A DNA stretch of 64,000 bases, from contig NZ_QCYM01000014.1 of the NCBI RefSeq assembly GCF_003075075.1, positions 1-64,000 on the forward strand. Reading direction: 5' to 3'. Shown piece by piece: positions 1 through 64,000 of the stretch. The stretch is from Labrenzia sp. 011. Its GTDB lineage: Bacteria; Pseudomonadota; Alphaproteobacteria; Rhizobiales; Stappiaceae. How positions within the stretch are numbered: the first letter of the stretch is position 1; each line of letters opens with the position of its first letter. The translations under genes were made by a program, and so were the position numbers. The notes beneath the pieces are model-generated. The model was not told the origin of the DNA and did not search any database. It worked only from the letters and a program-made list of their open reading frames with translations.

Positions 1-1
1 T

Positions 2-88
2 CTTCTGGAGCCCATAGGAAACATCCCTCCGGCTGAAGCGGAGGAACGATACTACGCCACGCTGGATCAACCGGCGGTGGCAGCATAA
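2..88 (+). CDS. IS3-family transposase OrfB, C-terminal fragment
   Basis: Only the last 28 codons and the TAA stop at 86-88 are in the window. The readable tail (IGNIPPAEAEERYYATL) matches the C-terminus of the DDE integrase-like OrfB subunit of IS3-family transposases, which catalyses strand transfer at the element ends. The catalytic DDE residues lie upstream, outside the window. The gene ends 39 bp before the inferred tip of the element, a normal distance. Whether the element is intact cannot be judged. Confidence 0.85.
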   Translation, partial: LLEPIGNIPPAEAEERYYATLDQPAVAA

Positions 89-101
89 CTTAAGCCAAAC
101 A

Positions 102-127
102 GCCTCCGGCGAACCCGGCGCGGTTCA
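102..127 (-). repeat. Terminal inverted repeat of the IS3 element
   Basis: Read outward-in on the minus strand, the element starts TGAACCGCGCCGGGTTCGCC, close to the TGAACCGC...GGG termini of many IS3-family elements. The next base, 128, is where the interrupted restriction gene resumes in frame. Confidence 0.65.
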
Positions 128-775
128 GACGGAAGCACATACTCAATCACAAATGCTGGCTTACAGTGGCTAGAAGGCTTTTCGGATCTTCCTGGAACGA
201 TTGCGAGTCCTGCGGCGCCATCGTCCAAACGAACGAGCGTCGCGCATGCTGCCAGAGCCCACAATGAAGAGCAGCTTGATGCATTCAAAACGCGATTGAT
301 GGAGCTGGAACCAGGCCAGTTCGAGCACTTCGTGAAAGCACTGCTCGACGCCATGGATTACGAAGATGTTCAAGTCACCAAACTCAGCGGCGACAAAGGT
401 GTCGATGTGGTTGCGCGGGTCCAGTTCGGGATCACAGAGATCACCGAGGTGGTGCAAGTGAAGCGAACGGAAAGCACAATTGGCCGTCCAAAAGTAGATG
501 AACTGCGCGGTGCGCTCCCTTACCACAAGGCCATTCGAGGAACGATCATCAGCTTGGGGAGCTTTGCGAAGGGTGCACAAGAAGGCGCATTGTTTGTGGG
601 AGCGGCACCGATCACGTTGATCGACGGAAAACGCCTGTTGGAGCTCTGTACGAAGCACCAAGTGGGCGTGAAACGTCGCCCAGTGGAAATCTACGAGATT
701 GACGAAGCATTCTTCCGAGAAAAATTCTCTGTAGAATCAGAGGTCACAGAAGACGGAACGGTTCCACTCGACTAA
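128..775 (+). pseudogene. mrr: Mrr-type restriction endonuclease, 5' end removed by IS3 insertion
   Basis: From the first base after the IS, the frame is open to the TAA at 773-775 (215 codons). It begins with DGSTYSITNAGLQWLEGF, which looks like the end of the winged-helix Mrr_N domain. A linker follows, then the catalytic domain, starting near ELEPGQFEHFVKALL. The PD-(D/E)xK nuclease residues are visible as GVDVV and, about 17 residues later, QVKR. The gene's own start and most of the DNA-binding domain are missing, so I call it a truncated pseudogene. Translation could still start at TTG 296 or ATG 299 and give a free nuclease domain of about 159 residues. Mrr enzymes are type IV-like restriction enzymes that cut modified DNA. 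The local G+C is lower than in the rest of the window, suggesting acquisition. Confidence 0.75.
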
Positions 776-1014
776 CACTCAGGAGAAAGAGGCGTTCCTG
801 TTCCGCTCGACCTATGAACTTTTACTGGAAACTAGAATCTGCAGCCCAGCGCTTTCTGTGTCTGTCAGAAAGTTAGTTTCGGTGTTTTATGATGGCAAAC
901 ATCAGAACTCTACGCCTACGCTACCTTCAGCGAAATGTATCGCTAGGGCAGAAGATAGGGCAGATGTAAAGCCTATCTACAAGCACCTGATTCAATTGAT
1001 CTTTTAAAGAAAAG

Positions 1015-1104
1015 TGGCGGAGAGGAAGGGATTCGAACCCTCGAGACCCTTCCGGGCCTACTCCCTTAGCAGGGGAGCGCCTTCGACCACTCGGCCACCT
1101 CTCC
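1015..1104 (-). tRNA. tRNA-Ser (anticodon GCT)
   Basis: On the minus strand the sequence folds as a 90-nt class II tRNA. The acceptor GGAGAGG (complement of 1098-1104) pairs with CCTCTCC (complement of 1019-1025); a discriminator G and an encoded CCA (complement of 1015-1017) follow. The anticodon loop CTGCTAA gives GCT, reading AGC/AGU serine codons. There is a long variable arm, as expected for tRNA-Ser, and the T-loop contains GGTTCGAATCC. The 3' end faces the low-G+C, IS-bearing segment at 1-1010, the usual geometry for islands integrated at tRNA genes. Confidence 0.95.
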
Positions 1105-1730
1105 GGTCCGTTCCATTTAGAGGCGGAGGCCTTGGGAAGCAAGCCCTTTTTGGTCTGCGGCCGCTGTTTTCCACGTCCGGCGGGCGGATGTTTTCTCGAG
1201 ACATACCGCGGCCTTTAAAGCCGGGTTCATTCCGGCTGTTTTTGCTAAAAACCGGCCCGCTTTCTTCAGGCGCCGTTTACGAAACGGAGAGGTCCAGGCG
1301 TGCAGATGCGGATCGGGACCGGATTTTTCACGGACTTGTCACGCTTGCCATGCACCACTTCACGTTGATCATGCCGCCGGAACCTGAGCGGACTGTTGAC
1401 GTTTCCCGCGTTCCGAAACCCCTAGCGGCAACAAGAACCTTCGGAAAATCCGGTCCACCGATGGAACAATTGATAAACCAATTTGTTGGTAAATTATCCA
1501 CTGGTGAATGAATTCATTACCGGTAACGGGAAAAGACGGGCAAGTAACCGGATGTCCCGGGAGGGTCGGCTGGTCGCGTGAGTTCGCCGGCTGTCGGGGA
1601 AACGGACGGCCCTGCCATCGCGATGCGGCCGGAGCCGGGACAGCGGGATTGTCTTGCCTGAAGCGCGGACCGGGATCCGCGCGCGGTTTCGAACAACAAC
1701 AAGCTTCTGCAAAATGCGGAGGGTGATTGA
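1105..1730. other. Intergenic region between tRNA-Ser and the next gene
   Basis: No convincing gene is seen in these 626 bases; the frames open here lack a ribosome-binding site and look like chance frames. The tRNA promoter should lie just right of 1104 on the minus strand. The stretch 1470-1530 is locally AT-rich and holds a palindrome (listed separately), so it probably contains the promoter of the rightward gene at 1731. Confidence 0.5.
1503..1521. promoter_or_regulatory. Palindrome upstream of the 1731 gene, possible operator
   Basis: The core AATGAATTCATT (1507-1518) is a perfect 12-bp palindrome flanked by GGTG and ACC, in an AT-rich pocket about 210 bp upstream of the gene at 1731. 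This resembles a dimeric repressor site, but no regulator can be named. Confidence 0.3.
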
Positions 1731-2243
1731 GTGCACATCAAACGTATCGACCCGGCCAATATGAAGGGCCTGTCCGGTCAGCATATTCAGGAGCTCGAAG
1801 CGTTCCTCAAACATACGTCCGGCGTCCTGCGTCCGGGCATGCCGCTGTTCGATCGGGTGGTGTTCACCTCCGCGCAGGCCGACGGGGATCACATCCCGAA
1901 GATCGGCTATGTGGGCAAGAGCAGCTATATCCAGGACGTGATGTCCGGCCAGTTCGGTGCCGATTTCGCATCCGCGATCCGCAATCAGGATCCCCAGTTC
2001 GACGCCGCCGTGGCGGGAGGTTTCGCGCGGGCAGCCCAGGGTCACCGGGTTTGCGAACTGGTGGAAATGGAAGTCAGGCCGCCCGGCGCGCTCAAGGGCA
2101 TTCCGGTCAGCTATTACCGGCTCATCGACCGCCTCTGGCTGGGCGCGCCCAGCCCGGTGCTCGTCAATCTGACTCTTCCGACACTGGCCCAGTTTCACGA
2201 ACGTCAATTTTTGCAAGATAGAGTACATCTCTTGCAGAATTGA
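1731..2243 (+). CDS. Uncharacterised protein, possibly PAS-like
   Basis: A 170-residue soluble protein starting at GTG 1731. I do not recognise the family. The middle (around IGYVGKSSYIQDVM to RLWLGAPSPVLVNLTLP) has the alternation of a small alpha/beta sensor fold, and the conserved-looking 'YYRLIDRLWLG' near the end recalls PAS-type proteins of alphaproteobacteria, but this is only an impression. There is no signal peptide or membrane segment. Its last 80 bases overlap the 3' end of the convergent gene at 2164-2874, which is unusual: the tail after VNLTLP may be non-essential, or one of the two stops may be displaced. Confidence 0.55.
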   Translation: MHIKRIDPANMKGLSGQHIQELEAFLKHTSGVLRPGMPLFDRVVFTSAQADGDHIPKIGYVGKSSYIQDVMSGQFGADFASAIRNQDPQFDAAVAGGFARAAQGHRVCELVEMEVRPPGALKGIPVSYYRLIDRLWLGAPSPVLVNLTLPTLAQFHERQFLQDRVHLLQN

Positions 2244-2874
2244 ACAGGAACATGTCGTCCTGGCGCCTGTCCGGCGGAAGCTTGAGCCACTTCGTGGCAT
2301 AAGGGTAAGTGTGCAGAGCGCCATAGACCTCGCCCAGGGACTTGCCCACCCTGTCGGCCCGTGCCAGGCCGACACTGGCGATGGCGCCGCGCCAGGTCAC
2401 GAGTCCCAGATAGAGGTTCATTCTGGAAATCAGCGCCAGGCGTTCCAGCGACTTGCGCGCCGAAGCGTAGCCGGGCACGTTCAGCGCATCGCCGGAATAG
2501 ATCACCTTGCCCTTGATCTTCATCATCGGGGGGCACTCCCACGACGGATCGACCGGAAACTCGCTGCCATAGATCCGCGCAAGCTGCGCCCTGTGGTAGT
2601 TCAGGTAATCCATGCCGCCGGTATCGAACAGCTGGCTGCAATAGAACGAGACCGGATTTCCATCCACCAGCGCGACATGACAAAAGCCGTTGTGCTTGTT
2701 GAAGTCGAAAAAACGGCTCTGGAAAAAGGGGGTGACATCCTTGCCGGCTTCGGTGAGAAGCGGTCCCACTTCCTCGAAATCGTTGAGGACCTGAACCGTG
2801 CAACCGAGTGCCAGAAGCCGCGAGCGGCAGGCAGAATATGCATTTATCAATGTTGCAATGTCGTCCGGCCCCAA
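2164..2874 (-). CDS. Uncharacterised protein
   Basis: A 236-residue soluble protein. The start is TTG at 2874, preceded by the purine-rich GAGGGGA; an in-frame stop lies 13 codons upstream and no ATG is available. The middle contains VDGNPVSFYCSQLFDTGGMDYL, followed by a segment with paired prolines and basic residues (ECPPMMKIKGKV). I see no membrane segments, signal peptide or recognisable catalytic motif, and assign no function. It is convergent with, and overlaps, the gene at 1731-2243. Confidence 0.6.
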   Translation of the reverse strand: MGPDDIATLINAYSACRSRLLALGCTVQVLNDFEEVGPLLTEAGKDVTPFFQSRFFDFNKHNGFCHVALVDGNPVSFYCSQLFDTGGMDYLNYHRAQLARIYGSEFPVDPSWECPPMMKIKGKVIYSGDALNVPGYASARKSLERLALISRMNLYLGLVTWRGAIASVGLARADRVGKSLGEVYGALHTYPYATKWLKLPPDRRQDDMFLFNSARDVLYLAKIDVRETGPVSEESD

Positions 2875-3312
2875 GGAAAGTCCCCTCGAATCTGTGTGTC
2901 ACAGGTTGGTATAATTGCGAGCGTTTAGAAATGGCAAAGATAAGTTTGCCAGCCGAATTCCGGCGGCATCCGGCTGATGACCTTCCGCGCCGCCATTGCG
3001 GCTACAAATTTATTTAAGATTTCTCAGGGAAATCCGGAAAATTTGAACAACCTCGCCCGATGGAACGGTGTCAGGCGACCTGAAAGGAACCGGTCCTCCG
3101 GCCCGCCGGTGGTGCCGGCAACCGGCCGGACGGGAGTGACGCCTCCCGTCGGCACACAGACTGCGCAACCTGACTGTGACCGGGAGCAGGGTCAACCAGC
3201 CATGACTTGCAGGGCAGAGCGCCTGCATCCGCAGGAGCGCACGCACCATAAATCCGACACAGTGTCCGGTCTGAAATCCTGACCGGAACTGCCGGGAAAC
3301 AGGGGCGTATCT
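2875..3312. other. Divergent intergenic region with a stable hairpin
   Basis: These 438 bases separate the leftward gene at 2164-2874 from the rightward gene at 3313. No gene is seen. A perfect 8-bp stem, GACGGGAG at 3129-3136 and CTCCCGTC at 3143-3150 with a 6-base loop, lies about 160 bp upstream of the DUF930 gene. It has no T-run and is not a typical terminator. Confidence 0.45.
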
Positions 3313-4050
3313 GTGGGGACCGCGGAACGGACATTTGTCAACAACCTGGTCGCGGACAGGTTTTCCTGGATCTGCGCAATCTGGCTCCATCTGCTGTTTT
3401 TCGCGCTTCTGAGCAGTCAGGCGGGGCGTGAGCGGACCGCCCTCCCCGCCCCCGAGCCGATCTCTGTCGAAATCATCGTTCAGCCCTTCCCCGTTCCCGA
3501 AGAACCGCCGCAGGCGCGCGAAAGGCCCGAGGCAGGAAATGCAGAGGCGCTGTCGGCGGCACCGGATCAAGGCCCCGCCGGGCCGACGGGCGCCCGCGAG
3601 CGGGAAACGATGCCAGGCGAACCGCCTGCAACCGGCGCCCCACGCGAAGAGCCCTCTGAAAGCGGCTGGGTCGTCGCCAGCGGATTTTATGCGGGAGATG
3701 TGTTGAGCGATCCGCGCTCGGCCCAGGCCCGGCAGGCGCTGACGTCGGTGACGGGAGACGACCGGATCGACCAGCTCTGCGCGCTGGAAGCCATGGAACA
3801 GGTCCGCCACAGTCGGCCGGGGTTCCGTCCGACGCGGGTCATGCCGCATGCCCGGCGCAATTCATTCCGGAAAGACAACCTGCTGCTTGCCCCCGCGGGT
3901 GCGCTGCGGAGCAATCGGATCTGGTATGAAATAGCCTACAGATGCCGGCTGGACGCCGGCGGTACGGCGATCATCGGTTTCGAATATGCGCTCGGCCCGC
4001 CGATCGTCCGGACGCTTTGGGACGAGCTCGGCCTTGCCCCGATCCACTGA
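3313..4050 (+). CDS. DUF930 domain protein, single-pass membrane anchor
   Basis: A 245-residue protein starting at GTG 3313. Residues about 15-36 (RFSWICAIWLHLLFFALLSS) form one membrane segment near the N-terminus. A proline/glutamate/alanine-rich linker of about 80 residues follows, giving a TonB-like layout in which a periplasmic domain is held away from the inner membrane. Residues about 150-245 match the DUF930 domain of rhizobia: IDQLCALEAMEQVRH, the basic ARR segment, and WYEIAYRCRLDAGGTAIIGFEYALG. The domain has no known activity. The gene stands alone. The fold assignment is fairly secure, the topology is inferred. Confidence 0.8.
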   Translation: MGTAERTFVNNLVADRFSWICAIWLHLLFFALLSSQAGRERTALPAPEPISVEIIVQPFPVPEEPPQARERPEAGNAEALSAAPDQGPAGPTGARERETMPGEPPATGAPREEPSESGWVVASGFYAGDVLSDPRSAQARQALTSVTGDDRIDQLCALEAMEQVRHSRPGFRPTRVMPHARRNSFRKDNLLLAPAGALRSNRIWYEIAYRCRLDAGGTAIIGFEYALGPPIVRTLWDELGLAPIH

Positions 4051-4151
4051 TTGCGGAAAGAAGCCTTCGTTCCGGCAGGCAGGCAGGGGTCCGACGCGAT
4101 CCCGGGCAGTTTGCGGCCGCGTCAGACCGGACGATGTCGTTTCATTCTACC

Positions 4152-4403
4152 ATCCGACAGGAACAAGCACCTGTTCGGCCGCAACGGAAGAAGGCTCTTC
4201 AGGGAGCGTGTCGCAGAACGATGAGAACCATCGATCAGGACGCGCGACGTGGCAGAACACTCTTCAGTTGCGGCCTTGCGCGACCTGTACCGGCCTGGCG
4301 GACAGCGGTGCGTGACCCGAACGACCAGCCAGACCGTTCCCCGCACCGCTTCCCGCCGGAAAGTCGGGCCAAGTCCCCGGACAGGTGCCTGTTCCTGTCG
4401 GAC
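4152..4403. repeat. 252-bp element bounded by 27-nt inverted repeats
   Basis: Positions 4152-4178 and the reverse complement of 4377-4403 agree at 24 of 27 bases (differences at repeat positions 1, 15 and 24, all transitions). Inside there is a second inverted pair, 4177-4191 with 4261-4275 (14 of 15), and a third perfect 8-bp pair, 4305-4312 with 4342-4349. No gene is encoded. The architecture resembles a non-autonomous MITE-like element or a structured intergenic repeat. It fills the gap between the DUF930 gene and the end of the leftward Sel1-like gene. I found no obvious target duplication and no second copy in this window. Confidence 0.6.
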
Positions 4404-4427
4404 GATATGAAGCAGCCTTTGCCGGCC

Positions 4428-4697
4428 TCAATGCATCGAAAGCCATTCGCGAGCGGAACGCTGGGCTTCCGCGATTTCGGCCGGGCTCATTTCTCCGGAG
4501 ATTTCCTTGCGGTAACGGACAGCTTCGCTGTTGCCCTTCAAGGCGGCAATGTTGAACCATTTGTGCGCGGTCACAAGATCCGTACTGCCGTGACGGCCGC
4601 AGGCGCTGTCCAGTCCCATCTGGAACAGGATATCGGCAGTTACCGGCTTTTCGCCCATGATGGCCATATCGGCCGAATGCATTTCAAAACGAGCCAT
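4428..4697 (-). CDS. Small Sel1/TPR-like repeat protein
   Basis: An 89-residue protein starting at ATG 4697 with a good AGGGGAG ribosome-binding site. The central segment, ILFQMGLDSACGRHGSTDLVTAHKWFNIAALKGNSEAVRYRKEI, has the A-x-x-W-F-x-x-A-A-x-x-G-x-x-x-A spacing of a Sel1-type helical repeat. It is followed by SPAEIAEAQRSAREWL, typical of the short solitary Sel1 proteins common in alphaproteobacteria. Such repeats mediate protein-protein contacts; no partner is evident. There is no signal peptide. Downstream it runs into the 252-bp inverted-repeat element, which could act as its transcription end. Confidence 0.75.
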   Translation of the reverse strand: MARFEMHSADMAIMGEKPVTADILFQMGLDSACGRHGSTDLVTAHKWFNIAALKGNSEAVRYRKEISGEMSPAEIAEAQRSAREWLSMH

Positions 4698-5245
4698 AAC
4701 GCTCCCCTTTCAATCTCTGTAAGACTTCCCTGGAGCACCCGGTGTTCCTGCGAACACAGACGAGATGCTCCACACCCCGTTATCGATCTACACATCCCGC
4801 ATCCGGATTGGAAAACCGGGACATATACTGATCTAGAAACGCAAGCTTTTGCGAAGCTTTCCCTGTCGTTTCTTGAAAACTACTTGATCACCGGCACTTA
4901 AACGGCCAGTTAAAATGTAAGTTTAACGTAATGAGAACAAAATTTTAAATAAGTCTGAAATTCATATTTCCGTAAGCATGTGATTTCAAATTTCTCTTAT
5001 AAATCAATAGCATTATCCGAAAAATCGACAGATACGATCAAGGTTTTGTTCACCATGGATTCGTTTCCCGGAAAATAGCGGCCGGGTTTCCGCCTTTTGC
5101 GATGGCGATGACGCCGGTCCGGAAACAACAGGACCAAATGTGTAAAAACCCGGCCTGCTGACGCCACGACACGGGTTTTCAGGCCTTTGCCAAGCGGATA
5201 CATTACCTTTCCGTAAACGGAAGGTTATCCGTATTGGGAGGAAAC
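4698..5245. other. AT-rich intergenic region with leader hairpin
   Basis: 548 bases with no convincing gene. About 4900-5050 is strikingly AT-rich against the background and could hold promoters for both flanking genes. AAGCTT at 4843-4848 is repeated inverted at 4854-4859 and enclosed by GAAACG (4836-4841) and CGTTTC (4867-4872). Just before the DUF2147 gene, 5205-5214 and 5217-5225 form an almost perfect inverted repeat (ACCTTTCCGT / ACGGAAGGT) ending 12 bp before the ribosome-binding site. It is either an operator or a 5'-leader hairpin. Confidence 0.45.
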
Positions 5246-5668
5246 ATGCTGAAATCTGTTTTGACTGCCGCGATCGCCGCGGCCGGGTTCCTTGCCGCAG
5301 CGTCGGCGGGAGCGACCGCTGCCGACGCCCGGGGGGACTGGGTGCGCGCGAACGGGGCGTCCAAAATCCGCATCACCTCCTGTGGCAACGCGCTCTGCGG
5401 CAAGCTGATCTGGCTGCGCACGCCCCGCAACGACACCAAAAACCCGGATACCGCAAAGCGCGACAGGCCGCTGCTCGGCATCGACATCGTGCAGTCCATG
5501 AAGCCCACCGGAAAAGGCGGTCAGTGGAAGGGCAAGGTCTATAATGCCGAAGACGGCAAGACCTATACGGGTTTCATCGCCCTGGAAGGCGCCGAAAAGC
5601 TGAAACTCGAAGGCTGTGTCATGGGCGGGCTCATCTGCAAGGGGGAAACCTGGACCCGGGCGCAATAA
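5246..5668 (+). CDS. DUF2147 family secreted protein (copy 1)
   Basis: A 140-residue protein. The start is ATG 5246 behind GGGAGGA; an in-frame TTG at 5234 would include the ribosome-binding site and is rejected. The N-terminus (MLKSVLTAAIAAAGFLAAASAGATAAD) is a clear signal peptide, so the mature product is periplasmic or secreted. The rest is a DUF2147 beta-rich domain: the opening GDWVRANGASKIRI, the cysteine pair SCGNALCGKLIWL, and the closing pair LEGCVMGGLICKGETW. Four conserved cysteines suggest two disulfides. Function unknown. It is followed 115 bp downstream by a paralogue. Confidence 0.85.
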   Translation: MLKSVLTAAIAAAGFLAAASAGATAADARGDWVRANGASKIRITSCGNALCGKLIWLRTPRNDTKNPDTAKRDRPLLGIDIVQSMKPTGKGGQWKGKVYNAEDGKTYTGFIALEGAEKLKLEGCVMGGLICKGETWTRAQ

Positions 5669-5783
5669 TTCTCTGGATTACCATCCGGACCGCCAACTCC
5701 TTGCACTGCGGACACAGCCCCGTCGCATTTGCCGGAAAGAAATTGTAGCGTAGTTCTTTCCAGCGCTGCGGCGGGGTGATTTC

Positions 5784-6269
5784 GTGCAGATTCTTTCCTT
5801 TTGTCTTTCGTCGACCACCGGCCCTGTCGGGCACACCGGAAGGCTCGTTCGGGCCGGTCTGATCGTTTCCGGCCTCCTTTTCGCAGGCGGGCACGCTTCG
5901 GCCGCTCCCGATATCAACGGCTCCTGGCGGACCCCGGCAGGTGCGGTGATCCGCATAACCGATTGCGGCAAGGTTCCCTGCGGCAAGATCGTGGACTTCA
6001 AACCGCCCAGAGGCCACACGGTTCAATCGACCCGGGACAGCAACAACAAGGATGCGTCCAAACGCAACCGCAAGGTTCTCGGTCTCAAGGTGCTCTGGCG
6101 CCTGAAGCCGGAAAGCAAAAGCTGGAGCGGCCGTGTCTACGATCCCCGCCGCGGCTTCAGCGCAAATGCCAGCGTTCGCAGGAAGAGCGCGTCCGAGCTG
6201 GAAGTCCAAGGCTGCGTGCGTGTGGTGTTCAATGTCTGCGAAAAGGAAATCTGGCGGAAGGTGAACTGA
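5784..6269 (+). CDS. DUF2147 family secreted protein (copy 2)
   Basis: A 161-residue paralogue of the preceding gene, starting at GTG 5784. A longer N-terminal region leads into a hydrophobic stretch (AGLIVSGLLFAGGHASAAPD), probably a signal peptide or anchor. The DUF2147 hallmarks follow in order: INGSWRTPAGAVIRI, DCGKVPCGKIVDF, and VQGCVRVVFNVCEKEIW, with the same four-cysteine layout as copy 1. It is more basic and lacks close sequence identity, so the tandem duplication is old. The intergenic distance of 115 bp allows a separate promoter. The start is uncertain; no strong ribosome-binding site precedes the GTG. Confidence 0.8.
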   Translation: MQILSFCLSSTTGPVGHTGRLVRAGLIVSGLLFAGGHASAAPDINGSWRTPAGAVIRITDCGKVPCGKIVDFKPPRGHTVQSTRDSNNKDASKRNRKVLGLKVLWRLKPESKSWSGRVYDPRRGFSANASVRRKSASELEVQGCVRVVFNVCEKEIWRKVN

Positions 6270-6335
6270 CCAGACTGCTGGTTTCCAGCGCTATCCGGGT
6301 TGCCGGAACCACGTCGTCCGGAGGCATCGTCTCCC

Positions 6336-6800
6336 TCACACAAGCATCTTCTTGTAGCCCAGATGGCTCTGATCGTAGCCGAGGCGCTTGTAGAAATGGT
6401 GTGCGCCTTCCCGTTCCCTGTTGGACGTAAGCTGCAGCAGGCAGGCGTCCGCCTGTCTGGCGAGTTCCTCGGCCTTGTCCAGCATCAGGCGGCCGATACC
6501 GGTTCCGCGCTGGTCCAGGCGCACATGCACGCTTTCCAGCTCCACGCGCGGGCGGCCCTGGAAGGCGATACCCTTCAGGAAATGGATCTGGAAGGTGCCG
6601 ACCACCTCACCGTCGCCATTCAAGGCCACATAGATATCGGCTTCCGGTGCAGCCCGCAGGGCGTCGAAGGCCGGACTGTAGTCCTGCCAGCGCTCATATT
6701 CCCTGCCCCGCCGCGCGCTCGTTGCCCCGGCATTGATGACAGCCACGATTTCGCGCAGATGTTCGGGGCGGGCTTTTTCGATCGTGATTTCGCGGCTCAT
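6336..6800 (-). CDS. GNAT family N-acetyltransferase
   Basis: A 154-residue protein starting at ATG 6800 with GGGGGAG close upstream. It is a complete single GNAT domain: an N-terminal REITIEKARPEHLREIVAVINA, a central beta strand EADIYVALNGDGEVVGTFQI, and the acetyl-CoA-binding motif A VRLDQRGTGIGRLMLDKAEELA, then the C-terminal HHFYKRLGY segment typical of acetyltransferases acting on small amines, amino acids or antibiotics. The substrate is unknown. It lies 55 bp downstream of the leftward GT39-type gene, so the two are probably co-transcribed. Confidence 0.85.
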   Translation of the reverse strand: MSREITIEKARPEHLREIVAVINAGATSARRGREYERWQDYSPAFDALRAAPEADIYVALNGDGEVVGTFQIHFLKGIAFQGRPRVELESVHVRLDQRGTGIGRLMLDKAEELARQADACLLQLTSNREREGAHHFYKRLGYDQSHLGYKKMLV

Positions 6801-6855
6801 GGCTCCCCCGCAGTTCTAGCCTGTTCAGGTTGGATCGAGGCTGTCTGTGCGGCCC

Positions 6856-8397
6856 CTATTGGCAGATCCGGCTGGCGGGATCGAGCTCCGCGACGCCCCA
6901 CCAGGTGGTTCGCCAGCCGGGTGACTTCCAGAGATGTGGCCAGGAGCCGGTCAGATAGCGCGCGGAGACCGGGGCCTCCGCCGGCCAGAACGCGGCTTTT
7001 GCGAAGCGGGTCGCCGCCGGCACATCCGGCGCGCGTTCCCCCTCTTCCCAGACAAAGAAGCATTTTCCGCGCGGCGGGGTCCTTGCCGGGATCGCCTTGG
7101 TGACAACGCGGGCGTCCGGGAAGAGGACACGCAGGTTCCCGCCCGTGTAGCCGTCTTCGGCGATCAGCGTCGCATTCGCGGCGCCCAGCGCGCCGAGCGG
7201 TGCTTGCAGGTCCGCGTAAGGCTTCATGTGCCGGCATTTGCCGCCGCACCAGAAACGGTCGGGCGCGAGAATGCCCGGCACGCGGGCGAAAAAGGCAACA
7301 GCCACCAGGGCCAGCACGATGGCGCCAAGCCAGCGCCACTGGCTGCGGAAGCCGAAACGCTCGAGATCGGCGAACAGATAGACCGGCAGGAGCAGCAGCA
7401 GCGGATGCATGTGCCGTTCCTTCACATAGGTCGCGCCGGTCACGAGGATCAGCAGAGCCGTCAGGAGGATCATGAAGAGGACTGTTCGCCCGCATAGTCG
7501 CCCGACATCGCTGACCTGCGGCAGGAGCGGCTTCCTGCGGCCCAGATAGCGGGGCCAGAACAACAGCAACAGCAGCGGCACCAGTGGAACGGAGAAGCCG
7601 ATCAGCCCGAAGGCCAGCTTGCCGAGCCCCTCGCCCGCGCGTGCGACATGGGAACTCTGTGCCGTGACCCCCATGGTCTGGGAGACGGAGGCCAGCAGCG
7701 TCAGCCCCTCGCTTGCGATCCACCAGGCATAGGGACTGTAGACGAGCGCGGCCGCGGCCGGGACAAGCAGAAGACCGGCAGTCCGGAGCCTCGGGCGCCA
7801 GTGGCTGTCGCTCACTGCGGCGGCAAACAGGGCCAGCACGAAAATCGGATAGGAATGCTTGCCGAGCAGACCGGCACCGGCACACAGGCCGAAGAGGAGA
7901 TAAAAACCCAGCCTGCCCGTCTCCAGCGCCTTGACGAACATAAAGGCGCTTGCCGCACAGGCGGTCGTCAGCACCACCGTATGGGTGACGCCTTCATGCA
8001 GGTTCCAGCCGAACTGGTAGTAGAGCGAATAGGAAAAGGCGCATAACGCGGCCAGACGCGGATTGGAAACGGCCTTGCGGGCGATCAGGAACAGAAACAG
8101 CGCGGCAACTGAAATCAGGCCGTATTTGACGAAAAGCGCCGCCCAGATGGTCGGTCCGAAGACCTGCTGCGCGGTGAAGAGCAGCCATTCATACAGGGGC
8201 GGCTGGCGCAGCATGTAGCCCGGCTCCAGCGTCTGCACGAGCACGGTTTCGAACATGTCGTCCGTGCCGAGCACGGACGTCGACAGCGCGCGCAGCAGGA
8301 GATGGGCCAGACCCCAGGCGGCAACGACCGCCCAGACGCCGAACGGTGTTGCATAGAAGGGCGTTCTGGCGGGAAGGGTCTTTTCGGCGGAAATCAT
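6856..8397 (-). CDS. GT39-type (ArnT/PMT-like) membrane glycosyltransferase
   Basis: A 513-residue integral membrane protein starting at ATG 8397. About ten hydrophobic segments are visible between residues 20 and 390. The first periplasmic loop carries the acidic pair GTDDMFETVLVQ, matching the catalytic DE/DD motif of GT39/GT83 (PMT_2) lipid-linked sugar transferases, and RQPPLYEWLLF is the conserved loop segment that follows. The C-terminal 130 residues form a soluble periplasmic part with a Cys-x3-Cys (CGGKC). Such enzymes move a sugar from a polyprenyl-phosphate donor to protein or lipid in the periplasm. The substrate is not known; no lipid A or protein O-glycosylation partner is adjacent. 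Confidence 0.8.
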   Translation of the reverse strand: MISAEKTLPARTPFYATPFGVWAVVAAWGLAHLLLRALSTSVLGTDDMFETVLVQTLEPGYMLRQPPLYEWLLFTAQQVFGPTIWAALFVKYGLISVAALFLFLIARKAVSNPRLAALCAFSYSLYYQFGWNLHEGVTHTVVLTTACAASAFMFVKALETGRLGFYLLFGLCAGAGLLGKHSYPIFVLALFAAAVSDSHWRPRLRTAGLLLVPAAAALVYSPYAWWIASEGLTLLASVSQTMGVTAQSSHVARAGEGLGKLAFGLIGFSVPLVPLLLLLFWPRYLGRRKPLLPQVSDVGRLCGRTVLFMILLTALLILVTGATYVKERHMHPLLLLLPVYLFADLERFGFRSQWRWLGAIVLALVAVAFFARVPGILAPDRFWCGGKCRHMKPYADLQAPLGALGAANATLIAEDGYTGGNLRVLFPDARVVTKAIPARTPPRGKCFFVWEEGERAPDVPAATRFAKAAFWPAEAPVSARYLTGSWPHLWKSPGWRTTWWGVAELDPASRICQ

Positions 8398-8774
8398 GAG
8401 CCCCGAAGCGTGGTGGAACGTCTTTCAGCCGTTTAACCCATTTGCCGGGTGTTTCCTAGGCCCGGCCTCAGAAATGAAGGTGGAATGGATTGGGTGAACC
8501 GGTCTTTCCCCAGGAGCGAACGCGCAGTAAACGGAGGGCATCTCCATGCCCTTACAGCGCTGCTGAGGAACCGTTCAATCTCAATTCTCCGGGACACGTA
8601 ATCGCTTCACACCGCCCCATCAGCGTGCCTGAGCCCCGCTCCGCGCTCGCTCCTGAGGCGGTTTCGCCTTAATTTATGAGGTCACACCCAAAGGCGTCTG
8701 CGTCCATTCGAACGCAGACGGCACCGGGTTTCCGGACCTGCCGAACCTTTGCCGCCGCGTGAAGGCGGGTGCGG
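8398..8774. other. Intergenic region before the end of gatB
   Basis: 377 bases between the GT39-type gene start and the gatB stop, both leftward. Apart from the hairpin listed at 8696-8719 I see nothing gene-like; the promoter for the GT39/GNAT pair should lie in the left half. Confidence 0.5.
8696..8719 (-). terminator. Hairpin downstream of gatB
   Basis: GTCTGCGT (8696-8703) and ACGCAGAC (8712-8719) form a perfect 8-bp stem with an 8-base loop, 55 bp beyond the gatB stop. There is no clear T-run on the minus strand, so it may be a weak or 3'-end-stabilising structure. Confidence 0.45.
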
Positions 8775-10256
8775 TTACTCCAGGCCGATCTTCTGCTTCA
8801 GCATGTCGCTGACCGCCTGCGGGTTGGCCTTGCCCTGGGACTGTTTCATCACCTGGCCGACAAACCAGCCGAGAAGTCCGGGTTTTTCCTTCGCCTGCTC
8901 GACCTTGTCCGGATTTGCGGCGATGATCCCGTCCACGATCGTCTCGATCGCACCGAGGTCGGTCACCTGCTTCATGCCGCGCTCTTCGACGATTTTCGCC
9001 GGGTCCCCGCCTTCGCTCCAGACGATCTCGAAGAGGTCCTTGGCAATCTTGCCGGAGATGACGCCTTCCTTGATGAGATCCACGATGCCACCCAGCTGGT
9101 CAGCGGAAACCGGGCTTTCGGAAAGGTCATGCCCCTCCTTGTTCAGACGGCCGAAGAGTTCGTTGATCACCCAGTTGGCCGCGAGCTTGGCGTCCCGTCC
9201 CCTGGCAACATTCTCGAAGAAATCGGCAGAGGCCTTTTCGGCCACCAGAATGTCGGCGTCATAGACGGACAGGCCATAGTCGGCGATGAAGCGGTTCTTC
9301 TTGTCGTCCGGCAGTTCCGGCAGATGCCGGGCCAGTTCGTCGACATAGTCTTGCGTGAATTCCAGCGGCAGCAGGTCCGGATCCGGGAAATAGCGGTAGT
9401 CATGCGCTTCTTCCTTGGAGCGCATGGAGCGGGTTTCGCCTTTCACCGAGTCGAACAGGCGGGTTTCCTGATCGATCGAACCGCCATCTTCCAGGATAGC
9501 GACCTGGCGGCGGGCTTCATATTCGATCGCCTGACCGACGAAGCGGATGGAGTTGACATTCTTGATCTCGCAGCGCGTGCCGAACTCCCCGCCCGGACGG
9601 CGGACGGAAACGTTGACGTCCGCCCGCATGGACCCCTGGTCCATGTTGCCGTCACAGGTACCGAGATAACGCAGGATGGTGCGCAGCTTGGTGAGATAGG
9701 CCTTGGCCTCATCCGCGCATCTCAGGTCCGGCTTGGAGACAATCTCCATCAGCGCGACGCCCGAGCGGTTCAGATCGACGAAGGACATGGTCGGATGCTG
9801 GTCATGCAGAGACTTGCCGGCATCCTGCTCCAGATGCAGGCGCTCGACGCCGATCTCGACCTGTTCGTCCGGCATGTCGAGCAGGACCTTGCCCTCACCG
9901 ACGATCGGCTGCTTGAACTGGGAGATCTGATAGCCCTGCGGCAGATCCGGGTAGAAATAGTTCTTGCGGTCGAAAACGGATTTCAGATTGATTTCCGCCT
10001 TGAGGCCGAGGCCGGTGCGGATCGCCTGACGCACACATTCCTCGTTGATCACCGGCAGCATGCCGGGCATGGCCGCATCCACAAAGCTGACATTCCCGTT
10101 GGGGTCCTTGCCGAATTCGGTCGAGGCACCGGAAAAGAGCTTGGCCTGGGACGTCACCTGGGCATGAACCTCCATGCCGATCACGATTTCCCAATCGCCG
10201 GTCGCGCCCTTGATGAATTTCTTCGGATCGGGTGTGCGTACGTCGACAAGCGTCAT
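8775..10256 (-). CDS. gatB: Asp-tRNA(Asn)/Glu-tRNA(Gln) amidotransferase subunit B
   Basis: The tRNA-binding subunit of GatCAB, which converts mischarged Glu-tRNA(Gln) and Asp-tRNA(Asn) to the correct amidated forms in the cytosol. The 493-residue protein begins [17 protein letters not shown] at ATG 10256, giving the usual family length. A longer reading from 10427 would add a non-conserved 57-residue leader and is rejected. Hallmarks: [20 protein letters not shown] near residue 30, [24 protein letters not shown]/Mg-site residues around the [11 protein letters not shown] stretch, and the helical YqeY-like tail ending MLKQKIGLE. gatA and gatC are not in the window. Confidence 0.97.
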
Positions 10257-10453
10257 GTTCGTCAAAAATCCTGTTCTGTTCCTGTCTGCGCCCGTTTCGG
10301 CAGCGGGGGAAACATTGCTGCGGTGCGCATTTCCAGCCGAATGATGCCTAGTCGGGAATTGCCCTGCCTGCAAGGTTTTCCTTGTCAGGATAAGCAGCTT
10401 TGCCAAGATTTTCCGATCCCGGTCCAAGGCGCACCGGGCGGTCGCGGCACATT

Positions 10454-10759
10454 TCAGCCCTCTTCGGACAGGCCATCCGGGCGCGGGGGATGCTGCGCCT
10501 GGCCCGTGCGCATGATGAAGCCGATCAGGACGGCCACGGCCTGATACAGCTCGATCGGAATTTCCTGGTCGACCTCGATCTGCGACAGGGCCTCGGCCAT
10601 CATCGGGTTTTCCTCTATGGGAACCCCGGCCTTGCGCGCGACCGCCTCGATCTGCTCGGCAACCGTGCCTGCGCCCTTGGCGGAGACCAGAGGGGTGCCC
10701 TCCTTGTCATACTGAAGGGCAACAGCGAGCTTCTTTCCGGGTGTGCTTTTTTCCGTCAC
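10454..10759 (-). CDS. FlhB C-terminal-domain-like protein (FhlB/FhlX type)
   Basis: A 101-residue protein starting at GTG 10759, 12 bp after the fliK stop and so in the same transcript. It resembles the cytoplasmic tail of FlhB/YscU export-switch proteins, without membrane part: [74 protein letters not shown]. The autocleavage motif NPTH of FlhB is replaced (YDKEG), as in stand-alone FhlB-type proteins. Full FlhB governs the switch from hook to filament export together with FliK; a free tail could substitute for or compete with it. No other flagellar genes are in the window. Confidence 0.8.
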
Positions 10760-10771
10760 GTGTCTTTCCCG

Positions 10772-13003
10772 TCAGGATTGCCGGTCGATCAGAGCGCCAT
10801 ATCTGGCAGCGGTCGCAGGCGGCAGCCCGCGGATCAGCCTGAGTTCCTTCAGGTCCAGACCGGCATCCGCGAAGGCCGCCTCCATAGTATCGCGAACGGC
10901 GTTCAACTGGTCGAAGGTTTCCCGGCGATCGACCCAAAGACTGGCGTAGGTGCCCCCCCCGCGCAGGCTGATCGCCGCTTCGAGCGGGCCGGTTGCCGTC
11001 AGATCCATGGCAAACCGCAATCGCCATGCGGGCTCCGCGTCCTCTTCCCCGTCCTGTCCGCCGCCATCCCGGCCGATCTGCATCTGCATCACCGCCGTCT
11101 CCTGGCCCAGTGCAAGGGGAAGATCGAGCACAAGCTCCATGGGGCGCCCTGCCGACTGCGGGCGTTCGTCACCGGCAAGGCCCGAATTGACCAGCTGCGT
11201 CAGGCGCATGCGGGCAAGCGCCGAATCCGTTTCCTGAAGCAGCGACTGGAGATTCTGCGGCGTGTTTCCGGCCCAATACCCGCTCGCCCCCTGTTGTGCC
11301 TGGCCGCGCGGTGCCGCATGCCGGGACGGGGCCGCCGGTTGCCCGGCAGGGCGGGTGACCTGTGCCTCGGCTCCCAGTTGCTGCAACAGGCTCTTCAACG
11401 AAAGCAGCGCGGACTTCAGATCCGGAAGGGGTTGCGGACCGCCGCCGTCCGGTCGCAGCAGCTGTGCTTCCCGGAACTGTCCGGACAGGCGCACCGCCTG
11501 CTGGAGGTCCTTTCCTCCGGCGGTGGCCGGGTTCAACCTCAGTCCCAGAATTTGCTGCATGGCCTTGGCGACCGTATCGGGGAGAGAAACCTTGCCGGCG
11601 GCCTGCGCGTTCATCAGCGCCCCCGCCTGGGCAAAGAGCCCGCCGAGACCGGCCTGCTGCTCGGCGAGCGGCTGGCGCACCACGGCCGCCGCCTGCTGCA
11701 GCGCGGTTCCGCCCGTGGAAACAGAGTCCCCCGCCGGACCGGTCTGTGTGCGGGGTCCTCCGGTGGCCGGATAAGGCTGTGCGGGAATGGCGCGTGCGAG
11801 CGGTGTATCGGGCAGTGCACTCCGGAGGGTGGCGGCGGTTGCGGCGGGACGGTCCGGTCCGCTCACCCGGGTTTCGTTCCCGCGAACGACGGACTGTAGC
11901 TCTGTCTGCCCCCGGCCCGTTTCGGAACCCGCAGACACCGGGGTCGGGGCGGTTCCCGGTCCAGCCGGGCCCCCTTGCAGGGGCTGCCCGGCGGCAGGCT
12001 GCACACCGATTGTCGAAGCCGGCGCCGAAGGTGCCGTTCCCGGCCCGGAAAGCTGCCCGGAACCGGGAGCCGACGCCCCTTGTGGGCCGGAGCCCGGACT
12101 GACAGCGCTTCTGGAAGGCAGGGGCGGCGAAGCGACGGTCTCCGATGGGGCGCCTGTCTGCGGGACTGTCACCGATGCCGGCGGCGCCTGGCTCCCTGAC
12201 GGAGATGGCAGGACGGTCCCGGCGGACGTCTGCCCGGAAGCGGAAGGAGGGCCTGAAGTCGCGGGGGGCGAAACGGGCTGCCCGCCGGCGCCCGTTGCCG
12301 CAGGCAGTGGCGTTGGCCCGCCCGACACGGGGACAGAGCTGCCCTGTCCGGACACAGCCGGCGCGGAGGGCGGAAGCGCCGGACTTCCAGCTGATACACC
12401 TCCAGCAGATGCAGACGCCAGACCGCCCTGCGGGCCGGGAGCCGGAGGCTGCCCACCCGCCGTTGCTCCTCCCTGAGGCGACGTCGCCGTCTGCGGAGCG
12501 GTGGCGGATCCCGTCTGACCGCCGGGCATCGAAGCGGCTGCGGGACGCGTGGAACCGGGGACGGCTCCCCCGGCCCCGTCCTGGGTGGAGAATGTCTGCA
12601 CCAGATGGGTCAGCGCCGGATCGGAACGCGGAACAGTCCCGCTTCCCGCCGCTTGCGGAGTACCGGCAGGCACGCTCCCTCCGGCTCCGGGCTGGTTGCC
12701 CTGCGGCACGGGAGGAAGCTGTTCGGACCGGGGCGCCTGTGTGGACGCGTTCGATAATGTAATACGAATTTCCGGCTGCAGTTTGCTGCCAGACACCGTG
12801 ACGGTGACATCGGCTCCGGGGGGGAGCGGAGCGGAGGCGCGCAGCTCGATGCGTGCGTCGGCCGTCGCCAGACGGATGACGCCACCCGGGAGATTAGCCT
12901 CCACCCTGGCCTTCATTTCCGTTCCCGGCTCCAGCCCCTGGGCGGAAGCACTGCCGCCCACCCCCTGGGAAACCGGCAGCGCAGTCACCGTTTCAACCAT
13001 CAC
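10772..13003 (-). CDS. fliK: Flagellar hook-length control protein FliK
   Basis: A 743-residue protein starting at GTG 13003 or ATG 13000. The first 90 residues (KARVEANLPGGVIRLATADARIELRA... VTVSGSKLQPEIRITL) form a small beta domain. Residues about 95-450 are a very long Pro/Gly/Ser/Ala-rich low-complexity region, and the last 122 residues are the FliK C-terminal domain (MELVLDLPLALGQETAVMQM... LWVDRRETFDQLNAVRDTMEAAFADAGLDLKELRLIRG). FliK acts as a secreted molecular ruler ending hook growth through contact with FlhB. The FlhB-tail gene directly downstream supports the call. The disordered linker is longer than in most FliK proteins. Confidence 0.85.
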   Translation of the reverse strand: MMVETVTALPVSQGVGGSASAQGLEPGTEMKARVEANLPGGVIRLATADARIELRASAPLPPGADVTVTVSGSKLQPEIRITLSNASTQAPRSEQLPPVPQGNQPGAGGSVPAGTPQAAGSGTVPRSDPALTHLVQTFSTQDGAGGAVPGSTRPAAASMPGGQTGSATAPQTATSPQGGATAGGQPPAPGPQGGLASASAGGVSAGSPALPPSAPAVSGQGSSVPVSGGPTPLPAATGAGGQPVSPPATSGPPSASGQTSAGTVLPSPSGSQAPPASVTVPQTGAPSETVASPPLPSRSAVSPGSGPQGASAPGSGQLSGPGTAPSAPASTIGVQPAAGQPLQGGPAGPGTAPTPVSAGSETGRGQTELQSVVRGNETRVSGPDRPAATAATLRSALPDTPLARAIPAQPYPATGGPRTQTGPAGDSVSTGGTALQQAAAVVRQPLAEQQAGLGGLFAQAGALMNAQAAGKVSLPDTVAKAMQQILGLRLNPATAGGKDLQQAVRLSGQFREAQLLRPDGGGPQPLPDLKSALLSLKSLLQQLGAEAQVTRPAGQPAAPSRHAAPRGQAQQGASGYWAGNTPQNLQSLLQETDSALARMRLTQLVNSGLAGDERPQSAGRPMELVLDLPLALGQETAVMQMQIGRDGGGQDGEEDAEPAWRLRFAMDLTATGPLEAAISLRGGGTYASLWVDRRETFDQLNAVRDTMEAAFADAGLDLKELRLIRGLPPATAARYGALIDRQS

Positions 13004-13244
13004 ACCAACCCCTGGCGGTCCGCACAGTCAGAGAATCGCAAGCGGTGAGTATGGCCGGTTTGGGAATGCTTGCCCATACTTGACACGGATCAAGGCCTGG
13101 CCAATCCGGATCGTGCAGGTTTCGCCGATAGTCGGGCAAACCGGCAGAATACCCGCCTGCATGCAGTCTTCCCAGGTTTCCATGCGAATGCGGGTCGATC
13201 GTACGGATTTACATTCCAAATCCGTCCGGGAGAGGAGAACGACT

Positions 13245-13496
13245 GTGAACTGGATGGAGCGCCTTAACGAACGCGCGCAATTGATGGGCAGGATGATAGA
13301 GACCATCGGAGCAATGAAACAGGACAGGAGCAGTGCGCAGACAGATCTGGCGCTGCGCTCCGCTGCCATTCGCTGCATAAGATGCACGCATACGGAAACC
13401 TGCCGGAAGTGGCTGGAGGAACATCCGGAGGGCGCCGAAAAAGCCTTGCCGGAATGCCCGAACGCTTCCCTTTTCAACAGCTGGATCGATGACTGA
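13245..13496 (+). CDS. DUF6455 family small cysteine-rich protein
   Basis: An 83-residue protein. The start is GTG 13245, seven bases after GAGGAG; the frame is open further upstream without a better site. The sequence has an N-terminal helix (MERLNERAQLMGRMIETIGA) and then LRSAAIRCIRCTHTETCRKWLEEHPEGAEKALPECPNASLFNSW, the C-x2-C-x5-C ... C-P-N-A pattern of DUF6455 proteins found across alphaproteobacteria. Four cysteines suggest metal binding or redox sensing; the function is unknown. It is divergent from fliK and convergent with the small membrane protein that follows. Confidence 0.8.
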   Translation: MNWMERLNERAQLMGRMIETIGAMKQDRSSAQTDLALRSAAIRCIRCTHTETCRKWLEEHPEGAEKALPECPNASLFNSWIDD

Positions 13497-13523
13497 GTTC
13501 CATCGCGGCAGATGCACCCGGAA

Positions 13524-13820
13524 TCAGTTTCTTCTGCTGCGGATCCAATAGGCGAGACTGCCGGCCAGCAGACCGCCCGTGAACCGGAACGGAAACATCG
13601 CCAGGGCACCGGCATCCTGCGCGATCGGCTGCGGCAGATGCAGTATTTCGACGCCCGCTTCAAATATCAGCGACAAGGCGGCTGCGGCAAATCCCGCGAT
13701 CCAGAGCTTTTGCGGTTGATCCGCGCGCCATCCCAGATAGGCGCCGATCAGCAGCGCAAACGGATTCAAAAGGCCCGATAGCCCGAGAAGATCTAGCCAT
13801 GTGTGGGAGAGTATCGTCAT
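13524..13820 (-). CDS. Small integral membrane protein
   Basis: A 98-residue protein starting at ATG 13820 behind AGAGGGA. Three hydrophobic segments are visible (WLDLLGLSGLLNPFALLIGAYLGW, LWIAGFAAAALSLIFEAGV, and FRFTGGLLAGSLAYWI), ending in a basic RSRRN tail that should face the cytoplasm. It resembles short hypothetical membrane proteins of rhizobia. No function can be assigned. It is convergent with the DUF6455 gene, with 27 bp between the stops. Confidence 0.65.
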   Translation of the reverse strand: MTILSHTWLDLLGLSGLLNPFALLIGAYLGWRADQPQKLWIAGFAAAALSLIFEAGVEILHLPQPIAQDAGALAMFPFRFTGGLLAGSLAYWIRSRRN

Positions 13821-13915
13821 GGCTTCCCTCTTACAGTCGGCGACATGAAAAAGCGAGACCTATCGCCTCGGGCAGCGCGCGCGACAAATTGCTACAGTAT
13901 TTTTATTGCTTACAT

Positions 13916-13932
13916 TAGACCGTCAGGTCAAA
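13916..13932. promoter_or_regulatory. TetR-type operator-like motif (copy A)
   Basis: TAGACCGTCAGGTCAAA contains the palindrome GACC-GTCA-GGTC and matches 14 of 17 bases of TTGACGGTTAGGTCAAA at 16781-16797. It lies 96 bp upstream of the leftward membrane-protein gene and 175 bp upstream of the rightward zinc-ribbon gene. TetR/AcrR repressors often use such sites, but no TetR gene is in the window. Confidence 0.4.
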
Positions 13933-14106
13933 TTGCCGCTCCATCGCGCGAGCTTACCCGAATATACAGAAACAACCAGCAACATAAACGGGTATTCACC
14001 TGACTGTTTTTCATTTTATTTGCGGAAGCGTTATGCTATCCTGATTTCTTAATGAAATAAAACTACCTACCCTCAGCGAACTCTTTGCAGATAAGATTTA
14101 AGCCTT

Positions 14107-14361
14107 ATGTCAGCTCTTACATCCATTCAGGCGGATGACCCCACTGTTGAAGCTTTAAGTAAGTCCGATCGCAGACTTGCTATCCTGTGCAATAGTTGCG
14201 GCCGGTTCCGGTATATGAATCCGTCCCGATTTTCCGCCGGCAAGAAGGTTTCGGCCCTGAGCAAGACTCTTGCCTGCGGCTCCTGTGGTTCCAAGGATGT
14301 CAACGCGGTTGCCGTCTCGCGGAATCCGGGCAACGGTTACTGGCCCGCGGAATACAGCTGA
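14107..14361 (+). CDS. Small zinc-ribbon-like protein
   Basis: An 84-residue protein starting at ATG 14107. Two Cys-x2-Cys knuckles (LCNSCGRFRYM and LACGSCGSKDV) separated by about 28 residues form a likely zinc ribbon. The spacer is basic and aromatic, as in nucleic-acid-binding ribbons. The C-terminus SRNPGNGYWPAEYS is short and polar. The gene sits in a locally AT-rich region and is followed by a good hairpin at 14437-14458, suggesting a single-gene transcript. The ribosome-binding site is weak. I do not recognise a named family. Confidence 0.7.
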   Translation: MSALTSIQADDPTVEALSKSDRRLAILCNSCGRFRYMNPSRFSAGKKVSALSKTLACGSCGSKDVNAVAVSRNPGNGYWPAEYS

Positions 14362-14436
14362 CCGCTGCAACGGCCGCCTTAGGGTATCCGCACTGCCAAC
14401 AGCGTTGCGCCCCCCTCCCCTTCCCGCATGCCAAAC

Positions 14437-14458
14437 GCCTCTCATCCATATGAGAGGC
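14437..14458 (+). terminator. Hairpin terminator after the zinc-ribbon gene
   Basis: GCCTCTCA (14437-14444) and TGAGAGGC (14451-14458) form a perfect 8-bp stem with a 6-base loop, followed by TTTAT. A short T-run makes it a plausible intrinsic terminator. Confidence 0.65.
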
Positions 14459-14587
14459 TTTATGCGCGTTTCACGCGAGACCCGGTAATTTCCGGCTGAC
14501 AGCAGCCGGGCGATGCACACCAGCACTGCATGAGATCTGCTGCAGTGACCGAGAATCTGCATTCGAAATCGGGATTCTCAAAAATCA

Positions 14588-14965
14588 ATGGACATTCCCA
14601 AAGCCGAACAGCGGGTCCTGCACCTGCGGGCTCAAGGCAGCTGCATTCTCGTGAAGAAGAAGAACGAGGACGGCCGTATTGTGAATTTCGAAACCCTCAC
14701 GCGGGACGGATGGTACTGGGGAGGCTGCTCCATGCGCCTGTTCCGCAAGCTGAAGTACAAGCGCCTGATCGCCTCGAGCAGCGGTGGCCCTTACAAGGTC
14801 ACCCGCCCGGGTCTGAGGCGGGTTCGCTCGCAAGCGGACAACCGACAAAAGGGGATTTTCCCGCCAACACCAAAATGCGCGCCGTCCTCCCGGCGCGCAT
14901 GCTTTCAGCGCCTTGCGTTCGGACTGACCCGGTCCGCGCTTTCCTCGCCGTCAGCCTCCCTGTAA
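14588..14965 (+). CDS. yjhX: YjhX/UPF0386 family protein with extended C-terminus
   Basis: The first 86 residues (MDIPKAEQRVLHLRAQGSCILVKK... RRVRSQADNR) match the full length of the YjhX/UPF0386 family, whose members normally end in a similar ...DNR. In E. coli YjhX has been proposed as the toxin of a toxin-antitoxin pair with the acetyltransferase YjhQ; no antitoxin-like gene is adjacent here. Here the frame continues for 39 low-complexity residues to 14965, over the 3' end of soxR on the other strand. The codon after DNR is CAA (14846-14848), one transition from TAA, so a lost stop is likely. Start ATG 14588 fits the family N-terminus although the ribosome-binding site is weak. Confidence 0.8.
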   Translation: MDIPKAEQRVLHLRAQGSCILVKKKNEDGRIVNFETLTRDGWYWGGCSMRLFRKLKYKRLIASSSGGPYKVTRPGLRRVRSQADNRQKGIFPPTPKCAPSSRRACFQRLAFGLTRSALSSPSASL

Positions 14966-15426
14966 TCGGACCGGTCGCCGAGCAGGTAGCGCGGCCCCCG
15001 GCCGTGCCGGGCGGCAGAGTCGCCGGCGTTGTACAGCCGGCAACTTTTCAGGGACAGGCAGCCGCAGCCGATACAGCTATCCAGCTTGTCCCGCAGCGCT
15101 TTCATGCGATCGATCCGCCGGTCCAGATGGCCGCGGAAATGTCTGCTGATGCGCGTCCAGTCAGCCTTTGTCGGCGCTCTGCCGTCAGGAAGCAGCGACA
15201 GCTGTTCGGCAATCTCGGCTATGGAAAAGCCGAATTCCTGCGCGATCATGACAAAGGACAGACGGCGGATGTCCGCGCGCAGAAAGCGGCGCTGGCCGCC
15301 GGCATTGCGGCTCGGGTGAACAAGGCCCTTTTCTTCATAGAACCGGATGGCGGACACGGACAGGCCGGTGCGTTCCGCCAGCTCGCCTATGGTGAGATCT
15401 CCTGCCCTGACAGGATTCTTCAACAT
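14905..15426 (-). CDS. soxR: Redox-sensitive transcriptional activator SoxR
   Basis: A 173-residue MerR-family regulator starting at ATG 15426 behind GAGGGGGAGG. The N-terminal winged helix (LTIGELAERTGLSVSAIRFYEEKGLV) is followed by the dimerisation helix, then the iron-sulfur ligands C118, C121, C123 and C129 in the SoxR-specific C-x2-C-x-C-x5-C arrangement (CIGCGCLSLKSC). Oxidation or redox-cycling compounds of the [2Fe-2S] cluster switch on the target promoter. The C-terminal tail of about 35 residues beyond the usual end is variable. The gene is divergent from the VOC-fold gene, with an almost canonical SoxR box between them; soxS is absent. Confidence 0.95.
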   Translation of the reverse strand: MLKNPVRAGDLTIGELAERTGLSVSAIRFYEEKGLVHPSRNAGGQRRFLRADIRRLSFVMIAQEFGFSIAEIAEQLSLLPDGRAPTKADWTRISRHFRGHLDRRIDRMKALRDKLDSCIGCGCLSLKSCRLYNAGDSAARHGRGPRYLLGDRSDYREADGEESADRVSPNARR

Positions 15427-15441
15427 TCCGGCCTCCCCCTC

Positions 15442-15472
15442 TTGACCTCAACTTAACTTGAGGAACTATCTC
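15442..15472 (+). promoter_or_regulatory. SoxR box within a 19-bp-spacer promoter
   Basis: CCTCAACTTAACTTGAGG (15446-15463) differs at one base from the E. coli soxS operator CCTCAAGTTAACTTGAGG. It sits between a -35 TTGACC (15442-15447) and a -10 TATCTC (15467-15472) exactly 19 bp apart, the overlong spacing that MerR-family activators correct. It points toward the VOC gene at 15511 and also lies 20 bp upstream of soxR. Confidence 0.9.
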
Positions 15473-15510
15473 AGGTGTCCTGTTTGAGTCAAACCTAGAA
15501 AGGACACCCC

Positions 15511-15900
15511 ATGAGCACTGCATTTCTGGAACATGTGAATGTCACGGTAAGCGATCCCGCGGCGACCGCAAAACGGCTGGAAGACTGGTTCGGCTGGAAA
15601 ATCCGCTGGCAAGGCCCCAGCCTCGGTGGCGGGACGACCTGTCACATCGGCAACGAGAGCAGCTATGTCGCCGCCTATTCACCGCCGGACGCGACCGGAC
15701 GGGCGGCAGGCGACAGCTACAGCCAGCGCGGTGGCCTCAATCACATCGCGGTCGTGGTGGAGGATCTCGACGAAACGGAAAAGCGCATAAAGTCCGGTGG
15801 CTACGAAACCCATAGTCATGCCGACTACGAGCCGGGCCGGCGTTTCTATTTCCACGACGACGACGGGATCGAATTCGAAGTGGTCAGCTACAGGACCTGA
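15511..15900 (+). CDS. VOC family (glyoxalase/dioxygenase-fold) protein, SoxR target
   Basis: A 129-residue protein starting at ATG 15511 behind AAAGGA. It is one vicinal-oxygen-chelate unit pair: LEHVNVTVSDPAATAKRLEDWFGW gives the first metal histidine (HVNV), LNHIAVVVEDLDETEKRI the second (NHIAV), and YFHDDDGIEFEVVSY ends with the usual acidic ligand (EFEV). The fold covers glyoxalase I, fosfomycin/bleomycin resistance proteins and dioxygenases, so the substrate is open. Because its promoter contains a SoxR box, it is probably induced by redox-active compounds and may detoxify one of them. Confidence 0.85.
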   Translation: MSTAFLEHVNVTVSDPAATAKRLEDWFGWKIRWQGPSLGGGTTCHIGNESSYVAAYSPPDATGRAAGDSYSQRGGLNHIAVVVEDLDETEKRIKSGGYETHSHADYEPGRRFYFHDDDGIEFEVVSYRT

Positions 15901-15930
15901 AACTGGCCTGATGACCGGATGAGCAGATAC

Positions 15931-15958
15931 CGGCGGTGCGCGAACCTGCGCACCGCCG
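15931..15958. terminator. Bidirectional hairpin between convergent genes
   Basis: CGGCGGTGCGC (15931-15941) and GCGCACCGCCG (15948-15958) form a perfect 11-bp GC-rich stem with loop GAACCT. It sits exactly between the stop of the rightward VOC gene (15900) and the stop of the leftward SDR gene (15967). T-runs are absent, but the position supports a shared terminator. Confidence 0.65.
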
Positions 15959-15966
15959 ATCTCCTG

Positions 15967-16734
15967 TTACCTGGGGGCCATGCGGATGGCACCGTCGAGA
16001 CGGATGGTTTCGCCATTGAGCATGTCGTTTTCGCAAATGGACCTGACAAGCCGCGCATATTCGGCGGCCTTGCCGAGACGCGAGGGAAACGGCACCTGCT
16101 GCCCCAGCGAGTCCTGGACCTCCTGGGAAAGTCCAAGCAGCATCGGCGTTTCGAAAATACCCGGCGCGATGGTCATCACCCGGATGCCGGATCTGGACAG
16201 ATCCCGCGCCACAGGCAATGTCATGCCGGCGATCCCTGCCTTGGAGGCCGCATAAGCGACCTGGCCGATCTGGCCGTCGAAGGCGGCAACCGAAGCTGTC
16301 GACACGATCACGCCCCGTCCGCCGTCATCGGTACACGGCTCAAGCTCCGCCATGCCCGTCGCAGCGATCGAGATGCAGCGGAAAGAGCCGACGAGATTGA
16401 CCGCGATCACCTTCTCGAACATGTCCATCGGATGCGCTTCGCCGCGAGAGGTCGTCTTGGCGACCGGTGCGATTCCGGCGCAATTGACCAGGATGCGCTC
16501 CTGGCCATGGGCTGCACGCGCCTTCTCGAAGCCGGCGACCACGCTGGCCTGATCGGTCACGTCGACATCGGCGAACAGGCCGCCGATCTCCGCGGCAACC
16601 GTTTCCCCCTGTTCGGCGTTGCGGTCAAAAAGGGTAACCTTGACGCCCTCCGAGGCAAGCATGCGGGCGGTTGCCGCCCCAAGGCCCGATGCTCCACCGG
16701 TCACGATGGCCGAGAAAGTTGAATCCAGCTTCAT
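15967..16734 (-). CDS. SDR oxidoreductase, probable 3-hydroxyacyl-CoA dehydrogenase type II
   Basis: A 255-residue classical short-chain dehydrogenase. Start ATG 16734 (MKLDSTF) follows GGAGGTGATT; the GTG at 16746 would absorb that ribosome-binding site. The cofactor loop is TGGASGLGAATARML, with an acidic residue after the second strand (LFDRN) indicating NAD. NCAGIAP follows, then the catalytic Ser (VSTASVAAFDGQ), and Tyr/Lys in YAASKAG. The TFSAIVTGGASGLG start and PGIFETPMLLGLSQEVQDSL segment resemble HSD17B10-type 3-hydroxyacyl-CoA or 2-methyl-3-hydroxybutyryl-CoA dehydrogenases. A palindromic operator-like site lies upstream (16781-16797). Confidence 0.85.
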   Translation of the reverse strand: MKLDSTFSAIVTGGASGLGAATARMLASEGVKVTLFDRNAEQGETVAAEIGGLFADVDVTDQASVVAGFEKARAAHGQERILVNCAGIAPVAKTTSRGEAHPMDMFEKVIAVNLVGSFRCISIAATGMAELEPCTDDGGRGVIVSTASVAAFDGQIGQVAYAASKAGIAGMTLPVARDLSRSGIRVMTIAPGIFETPMLLGLSQEVQDSLGQQVPFPSRLGKAAEYARLVRSICENDMLNGETIRLDGAIRMAPR

Positions 16735-16780
16735 AATCACCTCCACAATCCATTGAAAATAATGGATTAAATCTCTTTTA

Positions 16781-16797
16781 TTGACGGTTAGGTCAAA
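16781..16797 (-). promoter_or_regulatory. TetR-type operator-like motif (copy B)
   Basis: TTGACGGTTAGGTCAAA has outer half-sites TTGAC and GTCAA and sits 47 bp upstream of the SDR start, where it would overlap the promoter. It is 14/17 identical to the motif at 13916. A second small palindrome, CCATT-N6-AATGG, lies at 16750-16765. Control by a TetR-family regulator of acyl-CoA metabolism is plausible, but unproven. Confidence 0.45.
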
Positions 16798-16869
16798 CTA
16801 TCGTGCAAGGTGACCGAGATTGACACCCCGGTCAAGCGCCTTTGCGTCGTCCCGCGCCATGGCGGCAGG

Positions 16870-18225
16870 TCAACGCGACAGCACGACAAGGTCGAGCGGT
16901 TGCGCCACACCGGGCACATCGGCTCCGGGACGCTCCTCGACCGGGGACATTCGCAAGCCCTGATCACGGGCCAGGTCCCAGGTAGGTCTGTCGGTCAAGA
17001 CCCGGGTCGCCTGAATCTTGTTGGCGTCCTCCAGCTTCGCGGCCCTGTTGACCGCATCGCCGATGACGGTGAATTCCAGACGGGACTTCGATCCGATCAC
17101 CCCCGCCGTGACCGTGCCCGCGGCAACCGCCGCGCCAACGCTCAAACGGCCGGGCCAGCCCGCCGCGGAAAATCGGGATTGGCCGGCATCGACACTTTCG
17201 ACCAGACGCGTGGCCGCCCGCAATGCGTCGGCGGCATAGGTAGCAGAGGGCTGGATGGCACCGAATGTGGCCAGGATGCCGTCGCCCAGGAACTTGTCGA
17301 CGCGTCCGCCCTCCTGAACGATCACGTCCACGACCAGGTTCTGGTACTCGGCAAGCACTGCCAGAACCGTCTCTGGCGGCAGGCCGGAGGATGTGGCCGT
17401 AAAGGCCCTGATGTCGGCAAAGAGGATCGCGGCATCCCGGAGAGTGCCCTCCCCGGTCTGCAGCTGCATTTCCGCGCCGGTGATCGACGCGGCTACTTCG
17501 GGCGAAAAGAAGCGGCGCAGGTCTGTCGCCGCCGCATGGTCGCGGGTGGCCTCGAAGAGCATCGACCGCCCCCGGTAGAGCACGGCGGAAAGAATGACGG
17601 TCACCGCCAGGATGACCATCGTCTTGTCGAGTTCCGCCCCGATCAGGATCGTGTTGCCGGTCAGATAGTCCACATAATTGCGGGTCACCCGCATGTGATC
17701 CATGTCCGCCAGAACCGCATAGAAGACCAGTCCCAGCCAGCCGGCAACGGCGGCAAGCCCCGTGGTCAGAACATAACGCGGATCGAACCTGAGCGCCCTC
17801 AAGGCAATGAAAATGAACACATACATCAGGGTCGGGGTCTTGAGATAGAATGTCGGATGCTGGCCGTACTGGATGTGGAAGGAAAATATCAGCCCGACCA
17901 GCAGCGCCATGTCGACGCCGATCGAGACCAGCAGATACCAGTTCGGAAGCTCGAACCTGTAGGACAGGACCAGTCGCGACACGGTGAAAAGGAAATAGAT
18001 GCCCAGAGCGACCGGAACGAAATTGAACCCGGCCGATCCCTCCGCCCTCGGGGCAATCGCGTAAAGGGTCGAAAAGAAGAGCACCAGACCCAGCTGGACC
18101 CAGCCGATCAGCCGCTCCGATGATGCTTCACGGGCGCGAATTTCCGCCCGCACCCTGGCCGGAATGCCGGTCTCCGGCGGACCGCCGCGGAAAATATAGC
18201 GCAAGGTATCCAGAAATGAGCTCAT
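16870..18225 (-). CDS. Membrane-bound class III adenylate/guanylate cyclase
   Basis: A 451-residue protein starting at ATG 18225. Six hydrophobic segments between residues 38 and 220 form a membrane anchor. A short linker (RRFFSPEVAASITGAE) leads into the cyclase homology domain from about residue 255. Metal-binding aspartates are in AILFADIRAFT and GRVDKFLGDGILATFG; EFTVIGDAVNRAAKLE holds the purine- and transition-state-binding residues. It should make cAMP (cGMP less likely) as a homodimer at the inner membrane. The adjoining LuxR regulator and the cyclic-nucleotide-binding protein 3 kb away are candidate partners. Confidence 0.9.
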   Translation of the reverse strand: MSSFLDTLRYIFRGGPPETGIPARVRAEIRAREASSERLIGWVQLGLVLFFSTLYAIAPRAEGSAGFNFVPVALGIYFLFTVSRLVLSYRFELPNWYLLVSIGVDMALLVGLIFSFHIQYGQHPTFYLKTPTLMYVFIFIALRALRFDPRYVLTTGLAAVAGWLGLVFYAVLADMDHMRVTRNYVDYLTGNTILIGAELDKTMVILAVTVILSAVLYRGRSMLFEATRDHAAATDLRRFFSPEVAASITGAEMQLQTGEGTLRDAAILFADIRAFTATSSGLPPETVLAVLAEYQNLVVDVIVQEGGRVDKFLGDGILATFGAIQPSATYAADALRAATRLVESVDAGQSRFSAAGWPGRLSVGAAVAAGTVTAGVIGSKSRLEFTVIGDAVNRAAKLEDANKIQATRVLTDRPTWDLARDQGLRMSPVEERPGADVPGVAQPLDLVVLSR

Positions 18226-18469
18226 GCTTGTCCAGTCGGGAGCCTGCTGTTTTCAGATAGACGCGGGATCGCTCAAGGGCCCAGGTCCGCTCAACCTTGC
18301 CGCTTCGAATGTTGCCGCTTGATGGCAAGTAGATCGGGGCGATTGACGGGAGTTTCAACTCTCGCGACCGAATGTGCAACACGCGCAACGGGAAAGTGAG
18401 CGATGCGTGACAACGCGCACCGGAAAGCCACCGCCGGACCCGACACCCGATCAACCGCATCTTTCGACT

Positions 18470-19621
18470 CTAGAAGCCCCCCTGCAGCCGCATTTGTTCG
18501 ATTTTCCGGACAAGTTCGCTCTGGCGCCGGCAACCGGATTTGGCCAGGGATGCCTTGACCTGGTTTCGCACGGTATAGATGCTGACCTGACGGGTTTCAG
18601 CGATCTCGGCGAGGGTCAGGCCGTCGGCCAGCAGCAGTGCGGACCGGGCCTCGGCGTGACTGAGACCGAAAGCCAGCTGCAACTTTTCCTGTACGGACGC
18701 CGGGCTGACATCCTTCCTGATCGCCAGCAGGATGGCCGAGATCGACTTTGTCAGAAATCCCGGGAAAGGAGACCAGTCCAGATCTCCCATGCGCAGCCCC
18801 ATGAGCCGGCAGGTCCAGCCCTGGCCCTGTCCGTCGACGAGACGCCAGCTTTTGAAGATATTCTGGTTCCCTTTGAGCTGAAGACGGGACAGCGTGGCGA
18901 ATTGTCTTTGATCCTCCTCCGAGCGGAACTGAAGACGGCGGTTGAACCCGCAGCCCACCGGCGTTCCCTTTTCCAGCATCTTCTCCCCCGCGCGGCAGGC
19001 ATGGTGGATCGTCATGGTTGGATCAACGACAAATATGGCCGTATCCGTGCCGAGCATGTGCTGTTCCGCGGCCCACTTTTCGAAGGACAGTCCGGATATC
19101 GCACGGCTTATTTCCAGCGACTGGCGAATAAGAGGCGAGATCGCCTTGCACAGGCGAAGCCATTCCTGCTCGTATTTGTCACGATCCTTCGCCCGCATAT
19201 TGCCACCGATGAGCACCATACGGCCAGGATCGTTGACCACCATCGCCGCCCCTCCGCCATGGATATCCTCCAGCGGCCGGATTATGTCGGTGTAGAAACC
19301 GGTTTTCTTCAGTTTCTCTGGCGCACAGAGCTGATCCGTTGAGATGACATCGCCGACCGTGCATTTTCTGAAATTGGCCGCGAACGGATTCTTGTCGGCG
19401 TAATAGGTTTCATAGAGCTTCACGATGTCTGCATCGTAACCCGAGGAACAGGCAAGCGGCGCTGACCTGGTGAGCATATCATAGCCGATAATCTGGGTGC
19501 AGACGCGCGTACCGACCGCATTTCTCATTGCGTCGAGAAACTGCTGCCAGCGATCCGGATCCATCGCCGCAGCAACGACAAGATTCGAGAGATGTAGATA
19601 TTTTTCCGCAGAAACGTGCAC
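18470..19621 (-). CDS. LuxR-family transcriptional regulator
   Basis: A 383-residue protein starting at GTG 19621. The C-terminal 60 residues are a LuxR/NarL helix-turn-helix (FGLSHAEARSALLLADGLTLAEIAETRQVSIYTVRNQVKASLAKSG). The N-terminal 300 residues have a PAS/GAF-like character (WQQFLDAMRNAVGTRVCTQIIGYD... GGGAAMVVNDPGRMVLIGGNM... TAIFVVDPTMTIHHACRAGEKML) but no receiver domain or AHL-binding tryptophan/tyrosine cluster that I can identify. Proteins with this layout are common in Rhizobiales; the signal is unknown. It is upstream of, and in the same direction as, the cyclase, with 244 bp between them. Confidence 0.85.
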   Translation of the reverse strand: MHVSAEKYLHLSNLVVAAAMDPDRWQQFLDAMRNAVGTRVCTQIIGYDMLTRSAPLACSSGYDADIVKLYETYYADKNPFAANFRKCTVGDVISTDQLCAPEKLKKTGFYTDIIRPLEDIHGGGAAMVVNDPGRMVLIGGNMRAKDRDKYEQEWLRLCKAISPLIRQSLEISRAISGLSFEKWAAEQHMLGTDTAIFVVDPTMTIHHACRAGEKMLEKGTPVGCGFNRRLQFRSEEDQRQFATLSRLQLKGNQNIFKSWRLVDGQGQGWTCRLMGLRMGDLDWSPFPGFLTKSISAILLAIRKDVSPASVQEKLQLAFGLSHAEARSALLLADGLTLAEIAETRQVSIYTVRNQVKASLAKSGCRRQSELVRKIEQMRLQGGF

Positions 19622-19812
19622 GATCCCCCCTTGGACCTGATGTCAATTATCCCGGCGGCTTCAGATCGTTTGGCATCAAACCTTTACATGAGCGTTTTGT
19701 CGCACCTTAGCCCAAATGGACCATGCACTTAATGTATACACCCTGTAAACAACTATTGATCGCATTGGACTGTCAATCGGGACGTGTTTTTCAAGCTCCG
19801 ACTGACGGTTTC

Positions 19813-19913
19813 CCGGTTGCGCTACAGGAATTCCCGCATTCCTGCGACCGGCAATCGATCAACTTTTAAGCCATAGTGTTTTTTGGGCGGCCGTTTGGGC
19901 CGCCCTTTTTTTT
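19813..19913 (+). ncRNA. Candidate structured small RNA with intrinsic terminator
   Basis: No protein gene precedes this terminator on the plus strand: the nearest gene to the left reads away. The RNA would contain a long stem-loop: CCGGTTG (19813-19819) pairs with CGACCGG (19845-19851, one G-U), enclosing CAGGAAT (19825-19831) paired with ATTCCTG (19838-19844). A single-stranded AU-rich stretch of about 33 nt follows, then the terminator stem at 19885-19905 with eight Ts. This is the classic layout of an Hfq-type trans-acting sRNA. The 5' end is uncertain and may lie 50-100 bases further left. Confidence 0.55.
19885..19913 (+). terminator. Strong Rho-independent terminator
   Basis: GGGCGGC (19885-19891) and GCCGCCC (19899-19905) form a perfect 7-bp stem with loop CGTTTGG, followed by an unbroken run of eight Ts (19906-19913) and preceded by a T-run. 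It is the strongest intrinsic terminator in the window. Confidence 0.9.
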
Positions 19914-20420
19914 CGCCGGATGGCCTGCAACAGGCACAGAAGATCACTGTCCGCGGGCGTTTCCACATTGACGGGCCGGCTTGTCACAAGGTGGCTTTCC
20001 CCGGCATGTGCCATGCGCCAGCTTGTCTGTGCGCCCCGGGAAAATCGGCCGGTTTCTGTGGTCCTCGAAAGATTTCAGTCATCCGGCGACCGCAGGCGGC
20101 ATCTTTTCCGGAGCCCCTGAATACGAGTTCGCAGAACACTTCGCAGACAATGAAGTCCGGTGTCATGGAAGCCGGAACGCGGGAAAGGCGGGAAAAGGAG
20201 CGGGTTTCACGGGAATGCCCCTTTCCGCAGCCCGGCATCGGCAGCAGTTTCTTCCGCCCGCCCCCACTCCGTTCAGAGAATGAAAAATACAACCTGCCTG
20301 ACACCTGGCGGCAAATTCAGCACGACCCCGGCGCCGGAAGCGCTTTTCATGCCAGGGGAAGCAAGGGTCCTGACGAAGGCCGTGACCATCCGCCCGGGCC
20401 GGTCCGTTCGCAAGAAGCCA
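19914..20420. other. Intergenic region after the terminator
   Basis: 507 bases between the terminator and the stop of the leftward MBL gene. Several frames are open on both strands but none has a ribosome-binding site or a recognisable product. I see no further feature. Confidence 0.5.
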
Positions 20421-21245
20421 TCAGGGGCGCAGGATCATGCTTTCGCTCGCGACCAGCATGCCGGGATAGGCATCCTGCGCGGCAAGGCCGATCTCATCCA
20501 GTTCATCGTCCGTGCGGCGCGGGTCATGGTGGAAGAGAACCGGGGTCTTGACGTTTCCCGCCCTGGCAAGCTCGACCGCCTTTTGCCAGGTGGAATGTCC
20601 CCACCCCTTGAAGGTCGGATATTCCTCGTCCGTGAACATGGCATCGTAGATCATCACATCCGCGTCCCGGACGAATTCCGGCAGAGCGGCATCGATCTCC
20701 GGATCTCCGTGTTCATGGTCGGTGATGATGCAGATGGATTTGCCGTGATAGTCGAAACGGTAGCCACAGGCCCCGCCCGGGTGATTGAGGCGGGTGGTGC
20801 GGATCTCCAGATCATCCGTGCGGGGAATGGGGTCGCCGGCAGTGAAGGACTTGAACTCGACCGCTTTCAGGGTCTTGGCGGCGACCGGAAAGATCGGCGG
20901 CGACATGATGCGGCTGACAATTTCGATCAGGCTGGTGTCATCCTGAAAGTGCCCCGCCCAGGCAGTCACCTCGAAATTGGGATCGTAGGCCGGCTTGAAG
21001 AAAGGCAGTCCGCAAATGTGATCGAGATGCGTGTGGGTGAACAGCAGATCGAACGAGCGCGGCCTGCATCCGCACAGCTCCATGCCGAGGTTCCGCGCAC
21101 CGGAGCCGCAATCGACGAGCACGAGTGCGTCACCTGCCCGGATCTCGAAACAGGAGGTTTCGCCTCCGTACCGCAAAGTGCTTGACCCGGGTGTCGGGGT
21201 CGAGCCCCGGACGCCCCAAAAGCGCAGCGAAAATTCCTCAGACAC
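20421..21245 (-). CDS. MBL-fold metallo-hydrolase
   Basis: A 274-residue metallo-beta-lactamase-fold protein starting at GTG 21245 behind AGGGAG. The opening LRFWGVRGSTPTPG and YGGETSCFEIRAGDALVLVDCGSG are typical of the RNase Z/PhnP-like branch. The metal-binding HTHLDH is at residues 71-76, the bridging histidine is in TRLNHPGGACGYRF, and TDHEHGD and DAMFTDEE supply the later ligands. Relatives include phosphodiesterases and arylsulfatase-like enzymes. Given the adjoining cyclic-nucleotide-binding gene 10 bp upstream, a cyclic-nucleotide phosphodiesterase is one attractive possibility. The order ABC / cNMP-binding / MBL forms one leftward operon. Confidence 0.85.
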   Translation of the reverse strand: MSEEFSLRFWGVRGSTPTPGSSTLRYGGETSCFEIRAGDALVLVDCGSGARNLGMELCGCRPRSFDLLFTHTHLDHICGLPFFKPAYDPNFEVTAWAGHFQDDTSLIEIVSRIMSPPIFPVAAKTLKAVEFKSFTAGDPIPRTDDLEIRTTRLNHPGGACGYRFDYHGKSICIITDHEHGDPEIDAALPEFVRDADVMIYDAMFTDEEYPTFKGWGHSTWQKAVELARAGNVKTPVLFHHDPRRTDDELDEIGLAAQDAYPGMLVASESMILRP

Positions 21246-21255
21246 GTATTACTCC

Positions 21256-21714
21256 CTAACCGCCGCCAGCTCCCCGGCGCGCATCGGCCAGATCACGGGT
21301 CGTCCGTTCAAGCCGCAGCGCCAGTGTCCGCATGACTTCCAGCGAAATATCCGGAAACTCTTTGAGGAGTTTCAGAAAATCATCTTTCGAAACCGTTAGA
21401 ACGTCCATGTTATTTGCAGCGACCAGCGTGGCCGTCCTCGGAACATCGCAAAGAATGGCGATTTCGCCGACAATGGAGTTCTCCGAAACCTGGGCGACCT
21501 TCTTCTCGCCCTCCGGCGTGTTGACCAGAACATCCGCATCGCCGGAGAGAATGATGAATGCGCAGTCTCCCTCTTCTCCCTGGGCACACAGGCGTTCACC
21601 GGCCGGATATTCCGTCCTGTCGCTGATGAATGCCAGAAGGCGCAATTTTGTTTCGTCGATACCATGAAACAGAGGAACCTTGCGCAGGGCTTCGACTTCG
21701 GCTTCCAACGTCAT
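21256..21714 (-). CDS. Stand-alone cyclic-nucleotide-binding domain protein
   Basis: A 152-residue protein starting at ATG 21714 behind GGAGGTAG. It is a single CRP-type cNMP-binding beta-roll (VPLFHGIDETKLRLLAFISDRTEYPAGERLCAQGEEGDCAFIILSGDADVLV) without any DNA-binding helix-turn-helix. The phosphate-binding cassette, VGEIAILCDVPRTATLVA, keeps the Glu and Arg that contact the ribose and phosphate, so ligand binding is likely. It lies between a degenerate ABC protein and an MBL hydrolase, suggesting that it passes a cAMP/cGMP signal to one of them. Related small CNB proteins serve as regulatory subunits or sensors. Confidence 0.88.
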   Translation of the reverse strand: MTLEAEVEALRKVPLFHGIDETKLRLLAFISDRTEYPAGERLCAQGEEGDCAFIILSGDADVLVNTPEGEKKVAQVSENSIVGEIAILCDVPRTATLVAANNMDVLTVSKDDFLKLLKEFPDISLEVMRTLALRLERTTRDLADARRGAGGG

Positions 21715-21816
21715 TTTCTACCTCCGGACGGAATGTGCAGGCTCCGGTCTATTCGCAATCGGGCACAAGTCCGGGGACTGTAGACCCACCGCGCTCCAGT
21801 ATTCGTCGCCATATCG

Positions 21817-24399
21817 CTACCCTTTATCTGAAATCCGTCCCTGGTCCAGAATGAACCGCTGATCGAATTCTGCCGCTATATCGGCATTGGACGTACCGAA
21901 CAGGAAAGTCTTGCCGGACAGTATTTCCTGCAGACCACGGCGCAATGCCTTGTCGTCTTCAGTCGTACCTGTGGCGATATCATCCAATATGGTGATTTTT
22001 GCATTTTTCAGAAGCCCCCGGACCAGCGCGATCCGGCGCCGCTGGCCTGCGGACAGACGGGACCCGGATACGCCGACATGGTAATCGAAGCCTGCGTAGA
22101 TGATCGGACGCCGCAATCCGGTCTCTTCCACGATCGCGCGGATGACGTCGTCGATGCGACGGCGCGCATCCCGACGGTCGACCCTTGCCCGGCCGAAGAG
22201 AAGGTTGTCCTCGATGGTCAGCGGCGGCAGATAGACATCCGGATCGAAGGCGACGAAGCCGGGATTGTTCTTGACGACTGTTTGCAGGAAGGCCTTGCGC
22301 GCCTCGATGACCTCATCGCGGAACGCGTCGGTCATGATTCCCAGACGATGGCGGGCCGGGACCATCTTGAACGCCAGCCCCCTGAGTCTGGACCTGTCCG
22401 CGTCGCTCAGTCCCGGCCGCTGCTGGTCCGATTTGGCGATCCGCACGATCCGCTCGAATTCGGGGATTTCATCCTGGGTGATGAACGAATACGCGCCCAG
22501 AAGGCCGCTGTCTCCGGAGACGTTCGAAAACAGTTCCAGCATGGTCTCGGCGATCTTCAGGCCGACCTTCTGCAGCTTTTCGTCAAGCCCGGTCTCGGTG
22601 AGGAAGGCTCTGACCTCCGCCATTTCCGGCACCTGATCCATGGTGATTTCAGGATCGGCGGGAACGGCGAAGAACAGGTTGTCCGCAATATTCGCGCTCG
22701 CGTTGAAGCGATCGGGATGCCAGAGCTCCACCAGACCTTCGAGGGCCGGCTCCTGCAGGATCCTGGAGGCGAGACTCTTGCGCACATTCAGGATCTTCCC
22801 GGTGAAGGCGTCATCCATCGACGGATCGAAACGTGACTGCAGGCCGAGACGGTAGATATCCTTGTCGAGCCCCACGGATTCCAGAAGCTCCAGCGCCTTT
22901 TCGTCGAGCACATGGATGTTGTCGGCTCCTGCCGCTTCCAGGTCGTCCCAGACCGCCTCCAGATCGTAGACCGGATTGCGGGTTTCATTCGCTTCGCTGA
23001 CACGCCGCTTGTACAGCCGCAGCTCTTCGCCTTCGCGTTGGGGCGGAATCAGCGGTCTGTGGCGCAATCCGTAATAGAGATTGTCGCGGATGGTCCCGGT
23101 CCACACGTGGACCGCACCTCCTACATAGGCAATCTCGCGGCCGAGAGTGGAATCCGTCAGCTTGTCGAGATCGTGGGGGCCAATGCAGATCTTGCCCGAG
23201 GAAGGCGACACCAGTCCCGCCGCCAGTTGCAGCACTTCCGAACGGCCGGAGCCGTCGGGTCCGGCAATGGCGCAGGCGGTGCCCGCCGGAACGGTCAGGG
23301 AGATGTCCATGACCTCCTGGCCGGCAGCCCCGCCGGAAAAACTGACATTGTCGAATACAAGATCGCCACTGAGCTCGACCTTGTCGTCCGCGGTCAGACG
23401 TTCGGTGTCGTAAAGGTCCGGCGGATCGAAATTCTCGACAACCGTCTGATACTTGACGCTGACATCGGCAGTCATCTGATAGAAGGACAGCAGCTCCTTC
23501 CAGGGACCGGCCAGATCCTTGTAGGCCGCGATCACCGCCAGCAGCGCACCGATGCTCAGGTTGCCTTCGATCACCAGATAGCCGCCGATCAGGTAGAAGA
23601 AGAACGGCGTCAGCTGGTTCATGAAGTTGTTGAGGAACTTGATGAGGAATTTCCGGTTGAAGATCTCGTAGCGGATCCGGAAATTCTCATAGAGGCGGTC
23701 GGAAATATCCGCCGAATGCCAGGCCGCGGCATCGTTGGCGTGGATCTCCGCCACACCGGTGATGCTCTCGCCCACCTTGTCGGCGATCACGCGGATATTG
23801 CGGACCCGCTGGCGCGACAGAATGACGACCCGCTTCTGCAGCATCGGGATGACATACCCCTGAATCGGATAGGAGCTGACCGCCGCCAGGCCCAGCAGCG
23901 GATCCTGCATGAAGATGAACCCGAGCTGGACCACCAGCATACCGCCCTGATAGGCGGGAAGCGCGAAGGCCTCGCCGATATATCCGCCGACATCCTCGAC
24001 TTCCGACGTGATCATCGGGATGATTTCACCGGAGCTGACTTTGCGGAAATGCGGCAGCCGAAACCGCAGGACGCGCTGGAACAGTTCGAAACGCAGGCGC
24101 CTGAGCATGCGTTCGCCCAAACGTCCCTTGTAGACGTTCAGATAGAACTTCAGGCCATTGGAGACCACCACGAGGCCGAGAAAGGAAAAGCAGAGAAGCA
24201 GAAGGTAGGGGATCTGGTCGAAGTCGACGCCAAGTATCGAGCGGGGAAAGTTGGCACCCTGAACCGCGTCGTTGACGATCAGTTTCGGCAGCTCCAGAAG
24301 AACATAGACCACCGGGTAGGACAGCACTGTGACCAGAAGAATATAGATCTGTTGCCGGGCGCTATACTTCCAAATAAAGCTAAAAAGGCTTTTTTCCAT
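21817..24399 (-). CDS. Degenerate ABC exporter-like protein with enlarged ATPase domain
   Basis: An 860-residue fusion. Start ATG 24399 (MEKSLFSFIWKYS); a TTG nine codons upstream is less likely. Residues 10-310 form an ABC_membrane exporter domain with about six membrane segments. The nucleotide-binding domain begins near residue 340. Its Walker A is GPDGSGRS (380-387), with Arg for the essential Lys; the Q-loop Gln is absent (YVGGAVHVWTGTI); the signature SRLSAGQ is kept (780-786); Walker B is ITILDD, with Asp for the catalytic Glu; no H-loop His is seen. Between Q-loop and signature there are about 340 residues instead of about 55. ATP hydrolysis is doubtful; a signalling or scaffolding role is possible. 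First gene of a three-gene operon. Confidence 0.85.
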   Translation of the reverse strand: MEKSLFSFIWKYSARQQIYILLVTVLSYPVVYVLLELPKLIVNDAVQGANFPRSILGVDFDQIPYLLLLCFSFLGLVVVSNGLKFYLNVYKGRLGERMLRRLRFELFQRVLRFRLPHFRKVSSGEIIPMITSEVEDVGGYIGEAFALPAYQGGMLVVQLGFIFMQDPLLGLAAVSSYPIQGYVIPMLQKRVVILSRQRVRNIRVIADKVGESITGVAEIHANDAAAWHSADISDRLYENFRIRYEIFNRKFLIKFLNNFMNQLTPFFFYLIGGYLVIEGNLSIGALLAVIAAYKDLAGPWKELLSFYQMTADVSVKYQTVVENFDPPDLYDTERLTADDKVELSGDLVFDNVSFSGGAAGQEVMDISLTVPAGTACAIAGPDGSGRSEVLQLAAGLVSPSSGKICIGPHDLDKLTDSTLGREIAYVGGAVHVWTGTIRDNLYYGLRHRPLIPPQREGEELRLYKRRVSEANETRNPVYDLEAVWDDLEAAGADNIHVLDEKALELLESVGLDKDIYRLGLQSRFDPSMDDAFTGKILNVRKSLASRILQEPALEGLVELWHPDRFNASANIADNLFFAVPADPEITMDQVPEMAEVRAFLTETGLDEKLQKVGLKIAETMLELFSNVSGDSGLLGAYSFITQDEIPEFERIVRIAKSDQQRPGLSDADRSRLRGLAFKMVPARHRLGIMTDAFRDEVIEARKAFLQTVVKNNPGFVAFDPDVYLPPLTIEDNLLFGRARVDRRDARRRIDDVIRAIVEETGLRRPIIYAGFDYHVGVSGSRLSAGQRRRIALVRGLLKNAKITILDDIATGTTEDDKALRRGLQEILSGKTFLFGTSNADIAAEFDQRFILDQGRISDKG

Positions 24400-24888
24400 C
24401 AGTTCATCCAAACAGACATGGATCAAATATGTGCAAACAGATCATATCTGGTATATTAACGATCCCAATTCGATGCGCCAGCCAGGATTAGCATTTGCCA
24501 CAAGCACTTTGAAAGTGTCATCAGACCGTTCCCTGTCGAAAGTTTCATGTCAAGCCACAACGAGACGTGACAAAGACCGATCATTTGGGACATAAGGCTC
24601 TGAGCCACCCTCTGACGAAATAGGCTGAAATGGTATGAGTGAGTTTGTTCGGATACGAGGCGCAAAGTGGCAGGAGGCCCTTCGGCTTCCGGTACGTTAC
24701 ATCGTCGCAGCGGAGCAAAACATTCTTTCGGACAGGCTGCGATATCGGTTACGCTCCTCCTCGACACAGGCCACCGGGCAATTTCCGCTCGCCGTGCGGC
24801 TGGAGAGAACCTGCCACGATCTGGTGCACCTTTTCGGTCCGTTCAATAAGCATGCGGCTCACAGAAGCCTTACAATTCCAGGGGCATC
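24400..24888. other. Divergent promoter region of the ABC and glycosyltransferase operons
   Basis: 489 bases separate the two divergent operons. No gene is supported; two short rightward frames at 24635-24995 lack coding character. An inverted repeat CACTTT-G-AAAGTG lies at 24505-24517. Both operon promoters must lie here, so coordinated control is possible. Confidence 0.5.
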
Positions 24889-26106
24889 ATGAGTTCCAAG
24901 ACGCCGAAGATTCTGATTTACAGCCACGATTCCTTCGGACTTGGCCATCTGCGGCGCTGCCGCGCGATTGCTCATTCCCTGGTCGGGGATTTTGATACGC
25001 TGTCCGTGCTCATCCTCTCGGGCTCGCCGATCATCGGCAGTTTCGAGTTCCGTTCGCGCGTCGATTTCGTCCGCATTCCGGGCGTCATCAAGCTGCGCGA
25101 CGGCGAATACACGTCGCTTTCCCTGCACATCAACATCGACCAGACGCTGGCGATCCGCTCGTCGATCATCGAGCATACCGCCAAGGTCTTCGAGCCCGAC
25201 ATCTTCATTGTCGACAAGGAGCCGCTCGGATTGCGCGGCGAGGTGCTGCGCACGCTGGAAGCGCTCAAGGAGACGGACACGCGGCTGGTGCTCGGTCTGC
25301 GGGACGTGATGGACGACCCGGAGGTTCTCAAGGAAGAATGGGACCGCAAGAACGTCTATCCCGCGCTGAGGGATCTCTATGACGACATCTGGATCTACGG
25401 CCCGCAGGACATATGCGATCCGCTGGAAGGCATAAGCCTGCCGGATACTGTTGCGGACAAGCTGCGCTATACCGGTTACCTGCGCCGCGGCCTGCCGAAT
25501 GCGGTCAAGGACAATCCGCCGCCAACCCCCTTCGGCGAAGAACCCTATATCCTGGTCACCCCCGGTGGCGGGGGCGACGGCGTCGAAATGGTGGACTGGG
25601 TGATGCGCGCCTATGAAACCCGCCAGCGCCCGCTTTTTCCCGCCCTGATCGTGCTCGGCCCGTTCATGCCGGCCGCGGCCGCGACCCAGTTCAGCGAGCG
25701 GGCGGAACATTTGCGCGACGTGGAGATCATCCGCTTCACGCCGCAGATCGAACCCTATCTCGCCCATGCCACGGCAATTGTCGGCATGGGAGGCTACAAC
25801 ACCTTCTGCGAGATCCTATCCTTCGACAAGCCGACACTGATGGTGCCGCGGGTGGTGCCGCGCCGGGAGCAGGCCATCCGCGCCGAACGGGCCGAACAAA
25901 GCGGCCTGCTCAAGGTCCTGCCGATCGACCGCTACCCGGATCCGGATCTCATGTCGGCCGCCCTGTCGGAACTTCCCGCGATGGCCGCTCCCTCCTCCGC
26001 CGGCGTCGACAATCTCCTTGGCGGACTTGAGGTCATCACCTCCCGGGTGGGTGAAATCTTCGAAGAACAACTGTCCGCCGACGGCCGCAAACTGGTCAAT
26101 TTCTAA
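24889..26106 (+). CDS. MurG-like (GT28/GT-B fold) glycosyltransferase
   Basis: A 405-residue protein starting at ATG 24889 behind AGGGGC. The N-terminus KILIYSHDSFGLGHLRRCRAIAHSL is the glycine-rich loop of GT-B enzymes that approach a UDP-sugar donor. The C-terminal half has YILVTPGGGGDGVEMVDWV and the donor-site segment VGMGGYNTFCEILSFDKPTLMVPRVVPRREQAIRAERAEQSG, as in MurG/MGT-type transferases. No signal or membrane segment; it should work at the cytoplasmic face of the inner membrane. First gene of a five-gene rightward operon. Confidence 0.85.
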   Translation: MSSKTPKILIYSHDSFGLGHLRRCRAIAHSLVGDFDTLSVLILSGSPIIGSFEFRSRVDFVRIPGVIKLRDGEYTSLSLHINIDQTLAIRSSIIEHTAKVFEPDIFIVDKEPLGLRGEVLRTLEALKETDTRLVLGLRDVMDDPEVLKEEWDRKNVYPALRDLYDDIWIYGPQDICDPLEGISLPDTVADKLRYTGYLRRGLPNAVKDNPPPTPFGEEPYILVTPGGGGDGVEMVDWVMRAYETRQRPLFPALIVLGPFMPAAAATQFSERAEHLRDVEIIRFTPQIEPYLAHATAIVGMGGYNTFCEILSFDKPTLMVPRVVPRREQAIRAERAEQSGLLKVLPIDRYPDPDLMSAALSELPAMAAPSSAGVDNLLGGLEVITSRVGEIFEEQLSADGRKLVNF

Positions 26107-26150
26107 CAGGCGGCCAGAGCCGCTTCCCATCCTGCAGCAAGAGTCCGTAA

Positions 26151-27371
26151 ATGTCCCGTATCGCCGTTGTGGTCAAAGGCTACCCGCGCCTGTCCGAGAC
26201 CTTCATTGCCCAGGAGATTCTCGGCCTGGAACGGCGGGGCATCGGCATTCTGATCGTCGCGCTGCGCAAGCCCTACGACCCCTACATTCACGAGCTGCAC
26301 CGCCAGATTTCCGCCGAGGTGATGTATCTGCCCGAGTATGTGAAGGACGACCCGGCCCGGGTCGCCCGGGCCCGGCGCTGGGCCGAAAGACAGCCGACCC
26401 ATGACGCTGCCAGGGCCCTGTTCGATGCGGATTTCGCCCGCCAGCCCAATGCGGACCGCCAGCGCCGCTGGGCGCAGGGCTGCGTGCTTGCCCACGAACT
26501 GCCAGACGACGTCTCCTGGATCTATACCCACTTTCTGCACACGCCCTGCTCGGCCGGCCGCTACGCGGCCCATCTTTCCGGACGCGGCTGGTCCTTTTCC
26601 GCCCATGCGAAGGACATCTGGACCAGTCCGGAATGGGACCTGAGAACCAAGATCAACGATGCGGCCTGGGGCGTCACCTGCACGCGCGTCAATGCCGACC
26701 ATCTCAAAAACCTGTCGGACGACCCGGACAAGGTCGAGCTGCTTTATCACGGCCTGGATTTCTCCGGTTTTCCGATGCCCGATCCCGCCCCTGCCCGCCG
26801 CGACGGCACTGGTGAGCCGGTCCGGCTCGTCTCCGTCGGCCGGGCGGTGGAGAAGAAGGGCTATGACGACCTTCTTGCAGCGCTCGCCCGTCTGCCCGGG
26901 GGGCTCAACTGGCATTTCACCCATATCGGTGGCGGCGAACTGTCGGATGTCCTGAAGGCGGAAGCGGACGGACTTGGCCTTTCGGACAGGATCGACTGGC
27001 GCGGCGCGCAGCCGCGCGAGGAAGTGATTTCCGCCTGCCAGAAAGCCGATCTCTTCGTACTGCCGTCCAAACTGGCGAAATCCGGGGACCGGGACGGCCT
27101 GCCCAATGTTCTGATGGAAGCCCAGTCCATGGGGATTTGCTGCCTGTCGACGCACGTGTCGGCCATTCCGGAACTCATCAGGGACGGCGAGACCGGCGTT
27201 CTGGTCGCGCCCGGAACGCCGGGGGATCTTGCCGAGGCCCTGGAGAGTCTTGTCCGCGACCCGGACCGCCGCAACGTGCTCGGGCTGGCGGCCTCCCGCC
27301 GGGTCCGCGAGGAATTCGCCACCAACCCGGGCCTCGATCGCCTGGAAGAAAAGTTCCGGAAGGTGCTCTGA
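26151..27371 (+). CDS. GT4 family glycosyltransferase
   Basis: A 406-residue GT-B fold enzyme, ATG 26151, 44 bp after the previous stop. IAVVVKGYPRLSETFIAQEILGLERRG is a common GT4 N-terminus. The C-terminal donor domain shows PVRLVSVGRAVEKKGYDDLLAALARL, followed by the retaining E-x7-E motif area in LPSKLAKSGDRDGLPNVLMEAQSMGICCLSTHVSAIPELIRDGETGVLV. It probably adds a hexose with retention of configuration to a growing cell-surface glycan. The neighbours are further glycosyltransferases. Confidence 0.88.
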   Translation: MSRIAVVVKGYPRLSETFIAQEILGLERRGIGILIVALRKPYDPYIHELHRQISAEVMYLPEYVKDDPARVARARRWAERQPTHDAARALFDADFARQPNADRQRRWAQGCVLAHELPDDVSWIYTHFLHTPCSAGRYAAHLSGRGWSFSAHAKDIWTSPEWDLRTKINDAAWGVTCTRVNADHLKNLSDDPDKVELLYHGLDFSGFPMPDPAPARRDGTGEPVRLVSVGRAVEKKGYDDLLAALARLPGGLNWHFTHIGGGELSDVLKAEADGLGLSDRIDWRGAQPREEVISACQKADLFVLPSKLAKSGDRDGLPNVLMEAQSMGICCLSTHVSAIPELIRDGETGVLVAPGTPGDLAEALESLVRDPDRRNVLGLAASRRVREEFATNPGLDRLEEKFRKVL

Positions 27372-27394
27372 GTGCCCGGCCTGGAAGGATCCTC

Positions 27395-28522
27395 ATGAAG
27401 ATCGCCTTTACCGCGCCGATGAAACCGCTCGACCATCCCGTTCCCTCCGGCGACCGGACCATGGGACGGCTGATCGTCAAGGCTCTGCAGGCGGGCGGGC
27501 ATGAGGTCAGTGTTGCCAGCACCTTCCGGTCCTGGCGCAAGGACGGCGGCGATGCGATCCAGTCGGACGTCAGGGCCGACGCCCTGCGCGAGGCGGAGCG
27601 GATCGCCGGCGACTGGCAGAAGAGCGGCTACCGGCCGGACCTGTTTCTGACCTATCACCTTTACCACAAGGCGCCGGACTGGATCGGCCCCGCGCTCGCC
27701 GACCGGTTCGGCCTGCCCTATGCCATTGTCGAGGCCAGCCGCGCCCCGAAACGTCGGACAGGCGACTGGGCCTTCGGCTTCGCCTCCGCCGACGCGGCTC
27801 TGCAGCGGGCCGACGCCGTGGCGGCCATCCATAATGCCGATGCCGAATGCCTGCGCGCGGTCGTTCCGGACGCGCGGCTGGAGGTGCTTCTACCGTTTCT
27901 CGACACCGCCCCCTACCGGCAGGCGGCCGAGACCGCAAAGCCGCTGGCGGCCCTGCCGCTGAAGCTGCTGGCAGTCGGCATGATGCGCGAGGGCGACAAG
28001 ACCCGCTCCTATGAGGTTCTGGCCGCCGCCCTGCAGCAGATTCAGGACAGGGCCTGGCAATTGACGATCATCGGCGACGGGCCGAACAGGGATCATGTGC
28101 TGAAGCTGTTTCCACCGGACAAGATCGCCTGGCTGGGCGCCCTGCCCGAAGACCGGCTTGCCGTTCACTATGCGCGCCACGACCTGCTTGTCTGGCCGGC
28201 CATGCGCGAGGCCTATGGTCTCGTGCTTCTGGAAGCCCAGGCGGCGGGCATCGGGATTGTCGCCGGGGACACTTTCGGCGTGCCGGATATCGTCGTTGAC
28301 GGCGAGACGGGCCTGCTTTCTGCGGAAGGTGACCCGCAGGGCTTCGCGGTCAACCTGGAACGCATTCTCGACGACCCTGCGCTGGCCGACAGGCTGGGGC
28401 ATGCGGCCCGCCAGCATATCGAAAGCCGTCATTCTCTCGAGGCCGGATCGGCGCGGCTCGATGCCTTCGTGCGCAGGGCGGTGCGAAACCATGATGTGCG
28501 CAGGGAGACCGGTGCCCCATGA
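27395..28522 (+). CDS. GT4-like glycosyltransferase
   Basis: A 375-residue protein starting at ATG 27395 (MKIAFTAPMKPLDHPVPSGDRTMGRLIVKALQAGGHEV), 23 bp after the previous gene; longer readings into that gene are rejected. The C-terminal half, LKLLAVGMMREGDKTRSYEVLAAALQQ... TIIGDGPNRDHVLKLF... LVWPAMREAYGLVLLEAQAAGIGIVAGDTFGVPDIVVDGETGLL, is a GT4 donor-binding domain with the E-x7-E-like EAYGLVLLE. N-terminal similarity to other families is weaker. Its stop overlaps the next start by 4 bp (ATGA). Confidence 0.85.
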   Translation: MKIAFTAPMKPLDHPVPSGDRTMGRLIVKALQAGGHEVSVASTFRSWRKDGGDAIQSDVRADALREAERIAGDWQKSGYRPDLFLTYHLYHKAPDWIGPALADRFGLPYAIVEASRAPKRRTGDWAFGFASADAALQRADAVAAIHNADAECLRAVVPDARLEVLLPFLDTAPYRQAAETAKPLAALPLKLLAVGMMREGDKTRSYEVLAAALQQIQDRAWQLTIIGDGPNRDHVLKLFPPDKIAWLGALPEDRLAVHYARHDLLVWPAMREAYGLVLLEAQAAGIGIVAGDTFGVPDIVVDGETGLLSAEGDPQGFAVNLERILDDPALADRLGHAARQHIESRHSLEAGSARLDAFVRRAVRNHDVRRETGAP

Positions 28523-29673
28523 GCTTCAGGGCCTTCATTCATGTGCAGCATCTTCTGGGCACCGGCCATGTGGTCCGGGCAGCCAGCATCGGCAAGGCGC
28601 TTGCCGAAAGGGGCATGGAGGTCACGCTGGCCAGCGGCAACCGGATCCCGCCCACGCTGGACACCGGGGACCTGACGATCGTCGAGCTTCCGGCCTGCAA
28701 GAGCCCGGACGCAGCCTTCAAGCGCCTTGTCACTTTGGACGGTGAAGTTATTGACGAGGCTTGGAAATCCGCCCGTGTTAAAGCATCGATTCAAGCGTTC
28801 GGAGCGCAGGACTTCGACCTGCTGCTGACGGAGACCTATCCCTTCGGCCGGCGTCAGCTCGATTTCGAGCTGACGCCGCTTCTGGAAACCGCCAGGGCGC
28901 GGGCAAGACCGCCGCTCATCGCCACCTCCATTCGCGACATTCTCGTGCGCAAGAAGGACCTGTGGAAAGAGGAATGGATGGCGGATCAGGCGCTCAGGTT
29001 CTACGACCGCATCCTGATCCATTCCGATCCGGACTTCATCCGGCTTGCCGACAGTTTTCCCTTCGCGGAGCGTGTCGACCCTCTGGTGCGCTACACCAGC
29101 TATGTGGGCGGTGGCGCGCGGCCGGCGGCGGAGGGACGCGACGGCCAGGACGAGGTGATCATTTCCTGCGGCGGCGGCGCGGTCGCCGAAGGCCTGCTGT
29201 CCGCCGCCCTTGAGGCCCGCCCCCTGTCGCGGCGTGCGGAGGACACCTGCTGGCGGGTGCTGATCGGCCACGATGTGTCGCAGGAAGCCTTTGCGATCTA
29301 CCAAAGGAACGCGGGCGACGGCGTGATCGTGGAGCGTGCCCGCAGGGATTTTCCCGAGCTGCTGAAACGGGCAAGGCTTTCGGTGAGCCAGGCCGGCTAC
29401 AATACGGTGCTCGATATTCTCATCGCCGGGGTTCCGGCGGTTCTCGTGCCCTTTGCCCAGGCCAACGAGACGGAACAGAGCCAGCGGGCCGAAGCTCTGG
29501 CGCGCCATGGACGCGCCGTCGTGGCTCCGGAGGCAGGCCTGACGCCGGAGCGGCTGGCCGGTGCCATCGACGACGCCCTCGCCCTGCCCCGCAGTCACCA
29601 CCGGGTGATGCTGGGCGGCGCGGAAAAGAGCGCCGACATTCTTCTGAACGATCTGGAGGGCCGCAAGGAATGA
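28519..29673 (+). CDS. MurG-like (GT28) glycosyltransferase
   Basis: A 384-residue GT-B fold protein starting at ATG 28519. The N-terminus FIHVQHLLGTGHVVRAASIGKALAERGMEVTLASG parallels the first gene of the operon. The C-terminal EVIISCGGGAVAEGLLSAAL and LSVSQAGYNTVLDILIAGVPAVLVPFAQANETEQSQRAEALARHGRAVV form the MurG/UDP-glycosyltransferase donor site. It overlaps both neighbours by 4 bp, implying translational coupling. Together with the gene at 24889 it gives two MurG-like and two GT4 enzymes in one pathway. Confidence 0.88.
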   Translation: MSFRAFIHVQHLLGTGHVVRAASIGKALAERGMEVTLASGNRIPPTLDTGDLTIVELPACKSPDAAFKRLVTLDGEVIDEAWKSARVKASIQAFGAQDFDLLLTETYPFGRRQLDFELTPLLETARARARPPLIATSIRDILVRKKDLWKEEWMADQALRFYDRILIHSDPDFIRLADSFPFAERVDPLVRYTSYVGGGARPAAEGRDGQDEVIISCGGGAVAEGLLSAALEARPLSRRAEDTCWRVLIGHDVSQEAFAIYQRNAGDGVIVERARRDFPELLKRARLSVSQAGYNTVLDILIAGVPAVLVPFAQANETEQSQRAEALARHGRAVVAPEAGLTPERLAGAIDDALALPRSHHRVMLGGAEKSADILLNDLEGRKE

Positions 29674-30446
29674 CACCGGACCTGCAACGCTTCAGGGATG
29701 AACTGACCGCCCATCTGGACTGGTTTGCCGAGCGGGGCCGCAAGGTGCGCTTCTGGTGGCGGGACGACGATGCGGTCGAACCGACGCCGGCGCTCGAGCG
29801 CATGCTCGATCTGGCCAACCGGCACGATGTCGACATCGCCCTTGCGGTCATCCCGAAGGATGCCACCGCAGCGCTGGCCGACCGGCTAAGGGACGAGCCC
29901 CATGCCCATGTGCTGCAGCACGGCTGGCAGCACCGGAATTTTCAGCGCAAGGACCTGGGCGAGAAGGCGGCCGAACTCGGATCGCGCCGCGATCCTCAGG
30001 AACTGATGGCTCAGCTTGCCGACGGCAAGGCGCGGCTGGAAGACCTGTTCGGCGGAAAATTCATTGCCGCCATGGTGCCGCCGTGGAACCGGATCGATGC
30101 GGAAATATCCCGCCGCCTGCCGGACATCGGCCTGCCGGGCCTGTCCACCTTCACCTGGCACAATTTTCCCCGCCCCCATCAGATCCAGTCCCATGTGGAC
30201 ATCATCAAATGGAAGAAGCAGGTGCGTTTCATCGGCTGGGAAAGCGCCCGCCTGCGCTTCGACCTGCACCTGACCCGCCGCCGCAACACCGGCGGCGAAC
30301 CGCTCGGCCTGCTGACGCACCATCTGGCCCATGACACGGGCTGCTTCGACTTCCTGGAAGAATTCCTGGCCATTGCCGCCCATCACGAGGGCGCCGAGTG
30401 GCCGGACGTGAGAGATTTGTTCACCGGGCCCAGCTCATCTTGTTAG
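29670..30446 (+). CDS. Polysaccharide deacetylase-like protein
   Basis: A 258-residue protein starting at ATG 29670, overlapping the previous gene by 4 bp. KVRFWWRDDDAVEPTPALERMLDLANRHDVDIALAVIPKDA holds the acidic metal-site motif of NodB-homology (CE4-like) deacetylases. HVLQHGWQHRNF provides the H-x3-H ligands, and AMVPPWNRID is the third motif. The C-terminal LGLLTHHLAHDTG gives a late histidine. No signal peptide, so it would act on a cytoplasmic lipid-linked intermediate. Last gene of the operon; it probably N- or O-deacetylates the sugar placed by the preceding transferases. Confidence 0.85.
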   Translation: MTPDLQRFRDELTAHLDWFAERGRKVRFWWRDDDAVEPTPALERMLDLANRHDVDIALAVIPKDATAALADRLRDEPHAHVLQHGWQHRNFQRKDLGEKAAELGSRRDPQELMAQLADGKARLEDLFGGKFIAAMVPPWNRIDAEISRRLPDIGLPGLSTFTWHNFPRPHQIQSHVDIIKWKKQVRFIGWESARLRFDLHLTRRRNTGGEPLGLLTHHLAHDTGCFDFLEEFLAIAAHHEGAEWPDVRDLFTGPSSSC

Positions 30447-30490
30447 GCGGTCTGCGGAGGCAGCCAAACGACTCTCTGCAAACGAGTGGA

Positions 30491-30519
30491 CCCCGGCTCG
30501 GCGCTGCGCTTGGCCGGGG
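30491..30519. repeat. Palindromic intergenic element
   Basis: CCCCGGC (30491-30497) and GCCGGGG (30513-30519) form a perfect 7-bp stem around TCGGCGCTGCGCTTG. It follows the deacetylase gene by 44 bp and could end that transcript. The sequence resembles short dispersed palindromes seen between genes in alphaproteobacteria. No second copy was noticed here. Confidence 0.45.
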
Positions 30520-30653
30520 AGGCACGCTGGGGGAACCGGCGGACTTTCCGGGGGCACGGCGGGACTGCGGATCTGGCTGACAGGGACGGTGGCGGAGCGC
30601 GGTAATTTGCGGGGACGTTTGGTCCGGGTGCTGGTAGAGGTGCGCGCGGAGAG

Positions 30654-31154
30654 CTATTCCGCTGCGTCTGCGTGGTCCCGCAGGACCGAGCCGTAGTCCT
30701 TCCGCAACAGCGCCAGTTTCGGGTCGATATAGGTCTTGCAGAAGGGGCGCTCCGGGCCGTTCAGATAGTAGTTGCGGAAGCGCGCGTCGGAGGGCCTGAA
30801 CGCGGCCAGGGTCAGGACTTTGGTCACCAGCGGGGCGTCGAAGCCGCGCTGCAGGGCGCGCAGCACGCGGCCGGTCTTCACCCCGGTTCCCGCGTCATAG
30901 ACGTAGACCGCGCTGCGGTACTTGCCGCGCATCTTGTGGCGCGAGGTGCTGGCATGGGTGCGCAGATGGATCTCGATCAGGACCTCGAGCGGCAACACCG
31001 CCGGATCGAAGGTGACGATAACGGCTTCCGACCATGCGTCTTCCGGCGGATCGGAGCCGATGAAGCCCTGGTCCACCCGGGATATGCCCGCAATTGCCTG
31101 AAAGACGGCTTCGGTGCACCAATGGCAGCCGCCGCCGAGTCCGATTTTCACCAT
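30654..31154 (-). CDS. msrA: Peptide-methionine (S)-S-oxide reductase MsrA
   Basis: A 166-residue cytosolic repair enzyme that reduces methionine-S-sulfoxide in proteins. The start chosen is ATG 31154 (MVKIGLGGGCHWC), 9 residues before the catalytic Cys10; the upstream extension to 31211 is not conserved in the family. The GGGCHWCTEAVF motif has His in place of the usual Phe (GCFWC). FIGSDPPEDAWSEAVIVTFDPAVL and ILIEIHLRTHASTSRHKMRGKYRSAVYV carry the substrate-pocket residues. No resolving Cys is evident near the C-terminus apart from FCKTY. Single gene. Confidence 0.9.
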   Translation of the reverse strand: MVKIGLGGGCHWCTEAVFQAIAGISRVDQGFIGSDPPEDAWSEAVIVTFDPAVLPLEVLIEIHLRTHASTSRHKMRGKYRSAVYVYDAGTGVKTGRVLRALQRGFDAPLVTKVLTLAAFRPSDARFRNYYLNGPERPFCKTYIDPKLALLRKDYGSVLRDHADAAE

Positions 31155-31314
31155 TGCCTCCGCAACCTGTCTCGCCGGCGCACAGTGTGCCGTGTCCTGA
31201 CGGGGATGCAAAACGGCTCGGCAGAGATTCCCCCAGAGGAATCGGGAACGCGCAAGGACGGCCGCAGCCGGAACATCATCGGACCGGCTGCGACGTCCTG
31301 GCAGAATGCGCCTG

Positions 31315-31788
31315 TCAGGCCGTGTCGCCCAGGCCGGCCACCGGCGTCCGCTCTTGCACGGGGCGCAGCTTGAGCAGGACGAAACCGGCGATCAGCGTCA
31401 TGCCCACATGCCCGACAAGGGACGACTGGGTATAGGCTCCGAAGCCCATCATGAAGCTTCGCCCGACCACCGGGGCAAGGAGCCCCTGGGCGACGAACCA
31501 GAGAACAAGGCCGGCGATCGCGCCGGAAAGAATCAGGTTCATCCGGGTGACCAGATGTGTCACCAGCACGAAGGATGAAAAGCCGATGGCGCCGATGGAA
31601 AAATGCACCAGAAACCCGATCCAGTAGGGAAGGCTCACGCCCAGGCCGATATTCGCCAGCGCAACGATCAGATTGGCCGGCTGCAGCACCACGCCGAAGA
31701 TCAGGGGGGATATGAACCAGGCGTAGCCTTCGAAGGCAACTTCGGCCAGAAGGCCGGCGACAAGGAGATTTCGCAGTGTGATGGACAT
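31315..31788 (-). CDS. Four-segment membrane protein of unknown function
   Basis: A 157-residue integral membrane protein starting at ATG 31788. Four or five hydrophobic segments are visible (about residues 5-32, 38-60, 66-85, 90-110 and 126-145), separated by short loops. It resembles hypothetical YagU-like membrane proteins of alphaproteobacteria, but I see no motif that fixes a function. It is divergent from the nitrile hydratase operon. A perfect 14-bp palindrome lies 37 bp upstream of its start, so its expression may be tied to a regulator acting on both sides. Confidence 0.7.
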   Translation of the reverse strand: MSITLRNLLVAGLLAEVAFEGYAWFISPLIFGVVLQPANLIVALANIGLGVSLPYWIGFLVHFSIGAIGFSSFVLVTHLVTRMNLILSGAIAGLVLWFVAQGLLAPVVGRSFMMGFGAYTQSSLVGHVGMTLIAGFVLLKLRPVQERTPVAGLGDTA

Positions 31789-31824
31789 TGGTGGTCAGAC
31801 TTTCCTGGACGGGTTTGGCGTTTC

Positions 31825-31838
31825 GCGATCATGATCGC
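31825..31838. promoter_or_regulatory. Perfect 14-bp palindrome, candidate operator
   Basis: GCGATCATGATCGC is a perfect inverted repeat in the divergent region between the membrane-protein gene and the nitrile hydratase operon. It sits in the -35/-10 zone of the leftward gene. Confidence 0.45.
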
Positions 31839-31973
31839 CGCAGATAGGCACTGCGGCCCGGTTGCATAAGCCCGGGTGCCGTCAACGTGAACGCGGTTCA
31901 TATCCCGTGAGCGGCGCGACGACCGTTGACGCCCCCATGTTGCGACATATCTCTCCCCGAAGCGGGAGCCGAA

Positions 31974-32002
31974 TTGACAGCACCGGACCTGCGTCCTCAT
32001 AT
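31974..32002 (+). promoter_or_regulatory. Candidate sigma-70-type promoter of the nitrile hydratase operon
   Basis: TTGACA (31974-31979) matches the -35 consensus exactly. After 17 bp, TCATAT (31997-32002) is a poor -10. This would place the start of transcription about 20 bp upstream of the nthA ATG. Only the -35 match is strong. Confidence 0.4.
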
Positions 32003-32030
32003 GAGGTTCATCCCGTTTCAGGAGCCGCCC

Positions 32031-32654
32031 ATGTCCGATCACGATCACGACCATTCGGATCTTTCCGACACCGAGCTGCGTGTCAGGGCGCTGGAAACCC
32101 TCCTGACCGAAAAGGGCTATATCGACCCGCCCGCTCTGGACGCGCTGATCGAGACCTACGAGACGAAGATCGGCCCGAAGAACGGCGCGATGGTCGTGGC
32201 CAGAACCTGGGTCGACCCGGACTACCGGCAAAGGCTGCTGGAAGACGCGACGGCGGCCATTGCCGAGTTCGGCTTCGCCGGGCGCCAGGGCGAGCATATG
32301 GTTGCGGTCGAGAACACCGACGAGACCCACAACATGGTCGTGTGCACCCTGTGTTCCTGCTATCCGTGGACCGTGCTCGGCCTGCCGCCGGTCTGGTACA
32401 AATCCGCGCCCTATCGCTCCCGTGCCGTGCGTGACCCGCGCGGAGTTCTGGAAGAATTCGGCGTCCGGCTGCCGCAGGGCAAGCACATCCGGGTGTGGGA
32501 TTCCACCGCCGAGGTCCGCTATCTGGTCATCCCGCAACGGCCGCTGGGGACCGAGGACTGGAGCGAGGAGGATCTTGCCGGTCTCGTCACCCGCGACAGC
32601 ATGATCGGCACCGGTCTGGCCATCGACCCGCTGCACAAGGAGCCCTCCGCATGA
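32031..32654 (+). CDS. nthA: Nitrile hydratase subunit alpha, cobalt type
   Basis: The metal-binding subunit of nitrile hydratase, which hydrates nitriles to amides in the cytosol. ATG 32031 ([10 protein letters not shown], 207 residues) follows CAGGAG; an upstream extension is rejected. The active-site claw [10 protein letters not shown] has C105, C108 and C110, with Thr in the position that marks low-spin cobalt enzymes (iron enzymes have Ser). The Cys residues around the metal are normally post-translationally oxidised. The downstream [13 protein letters not shown] and [11 protein letters not shown] are typical. The His/Asp-rich N-terminus may bind metal. Overlaps nthB by 4 bp. Confidence 0.95.
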
Positions 32655-33310
32655 ACGGCGCCCATGATCTCGGCGGACAGATGGGGTTCGGGCCGATAGC
32701 CCCGGAAGCGGATGCGCCGAACTTTCACGCCAGATGGGAAGAACGCGCCTTCGCCATCACCCTTGCCATGGGCGCCACCGGGTCATGGACCCTGGACGCC
32801 TCGCGCTACGCCCGCGAATCCCTGCCGCCGGCCGTCTATCTGTCCTCCAGCTACTACGAGATCTGGACCCGGGGGCTGGAGAAGCTCGTGGTCACCCATG
32901 GCCTGGCGACGGACGAGGAGGTGAAGCAGGGCAAGGTTCTGGTGGCGGCCAAACCGGTACAGCGGGTGCTGAAGGCGGAAGATGTGGCGGATACCCTGGC
33001 CAGAGGCGCCCCGGTGGACCGGCCCCGGCAGCAGGCGGCCAGATACCGGGTGGGTGACCGGGTGCATACCAAGCGCATTCATCCGGTAACCCATACCCGC
33101 CTGCCCCGCTATGCCCGCGACGTGGCCGGCAGGGTAGAGACCATTCACGGCGTCCACGTGTTTCCCGACAGCAACGCCCACGACAAGGGCGAACAGCCGG
33201 CCTGGCTCTACGGTGTTGCTTTCAAAGGCACAGATATCTGGGGGCCGGACAGCGACCCGACCCTGAGCCTGCACCTCGATCTGTGGGAGCCCTATCTTGA
33301 CCTTGCCTGA
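32651..33310 (+). CDS. nthB: Nitrile hydratase subunit beta
   Basis: A 219-residue partner of the alpha subunit; start ATG 32651, in the ATGA overlap. The N-terminus [16 protein letters not shown] is diagnostic of beta subunits. [18 protein letters not shown] is the dimerisation helix, and the C-terminal half ([45 protein letters not shown]) is the SH3-like barrel covering the active site; Arg in the RLPRYAR segment contacts the oxidised cysteines in known structures. The final 14 bases overlap the accessory gene. Confidence 0.95.
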
Positions 33311-33671
33311 GGACGCCGGATCGATCCGCGACGCATTGCCGGACCTGCCGCGGGACCGGGACGGCGATCCGGTCTTCAGCGCCCCGTGGGAAGCCCGGGT
33401 GTTCGCGATGACCGTCAAGGCCCATGAGGCCGGACTGTTTTCCTGGAAGGAGTGGACGCAGGCTCTCGGGGCGGAGATTGCCCGCACGGCCGACGATGCT
33501 CCGGATGCTCCCGGCTATTACGATCACTGGCTGGCCGCGTTCGAAGCCCTGTTGACGGCAAAGGGTGTTGCCGACGGGGGGCAACTGGCCGCCCTCAGGG
33601 ATGCCTGGGACGCGGCTGCCCGGGCAACACCCCACGGCCAGCCCATCGAACTCGACAAGGGGCGGAGCTGA
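33297..33671 (+). CDS. Nitrile hydratase accessory (activator) protein
   Basis: A 124-residue protein starting at TTG 33297, eight bases after GGGAG and overlapping nthB by 14 bp. PVFSAPWEARVFAMTVKAHEAGLFSWKEWTQALGAEIA is homologous to the N-terminal half of nitrile hydratase beta subunits, as in the small metallochaperone-like activators of cobalt enzymes (P14K/NhlE class). It is thought to carry cobalt-loaded alpha subunit to the apo-enzyme by subunit exchange. Its presence directly downstream supports the cobalt assignment. Confidence 0.88.
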   Translation: MTLPEDAGSIRDALPDLPRDRDGDPVFSAPWEARVFAMTVKAHEAGLFSWKEWTQALGAEIARTADDAPDAPGYYDHWLAAFEALLTAKGVADGGQLAALRDAWDAAARATPHGQPIELDKGRS

Positions 33672-33672
33672 C

Positions 33673-34125
33673 ATGGAACTGAAGGTCCCGCCGGTGATTG
33701 TCGTGCTGGTCGCAGCCCTGCTGCTGTGGATCGGCGCCTGGCTGATGCCACATCTGACCCTCGCGCTTCCGGGCCGGCGACTGCTTGCAGTGCTGCTGAT
33801 CCTCGCCGGCCTGATTTCCGGCCTTCAGGCCGTTCTGACATTCCGGCGGCGCACGACGACAACAAATCCCATGGCTCCGGAAACCGCCTCCGTCCTGGTC
33901 ACCGACGGCGTTTACCGGTTCACCCGCAATCCGATGTATCTCGGCCTGCTGGCACTGCTGCTGGCCCTGGCCATCTGGCTCGGCACCCTGACAGCGCTGA
34001 TCATCGTGCCGGGTTTCGTCTGGTACATGACCGAATTCCAGATCAAGCCCGAAGAAGAACGCCTCGGCACTCTCTTCGGCCCGCCCTATCGCGAATATCT
34101 GAGCCGGGTGCGCCGCTGGATCTGA
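33673..34125 (+). CDS. PEMT/ICMT-like membrane methyltransferase
   Basis: A 150-residue membrane protein starting at ATG 33673, one base after the accessory gene and with GGAG upstream, so in the nitrile hydratase operon. Three to four membrane segments are visible, then the SAM-binding signature VYRFTRNPMYLGLLALLLALA, and the terminal E-E-x-x-L-x-x-x-F-G-x-x-Y-x-x-Y-x-x-x-V-x-R-W (EERLGTLFGPPYREYLSRVRRW) of the isoprenylcysteine/phospholipid methyltransferase superfamily. Why it is linked to nitrile hydratase is unclear; it may be a passenger or process a volatile or hydrophobic product. Confidence 0.82.
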   Translation: MELKVPPVIVVLVAALLLWIGAWLMPHLTLALPGRRLLAVLLILAGLISGLQAVLTFRRRTTTTNPMAPETASVLVTDGVYRFTRNPMYLGLLALLLALAIWLGTLTALIIVPGFVWYMTEFQIKPEEERLGTLFGPPYREYLSRVRRWI

Positions 34126-34255
34126 CGGTGCGGGTCCGAGGCCTGGTCAGTGGCAGGTCATGCACAGCGGGAGTCCATGTGATCCGGTCGGCTCGATGGA
34201 ACGCATCCGGACCCGCCACATCGCGAAGGCCCTGCCCGATTGCTCCGCTCGTAGC

Positions 34256-34272
34256 TGCCCGTGCAAAGGGCA
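34256..34272. promoter_or_regulatory. Inverted repeat upstream of glnN, possible activator site
   Basis: TGCCC-N7-GGGCA spans 17 bp, the same size as an NtrC site (TGCAC-N7-GTGCA), and lies about 80 bp upstream of the sigma-54 promoter. The half-sites differ from consensus at one base each. It is a reasonable but unproven NtrC target. Confidence 0.35.
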
Positions 34273-34350
34273 AAGCCCTGTCCCATCGTCCATTCTTTAG
34301 GCGGCGGCCTCCTGCCGGCTCAATAAAACAGGCGTTTCCCCGAAATATCG

Positions 34351-34365
34351 TGGCATGAAACTTGC
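34351..34365 (+). promoter_or_regulatory. Sigma-54 (RpoN) -24/-12 promoter of glnN
   Basis: TGGCATGAAACTTGC has the invariant GG (34352-34353) and GC (34364-34365) separated by exactly 10 bp and matches TGGCAC-N5-TTGC at all but one position. It ends 39 bp upstream of the glnN start, correct for a leader with the GGGGGA ribosome-binding site. Confidence 0.85.
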
Positions 34366-34404
34366 GTGTACCCACAGGGTCAAAAGCCGCATTGGGGGAC
34401 CAAC

Positions 34405-36585
34405 ATGAGCGGAAATGCCGCGCGTCTGAGCGCAATTTCAACGATCACATCGACACCGCCGGTTGAATCGGGGTTCGATTTCGCATCCAGCCCGACCAGC
34501 AGTGTCTGGGGCCAGAATGTCTTCAGCCTGAACGAGATGGAGCAGCGCCTTCCCAAGGCGATCTTCAAGTCTCTGAAGAATACCATCACGTCCGGAAAGC
34601 CGCTGGACATCGACACGGCCGATGCGGTCGCCGAGGCGATGAAAACCTGGGCGATTTCGAAAGGTGTCACCCATTACGCGCACGTCTTTTATCCGCTCAC
34701 CGGCCTGACGGCCGAAAAGCACGATTCCTTCTTCGATCCGGACAGCAACGGCGGCACCATCGGCACCTTCGCCGGCAAGGCGCTGATCCAGGGCGAGCCC
34801 GACGGGTCGTCCTTCCCCAATGGCGGCATCCGCCAGACCTTCGAGGCACGCGGCTACACGATCTGGGACGTTACCAGCGCGGCCTATATCATCGAGAACC
34901 CCAACGGAACGACCCTGTGCATTCCGACGGCCTTCGTTTCCTGGACCGGTGAAGCGCTGGACAAGAAGACCCCGGTCCTCAGGTCGATGCAGGCCCTCAA
35001 CAAACATGCGCAGCGGGTGCTGAGTTTCTTCGGCACAGACGGCCCCTTCGTCTCTTCCTCGGCCGGTGCCGAGCAGGAGTATTTTCTGGTCGACAACAAT
35101 TTCTTCTATGCGCGCCCGGACCTGCTGGCCGCCGGCAGAACCCTGTTCGGTGCGCCTCCGCCCAAGGGCCAGGAATTCGACGATCACTATTTCGGCGCCA
35201 TCCCGGAGCGGGTGCAGGCCTTCATGTTCGAAGTCGAGCGCGAATGCTTCAAGCTCGGCATTCCGGCCAAGACCCGTCACAACGAGGTCGCGCCCGGTCA
35301 GTTCGAGCTGGCCCCGGTCTATGAAATGGCCAATGTGGCCACCGACCACCAGCAGCTGGTCATGACCACCTTGAAGAAGGTGGCGCAGAAATACGGCATG
35401 ACCTGCCTGCTGCACGAAAAGCCCTTTGCCGGTGTCAACGGCAGCGGCAAGCACGTGAACTTCTCGATGGGATCCCCGAAGGCGGGCAACCTGTTCGACC
35501 CCGGCGAAACACCGGCGGAAAACGCGCAGTTCCTCGTCTTCTGCGCCGCGATGATCTCGGCGGTCTACAAGCATGCCAAGCTGCTGCGCAACGTGGTCGC
35601 CTCCGCATCCAACGATCACCGCCTGGGCGCCAACGAGGCCCCGCCGGCCATCCTGTCCGTGTTCCTGGGCACCGAACTCAACCAGGTGATGGAATCCATC
35701 GTCAACGGCAGCCCGGTGACCTCGAAGAAAACGCCGCTCAACATCGGCGTCGATGTGCTGCCGCAGATCCCCAAGGATTCCGGCGACCGCAACCGCACCA
35801 GCCCGATGGCCTTCACCGGTAACCGGTTCGAATTCCGCGCGGTTGGCTCCAACCAGTCCATAGCCGGGCCGATGGTGGCCATGAACACCATCATGGCCGA
35901 AGCGCTCGACGAAGCCGCAACGGCACTGGAAGCTGCCGATACCAGCACGCAGGAAAAGCTCGGCGCGGCCGTCGCGGCCTATGTGAAGTCTGTCTGGCAG
36001 GACTGCTCGAACGTGGTCTTCAACGGCGACGGCTATGCGGACGAATGGCAGGTCGAGGCGGCAAAGCGCGGCCTTCCCAACCTCGTTGCGACGCCCGATG
36101 CCCTCGGTGTCCTCAAGGAACAGACCTACACCGACCTCTTCGCCAAATACGGCGTCCTGTCGGAACGGGAACTGGATTCGCGCTACGAGGTCTATGCCGA
36201 GCAATATGTTGCTAGCGTCAATGTGGAATCCAACCTGGTCGTGGAAATGGCCAAGACCATGGTCTTCCCGGCGGCGGTGCGCTACCAGGGCGAACTGGCG
36301 TCCAGCCTGGTCGACCTGAAGGCACTCGGCATCGAGGCCGACCATGACACCCTCATCAAGGTGACCGGCCTGATCAAGAAGCTTCAGGACTCCGTTGCGG
36401 AGCTGGAGGCCCTGAAGGCCAGCGAGCACGACGCGGAAAGCGTCGCCGCCCACTGCTTCATGATCAAGGACAAGGTGTTGCCGAAAATGGTGGAAGTCCG
36501 CGGTTACGTGGACGCCCTGGAGACCCTGGTCGCCGACGACCTGTGGCCCCTGCCGACCTATCAGGAGATGCTGTTCATCAGGTAG
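34405..36585 (+). CDS. glnN: Glutamine synthetase type III
   Basis: A 726-residue GSIII enzyme that makes glutamine from glutamate, ammonia and ATP. ATG 34405 follows GGGGGA. The length is normal for GSIII and far above GSI/GSII. The GSIII N-terminal domain ([24 protein letters not shown]) is followed by catalytic motifs [57 protein letters not shown], and [26 protein letters not shown] helical C-terminal region (about 600-726) completes it. Transcription from the sigma-54 promoter implies induction under nitrogen limitation, which complements the nitrile hydratase operon directly upstream. Confidence 0.95.
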
Positions 36586-36597
36586 GAATTGGCATGT

Positions 36598-36635
36598 GAA
36601 ACCTGACCTGTCCGGCGTCGTGCCGGGCAGGTTTC
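36598..36635 (+). terminator. Hairpin after glnN
   Basis: GAAACCTG (36598-36605) and CAGGTTTC (36628-36635) pair perfectly, with an inner CCGGC/GCCGG stem. It starts 13 bp after the glnN stop. There is no T-run on the plus strand, but the structure is long and stable. Confidence 0.6.
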
Positions 36636-36691
36636 AAGGGCGGTCGAATGGGTTCCTGTCAACTGCGCCTGGTATAAGTGCGGGATTGCTG

Positions 36692-37690
36692 TCAGCAATA
36701 CCGCTCGGGTCCGGCCCATTGGGCTTCCGAGTACCGGTCGCCGTGGGCCCAGCCGACCGGCAGCACCGCCTCGATACGCTCCAGATCCTCTGCCGTGAGG
36801 CTGAGGGCCGCGCCCGAGATGCACTCGCGCAGGTGATCCACGGACCGCGTTCCCGGGATCGGGATCACATGCGGTCCGCGGCTCAGCAGCCAGGCATTCG
36901 CCAGTCCCGCCGCCGTTGTGCCCATCTCTGCCGCCAGTTTGCGGAAGCCTTCCATGATGCGCAGGTTTTCGCTCAGGTTCGGTTCCGTGAAACGCGGGTT
37001 TGCGGCGAGGAACGGCAGATCGGCGATCCGCTCGCGCGGGATCGGGGCGTCCGTCAGCAGCGAGCGGCCCAGGGGCGAGAAGGCCACCATGGCGACACCG
37101 AGCTCCGCACAGGCCTGCACCAGTCCAAGATCGGGCGCCCGCGTGGAGAGCGAATATTCCGATTGAACGGCGGCGACAGAGAAGGCTGTCATGGCGCGCC
37201 GCAGGGTCGAGGGCGCGATTTCCGAAAGACCGATCGCGCGGGCCTTGCCCTTTTCGACCAGCCGGCCAAGATTGGCCGCCGTTTCCTCCGGGGTGAAGCG
37301 CGGATCGCGGCGATGGGCATAGAAGAGGTCCACGCACTCCACACCGAGCCGTTGCAACGACTTGTCCAGCTCGGTTTCCAGGTGCTCAGCCGAATTGTCA
37401 AAGCTGCGGTTGCCGTCCGCATCGCTTGTGATCGTGGCCTTTGTCGCGATGACGAACTCTTTGCGCGCGCCCGGATCGGCTTTCAGATAGGACCCGATGG
37501 CGTTTTCCGATTTCCCCATGCCGTAGACATTTGCCGTGTCCAGATGCGTGACACCCAGATCGCGGCAGGCATCAAGGACGGCGTGGCTCTCAGACTCGTT
37601 CGTCGGCCCGTACATGTCGGAAAAGGACATGGCACCATAGCCGATAGCGCCTATTTCCGGCCCATTGGCACCCAGTCTGCGTTTTTCCAT
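36692..37690 (-). CDS. Aldo/keto reductase
   Basis: A 332-residue NADPH-dependent (alpha/beta)8-barrel reductase starting at ATG 37690. The catalytic tetrad is visible: Asp in THLDTANVYG, Tyr in the same motif, Lys in FVIATKATI, and His in VDLFYAHRRDPR. The cofactor-binding C-terminal part reads VIPIPGTRSVDHLRECISGAALSLTAEDLERIEAVLP. It resembles AKR13/YajO-like enzymes that reduce small aldehydes. It is convergent with glnN and appears to be a single gene; no specific substrate can be given. Confidence 0.9.
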   Translation of the reverse strand: MEKRRLGANGPEIGAIGYGAMSFSDMYGPTNESESHAVLDACRDLGVTHLDTANVYGMGKSENAIGSYLKADPGARKEFVIATKATITSDADGNRSFDNSAEHLETELDKSLQRLGVECVDLFYAHRRDPRFTPEETAANLGRLVEKGKARAIGLSEIAPSTLRRAMTAFSVAAVQSEYSLSTRAPDLGLVQACAELGVAMVAFSPLGRSLLTDAPIPRERIADLPFLAANPRFTEPNLSENLRIMEGFRKLAAEMGTTAAGLANAWLLSRGPHVIPIPGTRSVDHLRECISGAALSLTAEDLERIEAVLPVGWAHGDRYSEAQWAGPERYC

Positions 37691-38046
37691 CTTGCCCTCT
37701 ATCCGTCGGAAAACCTGAAGAATTCTTTCTTAAGCCATTGTCCTGATCCCTGAAAGGGACGGATCCGAGAATCCTGGTGGCCAGGTTTTATCTGCCAAAT
37801 ACTTTGCGTGCTCATGGTCCCGGCGAAAGGTGAAGGGGAGACAGGCCTTTTGGTTGCGAGCACCCCGGAAATTCGGCTGATCTGATTATTCGGGCCAATT
37901 GCAATCGGCCCATTTCGGATGTTGGTGGGTTTGCAATGAACGGCAGGAACGGGTCCTTGTTGACGTTGGAGATTGGCGGAAAGAGGTGACCACTTCGAGA
38001 TCACATCCGCTGTGCCAATGGTTTGGTAACCGTCGCGTGTCAGATC
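37691..38046. other. Intergenic region
   Basis: 356 bases between the start of the aldo/keto reductase and the stop of the NmrA-like gene, both leftward. It should hold the aldo/keto reductase promoter at its left end; I see no gene or convincing hairpin. Confidence 0.5.
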
Positions 38047-38910
38047 TTAGCTGAATATGCGCTCAAACACGTCCCGAACGGCTGTCGGTTGGCGACCGAG
38101 GAGCTTTTGCAGCGTCGGATCAAGGGTCGCAAATTCGCCAGCCCGTGCCGCGCGATAGTAGCCCACCATGACCGCGATGGCGCCTGCCGGAGCACCTGCA
38201 CGCTGCGCGTTTTCCACCATGATGTCTTCGCTGACGAAGCACCGCTCAATCGTTCGTCCAGACGCTTCACCCGCCAAATGCGCAAGGTCGGTGAGGTCAA
38301 ACGCCTCGTTCCCGGTCAGCGGTGGCGTCGGACCATCTATGAACTCGCGCCCGGCCAGCAGGAGAGCATCGACCGCAGCCAGGTCCTCGTGGGCCGTCCA
38401 GGCGACTTTGCCGTCCTCCGGGCCGGTCAATACGCCGCTCTCGAAGCCTTTCGCATTCATGGCGAGCATACTGTCAGCGTAGAACCCATGGCGCAGTGCG
38501 GTCCAGGCTATCCCGGCGCTTGCCAGCATCTTCTCAGTCGCGGCGTGATCGCGTCCCGGCGGGAACTGCGAGTCCGGAGAACTCGAGACCTGGCTGGTGT
38601 AGAACAGCCGCTGCACGCCCACCTCCTTGGCGACCGCAATGGCCGTTTCGTGTTGTTTCAGCGGATCTCCCCCCGTGGCCGCGGCATTGGAGGACACCAG
38701 CAGTATCCGTTCGGCATCTTCCCAGGCGTGGCGCAGGCTGTCGGGCTCAGAGTAGTCGCCACGCCGGACACGCACGCCGCGCTTGGCAAGGTCAGCCACT
38801 TTCTCCGGCGCGCGGACGCTGACGCCAATGCGCTCTGCAGGAACATTATGCAGCAGCGCATCGACGATCATGCGCCCCAACTTTCCGGAAGCTCCTGTAA
38901 CGATAAGCAT
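38047..38910 (-). CDS. NmrA-like NAD(P)-binding protein (SDR, QOR2-like)
   Basis: A 287-residue atypical short-chain dehydrogenase starting at ATG 38910. The N-terminal MLIVTGASGKLGRMIVDALL is the G-x2-G-x2-G nucleotide loop. SVRAPEKVADLAKRGVRVRRGDYSEPDSL matches the NADPH-binding strand of NmrA/QOR2/azoreductase-type proteins, and RLFYTSQVSSSPDS takes the place of the classical Ser/Tyr site. It could be a quinone reductase or a redox sensor. It is divergently transcribed from the LysR gene at 39029, which is probably its regulator, as is common for this gene pair. Confidence 0.87.
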   Translation of the reverse strand: MLIVTGASGKLGRMIVDALLHNVPAERIGVSVRAPEKVADLAKRGVRVRRGDYSEPDSLRHAWEDAERILLVSSNAAATGGDPLKQHETAIAVAKEVGVQRLFYTSQVSSSPDSQFPPGRDHAATEKMLASAGIAWTALRHGFYADSMLAMNAKGFESGVLTGPEDGKVAWTAHEDLAAVDALLLAGREFIDGPTPPLTGNEAFDLTDLAHLAGEASGRTIERCFVSEDIMVENAQRAGAPAGAIAVMVGYYRAARAGEFATLDPTLQKLLGRQPTAVRDVFERIFS

Positions 38911-39028
38911 AATCCCGTCTCCAATCGTCTTTCCTGCGCCGCGCCATGGACGGCATTTCCATCAGCAGGCAACATGACTGTTCTCCTTAGGTTGGAAAAC
39001 CCACCGAATTTCGAATACCTTGTTCTCT

Positions 39029-39937
39029 ATGAAGAACAGTGTCTCCGTCGATGATCTCGCCGTCTTTCTCATGGTCCTCCGCGAGGGGGGCTTTCGGGCC
39101 GCAGCTCGAAGACTTGGTGTGGCTCCCTCCAAGATCAGCACGACAATCACCCGGGTCGAGGCACAGCTCGGCGTCCCGATGCTGCGCCGCACGACGCGCA
39201 GCCTGCATGCCACCGACGCAGGGCAACAGCTTGCGGATCGTATCGCACCATTGCTCTCAGAACTGGATGCGGCCTGTGTCGAGGCGGCCAACCTGGGCGG
39301 TGAGGTGAAGGGACGACTGAAACTGAACGTACCGGGGGCCGTAGTGCCGGATATCCTGCCACCGCTATTGGCCGAATACCGGACACGCCACCCCAGTGTG
39401 GAGGTTGAAATCATTGTGGAAAGCGACTTGATCGACATTGTCGCCGCAGGGTGCGACGCGGGCATCCGCTACGGCTCCCTGCTGGAACAGGACATGGTTT
39501 CGATCCCGATCGGACCGAGGAAGCAGCAGTTGGCGCTGGCGGCATCGCCCGCCTATCTGCAAGCCCACGGTGTCCCCCGGAAACCGGAAGAGCTGACCGC
39601 GCATGATGCGATCCGATATCGCCTGCCAGGCGGCCCATTGCTCCCATGGGACCTGCAATCCGGGAAACGGTCAGTCCGGGTCGAACCGGTCAACCGGCTT
39701 GTACTCAGTGTTGCTGCGCTCGACACGGGGCGAAGCTATGCGCGCAACGGGATCGGAATCATTTATGCATTCCGCAATTGGCTGGACGAAGACATGGCCA
39801 CAGGCGCGCTTGTCCCCATTCTGCGGGACTGGTGGCCAACACAGGAGGGGCCGCACCTTTACTACCCGAGCCGCTCGGCTCCTGCCCCGCTACGGGCCTT
39901 CATAGATGTTTGCCGGTCCGGTGCCGTGACCCGTTGA
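39029..39937 (+). CDS. LysR-family transcriptional regulator
   Basis: A 302-residue regulator, ATG 39029. The N-terminal winged helix (VDDLAVFLMVLREGGFRAAARRLGVAPSKISTTITRVEAQLGVPMLRRTTRSLHATDAG) is typical, followed by a LysR substrate-binding domain (GRLKLNVPGAVVPDILPPLLAEYRTRHPSVEVEI). The 118-bp divergent gap to the NmrA-like gene contains the near-palindrome AATTTCGAATA at about 39008-39018, a possible LysR-box half. It most likely controls that gene and itself. The effector is unknown. Confidence 0.9.
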   Translation: MKNSVSVDDLAVFLMVLREGGFRAAARRLGVAPSKISTTITRVEAQLGVPMLRRTTRSLHATDAGQQLADRIAPLLSELDAACVEAANLGGEVKGRLKLNVPGAVVPDILPPLLAEYRTRHPSVEVEIIVESDLIDIVAAGCDAGIRYGSLLEQDMVSIPIGPRKQQLALAASPAYLQAHGVPRKPEELTAHDAIRYRLPGGPLLPWDLQSGKRSVRVEPVNRLVLSVAALDTGRSYARNGIGIIYAFRNWLDEDMATGALVPILRDWWPTQEGPHLYYPSRSAPAPLRAFIDVCRSGAVTR

Positions 39938-40149
39938 ACTGACACCAACTCAACGCGAGCAGATCGCGCCGATGCCATATTGACGTTCAGGGGCTGTGCG
40001 AACGGCAGCCTGACCCGCTGTATTGCCGTTGGTTCGGATCGCAGCGAAAGTCAATTTCCCGCCCATTGCAACACGCCTGAGCTAATCAGCGCCCCAGCCC
40101 AAAAGCCAGACCTGGCTTCTGCTCGCACTCAGACAGAACCGATCTCACC

Positions 40150-40743
40150 TCACCCGACCGGCTTGACCAGCCGCATGCGCCAGGTCACGCCCTTCTTGTC
40201 CGACACCAGCCGGTAGTCGTCCAGCACGTCCCATTGGCTGTCGTCGTCGGTGGCCTGCCACAGGGCGTTGATCAGGCGGTTGGCGCCCGATTCCGGCTTC
40301 TTCGGGGAATACATGGACAGGGCGATGACGCCGTCCGGTTTCAGGAACGGGCGGTAGCGGGCGACGAGGGCCGCCGGGTCTTCGGCGAAATGCAGGACCT
40401 CGTTGAAGACAATGGCCGAGAAGGTCTCGCCGTCCTTCGGCTCGAAGGTGTGCATGTCGCCTGCCCGCAGGCTCGCGATGGCCGGATCGACGTTGGCGAT
40501 TTCGAGGGAGGCCGGGGAGAGATCCATGCCGACATAGCGCTTGATGCCCATGGGCTGCAGGCGCTCGTAGAGCAGCCCCTCGCCGCAGCCGATGTCCAGA
40601 ACCTCGTCCATGGTACCGGTCAGGGAAAGCCACATGCCGATGATGCCGTAGCGGCCGCTTTCGGGCAGCGAGCGCAGAAAGGCCCAGCGCCCGGCTTCAT
40701 ATTCCTCATCCCAGCCTTCGGCGGTGGTGGCGTTTTTAGACAT
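40150..40743 (-). CDS. SAM-dependent methyltransferase at the end of the ABC operon
   Basis: A 197-residue class I methyltransferase starting at ATG 40743 behind AGGA. The SAM-binding motif I is EVLDIGCGEGLLYERL, motif II/post-I is RYVGMDLSPASLEIA, and FSAIVFNEVLHFAEDPAALVARYRPFLKPDGVIALSMYS follows the UbiE/Cyp8 pattern. It lies 63 bp after the second permease gene and is transcribed with it. The substrate is unknown; its fixed place in the operon suggests that it modifies a compound imported by the transporter. Confidence 0.8.
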   Translation of the reverse strand: MSKNATTAEGWDEEYEAGRWAFLRSLPESGRYGIIGMWLSLTGTMDEVLDIGCGEGLLYERLQPMGIKRYVGMDLSPASLEIANVDPAIASLRAGDMHTFEPKDGETFSAIVFNEVLHFAEDPAALVARYRPFLKPDGVIALSMYSPKKPESGANRLINALWQATDDDSQWDVLDDYRLVSDKKGVTWRMRLVKPVG

Positions 40744-40806
40744 GGTGTTTCCTGACGGCAAAGGCGGGCCGCAAGGCCCGCCGGAACGAATGATTTTTCA
40801 GATGCA

Positions 40807-41988
40807 TCACTTATAGGGATCTGCCGCATCGCGCAAACCGTCGCCGAGAAAATTGAACGCCAGAACCACGATGATGATCGGCAGCACCGGCGCCATCAGC
40901 CAGGGATAGACGGTGACGACGGAGATGTTCTGCGCCTCGTTCAGCAGAACGCCCCAGGAGACGGCGGGACGCCGCAGGCCCAGATTGAGGTAGGACAGCG
41001 CGGTTTCGCCCAGGATCATCGCCGGGATCGACAGGGTCGCGGAAGCGATGATGTGGCTGGTGAACCCGGGCAGCAGATGGCGGGTGATGACCCGTCCGGG
41101 CTTGGCGCCCATGAGCACCGCCGCCTTGGCGTATTCCTCCTCGCGCAGCGAAAGAAGCTTGGAGCGCACGGCACGCGCCAGCCCGGGCCAGTCGAGCAGG
41201 CCGAGGATGACCGTCAGGCCGAAATAGATCCAGACCGGGCTCCAGGTGACCGGCAGCGCCGCGGAGAGCGCCATCCACAGGGGCAGTTCCGGCAGGGAGC
41301 GGATGATCTCGATCATCCGCTGGATCATGTTGTCGAGGAAGCCGCCGAAATATCCGGCAATGCCGCCGAAGAACAGGCCGAGCACGATGGAGATGGTCAC
41401 GCCGACAAGCCCCACCGTGAGCGACAGACGGGCGCCATAGACGAGGCCGGAGAACTGGTCGCGGCCCAGCCGGTCGGTGCCCAGAAGGAACAGGGTCCCC
41501 TCCTCCGCCGGACAGAACAGGTGAAAGCTGGTGTCGAACAGGCCCCAGAACTCGTAAGGGGCGCCGCTGCAGAAGAAACGGATCCGCTGCACGTCGCTCT
41601 TGTCGTCCGTGAAGACCCATTGCAGGGTTTCCATGTCGAGGGACGACTGCATGCCGTAGACGAACGGCCCCACCAGGCGGCCCTCATGGAACAGATGCAC
41701 CGGCTGGGGCGGCGCGTAGAGATGGTCGCTGTCGCGCATGTTGGGCGTGTAGGGGGCGATCGTCTCGGCGAAGGGAACGCAGAGGTAGAAGAGGATCAGC
41801 ACGACGCCGGACCAGACGGCGAGCTTGTGGCGCTTGAACTTCCACCACATGATCTTCCACTGGGAAGCCTGGTAGAAGCGCTCCTGCTCGGCCGTCATTT
41901 CCTCGGTGACCGCCGGATTGAACGGAGCCGGGTCGACGTAATGCTCGACGTCCCGATCCGGGGTCCTGTCTCTCAGGTCCATGCTCAT
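40807..41988 (-). CDS. Peptide-type ABC transporter permease (DppC/OppC family)
   Basis: A 393-residue inner-membrane protein starting at ATG 41988, overlapping the other permease by 4 bp. A cytoplasmic N-terminus of about 50 residues carries the OppC_N region (WWKFKRHKLAVWSGVVLILFYL). The first periplasmic loop is unusually long (about 100 residues, with a Cys pair in FFCSGAPYEFWGLFDTSFHLFC). The BPD_transp_1 core follows, with the EAA loop LREEEYAKAAVLMGAKPGRVITRHLLP. It forms the translocation pore with the DppB-type protein. Confidence 0.93.
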   Translation of the reverse strand: MSMDLRDRTPDRDVEHYVDPAPFNPAVTEEMTAEQERFYQASQWKIMWWKFKRHKLAVWSGVVLILFYLCVPFAETIAPYTPNMRDSDHLYAPPQPVHLFHEGRLVGPFVYGMQSSLDMETLQWVFTDDKSDVQRIRFFCSGAPYEFWGLFDTSFHLFCPAEEGTLFLLGTDRLGRDQFSGLVYGARLSLTVGLVGVTISIVLGLFFGGIAGYFGGFLDNMIQRMIEIIRSLPELPLWMALSAALPVTWSPVWIYFGLTVILGLLDWPGLARAVRSKLLSLREEEYAKAAVLMGAKPGRVITRHLLPGFTSHIIASATLSIPAMILGETALSYLNLGLRRPAVSWGVLLNEAQNISVVTVYPWLMAPVLPIIIVVLAFNFLGDGLRDAADPYK

Positions 41989-43010
41989 GACGAAGCCCCC
42001 CCGCCTAGCCGTATCCGGGGATCAAGCACCGCCAGCAGCAGATCGGAAATCAGCATGCCGATGAGCGTGAGCACCGCGACGAAGAGAAGGATGAAGCCGG
42101 AGAGGAACTGGTCCTGCGACTGCAGCGCCGACAGCAGCACGGGGCCGACGGTCGGCAGGCTCATCACCACGGAGACGATCACCGACCCGGAGACCAGCGA
42201 CGGGATCAGGTTGCCGATATCGGCGATGAAGGGATTGATGGCCATGCGCAGCGGGTATTTGACCAGTAGCTGGCTTTCCTTCAGGCCCTTCGCACGGCCC
42301 GTGGTGACATACTGCTTGTGCAGCTCGTCGAGAAGATTGGCGCGCAGGCGCCGGATCATGGCGGCGGTTCCGGAAGTGCCGATGACGATGGTCGGCACGA
42401 TCAGATGCGCCAGCACCGACGTCGCCTTGCCGAGGCTCCACGGCTGATCGATGTATTCCGGCGCCATCAGTCCTCCGACGGACAGGCCGAACCAGCGGTT
42501 GAAGAGATACAGCAGGATGAGGGCCAGCAGGAAGTTGGGCGTCGCCAGCCCCAGATACCCCAGAAAGGTGAAGCCGTAATCGCCCCAGGAATACTGGCGC
42601 GTGGCGGAGTAGATGCCGATGGGGAAGGACACCACATAGACAAAGAGGATGGTGGCGAAGTTGAGCACGATGGTCAGCGGAAGCGTCGGGCCGATGACCT
42701 GGTCGACCGGCTTGTCGAACTCGAAGGACCAACCCCAGTTGCCCTGGATGAGCCCCTCGAAGCCATGCGGCCCGGGCCACAGGCCGACCCACACGAGATA
42801 GCGTTCGAAGAACGGCCGGTCGAGCGAGAATTCCCGGCGCAGGAATTCCAGCTTGGCAATGGAGGACTGCTCCCCGCTCGATTTCAGGGCCGCGATCTGG
42901 TTGGAAATGTAATCTCCGGAGGGAAGTTCAATGATGAAGAATATCAGCAGGCTGATCACCAACAGGGTCGGGATCATCATCAATATCCGGCGAAAAATGT
43001 AATACAGCAC
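41985..43010 (-). CDS. Peptide-type ABC transporter permease (DppB/OppB family)
   Basis: A 341-residue inner-membrane protein starting at GTG 43010 behind AGGGGA. The N-terminal MLYYIFRRILMMIPTLLVISLLIFFIIELPSGD is the typical first membrane segment. After a periplasmic region (LRREFSLDRPFFERYLVWVGLW, LIQGNWGWSFEFDKPV) the six-segment BPD_transp_1 domain contains the EAA loop QYVTTGRAKGLKESQLLVKYPLRMAI. It follows the substrate-binding gene after 246 bp, a gap large enough for a processing or attenuating structure. Confidence 0.93.
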   Translation of the reverse strand: MLYYIFRRILMMIPTLLVISLLIFFIIELPSGDYISNQIAALKSSGEQSSIAKLEFLRREFSLDRPFFERYLVWVGLWPGPHGFEGLIQGNWGWSFEFDKPVDQVIGPTLPLTIVLNFATILFVYVVSFPIGIYSATRQYSWGDYGFTFLGYLGLATPNFLLALILLYLFNRWFGLSVGGLMAPEYIDQPWSLGKATSVLAHLIVPTIVIGTSGTAAMIRRLRANLLDELHKQYVTTGRAKGLKESQLLVKYPLRMAINPFIADIGNLIPSLVSGSVIVSVVMSLPTVGPVLLSALQSQDQFLSGFILLFVAVLTLIGMLISDLLLAVLDPRIRLGGGASS

Positions 43011-43256
43011 CTAATATCCCCTCTGCCCCGATAGTGTCCGCAAGGCAGTCCCCGGAGCAACCTGTTCTCGAGCGAAACCGGATTGCTCCAACACTTTATA
43101 ACCGATCCGCTCTTCCGTGACCCCGGTCGATGCGCATTCACTCCGCTCGACCAGGGCGGAGGCGGTGCCGCCGGTTCGTTCAGACCCTGTCCCAACAAAC
43201 CGGCCGCTGCTCCATGTCGCGCAACGCCGCAAGCCCTGCATCATCGCCCTTCGGGC

Positions 43257-45139
43257 TTACTTAGCCTTGTAGAACTCATCCATGCGGTGGATGCCGAAAT
43301 GCGCGCCCGGATCCCAGCCGTAGATGCCTTCAAGCGGCACGTTGCCGACTTCCTTGATCACCACCGGCTGGGGAACGCTGGAGACCAGACCGATGTGGAT
43401 GGTCTCGTCGGCATGGATCTGCAGCATTTCCTCCCAGATCTTCGTCCGCTCTTCCGCCGTCCGCGAGGTGAGCCAGGAATTGTACAGCTCCATCAGACGC
43501 TCGGCAGGTTCCCAGTCCGGCTTTTCGCCGCCTTCACCGCCGGTCTCGTAATAGTCGCCCCAGGCATTCCAGCTGAACCGGTCACCATGCACGGGGGCAT
43601 AGTCCTCCGGCGGCATCTCGGACGTCGGGATACCGTTTTCGAACCCCCACCAGACGGACATGACCAGCTGGCCGGTAATCGCCCGCTCGCGCATGTTGTC
43701 GCGCTGGCTGGGCTTGGGAAACAGTTCCACGCCGACCTCGCCCCACATCTCGGTGACAAGTTCGAGGGCATCGTCCTGAACCTGTTCCTCGCCTGCGGTC
43801 TCGACGATGATTTCCAGCGGCCGGCCGTCCGGCATCAGGCGGATGCCATCGTCATTGCGCTCGGTCAGGCCGATTTCGTCCAGCAGCGCATTGGCCTGTT
43901 CCGGATCGTATTCAGCCCATTTGTTCGTGTATTCAACCTTGTAGAGCGGGCTGGCGGGCAGAACCGTATCATTGCCCGGCTTGCCGAGACCGAAGAACAG
44001 CACGCGGTTGAGCAGCTTGCGGTCGATCGCCAGCGACAGCGCATGGCGGAAGCGGGTGTCGCGCAGCAATTCACGCCAGACCGGATCCTTGACCGTCAGG
44101 TTCGGCAGGATGGAGATTTCCGATCCCTTGGTGTTGGCCCAGAGGGCCGTCGTGTAGTCGTTCTGCTTTTCACCCTTCTTCAGCACGGTGATGTCGGCGA
44201 AGTTGAGATTGCGCGCCTGAAGATTGCTCTCGCCCGCCTGGGCCTTCGCCGGGATCAGCTTGCCGTCGGCGACGGTCATGATGACCTCGTCGAGATAGGG
44301 AAGCTGCTGACCGGCGGTGTCGACGCGGTGATAATAGGGGTTGCGTTCCAGAACGAAGCGCAGATCGCTGTCGCCGCGCTTGCGCACCCAGGGCTGCAGG
44401 CTCGGCATATCAACGTTCTGGGCGTTGTACATGTCGTCCTTCTTGTTGTGCAGCGGCGCCCAGCTGCGGGCCTTCACCTTTTCCGCCTCGCTGGTGATGA
44501 ACTCCGGATCGCCGTATTTTTCATGAAACTGCTTCAGGTAATGCGCCGGCCGGTAGATGAAGGGCGGGCGCGCCTTGGCCAGCTCCGGCAGGAAGAGCGG
44601 GTTGGGATCGTCCCAGGTGAAGCGCACCGTGGTCTCGTCCAGAACCTCGAAGACAGGGCCCTTGCCGTTGACTTCCAGGAACGGCGGCAGGCCCGCCGGA
44701 TTGAGCATCTCGTTGCTGACCACATCCTCGAAATAATAGCGGATGTCCTCGGCGCCGAAGGGATGGCCGTCCGACCATTTGTGCCCCTTGCGGGTCTGCA
44801 GGGTGAATATCCGGCCGTCCTCGACCGTCACGTCCTTCAGGATGTCGGGAACGAGTTCAAGTTCCTCGTTGTAGCCGACCAGCCGGGCATAGCCCCAGAC
44901 GTTGATCAGCCGGACATCCTTCGCGCGGCCGATCAGCGTGTCGATCGACCCGCCGTGGGTGCCGGTCTCGCGGCCCTTCGCTTCAAGGTCGACGATCAGG
45001 GGCTCGGCCGGGATCCGTTCGGCCACCGGAGGCAGCGAGGAATCGAGGCCCGGAGTTTCCTTCAGCTCCAGCGCGGCGAGCGGCCCCGCAATCAATGCGG
45101 CGGTCAGGAACAGACCCGCCCTTATGGAATTCAAGAGTG

Positions 45140-45143
<4 letters not shown>
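43257..45143 (-). CDS. ABC transporter periplasmic solute-binding protein (SBP_bac_5)
   Basis: A 628-residue secreted binding protein starting at ATG 45143, overlapping the ATPase gene by 4 bp. The signal peptide MTLLNSIRAGLFLTAALIAGPLAALEL is followed by the family-5 fold. Typical parts are GYNEELELVPDILKDVTVEDGRIFTLQTRKGHKWSDGHPFGAEDIRYYFEDV, and RFRHALSLAIDRKLLNRVLFFGLGKPG. It is longer than DppA/OppA (about 530) and nearer to the long YejA-like or sugar/peptide receptors. The substrate could be oligopeptides or an oligosaccharide. Confidence 0.9.
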
Positions 45144-47026
<1,883 letters not shown>

Positions 47027-47240
47027 CGCGCTTTTCCTTCCCGCCCAGGATTGACTTGGAGTGGCTTACCAACACCAACCGCAATTGATAGAAAGCCCTT
47101 GTTGCAATACAAAGACAACCAAAATCGCAGGAGGATAGCAATGCTGAAAAGCAGTCGAAGCGTCTGTGATTTGCGTCACATCCGCATAAAAATCCTTTTC
47201 TGTTCAGAATCTTGATCGCGCCGGCAATAATATTTGCGTT

Positions 47241-49121
47241 CTATTCGGCGGCGCTGACCGGCACGTCTTCCCTGATCGGAGCCCGGGATTCCTCCACCGG
47301 GAACGGATCCAACCAGTAGACCTCCATCAGGCCGCTGCGGCCGCGCAGATAATGCTCTCCGACCGGCCGGTGGTCACGCTCGTAAGGAAGCCGGGCAATG
47401 GTATCGGCGCTTGCCAGAATGGTGACCTCCGCATGTCCGGGGGTCTCCTTGCCAAGGGTCTGCAGACGCTCGGCCGCATTCACGGTGTCGCCGACGACGG
47501 TGTAGTTCCACCTGTCGAGCGCCCCGACGTTGCCCACGACGGCCTGTCCGGTGTGAATACCGACCCGCAGGAACATTTTCGGCCGACCGTTCTCCTCCGC
47601 CGCCTCGTTGGCCGCATGAAGGGCAGCGGCGATGCGCCGGACGGTCCGTACCGCCGCCTCGGCGTGGTCCGGCCGCTCGTCCGGAGCGCCCCAGAATGCC
47701 AGCATGCCGTCGCCCAGAAACTTGTCGACCGTGCCGCCCTCGTCCTCGACGGCTTTCACCAGAATCGCAAAATGATCGTTGAGAAGCTGCGCCGTCTCCT
47801 CAGCGCTCAGATGTTCGGACAGGGCGGTGAAGCCGACAATATCGGTAAAGACAATTGTCAGCTCCGCCTGCCGGGCTTCGGCCGCATTGCCGCCGCCAAG
47901 ACGCATGAGCTTGATGAACAGGGATCGCGGCACATAGGTGTTCATGGCCTTGAGGCCTTCCACCATGGAATTGAACGCAACGGCGACCTGATCGATTTCG
48001 GCGACCCGGCTGCGCGGCAGGGGCTCGACCTCCGACAGGGACAGGGTGCCGACGCGTTGCGACTGCTTCGCAAGTTTGCGCAGGGGCCGGGCGACCCTGA
48101 GCCCCATGACGTAGGCAATCAGAACCGAAATCACCAGAGCGCCGAAGCCGACAAGCAAGGACCCCGACAAACGCCTGACTTCCCTGGAAATGGTTGCGCC
48201 GCGATAATACTGGCCGATGGTCCATGGCTGGTCGCTGAAGCCTTCGAGGCTGGCCTTCATGACGATATATTCCTCGCCATTGGCGTTGATGATCGACACC
48301 TCGATGCCCCTGTCAGCCGCTTTCCGGAATTCGTCCAGCAGCTCCTCATCGGCCAGGGACGCGAGAACCGGATCGCCGGCCGTCTCGTATGAGGCCGGCA
48401 ATGCCTTCTTTATGCTGCCGCCGGTCTGAAGCCAGTTCTCGTCGGAATGCATGATCACTTCGCCGTTACCGGCGATGATGAAGACCGTATTGTCGATGCC
48501 TTCATCCTGTCCGGTCACGATATGGGCCAGGTCGTTCATGGAACTGGCGGCCGTCAGGACGCCGACGAGCTTGCCATCGCGAACCAGCGGAACGGACACA
48601 TTCGCGAACAGGCCGACCTCATGGCGCACCACCGGCCCCCAGGTCGGCGGGCTGTCCGCCGTGATCGCCGGGAGTTTGGGCATCCCCATGCCCGGAGGCG
48701 GTACATCCGACTCGATCCGCCACAGTTTTCCCGAGGGAGACCGGTACATTCCGATACGCCGGCCCTCCAGATCGGTCACCGCCAGCGTGCTTACATCAGA
48801 GTTGGAATTCAGCGCAATCGACAGGTCTTCCAGGGTTTTCTTCGTGTCGTGGAAACCGATCTCCCCGTCGTCGAAATAGGGCTTCAGGCCGGTAACCGCT
48901 TTCTCCACCGATCTGAAATGCGTGCGAAGCTGGGTTTCCAGCGCTTCCGTGCTCAGGATGGCCTTGTCGTTGAGAAGGGAGAACGTGTTCCGGAAATTGG
49001 CCTGGACGGACAGGCCCAGCACCAGACCGATGGCTATCGCCACAAAGGCACCGAAGCCCAACCCGACAATAATTGTCAGGGGCAGCTTGATACGTCGGCC
49101 GGTGTGGTTTCTGGTCGCCAT
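47241..49121 (-). CDS. Cache-HAMP class III adenylate cyclase receptor
   Basis: A 626-residue transmembrane cyclase. ATG 49121 (MATRNHTGRR) is preceded by AAGGA; a start 14 codons upstream is possible. Membrane segment 1 is about residues 15-40 (LTIIVGLGFGAFVAIAIGLVLGL). A periplasmic dCache-like domain of about 270 residues (ILSTEALETQLRTHFRSVEKAVTGLKPYF... GPVVRHEVGLFANVSVPLVRDGKLVGVLTAA) follows. The second segment is near residue 320, then HAMP. The cyclase domain has LTIVFTDIVGFT, GTVDKFLGDGMLAFWG, and NYTVVGDTVNAAERLQ. It should make cAMP in response to an external ligand. Confidence 0.92.
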   Translation of the reverse strand: MATRNHTGRRIKLPLTIIVGLGFGAFVAIAIGLVLGLSVQANFRNTFSLLNDKAILSTEALETQLRTHFRSVEKAVTGLKPYFDDGEIGFHDTKKTLEDLSIALNSNSDVSTLAVTDLEGRRIGMYRSPSGKLWRIESDVPPPGMGMPKLPAITADSPPTWGPVVRHEVGLFANVSVPLVRDGKLVGVLTAASSMNDLAHIVTGQDEGIDNTVFIIAGNGEVIMHSDENWLQTGGSIKKALPASYETAGDPVLASLADEELLDEFRKAADRGIEVSIINANGEEYIVMKASLEGFSDQPWTIGQYYRGATISREVRRLSGSLLVGFGALVISVLIAYVMGLRVARPLRKLAKQSQRVGTLSLSEVEPLPRSRVAEIDQVAVAFNSMVEGLKAMNTYVPRSLFIKLMRLGGGNAAEARQAELTIVFTDIVGFTALSEHLSAEETAQLLNDHFAILVKAVEDEGGTVDKFLGDGMLAFWGAPDERPDHAEAAVRTVRRIAAALHAANEAAEENGRPKMFLRVGIHTGQAVVGNVGALDRWNYTVVGDTVNAAERLQTLGKETPGHAEVTILASADTIARLPYERDHRPVGEHYLRGRSGLMEVYWLDPFPVEESRAPIREDVPVSAAE

Positions 49122-49225
49122 CGGGCGAGGTCCTTCTTCAGCAGTGATCAGACTACCTGCCAAAGTGTTGGCGTCAAATTAAGGCGAGTCCGGCAAGCTT
49201 TGTAACCGAACTGTCAACAATTGTA

Positions 49226-49819
49226 TCAGGACCGGACCGTCGCTGTTTTTCGCAAGGCAAGGTTCTGCAGAAGTATTATTGTCTTGGCGTCGCGGATCTC
49301 TCCGGAACGGATCCTGTCCAGCGCCTCCGGAAGCGGCACGTGCAGGACTTCTATGTCCTCCCCTTCGCTCCTTTCACCGCCGCCTTCGGCGACCTTGTCC
49401 TGCAGATGGTATGTGCCGGCGAAAAAGGAAAGATATTCCGTCACGGACCCGGGGCTCATGTGGACGTCGAAGAGATGCTCCAGCCGGGAAACCTCGTAAC
49501 CGGTTTCCTCGATCAGTTCGGCCCGCATCCGGTCCTCCGGCCGGGCTCCCTCCAGAAGACCCGCAGGCGTTTCGATCAGGAAAGGATCCCTGCCGCTCAG
49601 CCAGACCGGCAGGCGGAACTGCCTTGTCAGCAGGACACAATCCGTTTCGGGATTGTGAAGCAGGCAGGTCACGCCATTGCCCCGGTCATAGGCCTCGCGG
49701 GTCTGCTCCTGCCACGTTCCATCAGAGCGCCGGAAATCGAACCTGTATCTTGTCAGGGTTCCCCAGTCGTCGGACAGGACCCTTGTCTCCAGGATCTTCA
49801 GAAATTCCGGCTCGGCCAT
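49226..49819 (-). CDS. nudK: Nudix hydrolase, NudK-like GDP-mannose pyrophosphatase
   Basis: A 197-residue Nudix enzyme; ATG 49819 aligns with the E. coli NudK N-terminus and follows GGATATC. EAYDRGNGVTCLLHNP, LTRQFRLPVWLSGRDPFLIETPAGLLEG, the Nudix helix AELIEETGYEV, and FDVHMSPGSVTEYLSFF through GEDIEVLHVPLPEALDRIRSGEIRDAKTI closely follow NudK, including the family-specific MSPG-S/G-VTE. It probably splits GDP-mannose (or ADP-ribose-like sugars) to GMP and sugar phosphate. The gene is followed closely by no partner; the upstream CoA-transferase lies 50 bp away on the same strand. Confidence 0.87.
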   Translation of the reverse strand: MAEPEFLKILETRVLSDDWGTLTRYRFDFRRSDGTWQEQTREAYDRGNGVTCLLHNPETDCVLLTRQFRLPVWLSGRDPFLIETPAGLLEGARPEDRMRAELIEETGYEVSRLEHLFDVHMSPGSVTEYLSFFAGTYHLQDKVAEGGGERSEGEDIEVLHVPLPEALDRIRSGEIRDAKTIILLQNLALRKTATVRS

Positions 49820-49869
49820 GACGATATCCAATGAGGAGGTTTGCGGAATGCCCACCGGCGGGCAGCAGG

Positions 49870-51069
49870 TCAGCGGGGCGCGTCATCGCCGCCGGCATCC
49901 GGCGCCAGACCGAGCTCGCTCAGGATTTCCTGCGTATGCTCTCCCAGCTCGGGGGCGGCGCGTTCCAGCACAAGCGAGCCGTTGCGGAACCGGATCGGTG
50001 TGCGAACCGAGGCCGCCGATCCGCCAGCGACACCAGAGGCGGGAAGGTCGACCTTCAGTCCCCTGTGCCTGACCTGCCTGTCGTTGAAGACATCTTCCAC
50101 CGAATTGATCGGCCCGGCCGGCACCCCTTCCAGTTCCAGCGCATCCAGAAGATCGTCGCGCATCAGCGTCGCGGTCCGGGCGCTCAGAAGCGGAACCAGT
50201 TCCGACCTGGCCGCGACCCGCGCGGCGTTGGTGGCAAACCGCTGCTCCTGCGCCAGTTCCGGCAGCCCGAGCACGCCGCAGAGCCGCCCGAACTGGCCGT
50301 CATTGCCCACGGCGATGATCAGATGACCGTCCCGGGCGGGAAAAACCTGATAGGGCACGATATTCGGGTGGGCATTGCCGAGCCGTTTGGGGGACTTGCC
50401 TGAGACGAAATAGTTGAGGGCCTGGTTGGCGAGAACGCCGACCTGCGCATCCAGCAGGGCCATGTCCACCCATTCGCCCTCACCGGTTTCATCGCGCCGC
50501 CGCAGGGCCGCGAGAATTCCCACCACGCCGTAGAGGCCGGTAAAGATATCGGCGAAGGCAACGCCGATCTTCTGCGGGTCCCCGTCCGGTTCGCCGGTCA
50601 GGTCCATGATCCCGCCCATGCCCTGAATCATGAAGTCGTAGCCGGCACGATGCGCATAGGGCCCGTCCTGGCCGAATCCGGTGATCGAGCAGTAGACCAG
50701 CTGCGGATTGACCTGCCTCAGGCTGTCGTAATCCAGCCCGTATTTGGCAAGACCGCCGACCTTGAAATTCTCGATCAGGACATCCGCGTCCGCCACAAGC
50801 CTGCGCACGATGTCCTGACCTTCATCGGTGCGGAAATCGACCGTGATGGACCGTTTGCCGCGATTGCAGGCATGAAAATAGGCGGCGTCCCTCTCCTGTC
50901 CCGCCTCGTCCTTGAGAAAGGGCGGTCCCCAGCTTCTGGTGTCGTCCCCTTGCGGGCTTTCGACCTTGATTACATCCGCGCCGAGATCCGCCAGCGTCTG
51001 GCCGGTCCAGGGGCCGGCCAGAATCCGGGCGAGTTCGACAACCTTGATGCCTTTGAGCGGCGCGCTCAT
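49870..51069 (-). CDS. CaiB/BaiF family CoA-transferase
   Basis: A 399-residue class III CoA-transferase starting at ATG 51069 behind GGAGAAA. The N-terminal LKGIKVVELARILAGPWTGQTLADLGADVIKVESPQGDDTRSWGPPF and CNRGKRSITVDFRTDEGQDIVRRLVADADVLIENFKVGGLAKYGLDY are characteristic. The catalytic aspartate is in KIGVAFADIFTGLYG. The best resemblance is to succinyl-CoA:glutarate/carboxylate CoA-transferases of beta-proteobacterial and rhizobial type. It moves CoA between dicarboxylates in the cytosol. It lies 17 bp after the small methyltransferase gene and is probably co-transcribed. Confidence 0.9.
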   Translation of the reverse strand: MSAPLKGIKVVELARILAGPWTGQTLADLGADVIKVESPQGDDTRSWGPPFLKDEAGQERDAAYFHACNRGKRSITVDFRTDEGQDIVRRLVADADVLIENFKVGGLAKYGLDYDSLRQVNPQLVYCSITGFGQDGPYAHRAGYDFMIQGMGGIMDLTGEPDGDPQKIGVAFADIFTGLYGVVGILAALRRRDETGEGEWVDMALLDAQVGVLANQALNYFVSGKSPKRLGNAHPNIVPYQVFPARDGHLIIAVGNDGQFGRLCGVLGLPELAQEQRFATNAARVAARSELVPLLSARTATLMRDDLLDALELEGVPAGPINSVEDVFNDRQVRHRGLKVDLPASGVAGGSAASVRTPIRFRNGSLVLERAAPELGEHTQEILSELGLAPDAGGDDAPR

Positions 51070-51086
51070 ACGCGTTTCTCCGGTTT

Positions 51087-51584
51087 TCAGGCTTCCGCGG
51101 CCTTGCGGTAGATATGATAGCGGCCCTGATGAATGCCTTCCGGCTTCTCAAGGGTCTCGAAATTCGCCAGCTTGAGTTCAAGCGCCGTCAGAACGTAGCC
51201 GCCGACGGCCATGCGTTCATTGACCAGCGGCCCGAGCCAGTTGACGATGGCCAGATCGTTGGTCGGGTCGGCGGAGCCGATGTCGATATGGGCGAAGGCC
51301 GCCCTTGCACCGACGCGCGGGCCGCAGAAGGCCAGCGTGTCGCGAATGTCGCCCAGGATCATGTGCTCCGCATCCGGCGCACAGCTCGGATGACAGTTCA
51401 TGGCGAAATCGAACACGAAGATTTCCTTGTTCGGGTAGATTTCACGCAGGTGATCGTAGGTGCGACCATTTCCCAGACCAAGCTCCAGGACAGGACCCTC
51501 GACTTCGTTGACCTTGTCGACCAGATATTCCAGCAGAATTTTCTGGGACGTCATTCGGCGGATGAAACTGTCCAAGCGGCTCAT
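51087..51584 (-). CDS. Small class I SAM-dependent methyltransferase
   Basis: A 165-residue protein; ATG 51584 (MSRLDSFIRRMTSQKIL) follows AGGAA. A longer reading to 51722 adds a non-conserved leader. GPVLELGLGNGRTYDHLREIYPNKEIFVFDFAMNCHPSC matches the SAM-binding motif and the acidic ribose-binding position, and FAHIDIGSADPTNDLAIVNWLGPLVNERMAVGGYVLTAL the later strands. It lacks an obvious substrate domain. Homologues occur beside CoA-transferase genes in alphaproteobacteria in my recollection, but the function is not known. Confidence 0.78.
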   Translation of the reverse strand: MSRLDSFIRRMTSQKILLEYLVDKVNEVEGPVLELGLGNGRTYDHLREIYPNKEIFVFDFAMNCHPSCAPDAEHMILGDIRDTLAFCGPRVGARAAFAHIDIGSADPTNDLAIVNWLGPLVNERMAVGGYVLTALELKLANFETLEKPEGIHQGRYHIYRKAAEA

Positions 51585-51816
51585 AAAAATGGTTCCTGTT
51601 ACTGACAACTCCCCCCACATAGACAATGCCTTGCGTAAGGTCAAAGCAGTCTCCGCCAATTCACTGTTACGTTCGTCGAACCGAGCCGCCGGCCGGTCCG
51701 GAGGAACAGGACTTTGCCACAACCTCCGATCATGCTAACGGCTAGGCTTCCGGGTGGGACTCAGTGCCTCACCCGACATTTCGATTTGATCAGTTGATTT
51801 GCTTCAGGAGAACTTG

Positions 51817-54465
51817 ATGCGTTCCGAAACGGCGCCGGCCATCCGGCTGGAAGACTATCGACCGCCCGCCTATCGCATCGACAAGGTTCATCTGAACGTC
51901 CTGCTCGACCCGGCGGCCACGGAGATCACGGCAACACTGTCGCTGTCCAGGGCCGAGGGAACGCGGGAAGGCACGCCGCTGGTTCTGGACGGCGACGAAT
52001 TGTCCCTCACCGGGCTGAAGCTGAACGGCCAGGACCTGCCTGAAACCGCTTATGCGGCTGCCGCCGACCGGCTGGAAATCCTGACCCCGCCCGCCGCACC
52101 TTTCGAGCTGACCATCGTCACGCAGGTCAATCCGGACAGCAATACCAAGCTGATGGGGCTCTTCAGGTCTTCCGGCACCTATTGCACCCAGTGCGAGGCG
52201 GAAGGCTTCCGCCGCATCACCTATTTCCTGGACAGGCCCGATGTCCTGGCGGTCTATACGACCCGGCTGGAGGCGCCGAAAGCGGAGTGTCCGGTGCTGC
52301 TCGCCAACGGCAACCTCGTGGAGGAAGGCCCCGTCGAAGGGAGCGGCCGCCACTATGCCGTCTGGCACGACCCGCACCCCAAACCGGCCTATCTGTTCGC
52401 GCTGGTCGCCGGAGATCTCGCCAGGGTACCGGACAGCTTCACCACGGCCTCGGGCAAGGAAGTCGCGCTCAACATCTATGTGGAGCACGGCAAGGAGACC
52501 CGATGCGGCTGGGCAATGGACTCCCTCAAGCGCTCCATGCGCTGGGACGAGGAGACCTTCGGCCGCGAATACGACCTGGATGTCTTCAACATCGTCGCCG
52601 TGTCGGATTTCAACATGGGGGCCATGGAGAACAAGGGCCTCAACGTCTTCAACGACAAATACGTTCTTGCCGACCCGGAAACCGCGACCGATCAGGACTA
52701 CGCCAATATCGAGGCAGTGATCGCGCATGAGTATTTCCACAACTGGACCGGTAACCGGATCACCTGCCGCGACTGGTTCCAGCTCTGCCTCAAGGAAGGC
52801 CTGACCGTGTTTCGCGACCAGGAATTCTCCGCCGACATGCGATCGCGTCCGGTGAAACGCATCGCCGATGTGAGCCTGCTCAAGTCCCACCAGTTCCCCG
52901 AGGACGCCGGGCCGCTGGCCCATCCGGTCCGGCCACGGCTCTATCACGAGATCAACAACTTCTACACGGCCACGGTCTACGAGAAGGGCGCCGAGGTCGT
53001 GCGCATGCTCAAGACGCTGCTGGGAGCCGAGACATTCCGCGCAGGACTTGACCTCTACTTCCAGCGCCATGACGGCGAGGCAACGACCATCGAAGCGTTT
53101 CTCGCCTGTTTCGAGGACGCCGCCGGCATCGATCTCGGCCAGTTCGCCCTGTGGTACGATCAGGCAGGCACCCCGGTGGTGACGGTCTCGACACGCTACG
53201 ACCCGGAGCGCCAGACCTTTTCCGTCTCCCTTTCCCAGGAAATTCCGCCCGTGCCGGGCCAGGCTCCGACAAAGCCGGCGGTCATTCCGCTTCGTTTCGG
53301 CCTCATCGGCCCCAACGGCGAGGACATGGACATAGAGGCAGCGCCCGAAGGGGCCAGGATTTCCGGGGATGTCATCGTGCTGGAAAAGACGCATCAGGAC
53401 GTCACCTTCCGCAACATTGCCTCCGCGCCGGTGCTTTCGCTGCTGCGCGGCTTCTCCGCGCCGGTGCGGCTCGATCACAAGCCGCGACCGGAAGAACTTC
53501 AGTTCCAGGCCGCCCAGGACAGCGACCCTTTCAACCGCTGGCAGGCGGTGCAGACCCTTGCCATGCAGGATCTCGTCCGGCTGGCGGGAGAATTCCGCAA
53601 GGGGGCAGATGCCACGCCTTCCGAAGATGTCATCCGGGTGTTCGGATCCGTCCTGACGGACACCTCCCTGGACCCGGCGCTCAAGGCTCAGGCGCTCACC
53701 CTGCCGAGCGAAGCCGATATCGCCCAGGAAATCGGCAAGAATGTCGACCCGGATGCTGTTCATGCGGCACGGCAGCGGCTTCGGCAGGCGGTTTCCAGCC
53801 AGCACGGCGACGCGTTCCTCGCCCTTCTCGCCACCGCGTCGCGCGAGGACGGCTACTCCCCGGATGCAGCCAGCGCCGGCAAACGCGCATTGTCCAATCG
53901 GGCTCTTTACTATTACGCGGCAGAAGGATCTGCCGACGCCGCCGCTCTCGTCTGGGACCGATATGCCTCCGCCGACAACATGACCGACCGGCTCGCGGCG
54001 CTGACCTTGCTCGTCCATGACCACATGCCACGGGAAACGGAGGCACTGGACCTGTACAAGGCGCGGCACGAGAGCAATTCGCTCGCCATGGACAAATGGT
54101 TCATGACCCAGGCCACGGCGCCGGGCGACGAGACTCTGGCGAAGGTCCGCGCCCTGATGACCCATCCGCTTTACGATGCCGGCAATCCCAACAAGGTTCG
54201 TGCCCTGCTGCAGTCCTTTGCAACCGGGAACCCGACCCAGTTCGCCCGCAAGGACGGCGCCGGGTTTGCGCTGATTGCCGAATCGGTTCTGGAGATCGAC
54301 AAGCGTAATCCCCAGGTTGCCTCGCGCCTTCTCACCAGCTTCCGCTCCTGGCGCGCCCTTGACCCACAACGTTCTGCCCTTGCGGAATCTGCCCTCCTGA
54401 GGGTTTCTTCATGCGAAGATCTGTCGAGAGACAGCCGCGATATCGTCGACAGAACACTGCAATAG
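51817..54465 (+). CDS. pepN: Aminopeptidase N
   Basis: An 882-residue M1-family zinc aminopeptidase that trims N-terminal residues from peptides in the cytosol. ATG 51817 follows CAGGAG with ideal spacing. The exopeptidase motif GAMEN is at 268-272; the zinc site HEYFH at 304-308 with Glu327 completes HExxH-x18-E. The C-terminal beta-sandwich and helical domain are present to the end (SFRSWRALDPQRSALAESALLRVSS). Divergent from the methyltransferase gene. Length matches the E. coli enzyme (about 870). Confidence 0.97.
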   Translation: MRSETAPAIRLEDYRPPAYRIDKVHLNVLLDPAATEITATLSLSRAEGTREGTPLVLDGDELSLTGLKLNGQDLPETAYAAAADRLEILTPPAAPFELTIVTQVNPDSNTKLMGLFRSSGTYCTQCEAEGFRRITYFLDRPDVLAVYTTRLEAPKAECPVLLANGNLVEEGPVEGSGRHYAVWHDPHPKPAYLFALVAGDLARVPDSFTTASGKEVALNIYVEHGKETRCGWAMDSLKRSMRWDEETFGREYDLDVFNIVAVSDFNMGAMENKGLNVFNDKYVLADPETATDQDYANIEAVIAHEYFHNWTGNRITCRDWFQLCLKEGLTVFRDQEFSADMRSRPVKRIADVSLLKSHQFPEDAGPLAHPVRPRLYHEINNFYTATVYEKGAEVVRMLKTLLGAETFRAGLDLYFQRHDGEATTIEAFLACFEDAAGIDLGQFALWYDQAGTPVVTVSTRYDPERQTFSVSLSQEIPPVPGQAPTKPAVIPLRFGLIGPNGEDMDIEAAPEGARISGDVIVLEKTHQDVTFRNIASAPVLSLLRGFSAPVRLDHKPRPEELQFQAAQDSDPFNRWQAVQTLAMQDLVRLAGEFRKGADATPSEDVIRVFGSVLTDTSLDPALKAQALTLPSEADIAQEIGKNVDPDAVHAARQRLRQAVSSQHGDAFLALLATASREDGYSPDAASAGKRALSNRALYYYAAEGSADAAALVWDRYASADNMTDRLAALTLLVHDHMPRETEALDLYKARHESNSLAMDKWFMTQATAPGDETLAKVRALMTHPLYDAGNPNKVRALLQSFATGNPTQFARKDGAGFALIAESVLEIDKRNPQVASRLLTSFRSWRALDPQRSALAESALLRVSSCEDLSRDSRDIVDRTLQ

Positions 54466-54622
54466 TCGGCAATACTGCAAGAGGTTAACGGGAGACCACA
54501 AAAACCGGCCAACCGTTAACCATTTTGTTCTTTTCTGGGGCTGGACAAAAACAAACCTTTTGATTCAAATGGAAGTGATTCGGGGCAAGCTCCGAGGCGG
54601 CGGAACTTGAGGCACACTTCCC

Positions 54623-56977
54623 ATGGCGAGAGCATTGGCTGGCGACGCATCCGTGCGGCGCGGCGAGAAGGAGTCGGACGACACGACAAGCGCAAGCCAG
54701 ACCGGCTTGCCCCTGCAGTCCCTGTTCGCCTCCCTTCTGGACGGCCTTTCCCGCACGGATGGCGTCATGCGGCGCGCCATTCCCGGCCTGGCGATCATCT
54801 TCATCATCATCCTTGCGATGTTTCGTGCCGGTGAGCTTGTCAACAGCTACTCCGAAACCCGCCAGAGCGCACAAAGCACACTCAGCCTCATGGCAACCGT
54901 CGTGGCCAACACTCTCGGCGACTCCGAGATTGCCCTGCCGGACGCCGGTTACAGGACCACACTCAAACGCCTTCTGGCCGACAGCCTGCCGGCCGGCGCG
55001 ACCAGCAAGGGACGGATCTTCCTGGTGACGGACGAGGCGGGAACGGTCATCGCCTCCGCGCCTCCGCAGCCGGAGCTGGAAAGCCGTCCGGTCACCGACA
55101 TTCTCAGCCCCTCGCAACCCCTGACCGTGTTCGGCGCAAGGGCCGGCGTGCTGTCGGTTCCCGCCGACATCGGCGGCAGCGACGGAGACGAACAGGTACT
55201 CGCCACGGTTCATCACCTCGACGGCCGCCTCGGCATGATTGCGGTGCTGCAGCCGGAAAATGACATCTATACCCGCTGGCGGGACGAGCTTTCGACGAAT
55301 GTCACCTTGTTCGTCGGTACATCCCTCGTGCTGCTGGCGATGATCTACGGCTTCTTCAGCCAGGCAACCCGCGCCGAAGCGGCCGACGAGATGTACGCCG
55401 CCACACGGGCGCGGATCGACACTGCCCTGACCCATGGACGCTGCGGCCTGTTCGACTGGGATCTGTCCAGGGGCAGGATGTTCTGGTCCTCCTCGCTCTA
55501 TGAACTTCTCGGGCGGGAACCGAAGGACGACATCCTGAGCTTTTCCGACGTCTCCGACATTACCCATCCGGACGACATCGATCTGCTCGGTCTCGCCGAG
55601 CATCTGCTGGAAAGCGGCGAAACACTCGTCGACGAGACATTCCGCATGCGCCACGCCGACGGCAGCTGGATCTGGCTGCGTGCACGGGGCGAGATCCAGT
55701 CCGAACCGGGCCGGGCCGAACCCCACCTGATCGGCATCTGCATCGACATTACCGAACAGCACAGACTGGCCGAACAGAGCCGGATGGCGGATCTTCGTCT
55801 GCGCGATGCGATCGAGACGATTTCGGAAGCCTTCGTGCTCTGGAATGCCAAGAACGAACTGGTGATCTGCAACTCCAACTATCAGGCGCTGCACAGCCTG
55901 CCGAATTCGGTGATCAAGGCGGGCACCCCCTACAAGGAGGTGATGGCCGCCGCGTCCAACGCGGAAGTGGCGCCGCAACCGGTCACTGTCACCCAGCGCG
56001 GCAATGCCCCGGACGGCTCCTATGAGGCGCAACTGGAAGACGGCCGCTGGCTGCAGATTTCCGAGCGCCGCACCAAGGACGGCGGCTTCGTTTCCGTCGG
56101 CACCGATATCACCGCATTGAAGAAACACGAAGAGAAGCTGCTGGAGTCGGAGCGCCGGCTGAAGGCCACCGTCACCGACCTGCAGAAATCCCGCCAGACA
56201 CTGGAAGTACAGGCCCGTCAGCTCGTGGATCTGGCGGACAAGTACCAGGAAGAGAAAACCCGTGCGGAAGCGGCCAACAAGGCGAAATCCGAGTTCCTGG
56301 CCAATATTTCGCATGAACTCAGGACACCGCTCAACGCCATCATCGGCTTCTCGGACATCATGACCCAGGAGATGTTCGGGCCGATCGGAACGGAGCGCTA
56401 CAACGACTACTGCAAGGACATCTATTCCTCGGGCACCTATCTTCTCAACGTGATCAACGACATTCTCGACATGTCCAAGATCGAAGCCGGCCGGATGACC
56501 ATCGAGACGGAATCGATCAATGCCGCCGCGGCCGCGGAAGATGCCAGCCGCATCGTGACCGGTGCCGCCACGGAGAAGAACATCACGGTGACCGCCGATC
56601 TCGCCGCAGATGTCTCCGTTCAGGCGGACAGACGGGCCCTGAAACAGATCCTGCTCAACCTGCTCGCCAATGCGGTCAAATTCACGCCCGACAACGGCAC
56701 AGTGACCCTCAGGGCCCGGCCACGCGGCGACAAGCTGCGCTTCGAAGTGAGCGATACCGGCATCGGCATCAGCGAACGGGACATCGAACGCCTCGCACAG
56801 CCTTTCGTCCAGGTAGAAAACCAGTTCACCAAGACCCACCAGGGCTCCGGTCTCGGTCTTGCCATCGCCCGCTCTCTGGTCGAACTGCACGGCGGCACCC
56901 TGACCATCCAGTCGGAAGTCAGGAAGGGTACGACGGTAAGCTTCACGCTGCCGCTGGCGGATCCGGAAGCCGCCTGA
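54623..56977 (+). CDS. PAS-containing sensor histidine kinase of the PleC/DivJ type
   Basis: A 784-residue membrane kinase starting at ATG 54623. Membrane segments lie near 50-67 and 230-246, with a periplasmic domain between. Two PAS domains follow (ALTHGRCGLFDWDLSRGRMFW... and DAIETISEAFVLWNAKNELVICN), then a coiled coil and the DHp helix SEFLANISHELRTPLNAIIGFSDIM with phospho-acceptor His564. The segment from SDIMTQEMFGPIG through YNDYCKDIYSSGTYLLNVINDILDMSKIEAGR is typical of PleC/DivJ/PdhS kinases that act on DivK/PleD-type regulators in the cell cycle. HATPase N, G1 and G2 boxes (NLLANAVKF, DTGIGIS, GSGLGLAI) are complete. Confidence 0.9.
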   Translation: MARALAGDASVRRGEKESDDTTSASQTGLPLQSLFASLLDGLSRTDGVMRRAIPGLAIIFIIILAMFRAGELVNSYSETRQSAQSTLSLMATVVANTLGDSEIALPDAGYRTTLKRLLADSLPAGATSKGRIFLVTDEAGTVIASAPPQPELESRPVTDILSPSQPLTVFGARAGVLSVPADIGGSDGDEQVLATVHHLDGRLGMIAVLQPENDIYTRWRDELSTNVTLFVGTSLVLLAMIYGFFSQATRAEAADEMYAATRARIDTALTHGRCGLFDWDLSRGRMFWSSSLYELLGREPKDDILSFSDVSDITHPDDIDLLGLAEHLLESGETLVDETFRMRHADGSWIWLRARGEIQSEPGRAEPHLIGICIDITEQHRLAEQSRMADLRLRDAIETISEAFVLWNAKNELVICNSNYQALHSLPNSVIKAGTPYKEVMAAASNAEVAPQPVTVTQRGNAPDGSYEAQLEDGRWLQISERRTKDGGFVSVGTDITALKKHEEKLLESERRLKATVTDLQKSRQTLEVQARQLVDLADKYQEEKTRAEAANKAKSEFLANISHELRTPLNAIIGFSDIMTQEMFGPIGTERYNDYCKDIYSSGTYLLNVINDILDMSKIEAGRMTIETESINAAAAAEDASRIVTGAATEKNITVTADLAADVSVQADRRALKQILLNLLANAVKFTPDNGTVTLRARPRGDKLRFEVSDTGIGISERDIERLAQPFVQVENQFTKTHQGSGLGLAIARSLVELHGGTLTIQSEVRKGTTVSFTLPLADPEAA

Positions 56978-57020
56978 GCGGCAGCTTCTCCAGATCGGAC
57001 CACGACAACAAGTCCGTCGG

Positions 57021-58070
57021 TCAACCTCCGTGTGCAGGTGGCGGCGGTGGCGGAGGGGGAGCGTTCAGGATCGGATCGCCCTGGGTTTCCGGGTGTTCCG
57101 CGTCCAGCCCGGCAAGCCGGAAAATCGTCTCCACCCGTTGTTCGAATTCCAATTTCTGCCCCATGTTCCGAACGGCATTCGCCTGCTTCTTCTGCTCGCC
57201 GGCGATGTCGAGACGCATCCCTTGTCTCGGGTTGGCGTTCTGAAACCTGGAGAGATTGACGCCTGTCCTGCTGAAATCCTGGCTCATTTCTTCCGGGAAC
57301 TGCGTGCGTTCCAGCGCGATGAAGATGAGCGATGCCCGGTACATTCCGAAACTCTGGCCCTCCGCGTATCCTGCTTCGAATCTCTGGCTGTTCGGCCGTT
57401 CCGGATGAATGATCGGCGGTTCGGCGCCATGCCCGATGCCGGTGCCCGCAGAAGCCACCAGTTTCGGCAATTCCGAACCGAAGTACCTCAGGTTCCTTTT
57501 CTGATACTTGGTGATGATCCTGATGATCTGCTCACGTGTTTCCCTGCTGTCGCAGTAAACCAGGACCGTATCGGTCTTCACCGCCCCCGGTGCGGCAACC
57601 TTCGCGCTGCTGACACCCGGCAGATCCCAGATCTTTTTCAGGATCGCACTGAACGCATTCGCTCTCGTCGCCTCCTTCAGGTTCACATAGACACGTTCGG
57701 TGCATGCGGGCATCGGACGCTTCTGAAAATGAATGAAGGCACCGACCCATTCTCTGGGCTCCGGAAAATCTGTAAGGTCCCTCATTTCAGTCCATTCGTT
57801 CGTCTGGCAAATGTACCTGATACGGCCTCCAAGCTTGTTGTGCAGCTTCCTGTAGAGCGTCTCGGAGAATTTGGACATCGTCCTTTCGGAAACGCGCTTG
57901 CCCGCAGTCGCGCCGCAGATGTAGCCGTAAATCTCCCTGACCGCAGGGTTGCCTTTGACAAGATGCGTTTGTCCTTTCGGCCGGCCGGTGGCCCGGGCTC
58001 TCTCCATCAGCTCATTCCGCCGCAGCCAGGCCCAGTCGACAATGTTCTTCAAATCCCGATGCAGTGCCAT
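57021..58070 (-). CDS. Unassigned protein with polyproline tail, possibly HopA1-like
   Basis: A 349-residue soluble protein. ATG 58070 (MALHRDLKN) follows AGGAGAGATCAA; the ATG at 58094 lies before this ribosome-binding site and is rejected. The middle, ERVYVNLKEATRANAFSAILKKIWDLPGVSSAKVAAPGAVKTDTVLVYCDSRETREQIIRII, followed by GIGHGAEPPIIHP and a GQSFGMYRASLIFIALERTQFPEEM, resembles the HopA1-type domain known from type III effectors and some lanthipeptide enzymes; this is from memory and low confidence. The C-terminus ends in nine prolines (PPPPPPPPPAHGG-like). No signal peptide or membrane segment. It sits between glnE and a kinase gene. Confidence 0.7.
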   Translation of the reverse strand: MALHRDLKNIVDWAWLRRNELMERARATGRPKGQTHLVKGNPAVREIYGYICGATAGKRVSERTMSKFSETLYRKLHNKLGGRIRYICQTNEWTEMRDLTDFPEPREWVGAFIHFQKRPMPACTERVYVNLKEATRANAFSAILKKIWDLPGVSSAKVAAPGAVKTDTVLVYCDSRETREQIIRIITKYQKRNLRYFGSELPKLVASAGTGIGHGAEPPIIHPERPNSQRFEAGYAEGQSFGMYRASLIFIALERTQFPEEMSQDFSRTGVNLSRFQNANPRQGMRLDIAGEQKKQANAVRNMGQKLEFEQRVETIFRLAGLDAEHPETQGDPILNAPPPPPPPPAHGG

Positions 58071-58390
58071 TTGATCTCTCCTTGCACGGTTCATACTGTC
58101 AATATGAGGGACCGGCTCGGGCTATCCCTGTGCCGCGCGTCACCCCGCAGGTATGCGGCCCGGTGGTTTCTCTCCATTTGCCGCCTTCCCCCGGACAGGG
58201 TGAACAGTGCACCGCCGTTTTCCGGACTTCATGCGGATCATGTGAACCTGCAGACATCAGCCAGCGGGACCGACTGGGGCGATCCGGATCGCGAACCGCA
58301 TTCCCCGAAAGAGTGGTCATATCGTTTCTCAGGACATGGAGAAGGATTCGCGCAAAACACAAAGGAGAGGAAACAGAAGGCACCCCGGCC
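58071..58390. other. Intergenic region between glnE and the 349-residue gene
   Basis: 320 bases upstream of the 349-residue gene and after the glnE stop, both leftward. A small inverted repeat TCATA-N7-TATGA lies at 58091-58107, next to the ribosome-binding site of the downstream gene. No terminator with a T-run and no gene are visible. Confidence 0.5.
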
Positions 58391-61366
58391 TCAGGTCTCG
58401 CCGGTCGTCACCGGTCCCACAAGCCGGACGAATGCCGCCCGGACCCTTGCCTGGAGGTCGGCAAGTTCGGTTTCCAGGCGATCGAACGTGGGGCTTCCCG
58501 AGACCTGAACCAGGAGATTGAGCACACCTCCGGGCGCTTCCGCCGGAACAAATTTCCCGGTGAGGGTCAGGCGCAGAACCTGTGTCAGGCGCTGGTAGAG
58601 CCGCAAAGCCTCCAGAAGCAGTTCCGCCTCACCGACATCGAGACAGTCGGCATCACGCAGGAACTCCAGCGCCTGCTCGGTTCCCTGCGCCAGGACCGCC
58701 GGATTGTCCTGCGCGTTCGCAAGCTGCAGGCACTGGGCAATGAACTCGATATCCACCAGCCCGCCGGCGACCTGCTTCAGGTCCCAGATGTCTCTGGTGC
58801 CCTTTTCCTTCTCGATCCGGGCGCGCATGGTGCGTACGTCGTCGGCGAGCTTCTTCCTGTCGCGCGGCTGCGTCAGCGTCCCGCAGATGCTCTCGTAGAT
58901 TCTTTTCCGGAACGTCTGGGATGTGGAGGCGATCACCCGTCCCCGGGTCAGGGCCATGTGCTCCCAGGTCCAAGCGTTCTTTTCCTGATAGTCGATGAAA
59001 CCGTCCAGGTTGGTCGCCAGCGGACCGGCATTGCCGGAGGGCCGCAGGCGGAAGTCGACTTCATAGAGAGAGCCTTCCGCGGTCGGCGCGGACAAGGCGG
59101 TGACCAGACGCTGTGTCAGGCGGGTGTAATATTGGGGTATCGCCAGCGGCCGCTTGCCGTCCGACATCTTGACGTCAGGCGGAGCCTCGTAGAGCAGGAT
59201 CAGATCGAGATCGGAAGCGGCGGTCATTTCCCGCCCCCCCAGCTTTCCCATGGCGAGCACGGCGACATTGCCGCCCGGCACTTCGCCGTGGCTTTCGCCC
59301 ACGTGGCGCATCACCTGTCTCAGGATACGTTCAACCACCACCTCTGCAAGCCGGGCAAGCGCGAACCCCACCCGGTCGGCGGTCAGCGTGTCGGATATCA
59401 GGCGCAGACCGATCAGAAACTGCTGTTCCTGGGCAAATATCCTGGCCCGGTCCAGGGCCTCCTCGTAGAATCTTGCCTGCGCCAGCGTCCGGTCCAGACC
59501 GGTGCGGAACTCCTCGACGCTCGGCATCGCGCCGAAAAATGCCGGATCCAGAACGGCGTCGAGCACATGCACCCGTTTGGACACCGTCTCGGCCATGCGC
59601 GGCGCGGCGCCCATGGTCGTGGCGAGCAGCGTCAGCAGATGCGGATTGGATTTCAGCAGGGCAAAGAGCTGCACACCCGCCGGCAGTTTCGCCAGAAAGC
59701 TGTCGAAGGACCGCAGCGCCGCATCCGCGTTTTCCGTGGCGGCGAGCGCGCCCAGCAGGGCCGGATGCAGTTCCGTCAGCCGTTCCCGTGCCTGGGAAGA
59801 CCGGGTGCACGGATAGCGGCCGTAGTGCCAGGACTTGACGAGAGCGGCGGCATCCGCAGGGTTCTTGAATCCAAGTCCGGCGAGCGTTTCCAGCGTGTCC
59901 GGGTCATGATCGTCGCCGGTGAAGACCAGATTGCCGAGTTCGGAGGACAGCGCCGGCTCGTCTTCAAAGAGCTCCGCGTAATGATGCTGAACCTTGCGCG
60001 CGTGTTCCAGAAACTCCGTTTCAAACGCCTGCAGATCGGCAAAACCCATCAGGGATGCAACACGTGTCACGCCTTCCCGGTCCTTGGGCAGAAGCTGGGT
60101 CTGCTCGTCGTTCAGCATCTGTATCCGGTGTTCGACATTGCGCAGGAAGCGGTAGGCTGCCGCCATCTCGTCACGGGCTTCCGGCCGGATCCAGTCGGCC
60201 GTGCACAGCGCATCCAGCATGTCGAGTGTCCGGCGCCCGCGAAGGGCCGGATTGCGGCCGCCTGCGATGAGCTGCTGTGTCTGGACGAAGAATTCGACCT
60301 CGCGGATGCCGCCTCGTCCGAGCTTCACATTGTGTCCTGCAACGGCGATGACGCTGTGGCCCTTGTGCATGTGGATCTGCCGCTTGATGGACTGCACATC
60401 CGCAATGGCGGCAAAATCGAGATACTTGCGCCAGATGAACGGCACGATCTCCTGCAGGAACTCCTCCCCGGCCGGAATATCGCCGGCGCAGGGGCGCGCC
60501 TTTATCAGCGCCGCGCGTTCCCAGTTCTGGCCGAGAGACTCGTAGTAGACGAGCGCGGCAGGAACGGACATGGCCAGGGGCGTCGCCCCGGGGTCGGGGC
60601 GCAGGCGCAGATCGGTCCGGAAGACATATCCGTCGGCGGTTCTGTCCTGCATGATCTTGACCAGACGCCGGGTCAGCCGGACGAATTCCACCGGCGCTTC
60701 CGCCGTGCCCGCCATGGGAGCCTTGTCCGGATCATAGAGAACGATCAGATCGATGTCGGAGGAATAATTCAGCTCGTTGGCGCCGTGCTTGCCCATGGCG
60801 AGCACGATCAGGCCACTGTCCTTCTCCGGCCTGTCCGGATCGAAGGGGGTGAACTTGTTGCGACGGGCAAGATCGCTCAGGCAGAAACGGATCGCGGCGG
60901 TCAGCGCCGCATCGGCAAAACCGGCCAGCGCCCCGGTCACCTGGTCGAGGTCCACCGCCCCGCAGACATCCGCAAGGCCGAGGGTCAGGGCCAGGTCCTG
61001 TTTCAGCAGACGCAGCGTCCGCATGATACCGGCCTCGTCCTCGGCGCGCGCGTCCGTGGCTTCGGCCAGAATGCGCCCGATCCGGAGTTCGGGGGGTTCC
61101 CTCAGAATGTCCAGAAGCCGCGGCGGATCGCCCAGCATGAGATCGCGCAGGAACGGCGAGTTGCCGATGACGCCTGTCAGGAAGCCCTTCATTTCCGGCC
61201 TGGCCTGTGCAAGCGCGGCGAGGGCATCCCCGGCATCGGCGTTCGCGAAAAGATCCTTCAGGAAAAGATCCGCATGGGCCGGATCCGGCGTGAGCGGAAC
61301 GACCGAAATGCGATCGGCGAGAACGCCTTTTCCGCTTTCATTTTCCAAGGGATTTCCTTGCGTCAT
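58391..61366 (-). CDS. glnE: Bifunctional glutamine synthetase adenylyltransferase/deadenylase
   Basis: A 991-residue cytosolic enzyme that adenylylates type I glutamine synthetase when nitrogen is plentiful and removes AMP when it is scarce. ATG 61366 (MTQGNPLENESGKG) follows AGGACATCC; a start at 61471 is rejected. The two nucleotidyltransferase domains are both intact: VLAMGKHGANELNYSSDIDLIVLY with partner FRTDLRLRPDPG in the deadenylase half, and VLAMGKLGGREMTAASDLDLILLYE with VDFRLRPSG in the adenylylating half. Between them lies the regulatory PII-binding region. The start overlaps the 3' end of the kinase gene by 29 bp. Confidence 0.97.
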   Translation of the reverse strand: MTQGNPLENESGKGVLADRISVVPLTPDPAHADLFLKDLFANADAGDALAALAQARPEMKGFLTGVIGNSPFLRDLMLGDPPRLLDILREPPELRIGRILAEATDARAEDEAGIMRTLRLLKQDLALTLGLADVCGAVDLDQVTGALAGFADAALTAAIRFCLSDLARRNKFTPFDPDRPEKDSGLIVLAMGKHGANELNYSSDIDLIVLYDPDKAPMAGTAEAPVEFVRLTRRLVKIMQDRTADGYVFRTDLRLRPDPGATPLAMSVPAALVYYESLGQNWERAALIKARPCAGDIPAGEEFLQEIVPFIWRKYLDFAAIADVQSIKRQIHMHKGHSVIAVAGHNVKLGRGGIREVEFFVQTQQLIAGGRNPALRGRRTLDMLDALCTADWIRPEARDEMAAAYRFLRNVEHRIQMLNDEQTQLLPKDREGVTRVASLMGFADLQAFETEFLEHARKVQHHYAELFEDEPALSSELGNLVFTGDDHDPDTLETLAGLGFKNPADAAALVKSWHYGRYPCTRSSQARERLTELHPALLGALAATENADAALRSFDSFLAKLPAGVQLFALLKSNPHLLTLLATTMGAAPRMAETVSKRVHVLDAVLDPAFFGAMPSVEEFRTGLDRTLAQARFYEEALDRARIFAQEQQFLIGLRLISDTLTADRVGFALARLAEVVVERILRQVMRHVGESHGEVPGGNVAVLAMGKLGGREMTAASDLDLILLYEAPPDVKMSDGKRPLAIPQYYTRLTQRLVTALSAPTAEGSLYEVDFRLRPSGNAGPLATNLDGFIDYQEKNAWTWEHMALTRGRVIASTSQTFRKRIYESICGTLTQPRDRKKLADDVRTMRARIEKEKGTRDIWDLKQVAGGLVDIEFIAQCLQLANAQDNPAVLAQGTEQALEFLRDADCLDVGEAELLLEALRLYQRLTQVLRLTLTGKFVPAEAPGGVLNLLVQVSGSPTFDRLETELADLQARVRAAFVRLVGPVTTGET

Positions 61367-62789
61367 CGGATGTCCTGCCCCGCCCATCACCATGCCCGTC
61401 ACCGACTGTTGCCAAGTCGATCCGGGCGGAAAGGCCCGGACCCTCATTGTTGAAGTGCAATTCTCCGCCATGCAAGCGCGCCACGGCCTTGACCAGGCTC
61501 AAGCCGAGACCCGTTCCCGGCTCGGACCGGCTTTCCTCGAGGCGGACAAAACGTTCCGTGACCCGGTCCTGGTCCTTTTGCGGGATACCGGGGCCATTGT
61601 CCGTGACGGCAAGAACGACGCGGCCGCCCTCCTCCTTCCCGGTCAGACGGATCAGCAGTTCACCGTTTTGCGAACGGCCATATTTCAGTGCGTTTTCAAT
61701 CAGGTTCACCAGAACCTGGCTGATCAGATCCTTGTTGCAGTCCGCCCTGAGACCTGCAGGCACATCCGTTTCCAGCCGCCCGCCTTCATCCTCGACCAGG
61801 GGTTCGTACAGCTCGGCGATCTCCGCGACCAGCGTGTCGAGTTCCACCGGCCCCATGACCGATCCCGGAGCCGTGGATTCGATACGGGCGATCCGCAGGA
61901 GAGCATTGAAGATGCGCAGCAGATTGTCGGTCTCGTCGAGCGTGGCTTCCAGCGCCGCCCGATATCCCGCTTCCCCCTTCGCTTCGCGCAAAGCGGTCTC
62001 GACGCGGGTCCTGAGCCGGGTCAGCGGGGTCTTGAGGTCGTGGGCGATATTGTCGGTCACATCCCTCATCGACTGCATGAGCAGTTCAATGCGCTCCAGC
62101 ATGGCGTTGAGACTGACGGCCAGACGGTCGAATTCATCCTCGTTTCCGGCCAGCGACAGCCGTCTCGACAGGTCGCCGTTCATGATCGTGCGGGCGGTGG
62201 CGGAGATCTCGTCGATACGCTTCATCACCCTGCGGCTGACGAACAGCCAGGTGATCGCCGCCATGATCACCACAAGGATCAGCCAGAGCCGGAGCCCGTT
62301 GGCCAGAAGATTGGAAAACAGCAGCTGGTCGCCGAGATCCCGGCCCACGAGCAGACGGAACCCGCCACGCAGCTCGAATATGCGCACCATGGCCTGACGC
62401 TCGATGTCTTCGGTATCCTGCCCGAGGCGCGTGTAGCGGACCCGGCGCAGCCCTCCGTCGGCCTCTTCCAGAACGACGGTCGGCAGGCGCGCGATGTTTC
62501 CGGCCAGGGCATTGCCCGCGAAATCGACCAGCAGATAGAGGCTGGCGTCCGGGTGGCGGGAGCGGCGGTCGATGGTGTCCACCAGATCGCGCAGCCCTCC
62601 CCTGACGTAGATGTCCGACAGCCCCTTCAGTTCCGCATCGACGGTCTGGACCACCTGTTCGGACATCAGCGTGTCGGTGCTGTTGGAGATATAAAACAGC
62701 AGAAATCCCGACATCACCGTGAACACGGCAATATAGAGCAACGACAGCTTGAAAGCTGTCGTACGGGTGAACCTAGTTACCCGAGTCAC
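61338..62789 (-). CDS. HAMP-type sensor histidine kinase
   Basis: A 483-residue membrane kinase. The likely start is GTG 62789 (VTRVTRFTRTTAFKL), inside the last codons of the response-regulator gene; longer upstream readings overlap that gene. Segments: membrane helix at about 15-35 (FKLSLLYIAVFTVMSGFLLFYI), periplasmic domain to about 165, second helix near 180, HAMP (RRVMKRIDEISATARTIMNGDLSRRL), DHp MRDVTDNIAHDLKTPLTRLR with His250, and HATPase (NLIENALKYG, DNGPGIP, GTGLGLSLV). EnvZ/OmpR-class kinase. It forms a pair with the adjacent response regulator. Confidence 0.9.
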   Translation of the reverse strand: MTRVTRFTRTTAFKLSLLYIAVFTVMSGFLLFYISNSTDTLMSEQVVQTVDAELKGLSDIYVRGGLRDLVDTIDRRSRHPDASLYLLVDFAGNALAGNIARLPTVVLEEADGGLRRVRYTRLGQDTEDIERQAMVRIFELRGGFRLLVGRDLGDQLLFSNLLANGLRLWLILVVIMAAITWLFVSRRVMKRIDEISATARTIMNGDLSRRLSLAGNEDEFDRLAVSLNAMLERIELLMQSMRDVTDNIAHDLKTPLTRLRTRVETALREAKGEAGYRAALEATLDETDNLLRIFNALLRIARIESTAPGSVMGPVELDTLVAEIAELYEPLVEDEGGRLETDVPAGLRADCNKDLISQVLVNLIENALKYGRSQNGELLIRLTGKEEGGRVVLAVTDNGPGIPQKDQDRVTERFVRLEESRSEPGTGLGLSLVKAVARLHGGELHFNNEGPGLSARIDLATVGDGHGDGRGRTSDDARKSLGK

Positions 62790-63459
62790 GAATCGTGTAT
62801 CCGGCGCCGCGAATCGTATGCAGGAGCGGTGTATCAAATCCCTTGTCGATCTTGCCGCGCAGCCGGGAGATGTGGACATCGATCACATTCGTCTGCGGAT
62901 CGAAATGGTATTCCCAGACATTTTCCAACAGCATCGTGCGCGTGACCACCTGGCCCGCGTGCTGCATGAGATACTCCAGAAGGCGGAACTCGCGCGGCTG
63001 GAGGGGGATGTCGGTCTCCCCGCGCCGGCAGGAGCGGGTCATACGGTCGAGGCTCAGATCGCCGACCGTGTAGGTCGTCTCCACCTGATGGGCCGATTTC
63101 GGCCGGCGGGCCAGAGCCTCCACCCGGGCCTGCAGCTCGGTGAATGCGTAGGGTTTGGGAAGATAGTCGTCCCCTCCGGCCTGAAGGCCCTTTACCCGGT
63201 CATCGACCTGACCCAGCGCGGACAGAATCAGGGCCGGCGTATGGTTGTTCTCCCGGCGCAGTTCCCTGATGAGCGAAAGCCCGTCGAGCTTCGGCAGCAT
63301 CCGGTCGACGATGAGAATGTCGTAACTGCTGTCGATGGCCATCTGCAGCCCGGTCTGTCCGTCCGCCGCCTGATCGGCGGTATGGCCGAGTTCGCTCAGG
63401 CCCTTGACGAGATAGCCGGCAGCTTCGGGATCATCTTCAATGACAAGAATCCTCAACAT
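62773..63459 (-). CDS. OmpR-family response regulator
   Basis: A 228-residue transcription factor; ATG 63459 (MLRILVIEDD) is preceded by AAGGTGGG. The receiver has acidic E8, D9, D10, phospho-acceptor D52 (ILIVDRMLP), Ser in LILSALG, and Lys in DDYLPKPYA. The C-terminal winged helix is complete (REFRLLEYLMQHAGQVVTRTMLLENVWEYHFDPQTNVIDVHISRLRGKID). It overlaps the kinase gene and lies downstream of the degP-like gene in the same direction. Regulation of periplasmic stress genes is a reasonable guess from that neighbourhood. Confidence 0.95.
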   Translation of the reverse strand: MLRILVIEDDPEAAGYLVKGLSELGHTADQAADGQTGLQMAIDSSYDILIVDRMLPKLDGLSLIRELRRENNHTPALILSALGQVDDRVKGLQAGGDDYLPKPYAFTELQARVEALARRPKSAHQVETTYTVGDLSLDRMTRSCRRGETDIPLQPREFRLLEYLMQHAGQVVTRTMLLENVWEYHFDPQTNVIDVHISRLRGKIDKGFDTPLLHTIRGAGYTIRDSGN

Positions 63460-63498
63460 ACCCACCTTTTACTCTAAGTTGTGAACCAATAACAATGG

Positions 63499-63534
63499 CT
63501 GGCGGCGGCGAAGAATGTGATCCGCCGCCGCCAG
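63499..63534 (-). terminator. Very stable 12-bp hairpin between degP and the regulator gene
   Basis: CTGGCGGCGGCG (63499-63510) and CGCCGCCGCCAG (63523-63534) are perfectly complementary with a 12-base loop. On the minus strand it is followed by CATTGTTATTGG, a weak T-rich tract. A second hairpin, CGGCTCC/GGAGCCG, lies at 63619-63636 just after the degP stop. Confidence 0.6.
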
Positions 63535-63644
63535 TCATGCGGGGTTCAGAGCCCCCTGGCAAGGACCGGCCCGTCGGGGTTCGGGGCAGAGGGCAGACCG
63601 GTCCTGCCAGTCAGGTTACGGCTCCGGCGGGAGCCGGTTCCCGA

Positions 63645-64000
63645 TCAGGCGACGTTCATGGGAAGGGCCACGAACCGGGTCGTGTCATTGGTTTCGACCC
63701 GGAAGAGCACCGCCTTGCGGCCATCCTTGTCGGCCTTTTCAAGAGCCTCGAGAACATCCGAGGGGCTGTCGACCTTCATGCCGGCGACTTCCAGAATGGT
63801 ATCGCCGATGTTGAGGCCCTTTTCCGCAGCCGGGCTGTCCGGATCGATCTCGGCGATGACAACGCCATCCCCTTCAAGGCCGGCATCGGCCCTGGTGGTC
63901 AGTACGAGACCGAGCTCGTCCAGGCTGGTGCTGGTCTTTTCGGCCGGGGCGGCCGAGGCAACCTGTTCCTTTTCCTGAAGCCGGCCCAGTTTGACCGTCA
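63645..64000 (-). CDS. degP: DegP/HtrA-type periplasmic serine protease, C-terminal part
   Basis: Only the last 118 codons are in the window. They encode TVKLGRLQEKEQVASAAP, a linker, and the final PDZ domain: LGLVLTTRADAGLEGDGVVIAEIDPDSPAAEKGLNIGDTILEVAGMKVDSPSDVLEALEKADKDGRKAVLFRVETNDTTRFVALPMNVA, ending at TGA 63645-63647. DegP is a periplasmic protease/chaperone that removes misfolded envelope proteins. The catalytic His/Asp/Ser region lies outside. Its proximity to an OmpR/EnvZ-type pair is common in Rhizobiales. Confidence 0.88.
   Translation of the reverse strand, partial: TVKLGRLQEKEQVASAAPAEKTSTSLDELGLVLTTRADAGLEGDGVVIAEIDPDSPAAEKGLNIGDTILEVAGMKVDSPSDVLEALEKADKDGRKAVLFRVETNDTTRFVALPMNVA

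What the first reader, a model, noticed from the sequence alone, without database searches (positions are those of the whole stretch)
21817..24399. ABC protein with a repeated insertion inside a degenerate ATPase domain
Between the Q-loop region and the signature SRLSAGQ about 340 residues are found instead of about 55. The insert contains two more copies of the 'T-I-x-D-N-L-x-F/Y-G'-like segment that follows a Q-loop: GTIRDNLYYGL (around residue 435), ANIADNLFFAV (around 570) and LTIEDNLLFGR (around 727). This looks like a helical subdomain triplicated within one nucleotide-binding domain. In addition Walker A has Arg for Lys, the catalytic Glu of Walker B is Asp, and Q-loop Gln and H-loop His are missing. 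The frame is intact over 860 residues, so the protein is maintained and is probably not a classical transporter.
Basis: partly seen in the sequence, partly recalled or inferred. Interest (0 to 1): 0.72.

Follow-up and report, generated by a model that had tools for sequence, protein, structure and literature searches.

The report
ABC exporter with triplicated, ATP-dead subdomain
A widespread bacterial membrane protein looks like an ATP-driven exporter, but its motor domain has lost the ATP-burning residues and has grown two extra copies of one of its subdomains, while the neighbouring gene for a cyclic-nucleotide sensor is kept intact, which suggests that the motor was rebuilt into a signal-controlled part.

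Summary
The 860-aa protein (21817-24399, minus strand) is an ABCB-type half exporter whose nucleotide-binding domain (NBD) holds three copies of the Q-loop-to-signature helical subdomain: residues 423-556, 557-714, 715-797. The copies match as profiles (E 5e-12, 6e-6, 2e-5; none of 40 shuffles per pair scores as high). Copy 2 folded alone has three ABC exporters as its best structural matches, at low Z (3.8-3.9). In 89 relatives the Asn of copies 2 and 3 is invariant (89 of 89), while none has all five ATPase motifs and 30 have none. The membrane domain (58% mean identity) is better conserved than NBD parts (35-43%). The gene sits in a conserved locus with four glycosyltransferases and a cyclic-nucleotide-binding protein (separate in 72 of 80 loci, fused in 3). 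Relatives of the membrane domain without an NBD exist, mostly with shortened coupling loops. Best reading: a glycan exporter or flippase whose pseudo-NBD is a docking and coupling platform controlled by a cyclic nucleotide rather than an ATPase. The anatomy is shown; the mechanism is inferred.

The parts
21817..24399 (-). ABCB-type half exporter with triplicated helical subdomain, 860 aa
   Evidence: Pfam ABC_membrane 60 bits (cut-off 28) and ABC_tran 66 bits (cut-off 25, in two pieces)
23410..24399 (-). Transmembrane domain, residues 1-330, with conserved coupling loops (about 108-126 and 205-245)
23239..23262 (-). Degenerate Walker A GPDGSGRS, residues 380-387
22732..23133 (-). Copy 1, residues 423-556: Q-loop strand, TIRDNLYYG helix, linker, helices 495-549
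22258..22731 (-). Copy 2, residues 557-714: NIADNLFFA helix, helices, family-specific block, helix 691-709
22009..22257 (-). Copy 3, residues 715-797, the one that aligns end to end with a normal helical subdomain, with signature LSAGQ
   Evidence: (E 4.5e-24)
21979..21996 (-). Degenerate Walker B ITILDD, residues 802-807
21256..21714 (-). Cyclic-nucleotide-binding protein, 152 aa, 102 bp downstream; VGEIAILCDVPRTAT keeps Glu and Arg of the phosphate-binding cassette (motif name recalled)
   Evidence: (PF00027 72.3 bits, cut-off 27.5)
20421..21245 (-). Metallo-beta-lactamase-fold hydrolase, 10 bp further on
   Evidence: below NCBIfam cut-offs for RNase Z and for a cyclic-nucleotide phosphodiesterase
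16870..18225 (-). Adenylate/guanylate cyclase homologue
   Evidence: (PF00211 41.6 bits, cut-off 21.9)
24889..26106 (+). Glycosyltransferase GT28a, divergent from the target
26151..27371 (+). Glycosyltransferase GT4a
27257..28522 (+). Glycosyltransferase GT4b
28519..29673 (+). Glycosyltransferase GT28b (family 28 C-terminal domain)
29670..30446 (+). Polysaccharide-deacetylase-like protein (Pfam 20.9 bits, just below its cut-off of 23.1)
40807..47026 (-). Opp/Dpp-type ABC importer (dual ATPase, binding protein, two permeases); its homologues lie near the target in other species

Best explanation
Shown: the protein is an ABCB-type half exporter in which the helical subdomain of the NBD (Q-loop to signature helix) is present three times in tandem. 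The extra copies are kept under selection while the ATPase motifs are incomplete, in different ways in different lineages. The gene is tied to a glycan-building locus and to a protein that keeps cyclic-nucleotide-binding residues and is fused to it in some species. Inferred: the membrane domain moves (flips or exports) a glycan or lipid-linked glycan made by the four glycosyltransferases. The enlarged pseudo-NBD still grips the coupling helices, but its extra subdomains serve as a docking and coupling platform for the cyclic-nucleotide-binding subunit, so that opening is set mainly by cAMP or cGMP (and perhaps ATP binding) and not by ATP hydrolysis. In the window and its relatives (mostly Stappiaceae) transporter, receptor, hydrolase and cyclase genes lie in one row.
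Confidence: 0.45

Rival explanations
1. It is the degenerate half of an asymmetric ATP-driven exporter: another half transporter elsewhere in the genome supplies a working ATP site, and the insert is an added regulatory feature.
For: Type I exporters with one degenerate site are common, with E-to-D and K-to-R changes of this kind (PMC7756269, passages read). Coupling loops are fully kept in long forms. Position 786 of the signature is Gln in 84 of 89. Other exporters exist in the genome.
Against: I searched the loci only for named neighbour families and found importer-type ABC genes as the recurrent ones; some loci (L078, L096, L097) have further ABC ATPase hits that I did not classify. Walker A, Q-loop, Walker B and H-loop are each lost in most members. 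Distant members have lost the P-loop altogether.
Confidence: 0.22
2. It is a nucleotide sensor or regulator, not a transporter: like the sulphonylurea receptors it binds ATP without hydrolysing it and controls another membrane protein or the glycosyltransferases.
For: Position 386 is K or R in 81 of 89 although the residue after it is often acidic (D 31, E 20 of 89). The membrane domain is unusually conserved. Relatives without any NBD exist.
Against: Distant members lack the P-loop, so ATP sensing cannot be general. No regulated channel was recognised among the recurrent neighbour clusters that I looked at.
Confidence: 0.2
3. The membrane domain is a passive scaffold that holds the glycosyltransferases at the membrane; the NBD is a relic.
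For: Linkage to glycosyltransferases; NBD-less relatives keep the membrane part.
Against: The extra copies hold invariant residues (N574, N732 in 89 of 89) and show dN/dS well below 1; fused cNMP forms also occur in fetched stretches without detected glycosyltransferases (L143-L148, L161).
Confidence: 0.1
4. Assembly error or dying gene.
For: None found; Walker motifs look decayed if taken alone.
Against: Insert in 36 of 36 other same-genus genomes and in 80 of 80 loci with full-length frames; unit 2 length 134-137 residues in the 89 aligned members; dN/dS well below 1.
Confidence: 0.01

Closest known systems
MsbA / ABCB-type half exporters
   Different: Far below the MsbA cut-off (602 bits); about 300 extra residues; ATPase motifs incomplete; extra subdomains
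PglK, ATP-driven lipid-linked oligosaccharide flippase
   Same: Among the top three structural matches of copy 2 (5c73, residues 429-504); a flippase for a glycan, as the locus suggests here
   Different: ATP-driven by its entry title; one helical subdomain (recalled)
Exporters with a degenerate nucleotide-binding site (TM287/288, TAP, ABCG5/G8)
   Same: K-to-R and E-to-D type changes (PMC7756269, passages)
   Different: There one good site remains per dimer; here both sites of a homodimer would be incomplete, and the subdomain is triplicated
Sinorhizobium meliloti MsbA2
   Same: ABC exporter beside glycosyltransferases; per PMC12239276 its removal harms only if the upstream glycosyltransferases are intact (passages)
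   Different: Its operon (acyltransferase, two glycosyltransferases, msbA2; PMC3687685, passages) differs from the S. meliloti locus found here (importer genes and a GT4a-type glycosyltransferase before the target); whether the two genes are the same was not settled by sequence
Bacteriocin-type exporters with cyclic-nucleotide-binding companions (TIGR03896/TIGR03796)
   Same: A cyclic-nucleotide-binding protein linked to an exporter; the window's cNMP protein matches TIGR03896 at 7.9e-12
   Different: Below its cut-off (45 v 161 bits); no peptidase domain was detected in the target by Pfam
UvrA, SMC/Rad50 (from memory)
   Same: Large insertions in the helical or signature part of an ABC ATPase
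   Different: Those inserts are unrelated domains or coiled coils; here the insert is made of copies of the subdomain itself

Membership tests
ABC exporter superfamily (ABCB-type, type I exporter fold) | Six-helix membrane domain of the exporter type | tested here: met
   PF00664 60 bits above cut-off 28; structural matches to exporters across 1-860
ABC exporter superfamily (ABCB-type, type I exporter fold) | C-terminal ABC NBD fold | tested here: met
ATP-hydrolysing ABC transporter | Complete Walker A, Q-loop, signature, Walker B Glu and H-loop | tested here: not met
   1 of 5 in the window protein (signature only); all five in 0 of 89 relatives
ATP-hydrolysing ABC transporter | ATPase activity | not testable with these tools
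   Needs purified protein
MsbA lipid A exporter (TIGR02203) | Score above the curated cut-off | tested here: not met
   172 bits against 602
Cyclic-nucleotide-binding domain (neighbour protein) | PF00027 domain with the GE....R cassette residues | tested here: met
   72.3 bits, cut-off 27.5; Glu 80 of 85, Arg 85 of 85
Heterodimeric exporter with one degenerate site | A dedicated partner half with a good site | tested here: inconclusive
   None recognised among the neighbour families searched; partners elsewhere in the genome (one search lists other exporters) not excluded
Glycan exporter or flippase | Translocation of a glycan | not testable with these tools
   Only linkage to glycosyltransferases

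The most novel reading that the evidence does not exclude
An ABC exporter line has replaced its ATP engine by a signal-controlled one: the helical subdomain was triplicated to build a docking platform for a cyclic-nucleotide receptor, ATP hydrolysis was given up, and the membrane domain works as a cAMP/cGMP-gated glycan flippase or channel. Side branches then fused the receptor to it, or dropped the NBD and its coupling helices altogether (among them members of copper islands in marine bacteria), leaving free-standing ABC-type membrane domains that work without any ATPase.
Probability: 0.3. Interest if true: 0.88.

Novelty: new variant of a known kind. Interest (0 to 1): 0.7.

Why it matters
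ABC transporters are defined by a conserved ATPase; [quoted passage not shown] Here that is inverted, in a family found in about a third of sampled Alphaproteobacteria (95 of 289 genomes, membrane-domain profile at E <= 1e-50), with an internal triplication of the subdomain that lies between Q-loop and signature. It gives a natural test of whether an exporter fold can work without ATP hydrolysis, and points to a glycan locus, apparently under cyclic-nucleotide control, that also occurs on rhizobial plasmids.

Tried and rejected
Artefact or pseudogene: rejected. Insert as a known foreign domain: Pfam on 40 members gave only scattered weak hits (3 of 40 at best for one family) and the PDB sequence search one hit at E 1.2. 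Conserved Arg/Asp substitutions as the defining trait: rejected, they vary. Identity with S. meliloti MsbA2: not supported by gene order, not excluded by sequence. R. leguminosarum pRL110056 (PMC11103875, passages), called an O-antigen biosynthesis gene needed for root colonisation, may by its number be one of the glycosyltransferases of this locus; I could not map it, so it is only a lead. The muropeptide importer YejBEF (PMC9790009, passages): the permeases of the window's importer score better with other Opp-type models than with YejB/microcin C models.

Limits. Less selected views: in 262 of 353 plasmid records one place covers at least 80% of the query; with a membrane-domain profile, 96 of 110 matches lie in long frames and 14 in short ones of 292-425 aa (my count of the rows, where the insert itself was not tested); 12 of the 14 are second copies in genomes with a long form, one lies at a contig end (G611), one was not looked into (G577). 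Gene starts in scripts are guesses (first start codon after a stop). Rows dropped: alignment of 89 = window + 80 of 80 loci + 8 of the 20 regions (the others were same-genus, near-duplicate or partial); A2 = window + 71 of the 80. One search adds 24 loci, of which L037, L040 and L041 are already in the 89, L160 has the same motif rows as L103, and L042 is cut before its P-loop. dN/dS used 62-91 of 105 pairs per region (pairs with extreme synonymous divergence dropped). Of four normal exporters in the coupling-loop comparison one also departs in length. The Foldseek 'pdb' library was never searched. Literature searches listed no paper on this family that I recognised; only passages of six papers were read, and most subscription journals are not held.

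Full report
WHAT IS THERE. The minus-strand ORF 21817-24399 encodes 860 aa. Pfam finds an exporter-type membrane domain and an ABC ATPase match split in two pieces, both above cut-off. The window lies in a genome whose nearest named relatives for this protein are Roseibium/Labrenzia (85-86% identity), hence Stappiaceae, Alphaproteobacteria (inference).

THE INSERT IS A TRIPLICATION. Between the first TI-DNL-G motif and the signature there are 338 residues; P-loop to signature is about 402 residues against 98-109 in 8 ABC ATPases of the same genome. Sub-profiles of the family alignment match each other: copy 2 with copy 3 E 5.2e-12 over 62 columns (551-613 with 709-770), copy 1 with copy 2 5.7e-6 plus a second match of the end helices (529-552 with 690-713, 7e-5), copy 1 with copy 3 2e-5. 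Scores of 39.3, 70.3 and 33.6 stand against best-of-40 shuffles of 21.7, 23.3 and 19.0 and reversed profiles of 20.1, 13.0 and 17.5. A profile of 7 normal exporters from the same genome matches copy 3 end to end (4.5e-24), copy 1 at its Q-loop (1.1e-11) and copy 2 (2.2e-5); control segments give 0.085 or worse. In the phylum search the insert profile also hit what by position is copy 3 in three proteins as a second match (6e-6 to 3e-5).

CONSERVATION. In 89 members (window, 80 loci, 8 others) N440 is kept in 85, N574 and N732 in 89. Unit 2 is 134-137 residues and the stretch from segment 3 to the signature always 46. The ATPase motifs are not kept: GK[ST] in 3, Q-loop Gln in 22, LS-GQ in 12, Walker B Asp-Glu in 9, H-loop His in 32; all five in none, three at most, none in 30 (the 8 ABC ATPases of the same genome show the P-loop, signature and LDE in 8 of 8 by looser patterns). 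In a more distant set of 25 (window and 24 others, at least 4 of them overlapping with the 89 and one cut before its P-loop) 21 have none of the five, while N574 and N732 are kept in 25. Mean pairwise identity is 57.7% in the membrane domain, 36.2% in the N-part of the NBD, 34.8% and 42.8% in copies 1 and 2, 40.6% from copy 3 on, but 64.8% and 70.8% in segments 2 and 3; median dN/dS among 15 same-genus or near sequences is 0.057 (membrane domain) and 0.197 (insert), with dS near saturation. So the extra copies are under selection although the ATPase site is not kept.

DISTRIBUTION. The insert profile hits 31 of 398 Pseudomonadota genomes, all 31 of the window's class; some MAGs labelled Gammaproteobacteria or Burkholderiales also carry it, which may be labelling. 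A membrane-domain profile finds the family in 95 of 289 genomes of the class. It is common on Rhizobium (145 records) and Sinorhizobium (80) replicons.

THE LOCUS. In 51 of 80 loci with about 8 kb or more on both sides: separate cNMP-binding protein 49, at least three of four glycosyltransferases 46, deacetylase-like gene 41, phosphoglycerate-mutase-like gene 30, at least two of four importer genes 27 (the dual-ATPase query also hits other ABC ATPases, so single hits were not counted as the importer). Over all 80, a separate cNMP homologue is in 72, a fused one in 3 (L086, L102, L111), none in 5. Much of the same set is annotated in Rhizobium and part of it in Azospirillum thermophilum, where a 1020-aa form sits beside an importer and glycosyltransferases. 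The cNMP site keeps Glu in 80 of 85 and Arg in 85 of 85. In the window's relatives the row continues with a metallo-hydrolase (19 of 80 loci) and a cyclase (17 of 80) on the same strand within 6 kb. Fused forms also stand in fetched stretches without detected glycosyltransferase genes.

RELATIVES WITHOUT AN NBD. On plasmids of Phaeobacter, Pseudosulfitobacter, Thalassospira and Defluviicoccus the query matches only at about residues 1-340 (36-42% identity in most such rows); the four genes that I looked at encode 399-434 aa and lie in copper-resistance surroundings in the first three (Defluviicoccus). Twelve genomes carry a second, short copy. Of 15 loci looked at (11 genomic, 4 plasmid), 10 have no NBD gene matching the exporter profile within the fetched stretch and 5 have one some 1 to 8 kb off. 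In the tree (65 rows) the short forms make two clades; the one with the copper-island members (100/99) falls among the long forms at a fork of 93/94, below the strict threshold, so separate losses are likely but not proven, and the normal exporters sit on very long branches. Their coupling loops vary in length (ICL1 12-23, under 19 in 11 of 14; ICL2 28-47, under 41 in 13 of 14), against always 19 and 41 in 7 long forms, while a control stretch stays at 74 in both. This is what loss of an NBD partner predicts, and it shows that related membrane domains persist without a fused ATPase.

HOW IT PROBABLY WORKS. Shown: anatomy, conservation pattern, linkage. Inferred: substrate (a glycan), role of the extra copies (docking and coupling), control by a cyclic nucleotide, and little need for hydrolysis. 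The window's own copy keeps the signature, Walker A Ser and Walker B Asp, so ATP binding is quite possible. I give the full mechanism 0.45 and the anatomy well above 0.9.

KNOWN OR NEW. It belongs to the ABC exporters by fold. It fails the test for a complete ATPase, so I do not file it as a classical ATP-driven transporter. In the searches I ran no listed paper was recognised as describing this family; public records mostly call it 'ABC transporter ATP-binding protein' or 'ABC transporter transmembrane domain-containing protein'. I rate it a new variant of a known kind.

Noticed in passing
L166 8773-10077, L168 6788-7987, L169 6758-8020, L170 6773-8077: Free-standing ABC-exporter-type membrane domains without NBD; three of the four sit in copper-resistance islands on plasmids of marine bacteria; by eye they carry an extra N-terminal hydrophobic stretch
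   Followed up: partly
   Followed up: partly
L143-L148, L161: Long forms with a fused C-terminal cyclic-nucleotide-binding domain and no glycosyltransferase detected in the fetched stretch; up to three copies per genome; several of these fused domains depart from the usual GE....PR.AT motif
   Followed up: partly
window 40807-47026: Opp/Dpp-type ABC importer about 10 kb beyond the glycosyltransferase genes; in other species its homologues are adjacent to the target locus
   Followed up: partly
window 16870-21245: Metallo-hydrolase and cyclase homologue downstream of the cyclic-nucleotide-binding gene, possibly a complete make-sense-destroy set for a cyclic nucleotide
   Followed up: partly
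L152, L157, L162: Very divergent long forms whose signature region is lost and replaced by other sequence while the N-L-F-G segments stay
   Followed up: no
window 10772-13003: Long ORF with a flagellar hook-length control (FliK-type) C-terminal domain
   Followed up: no
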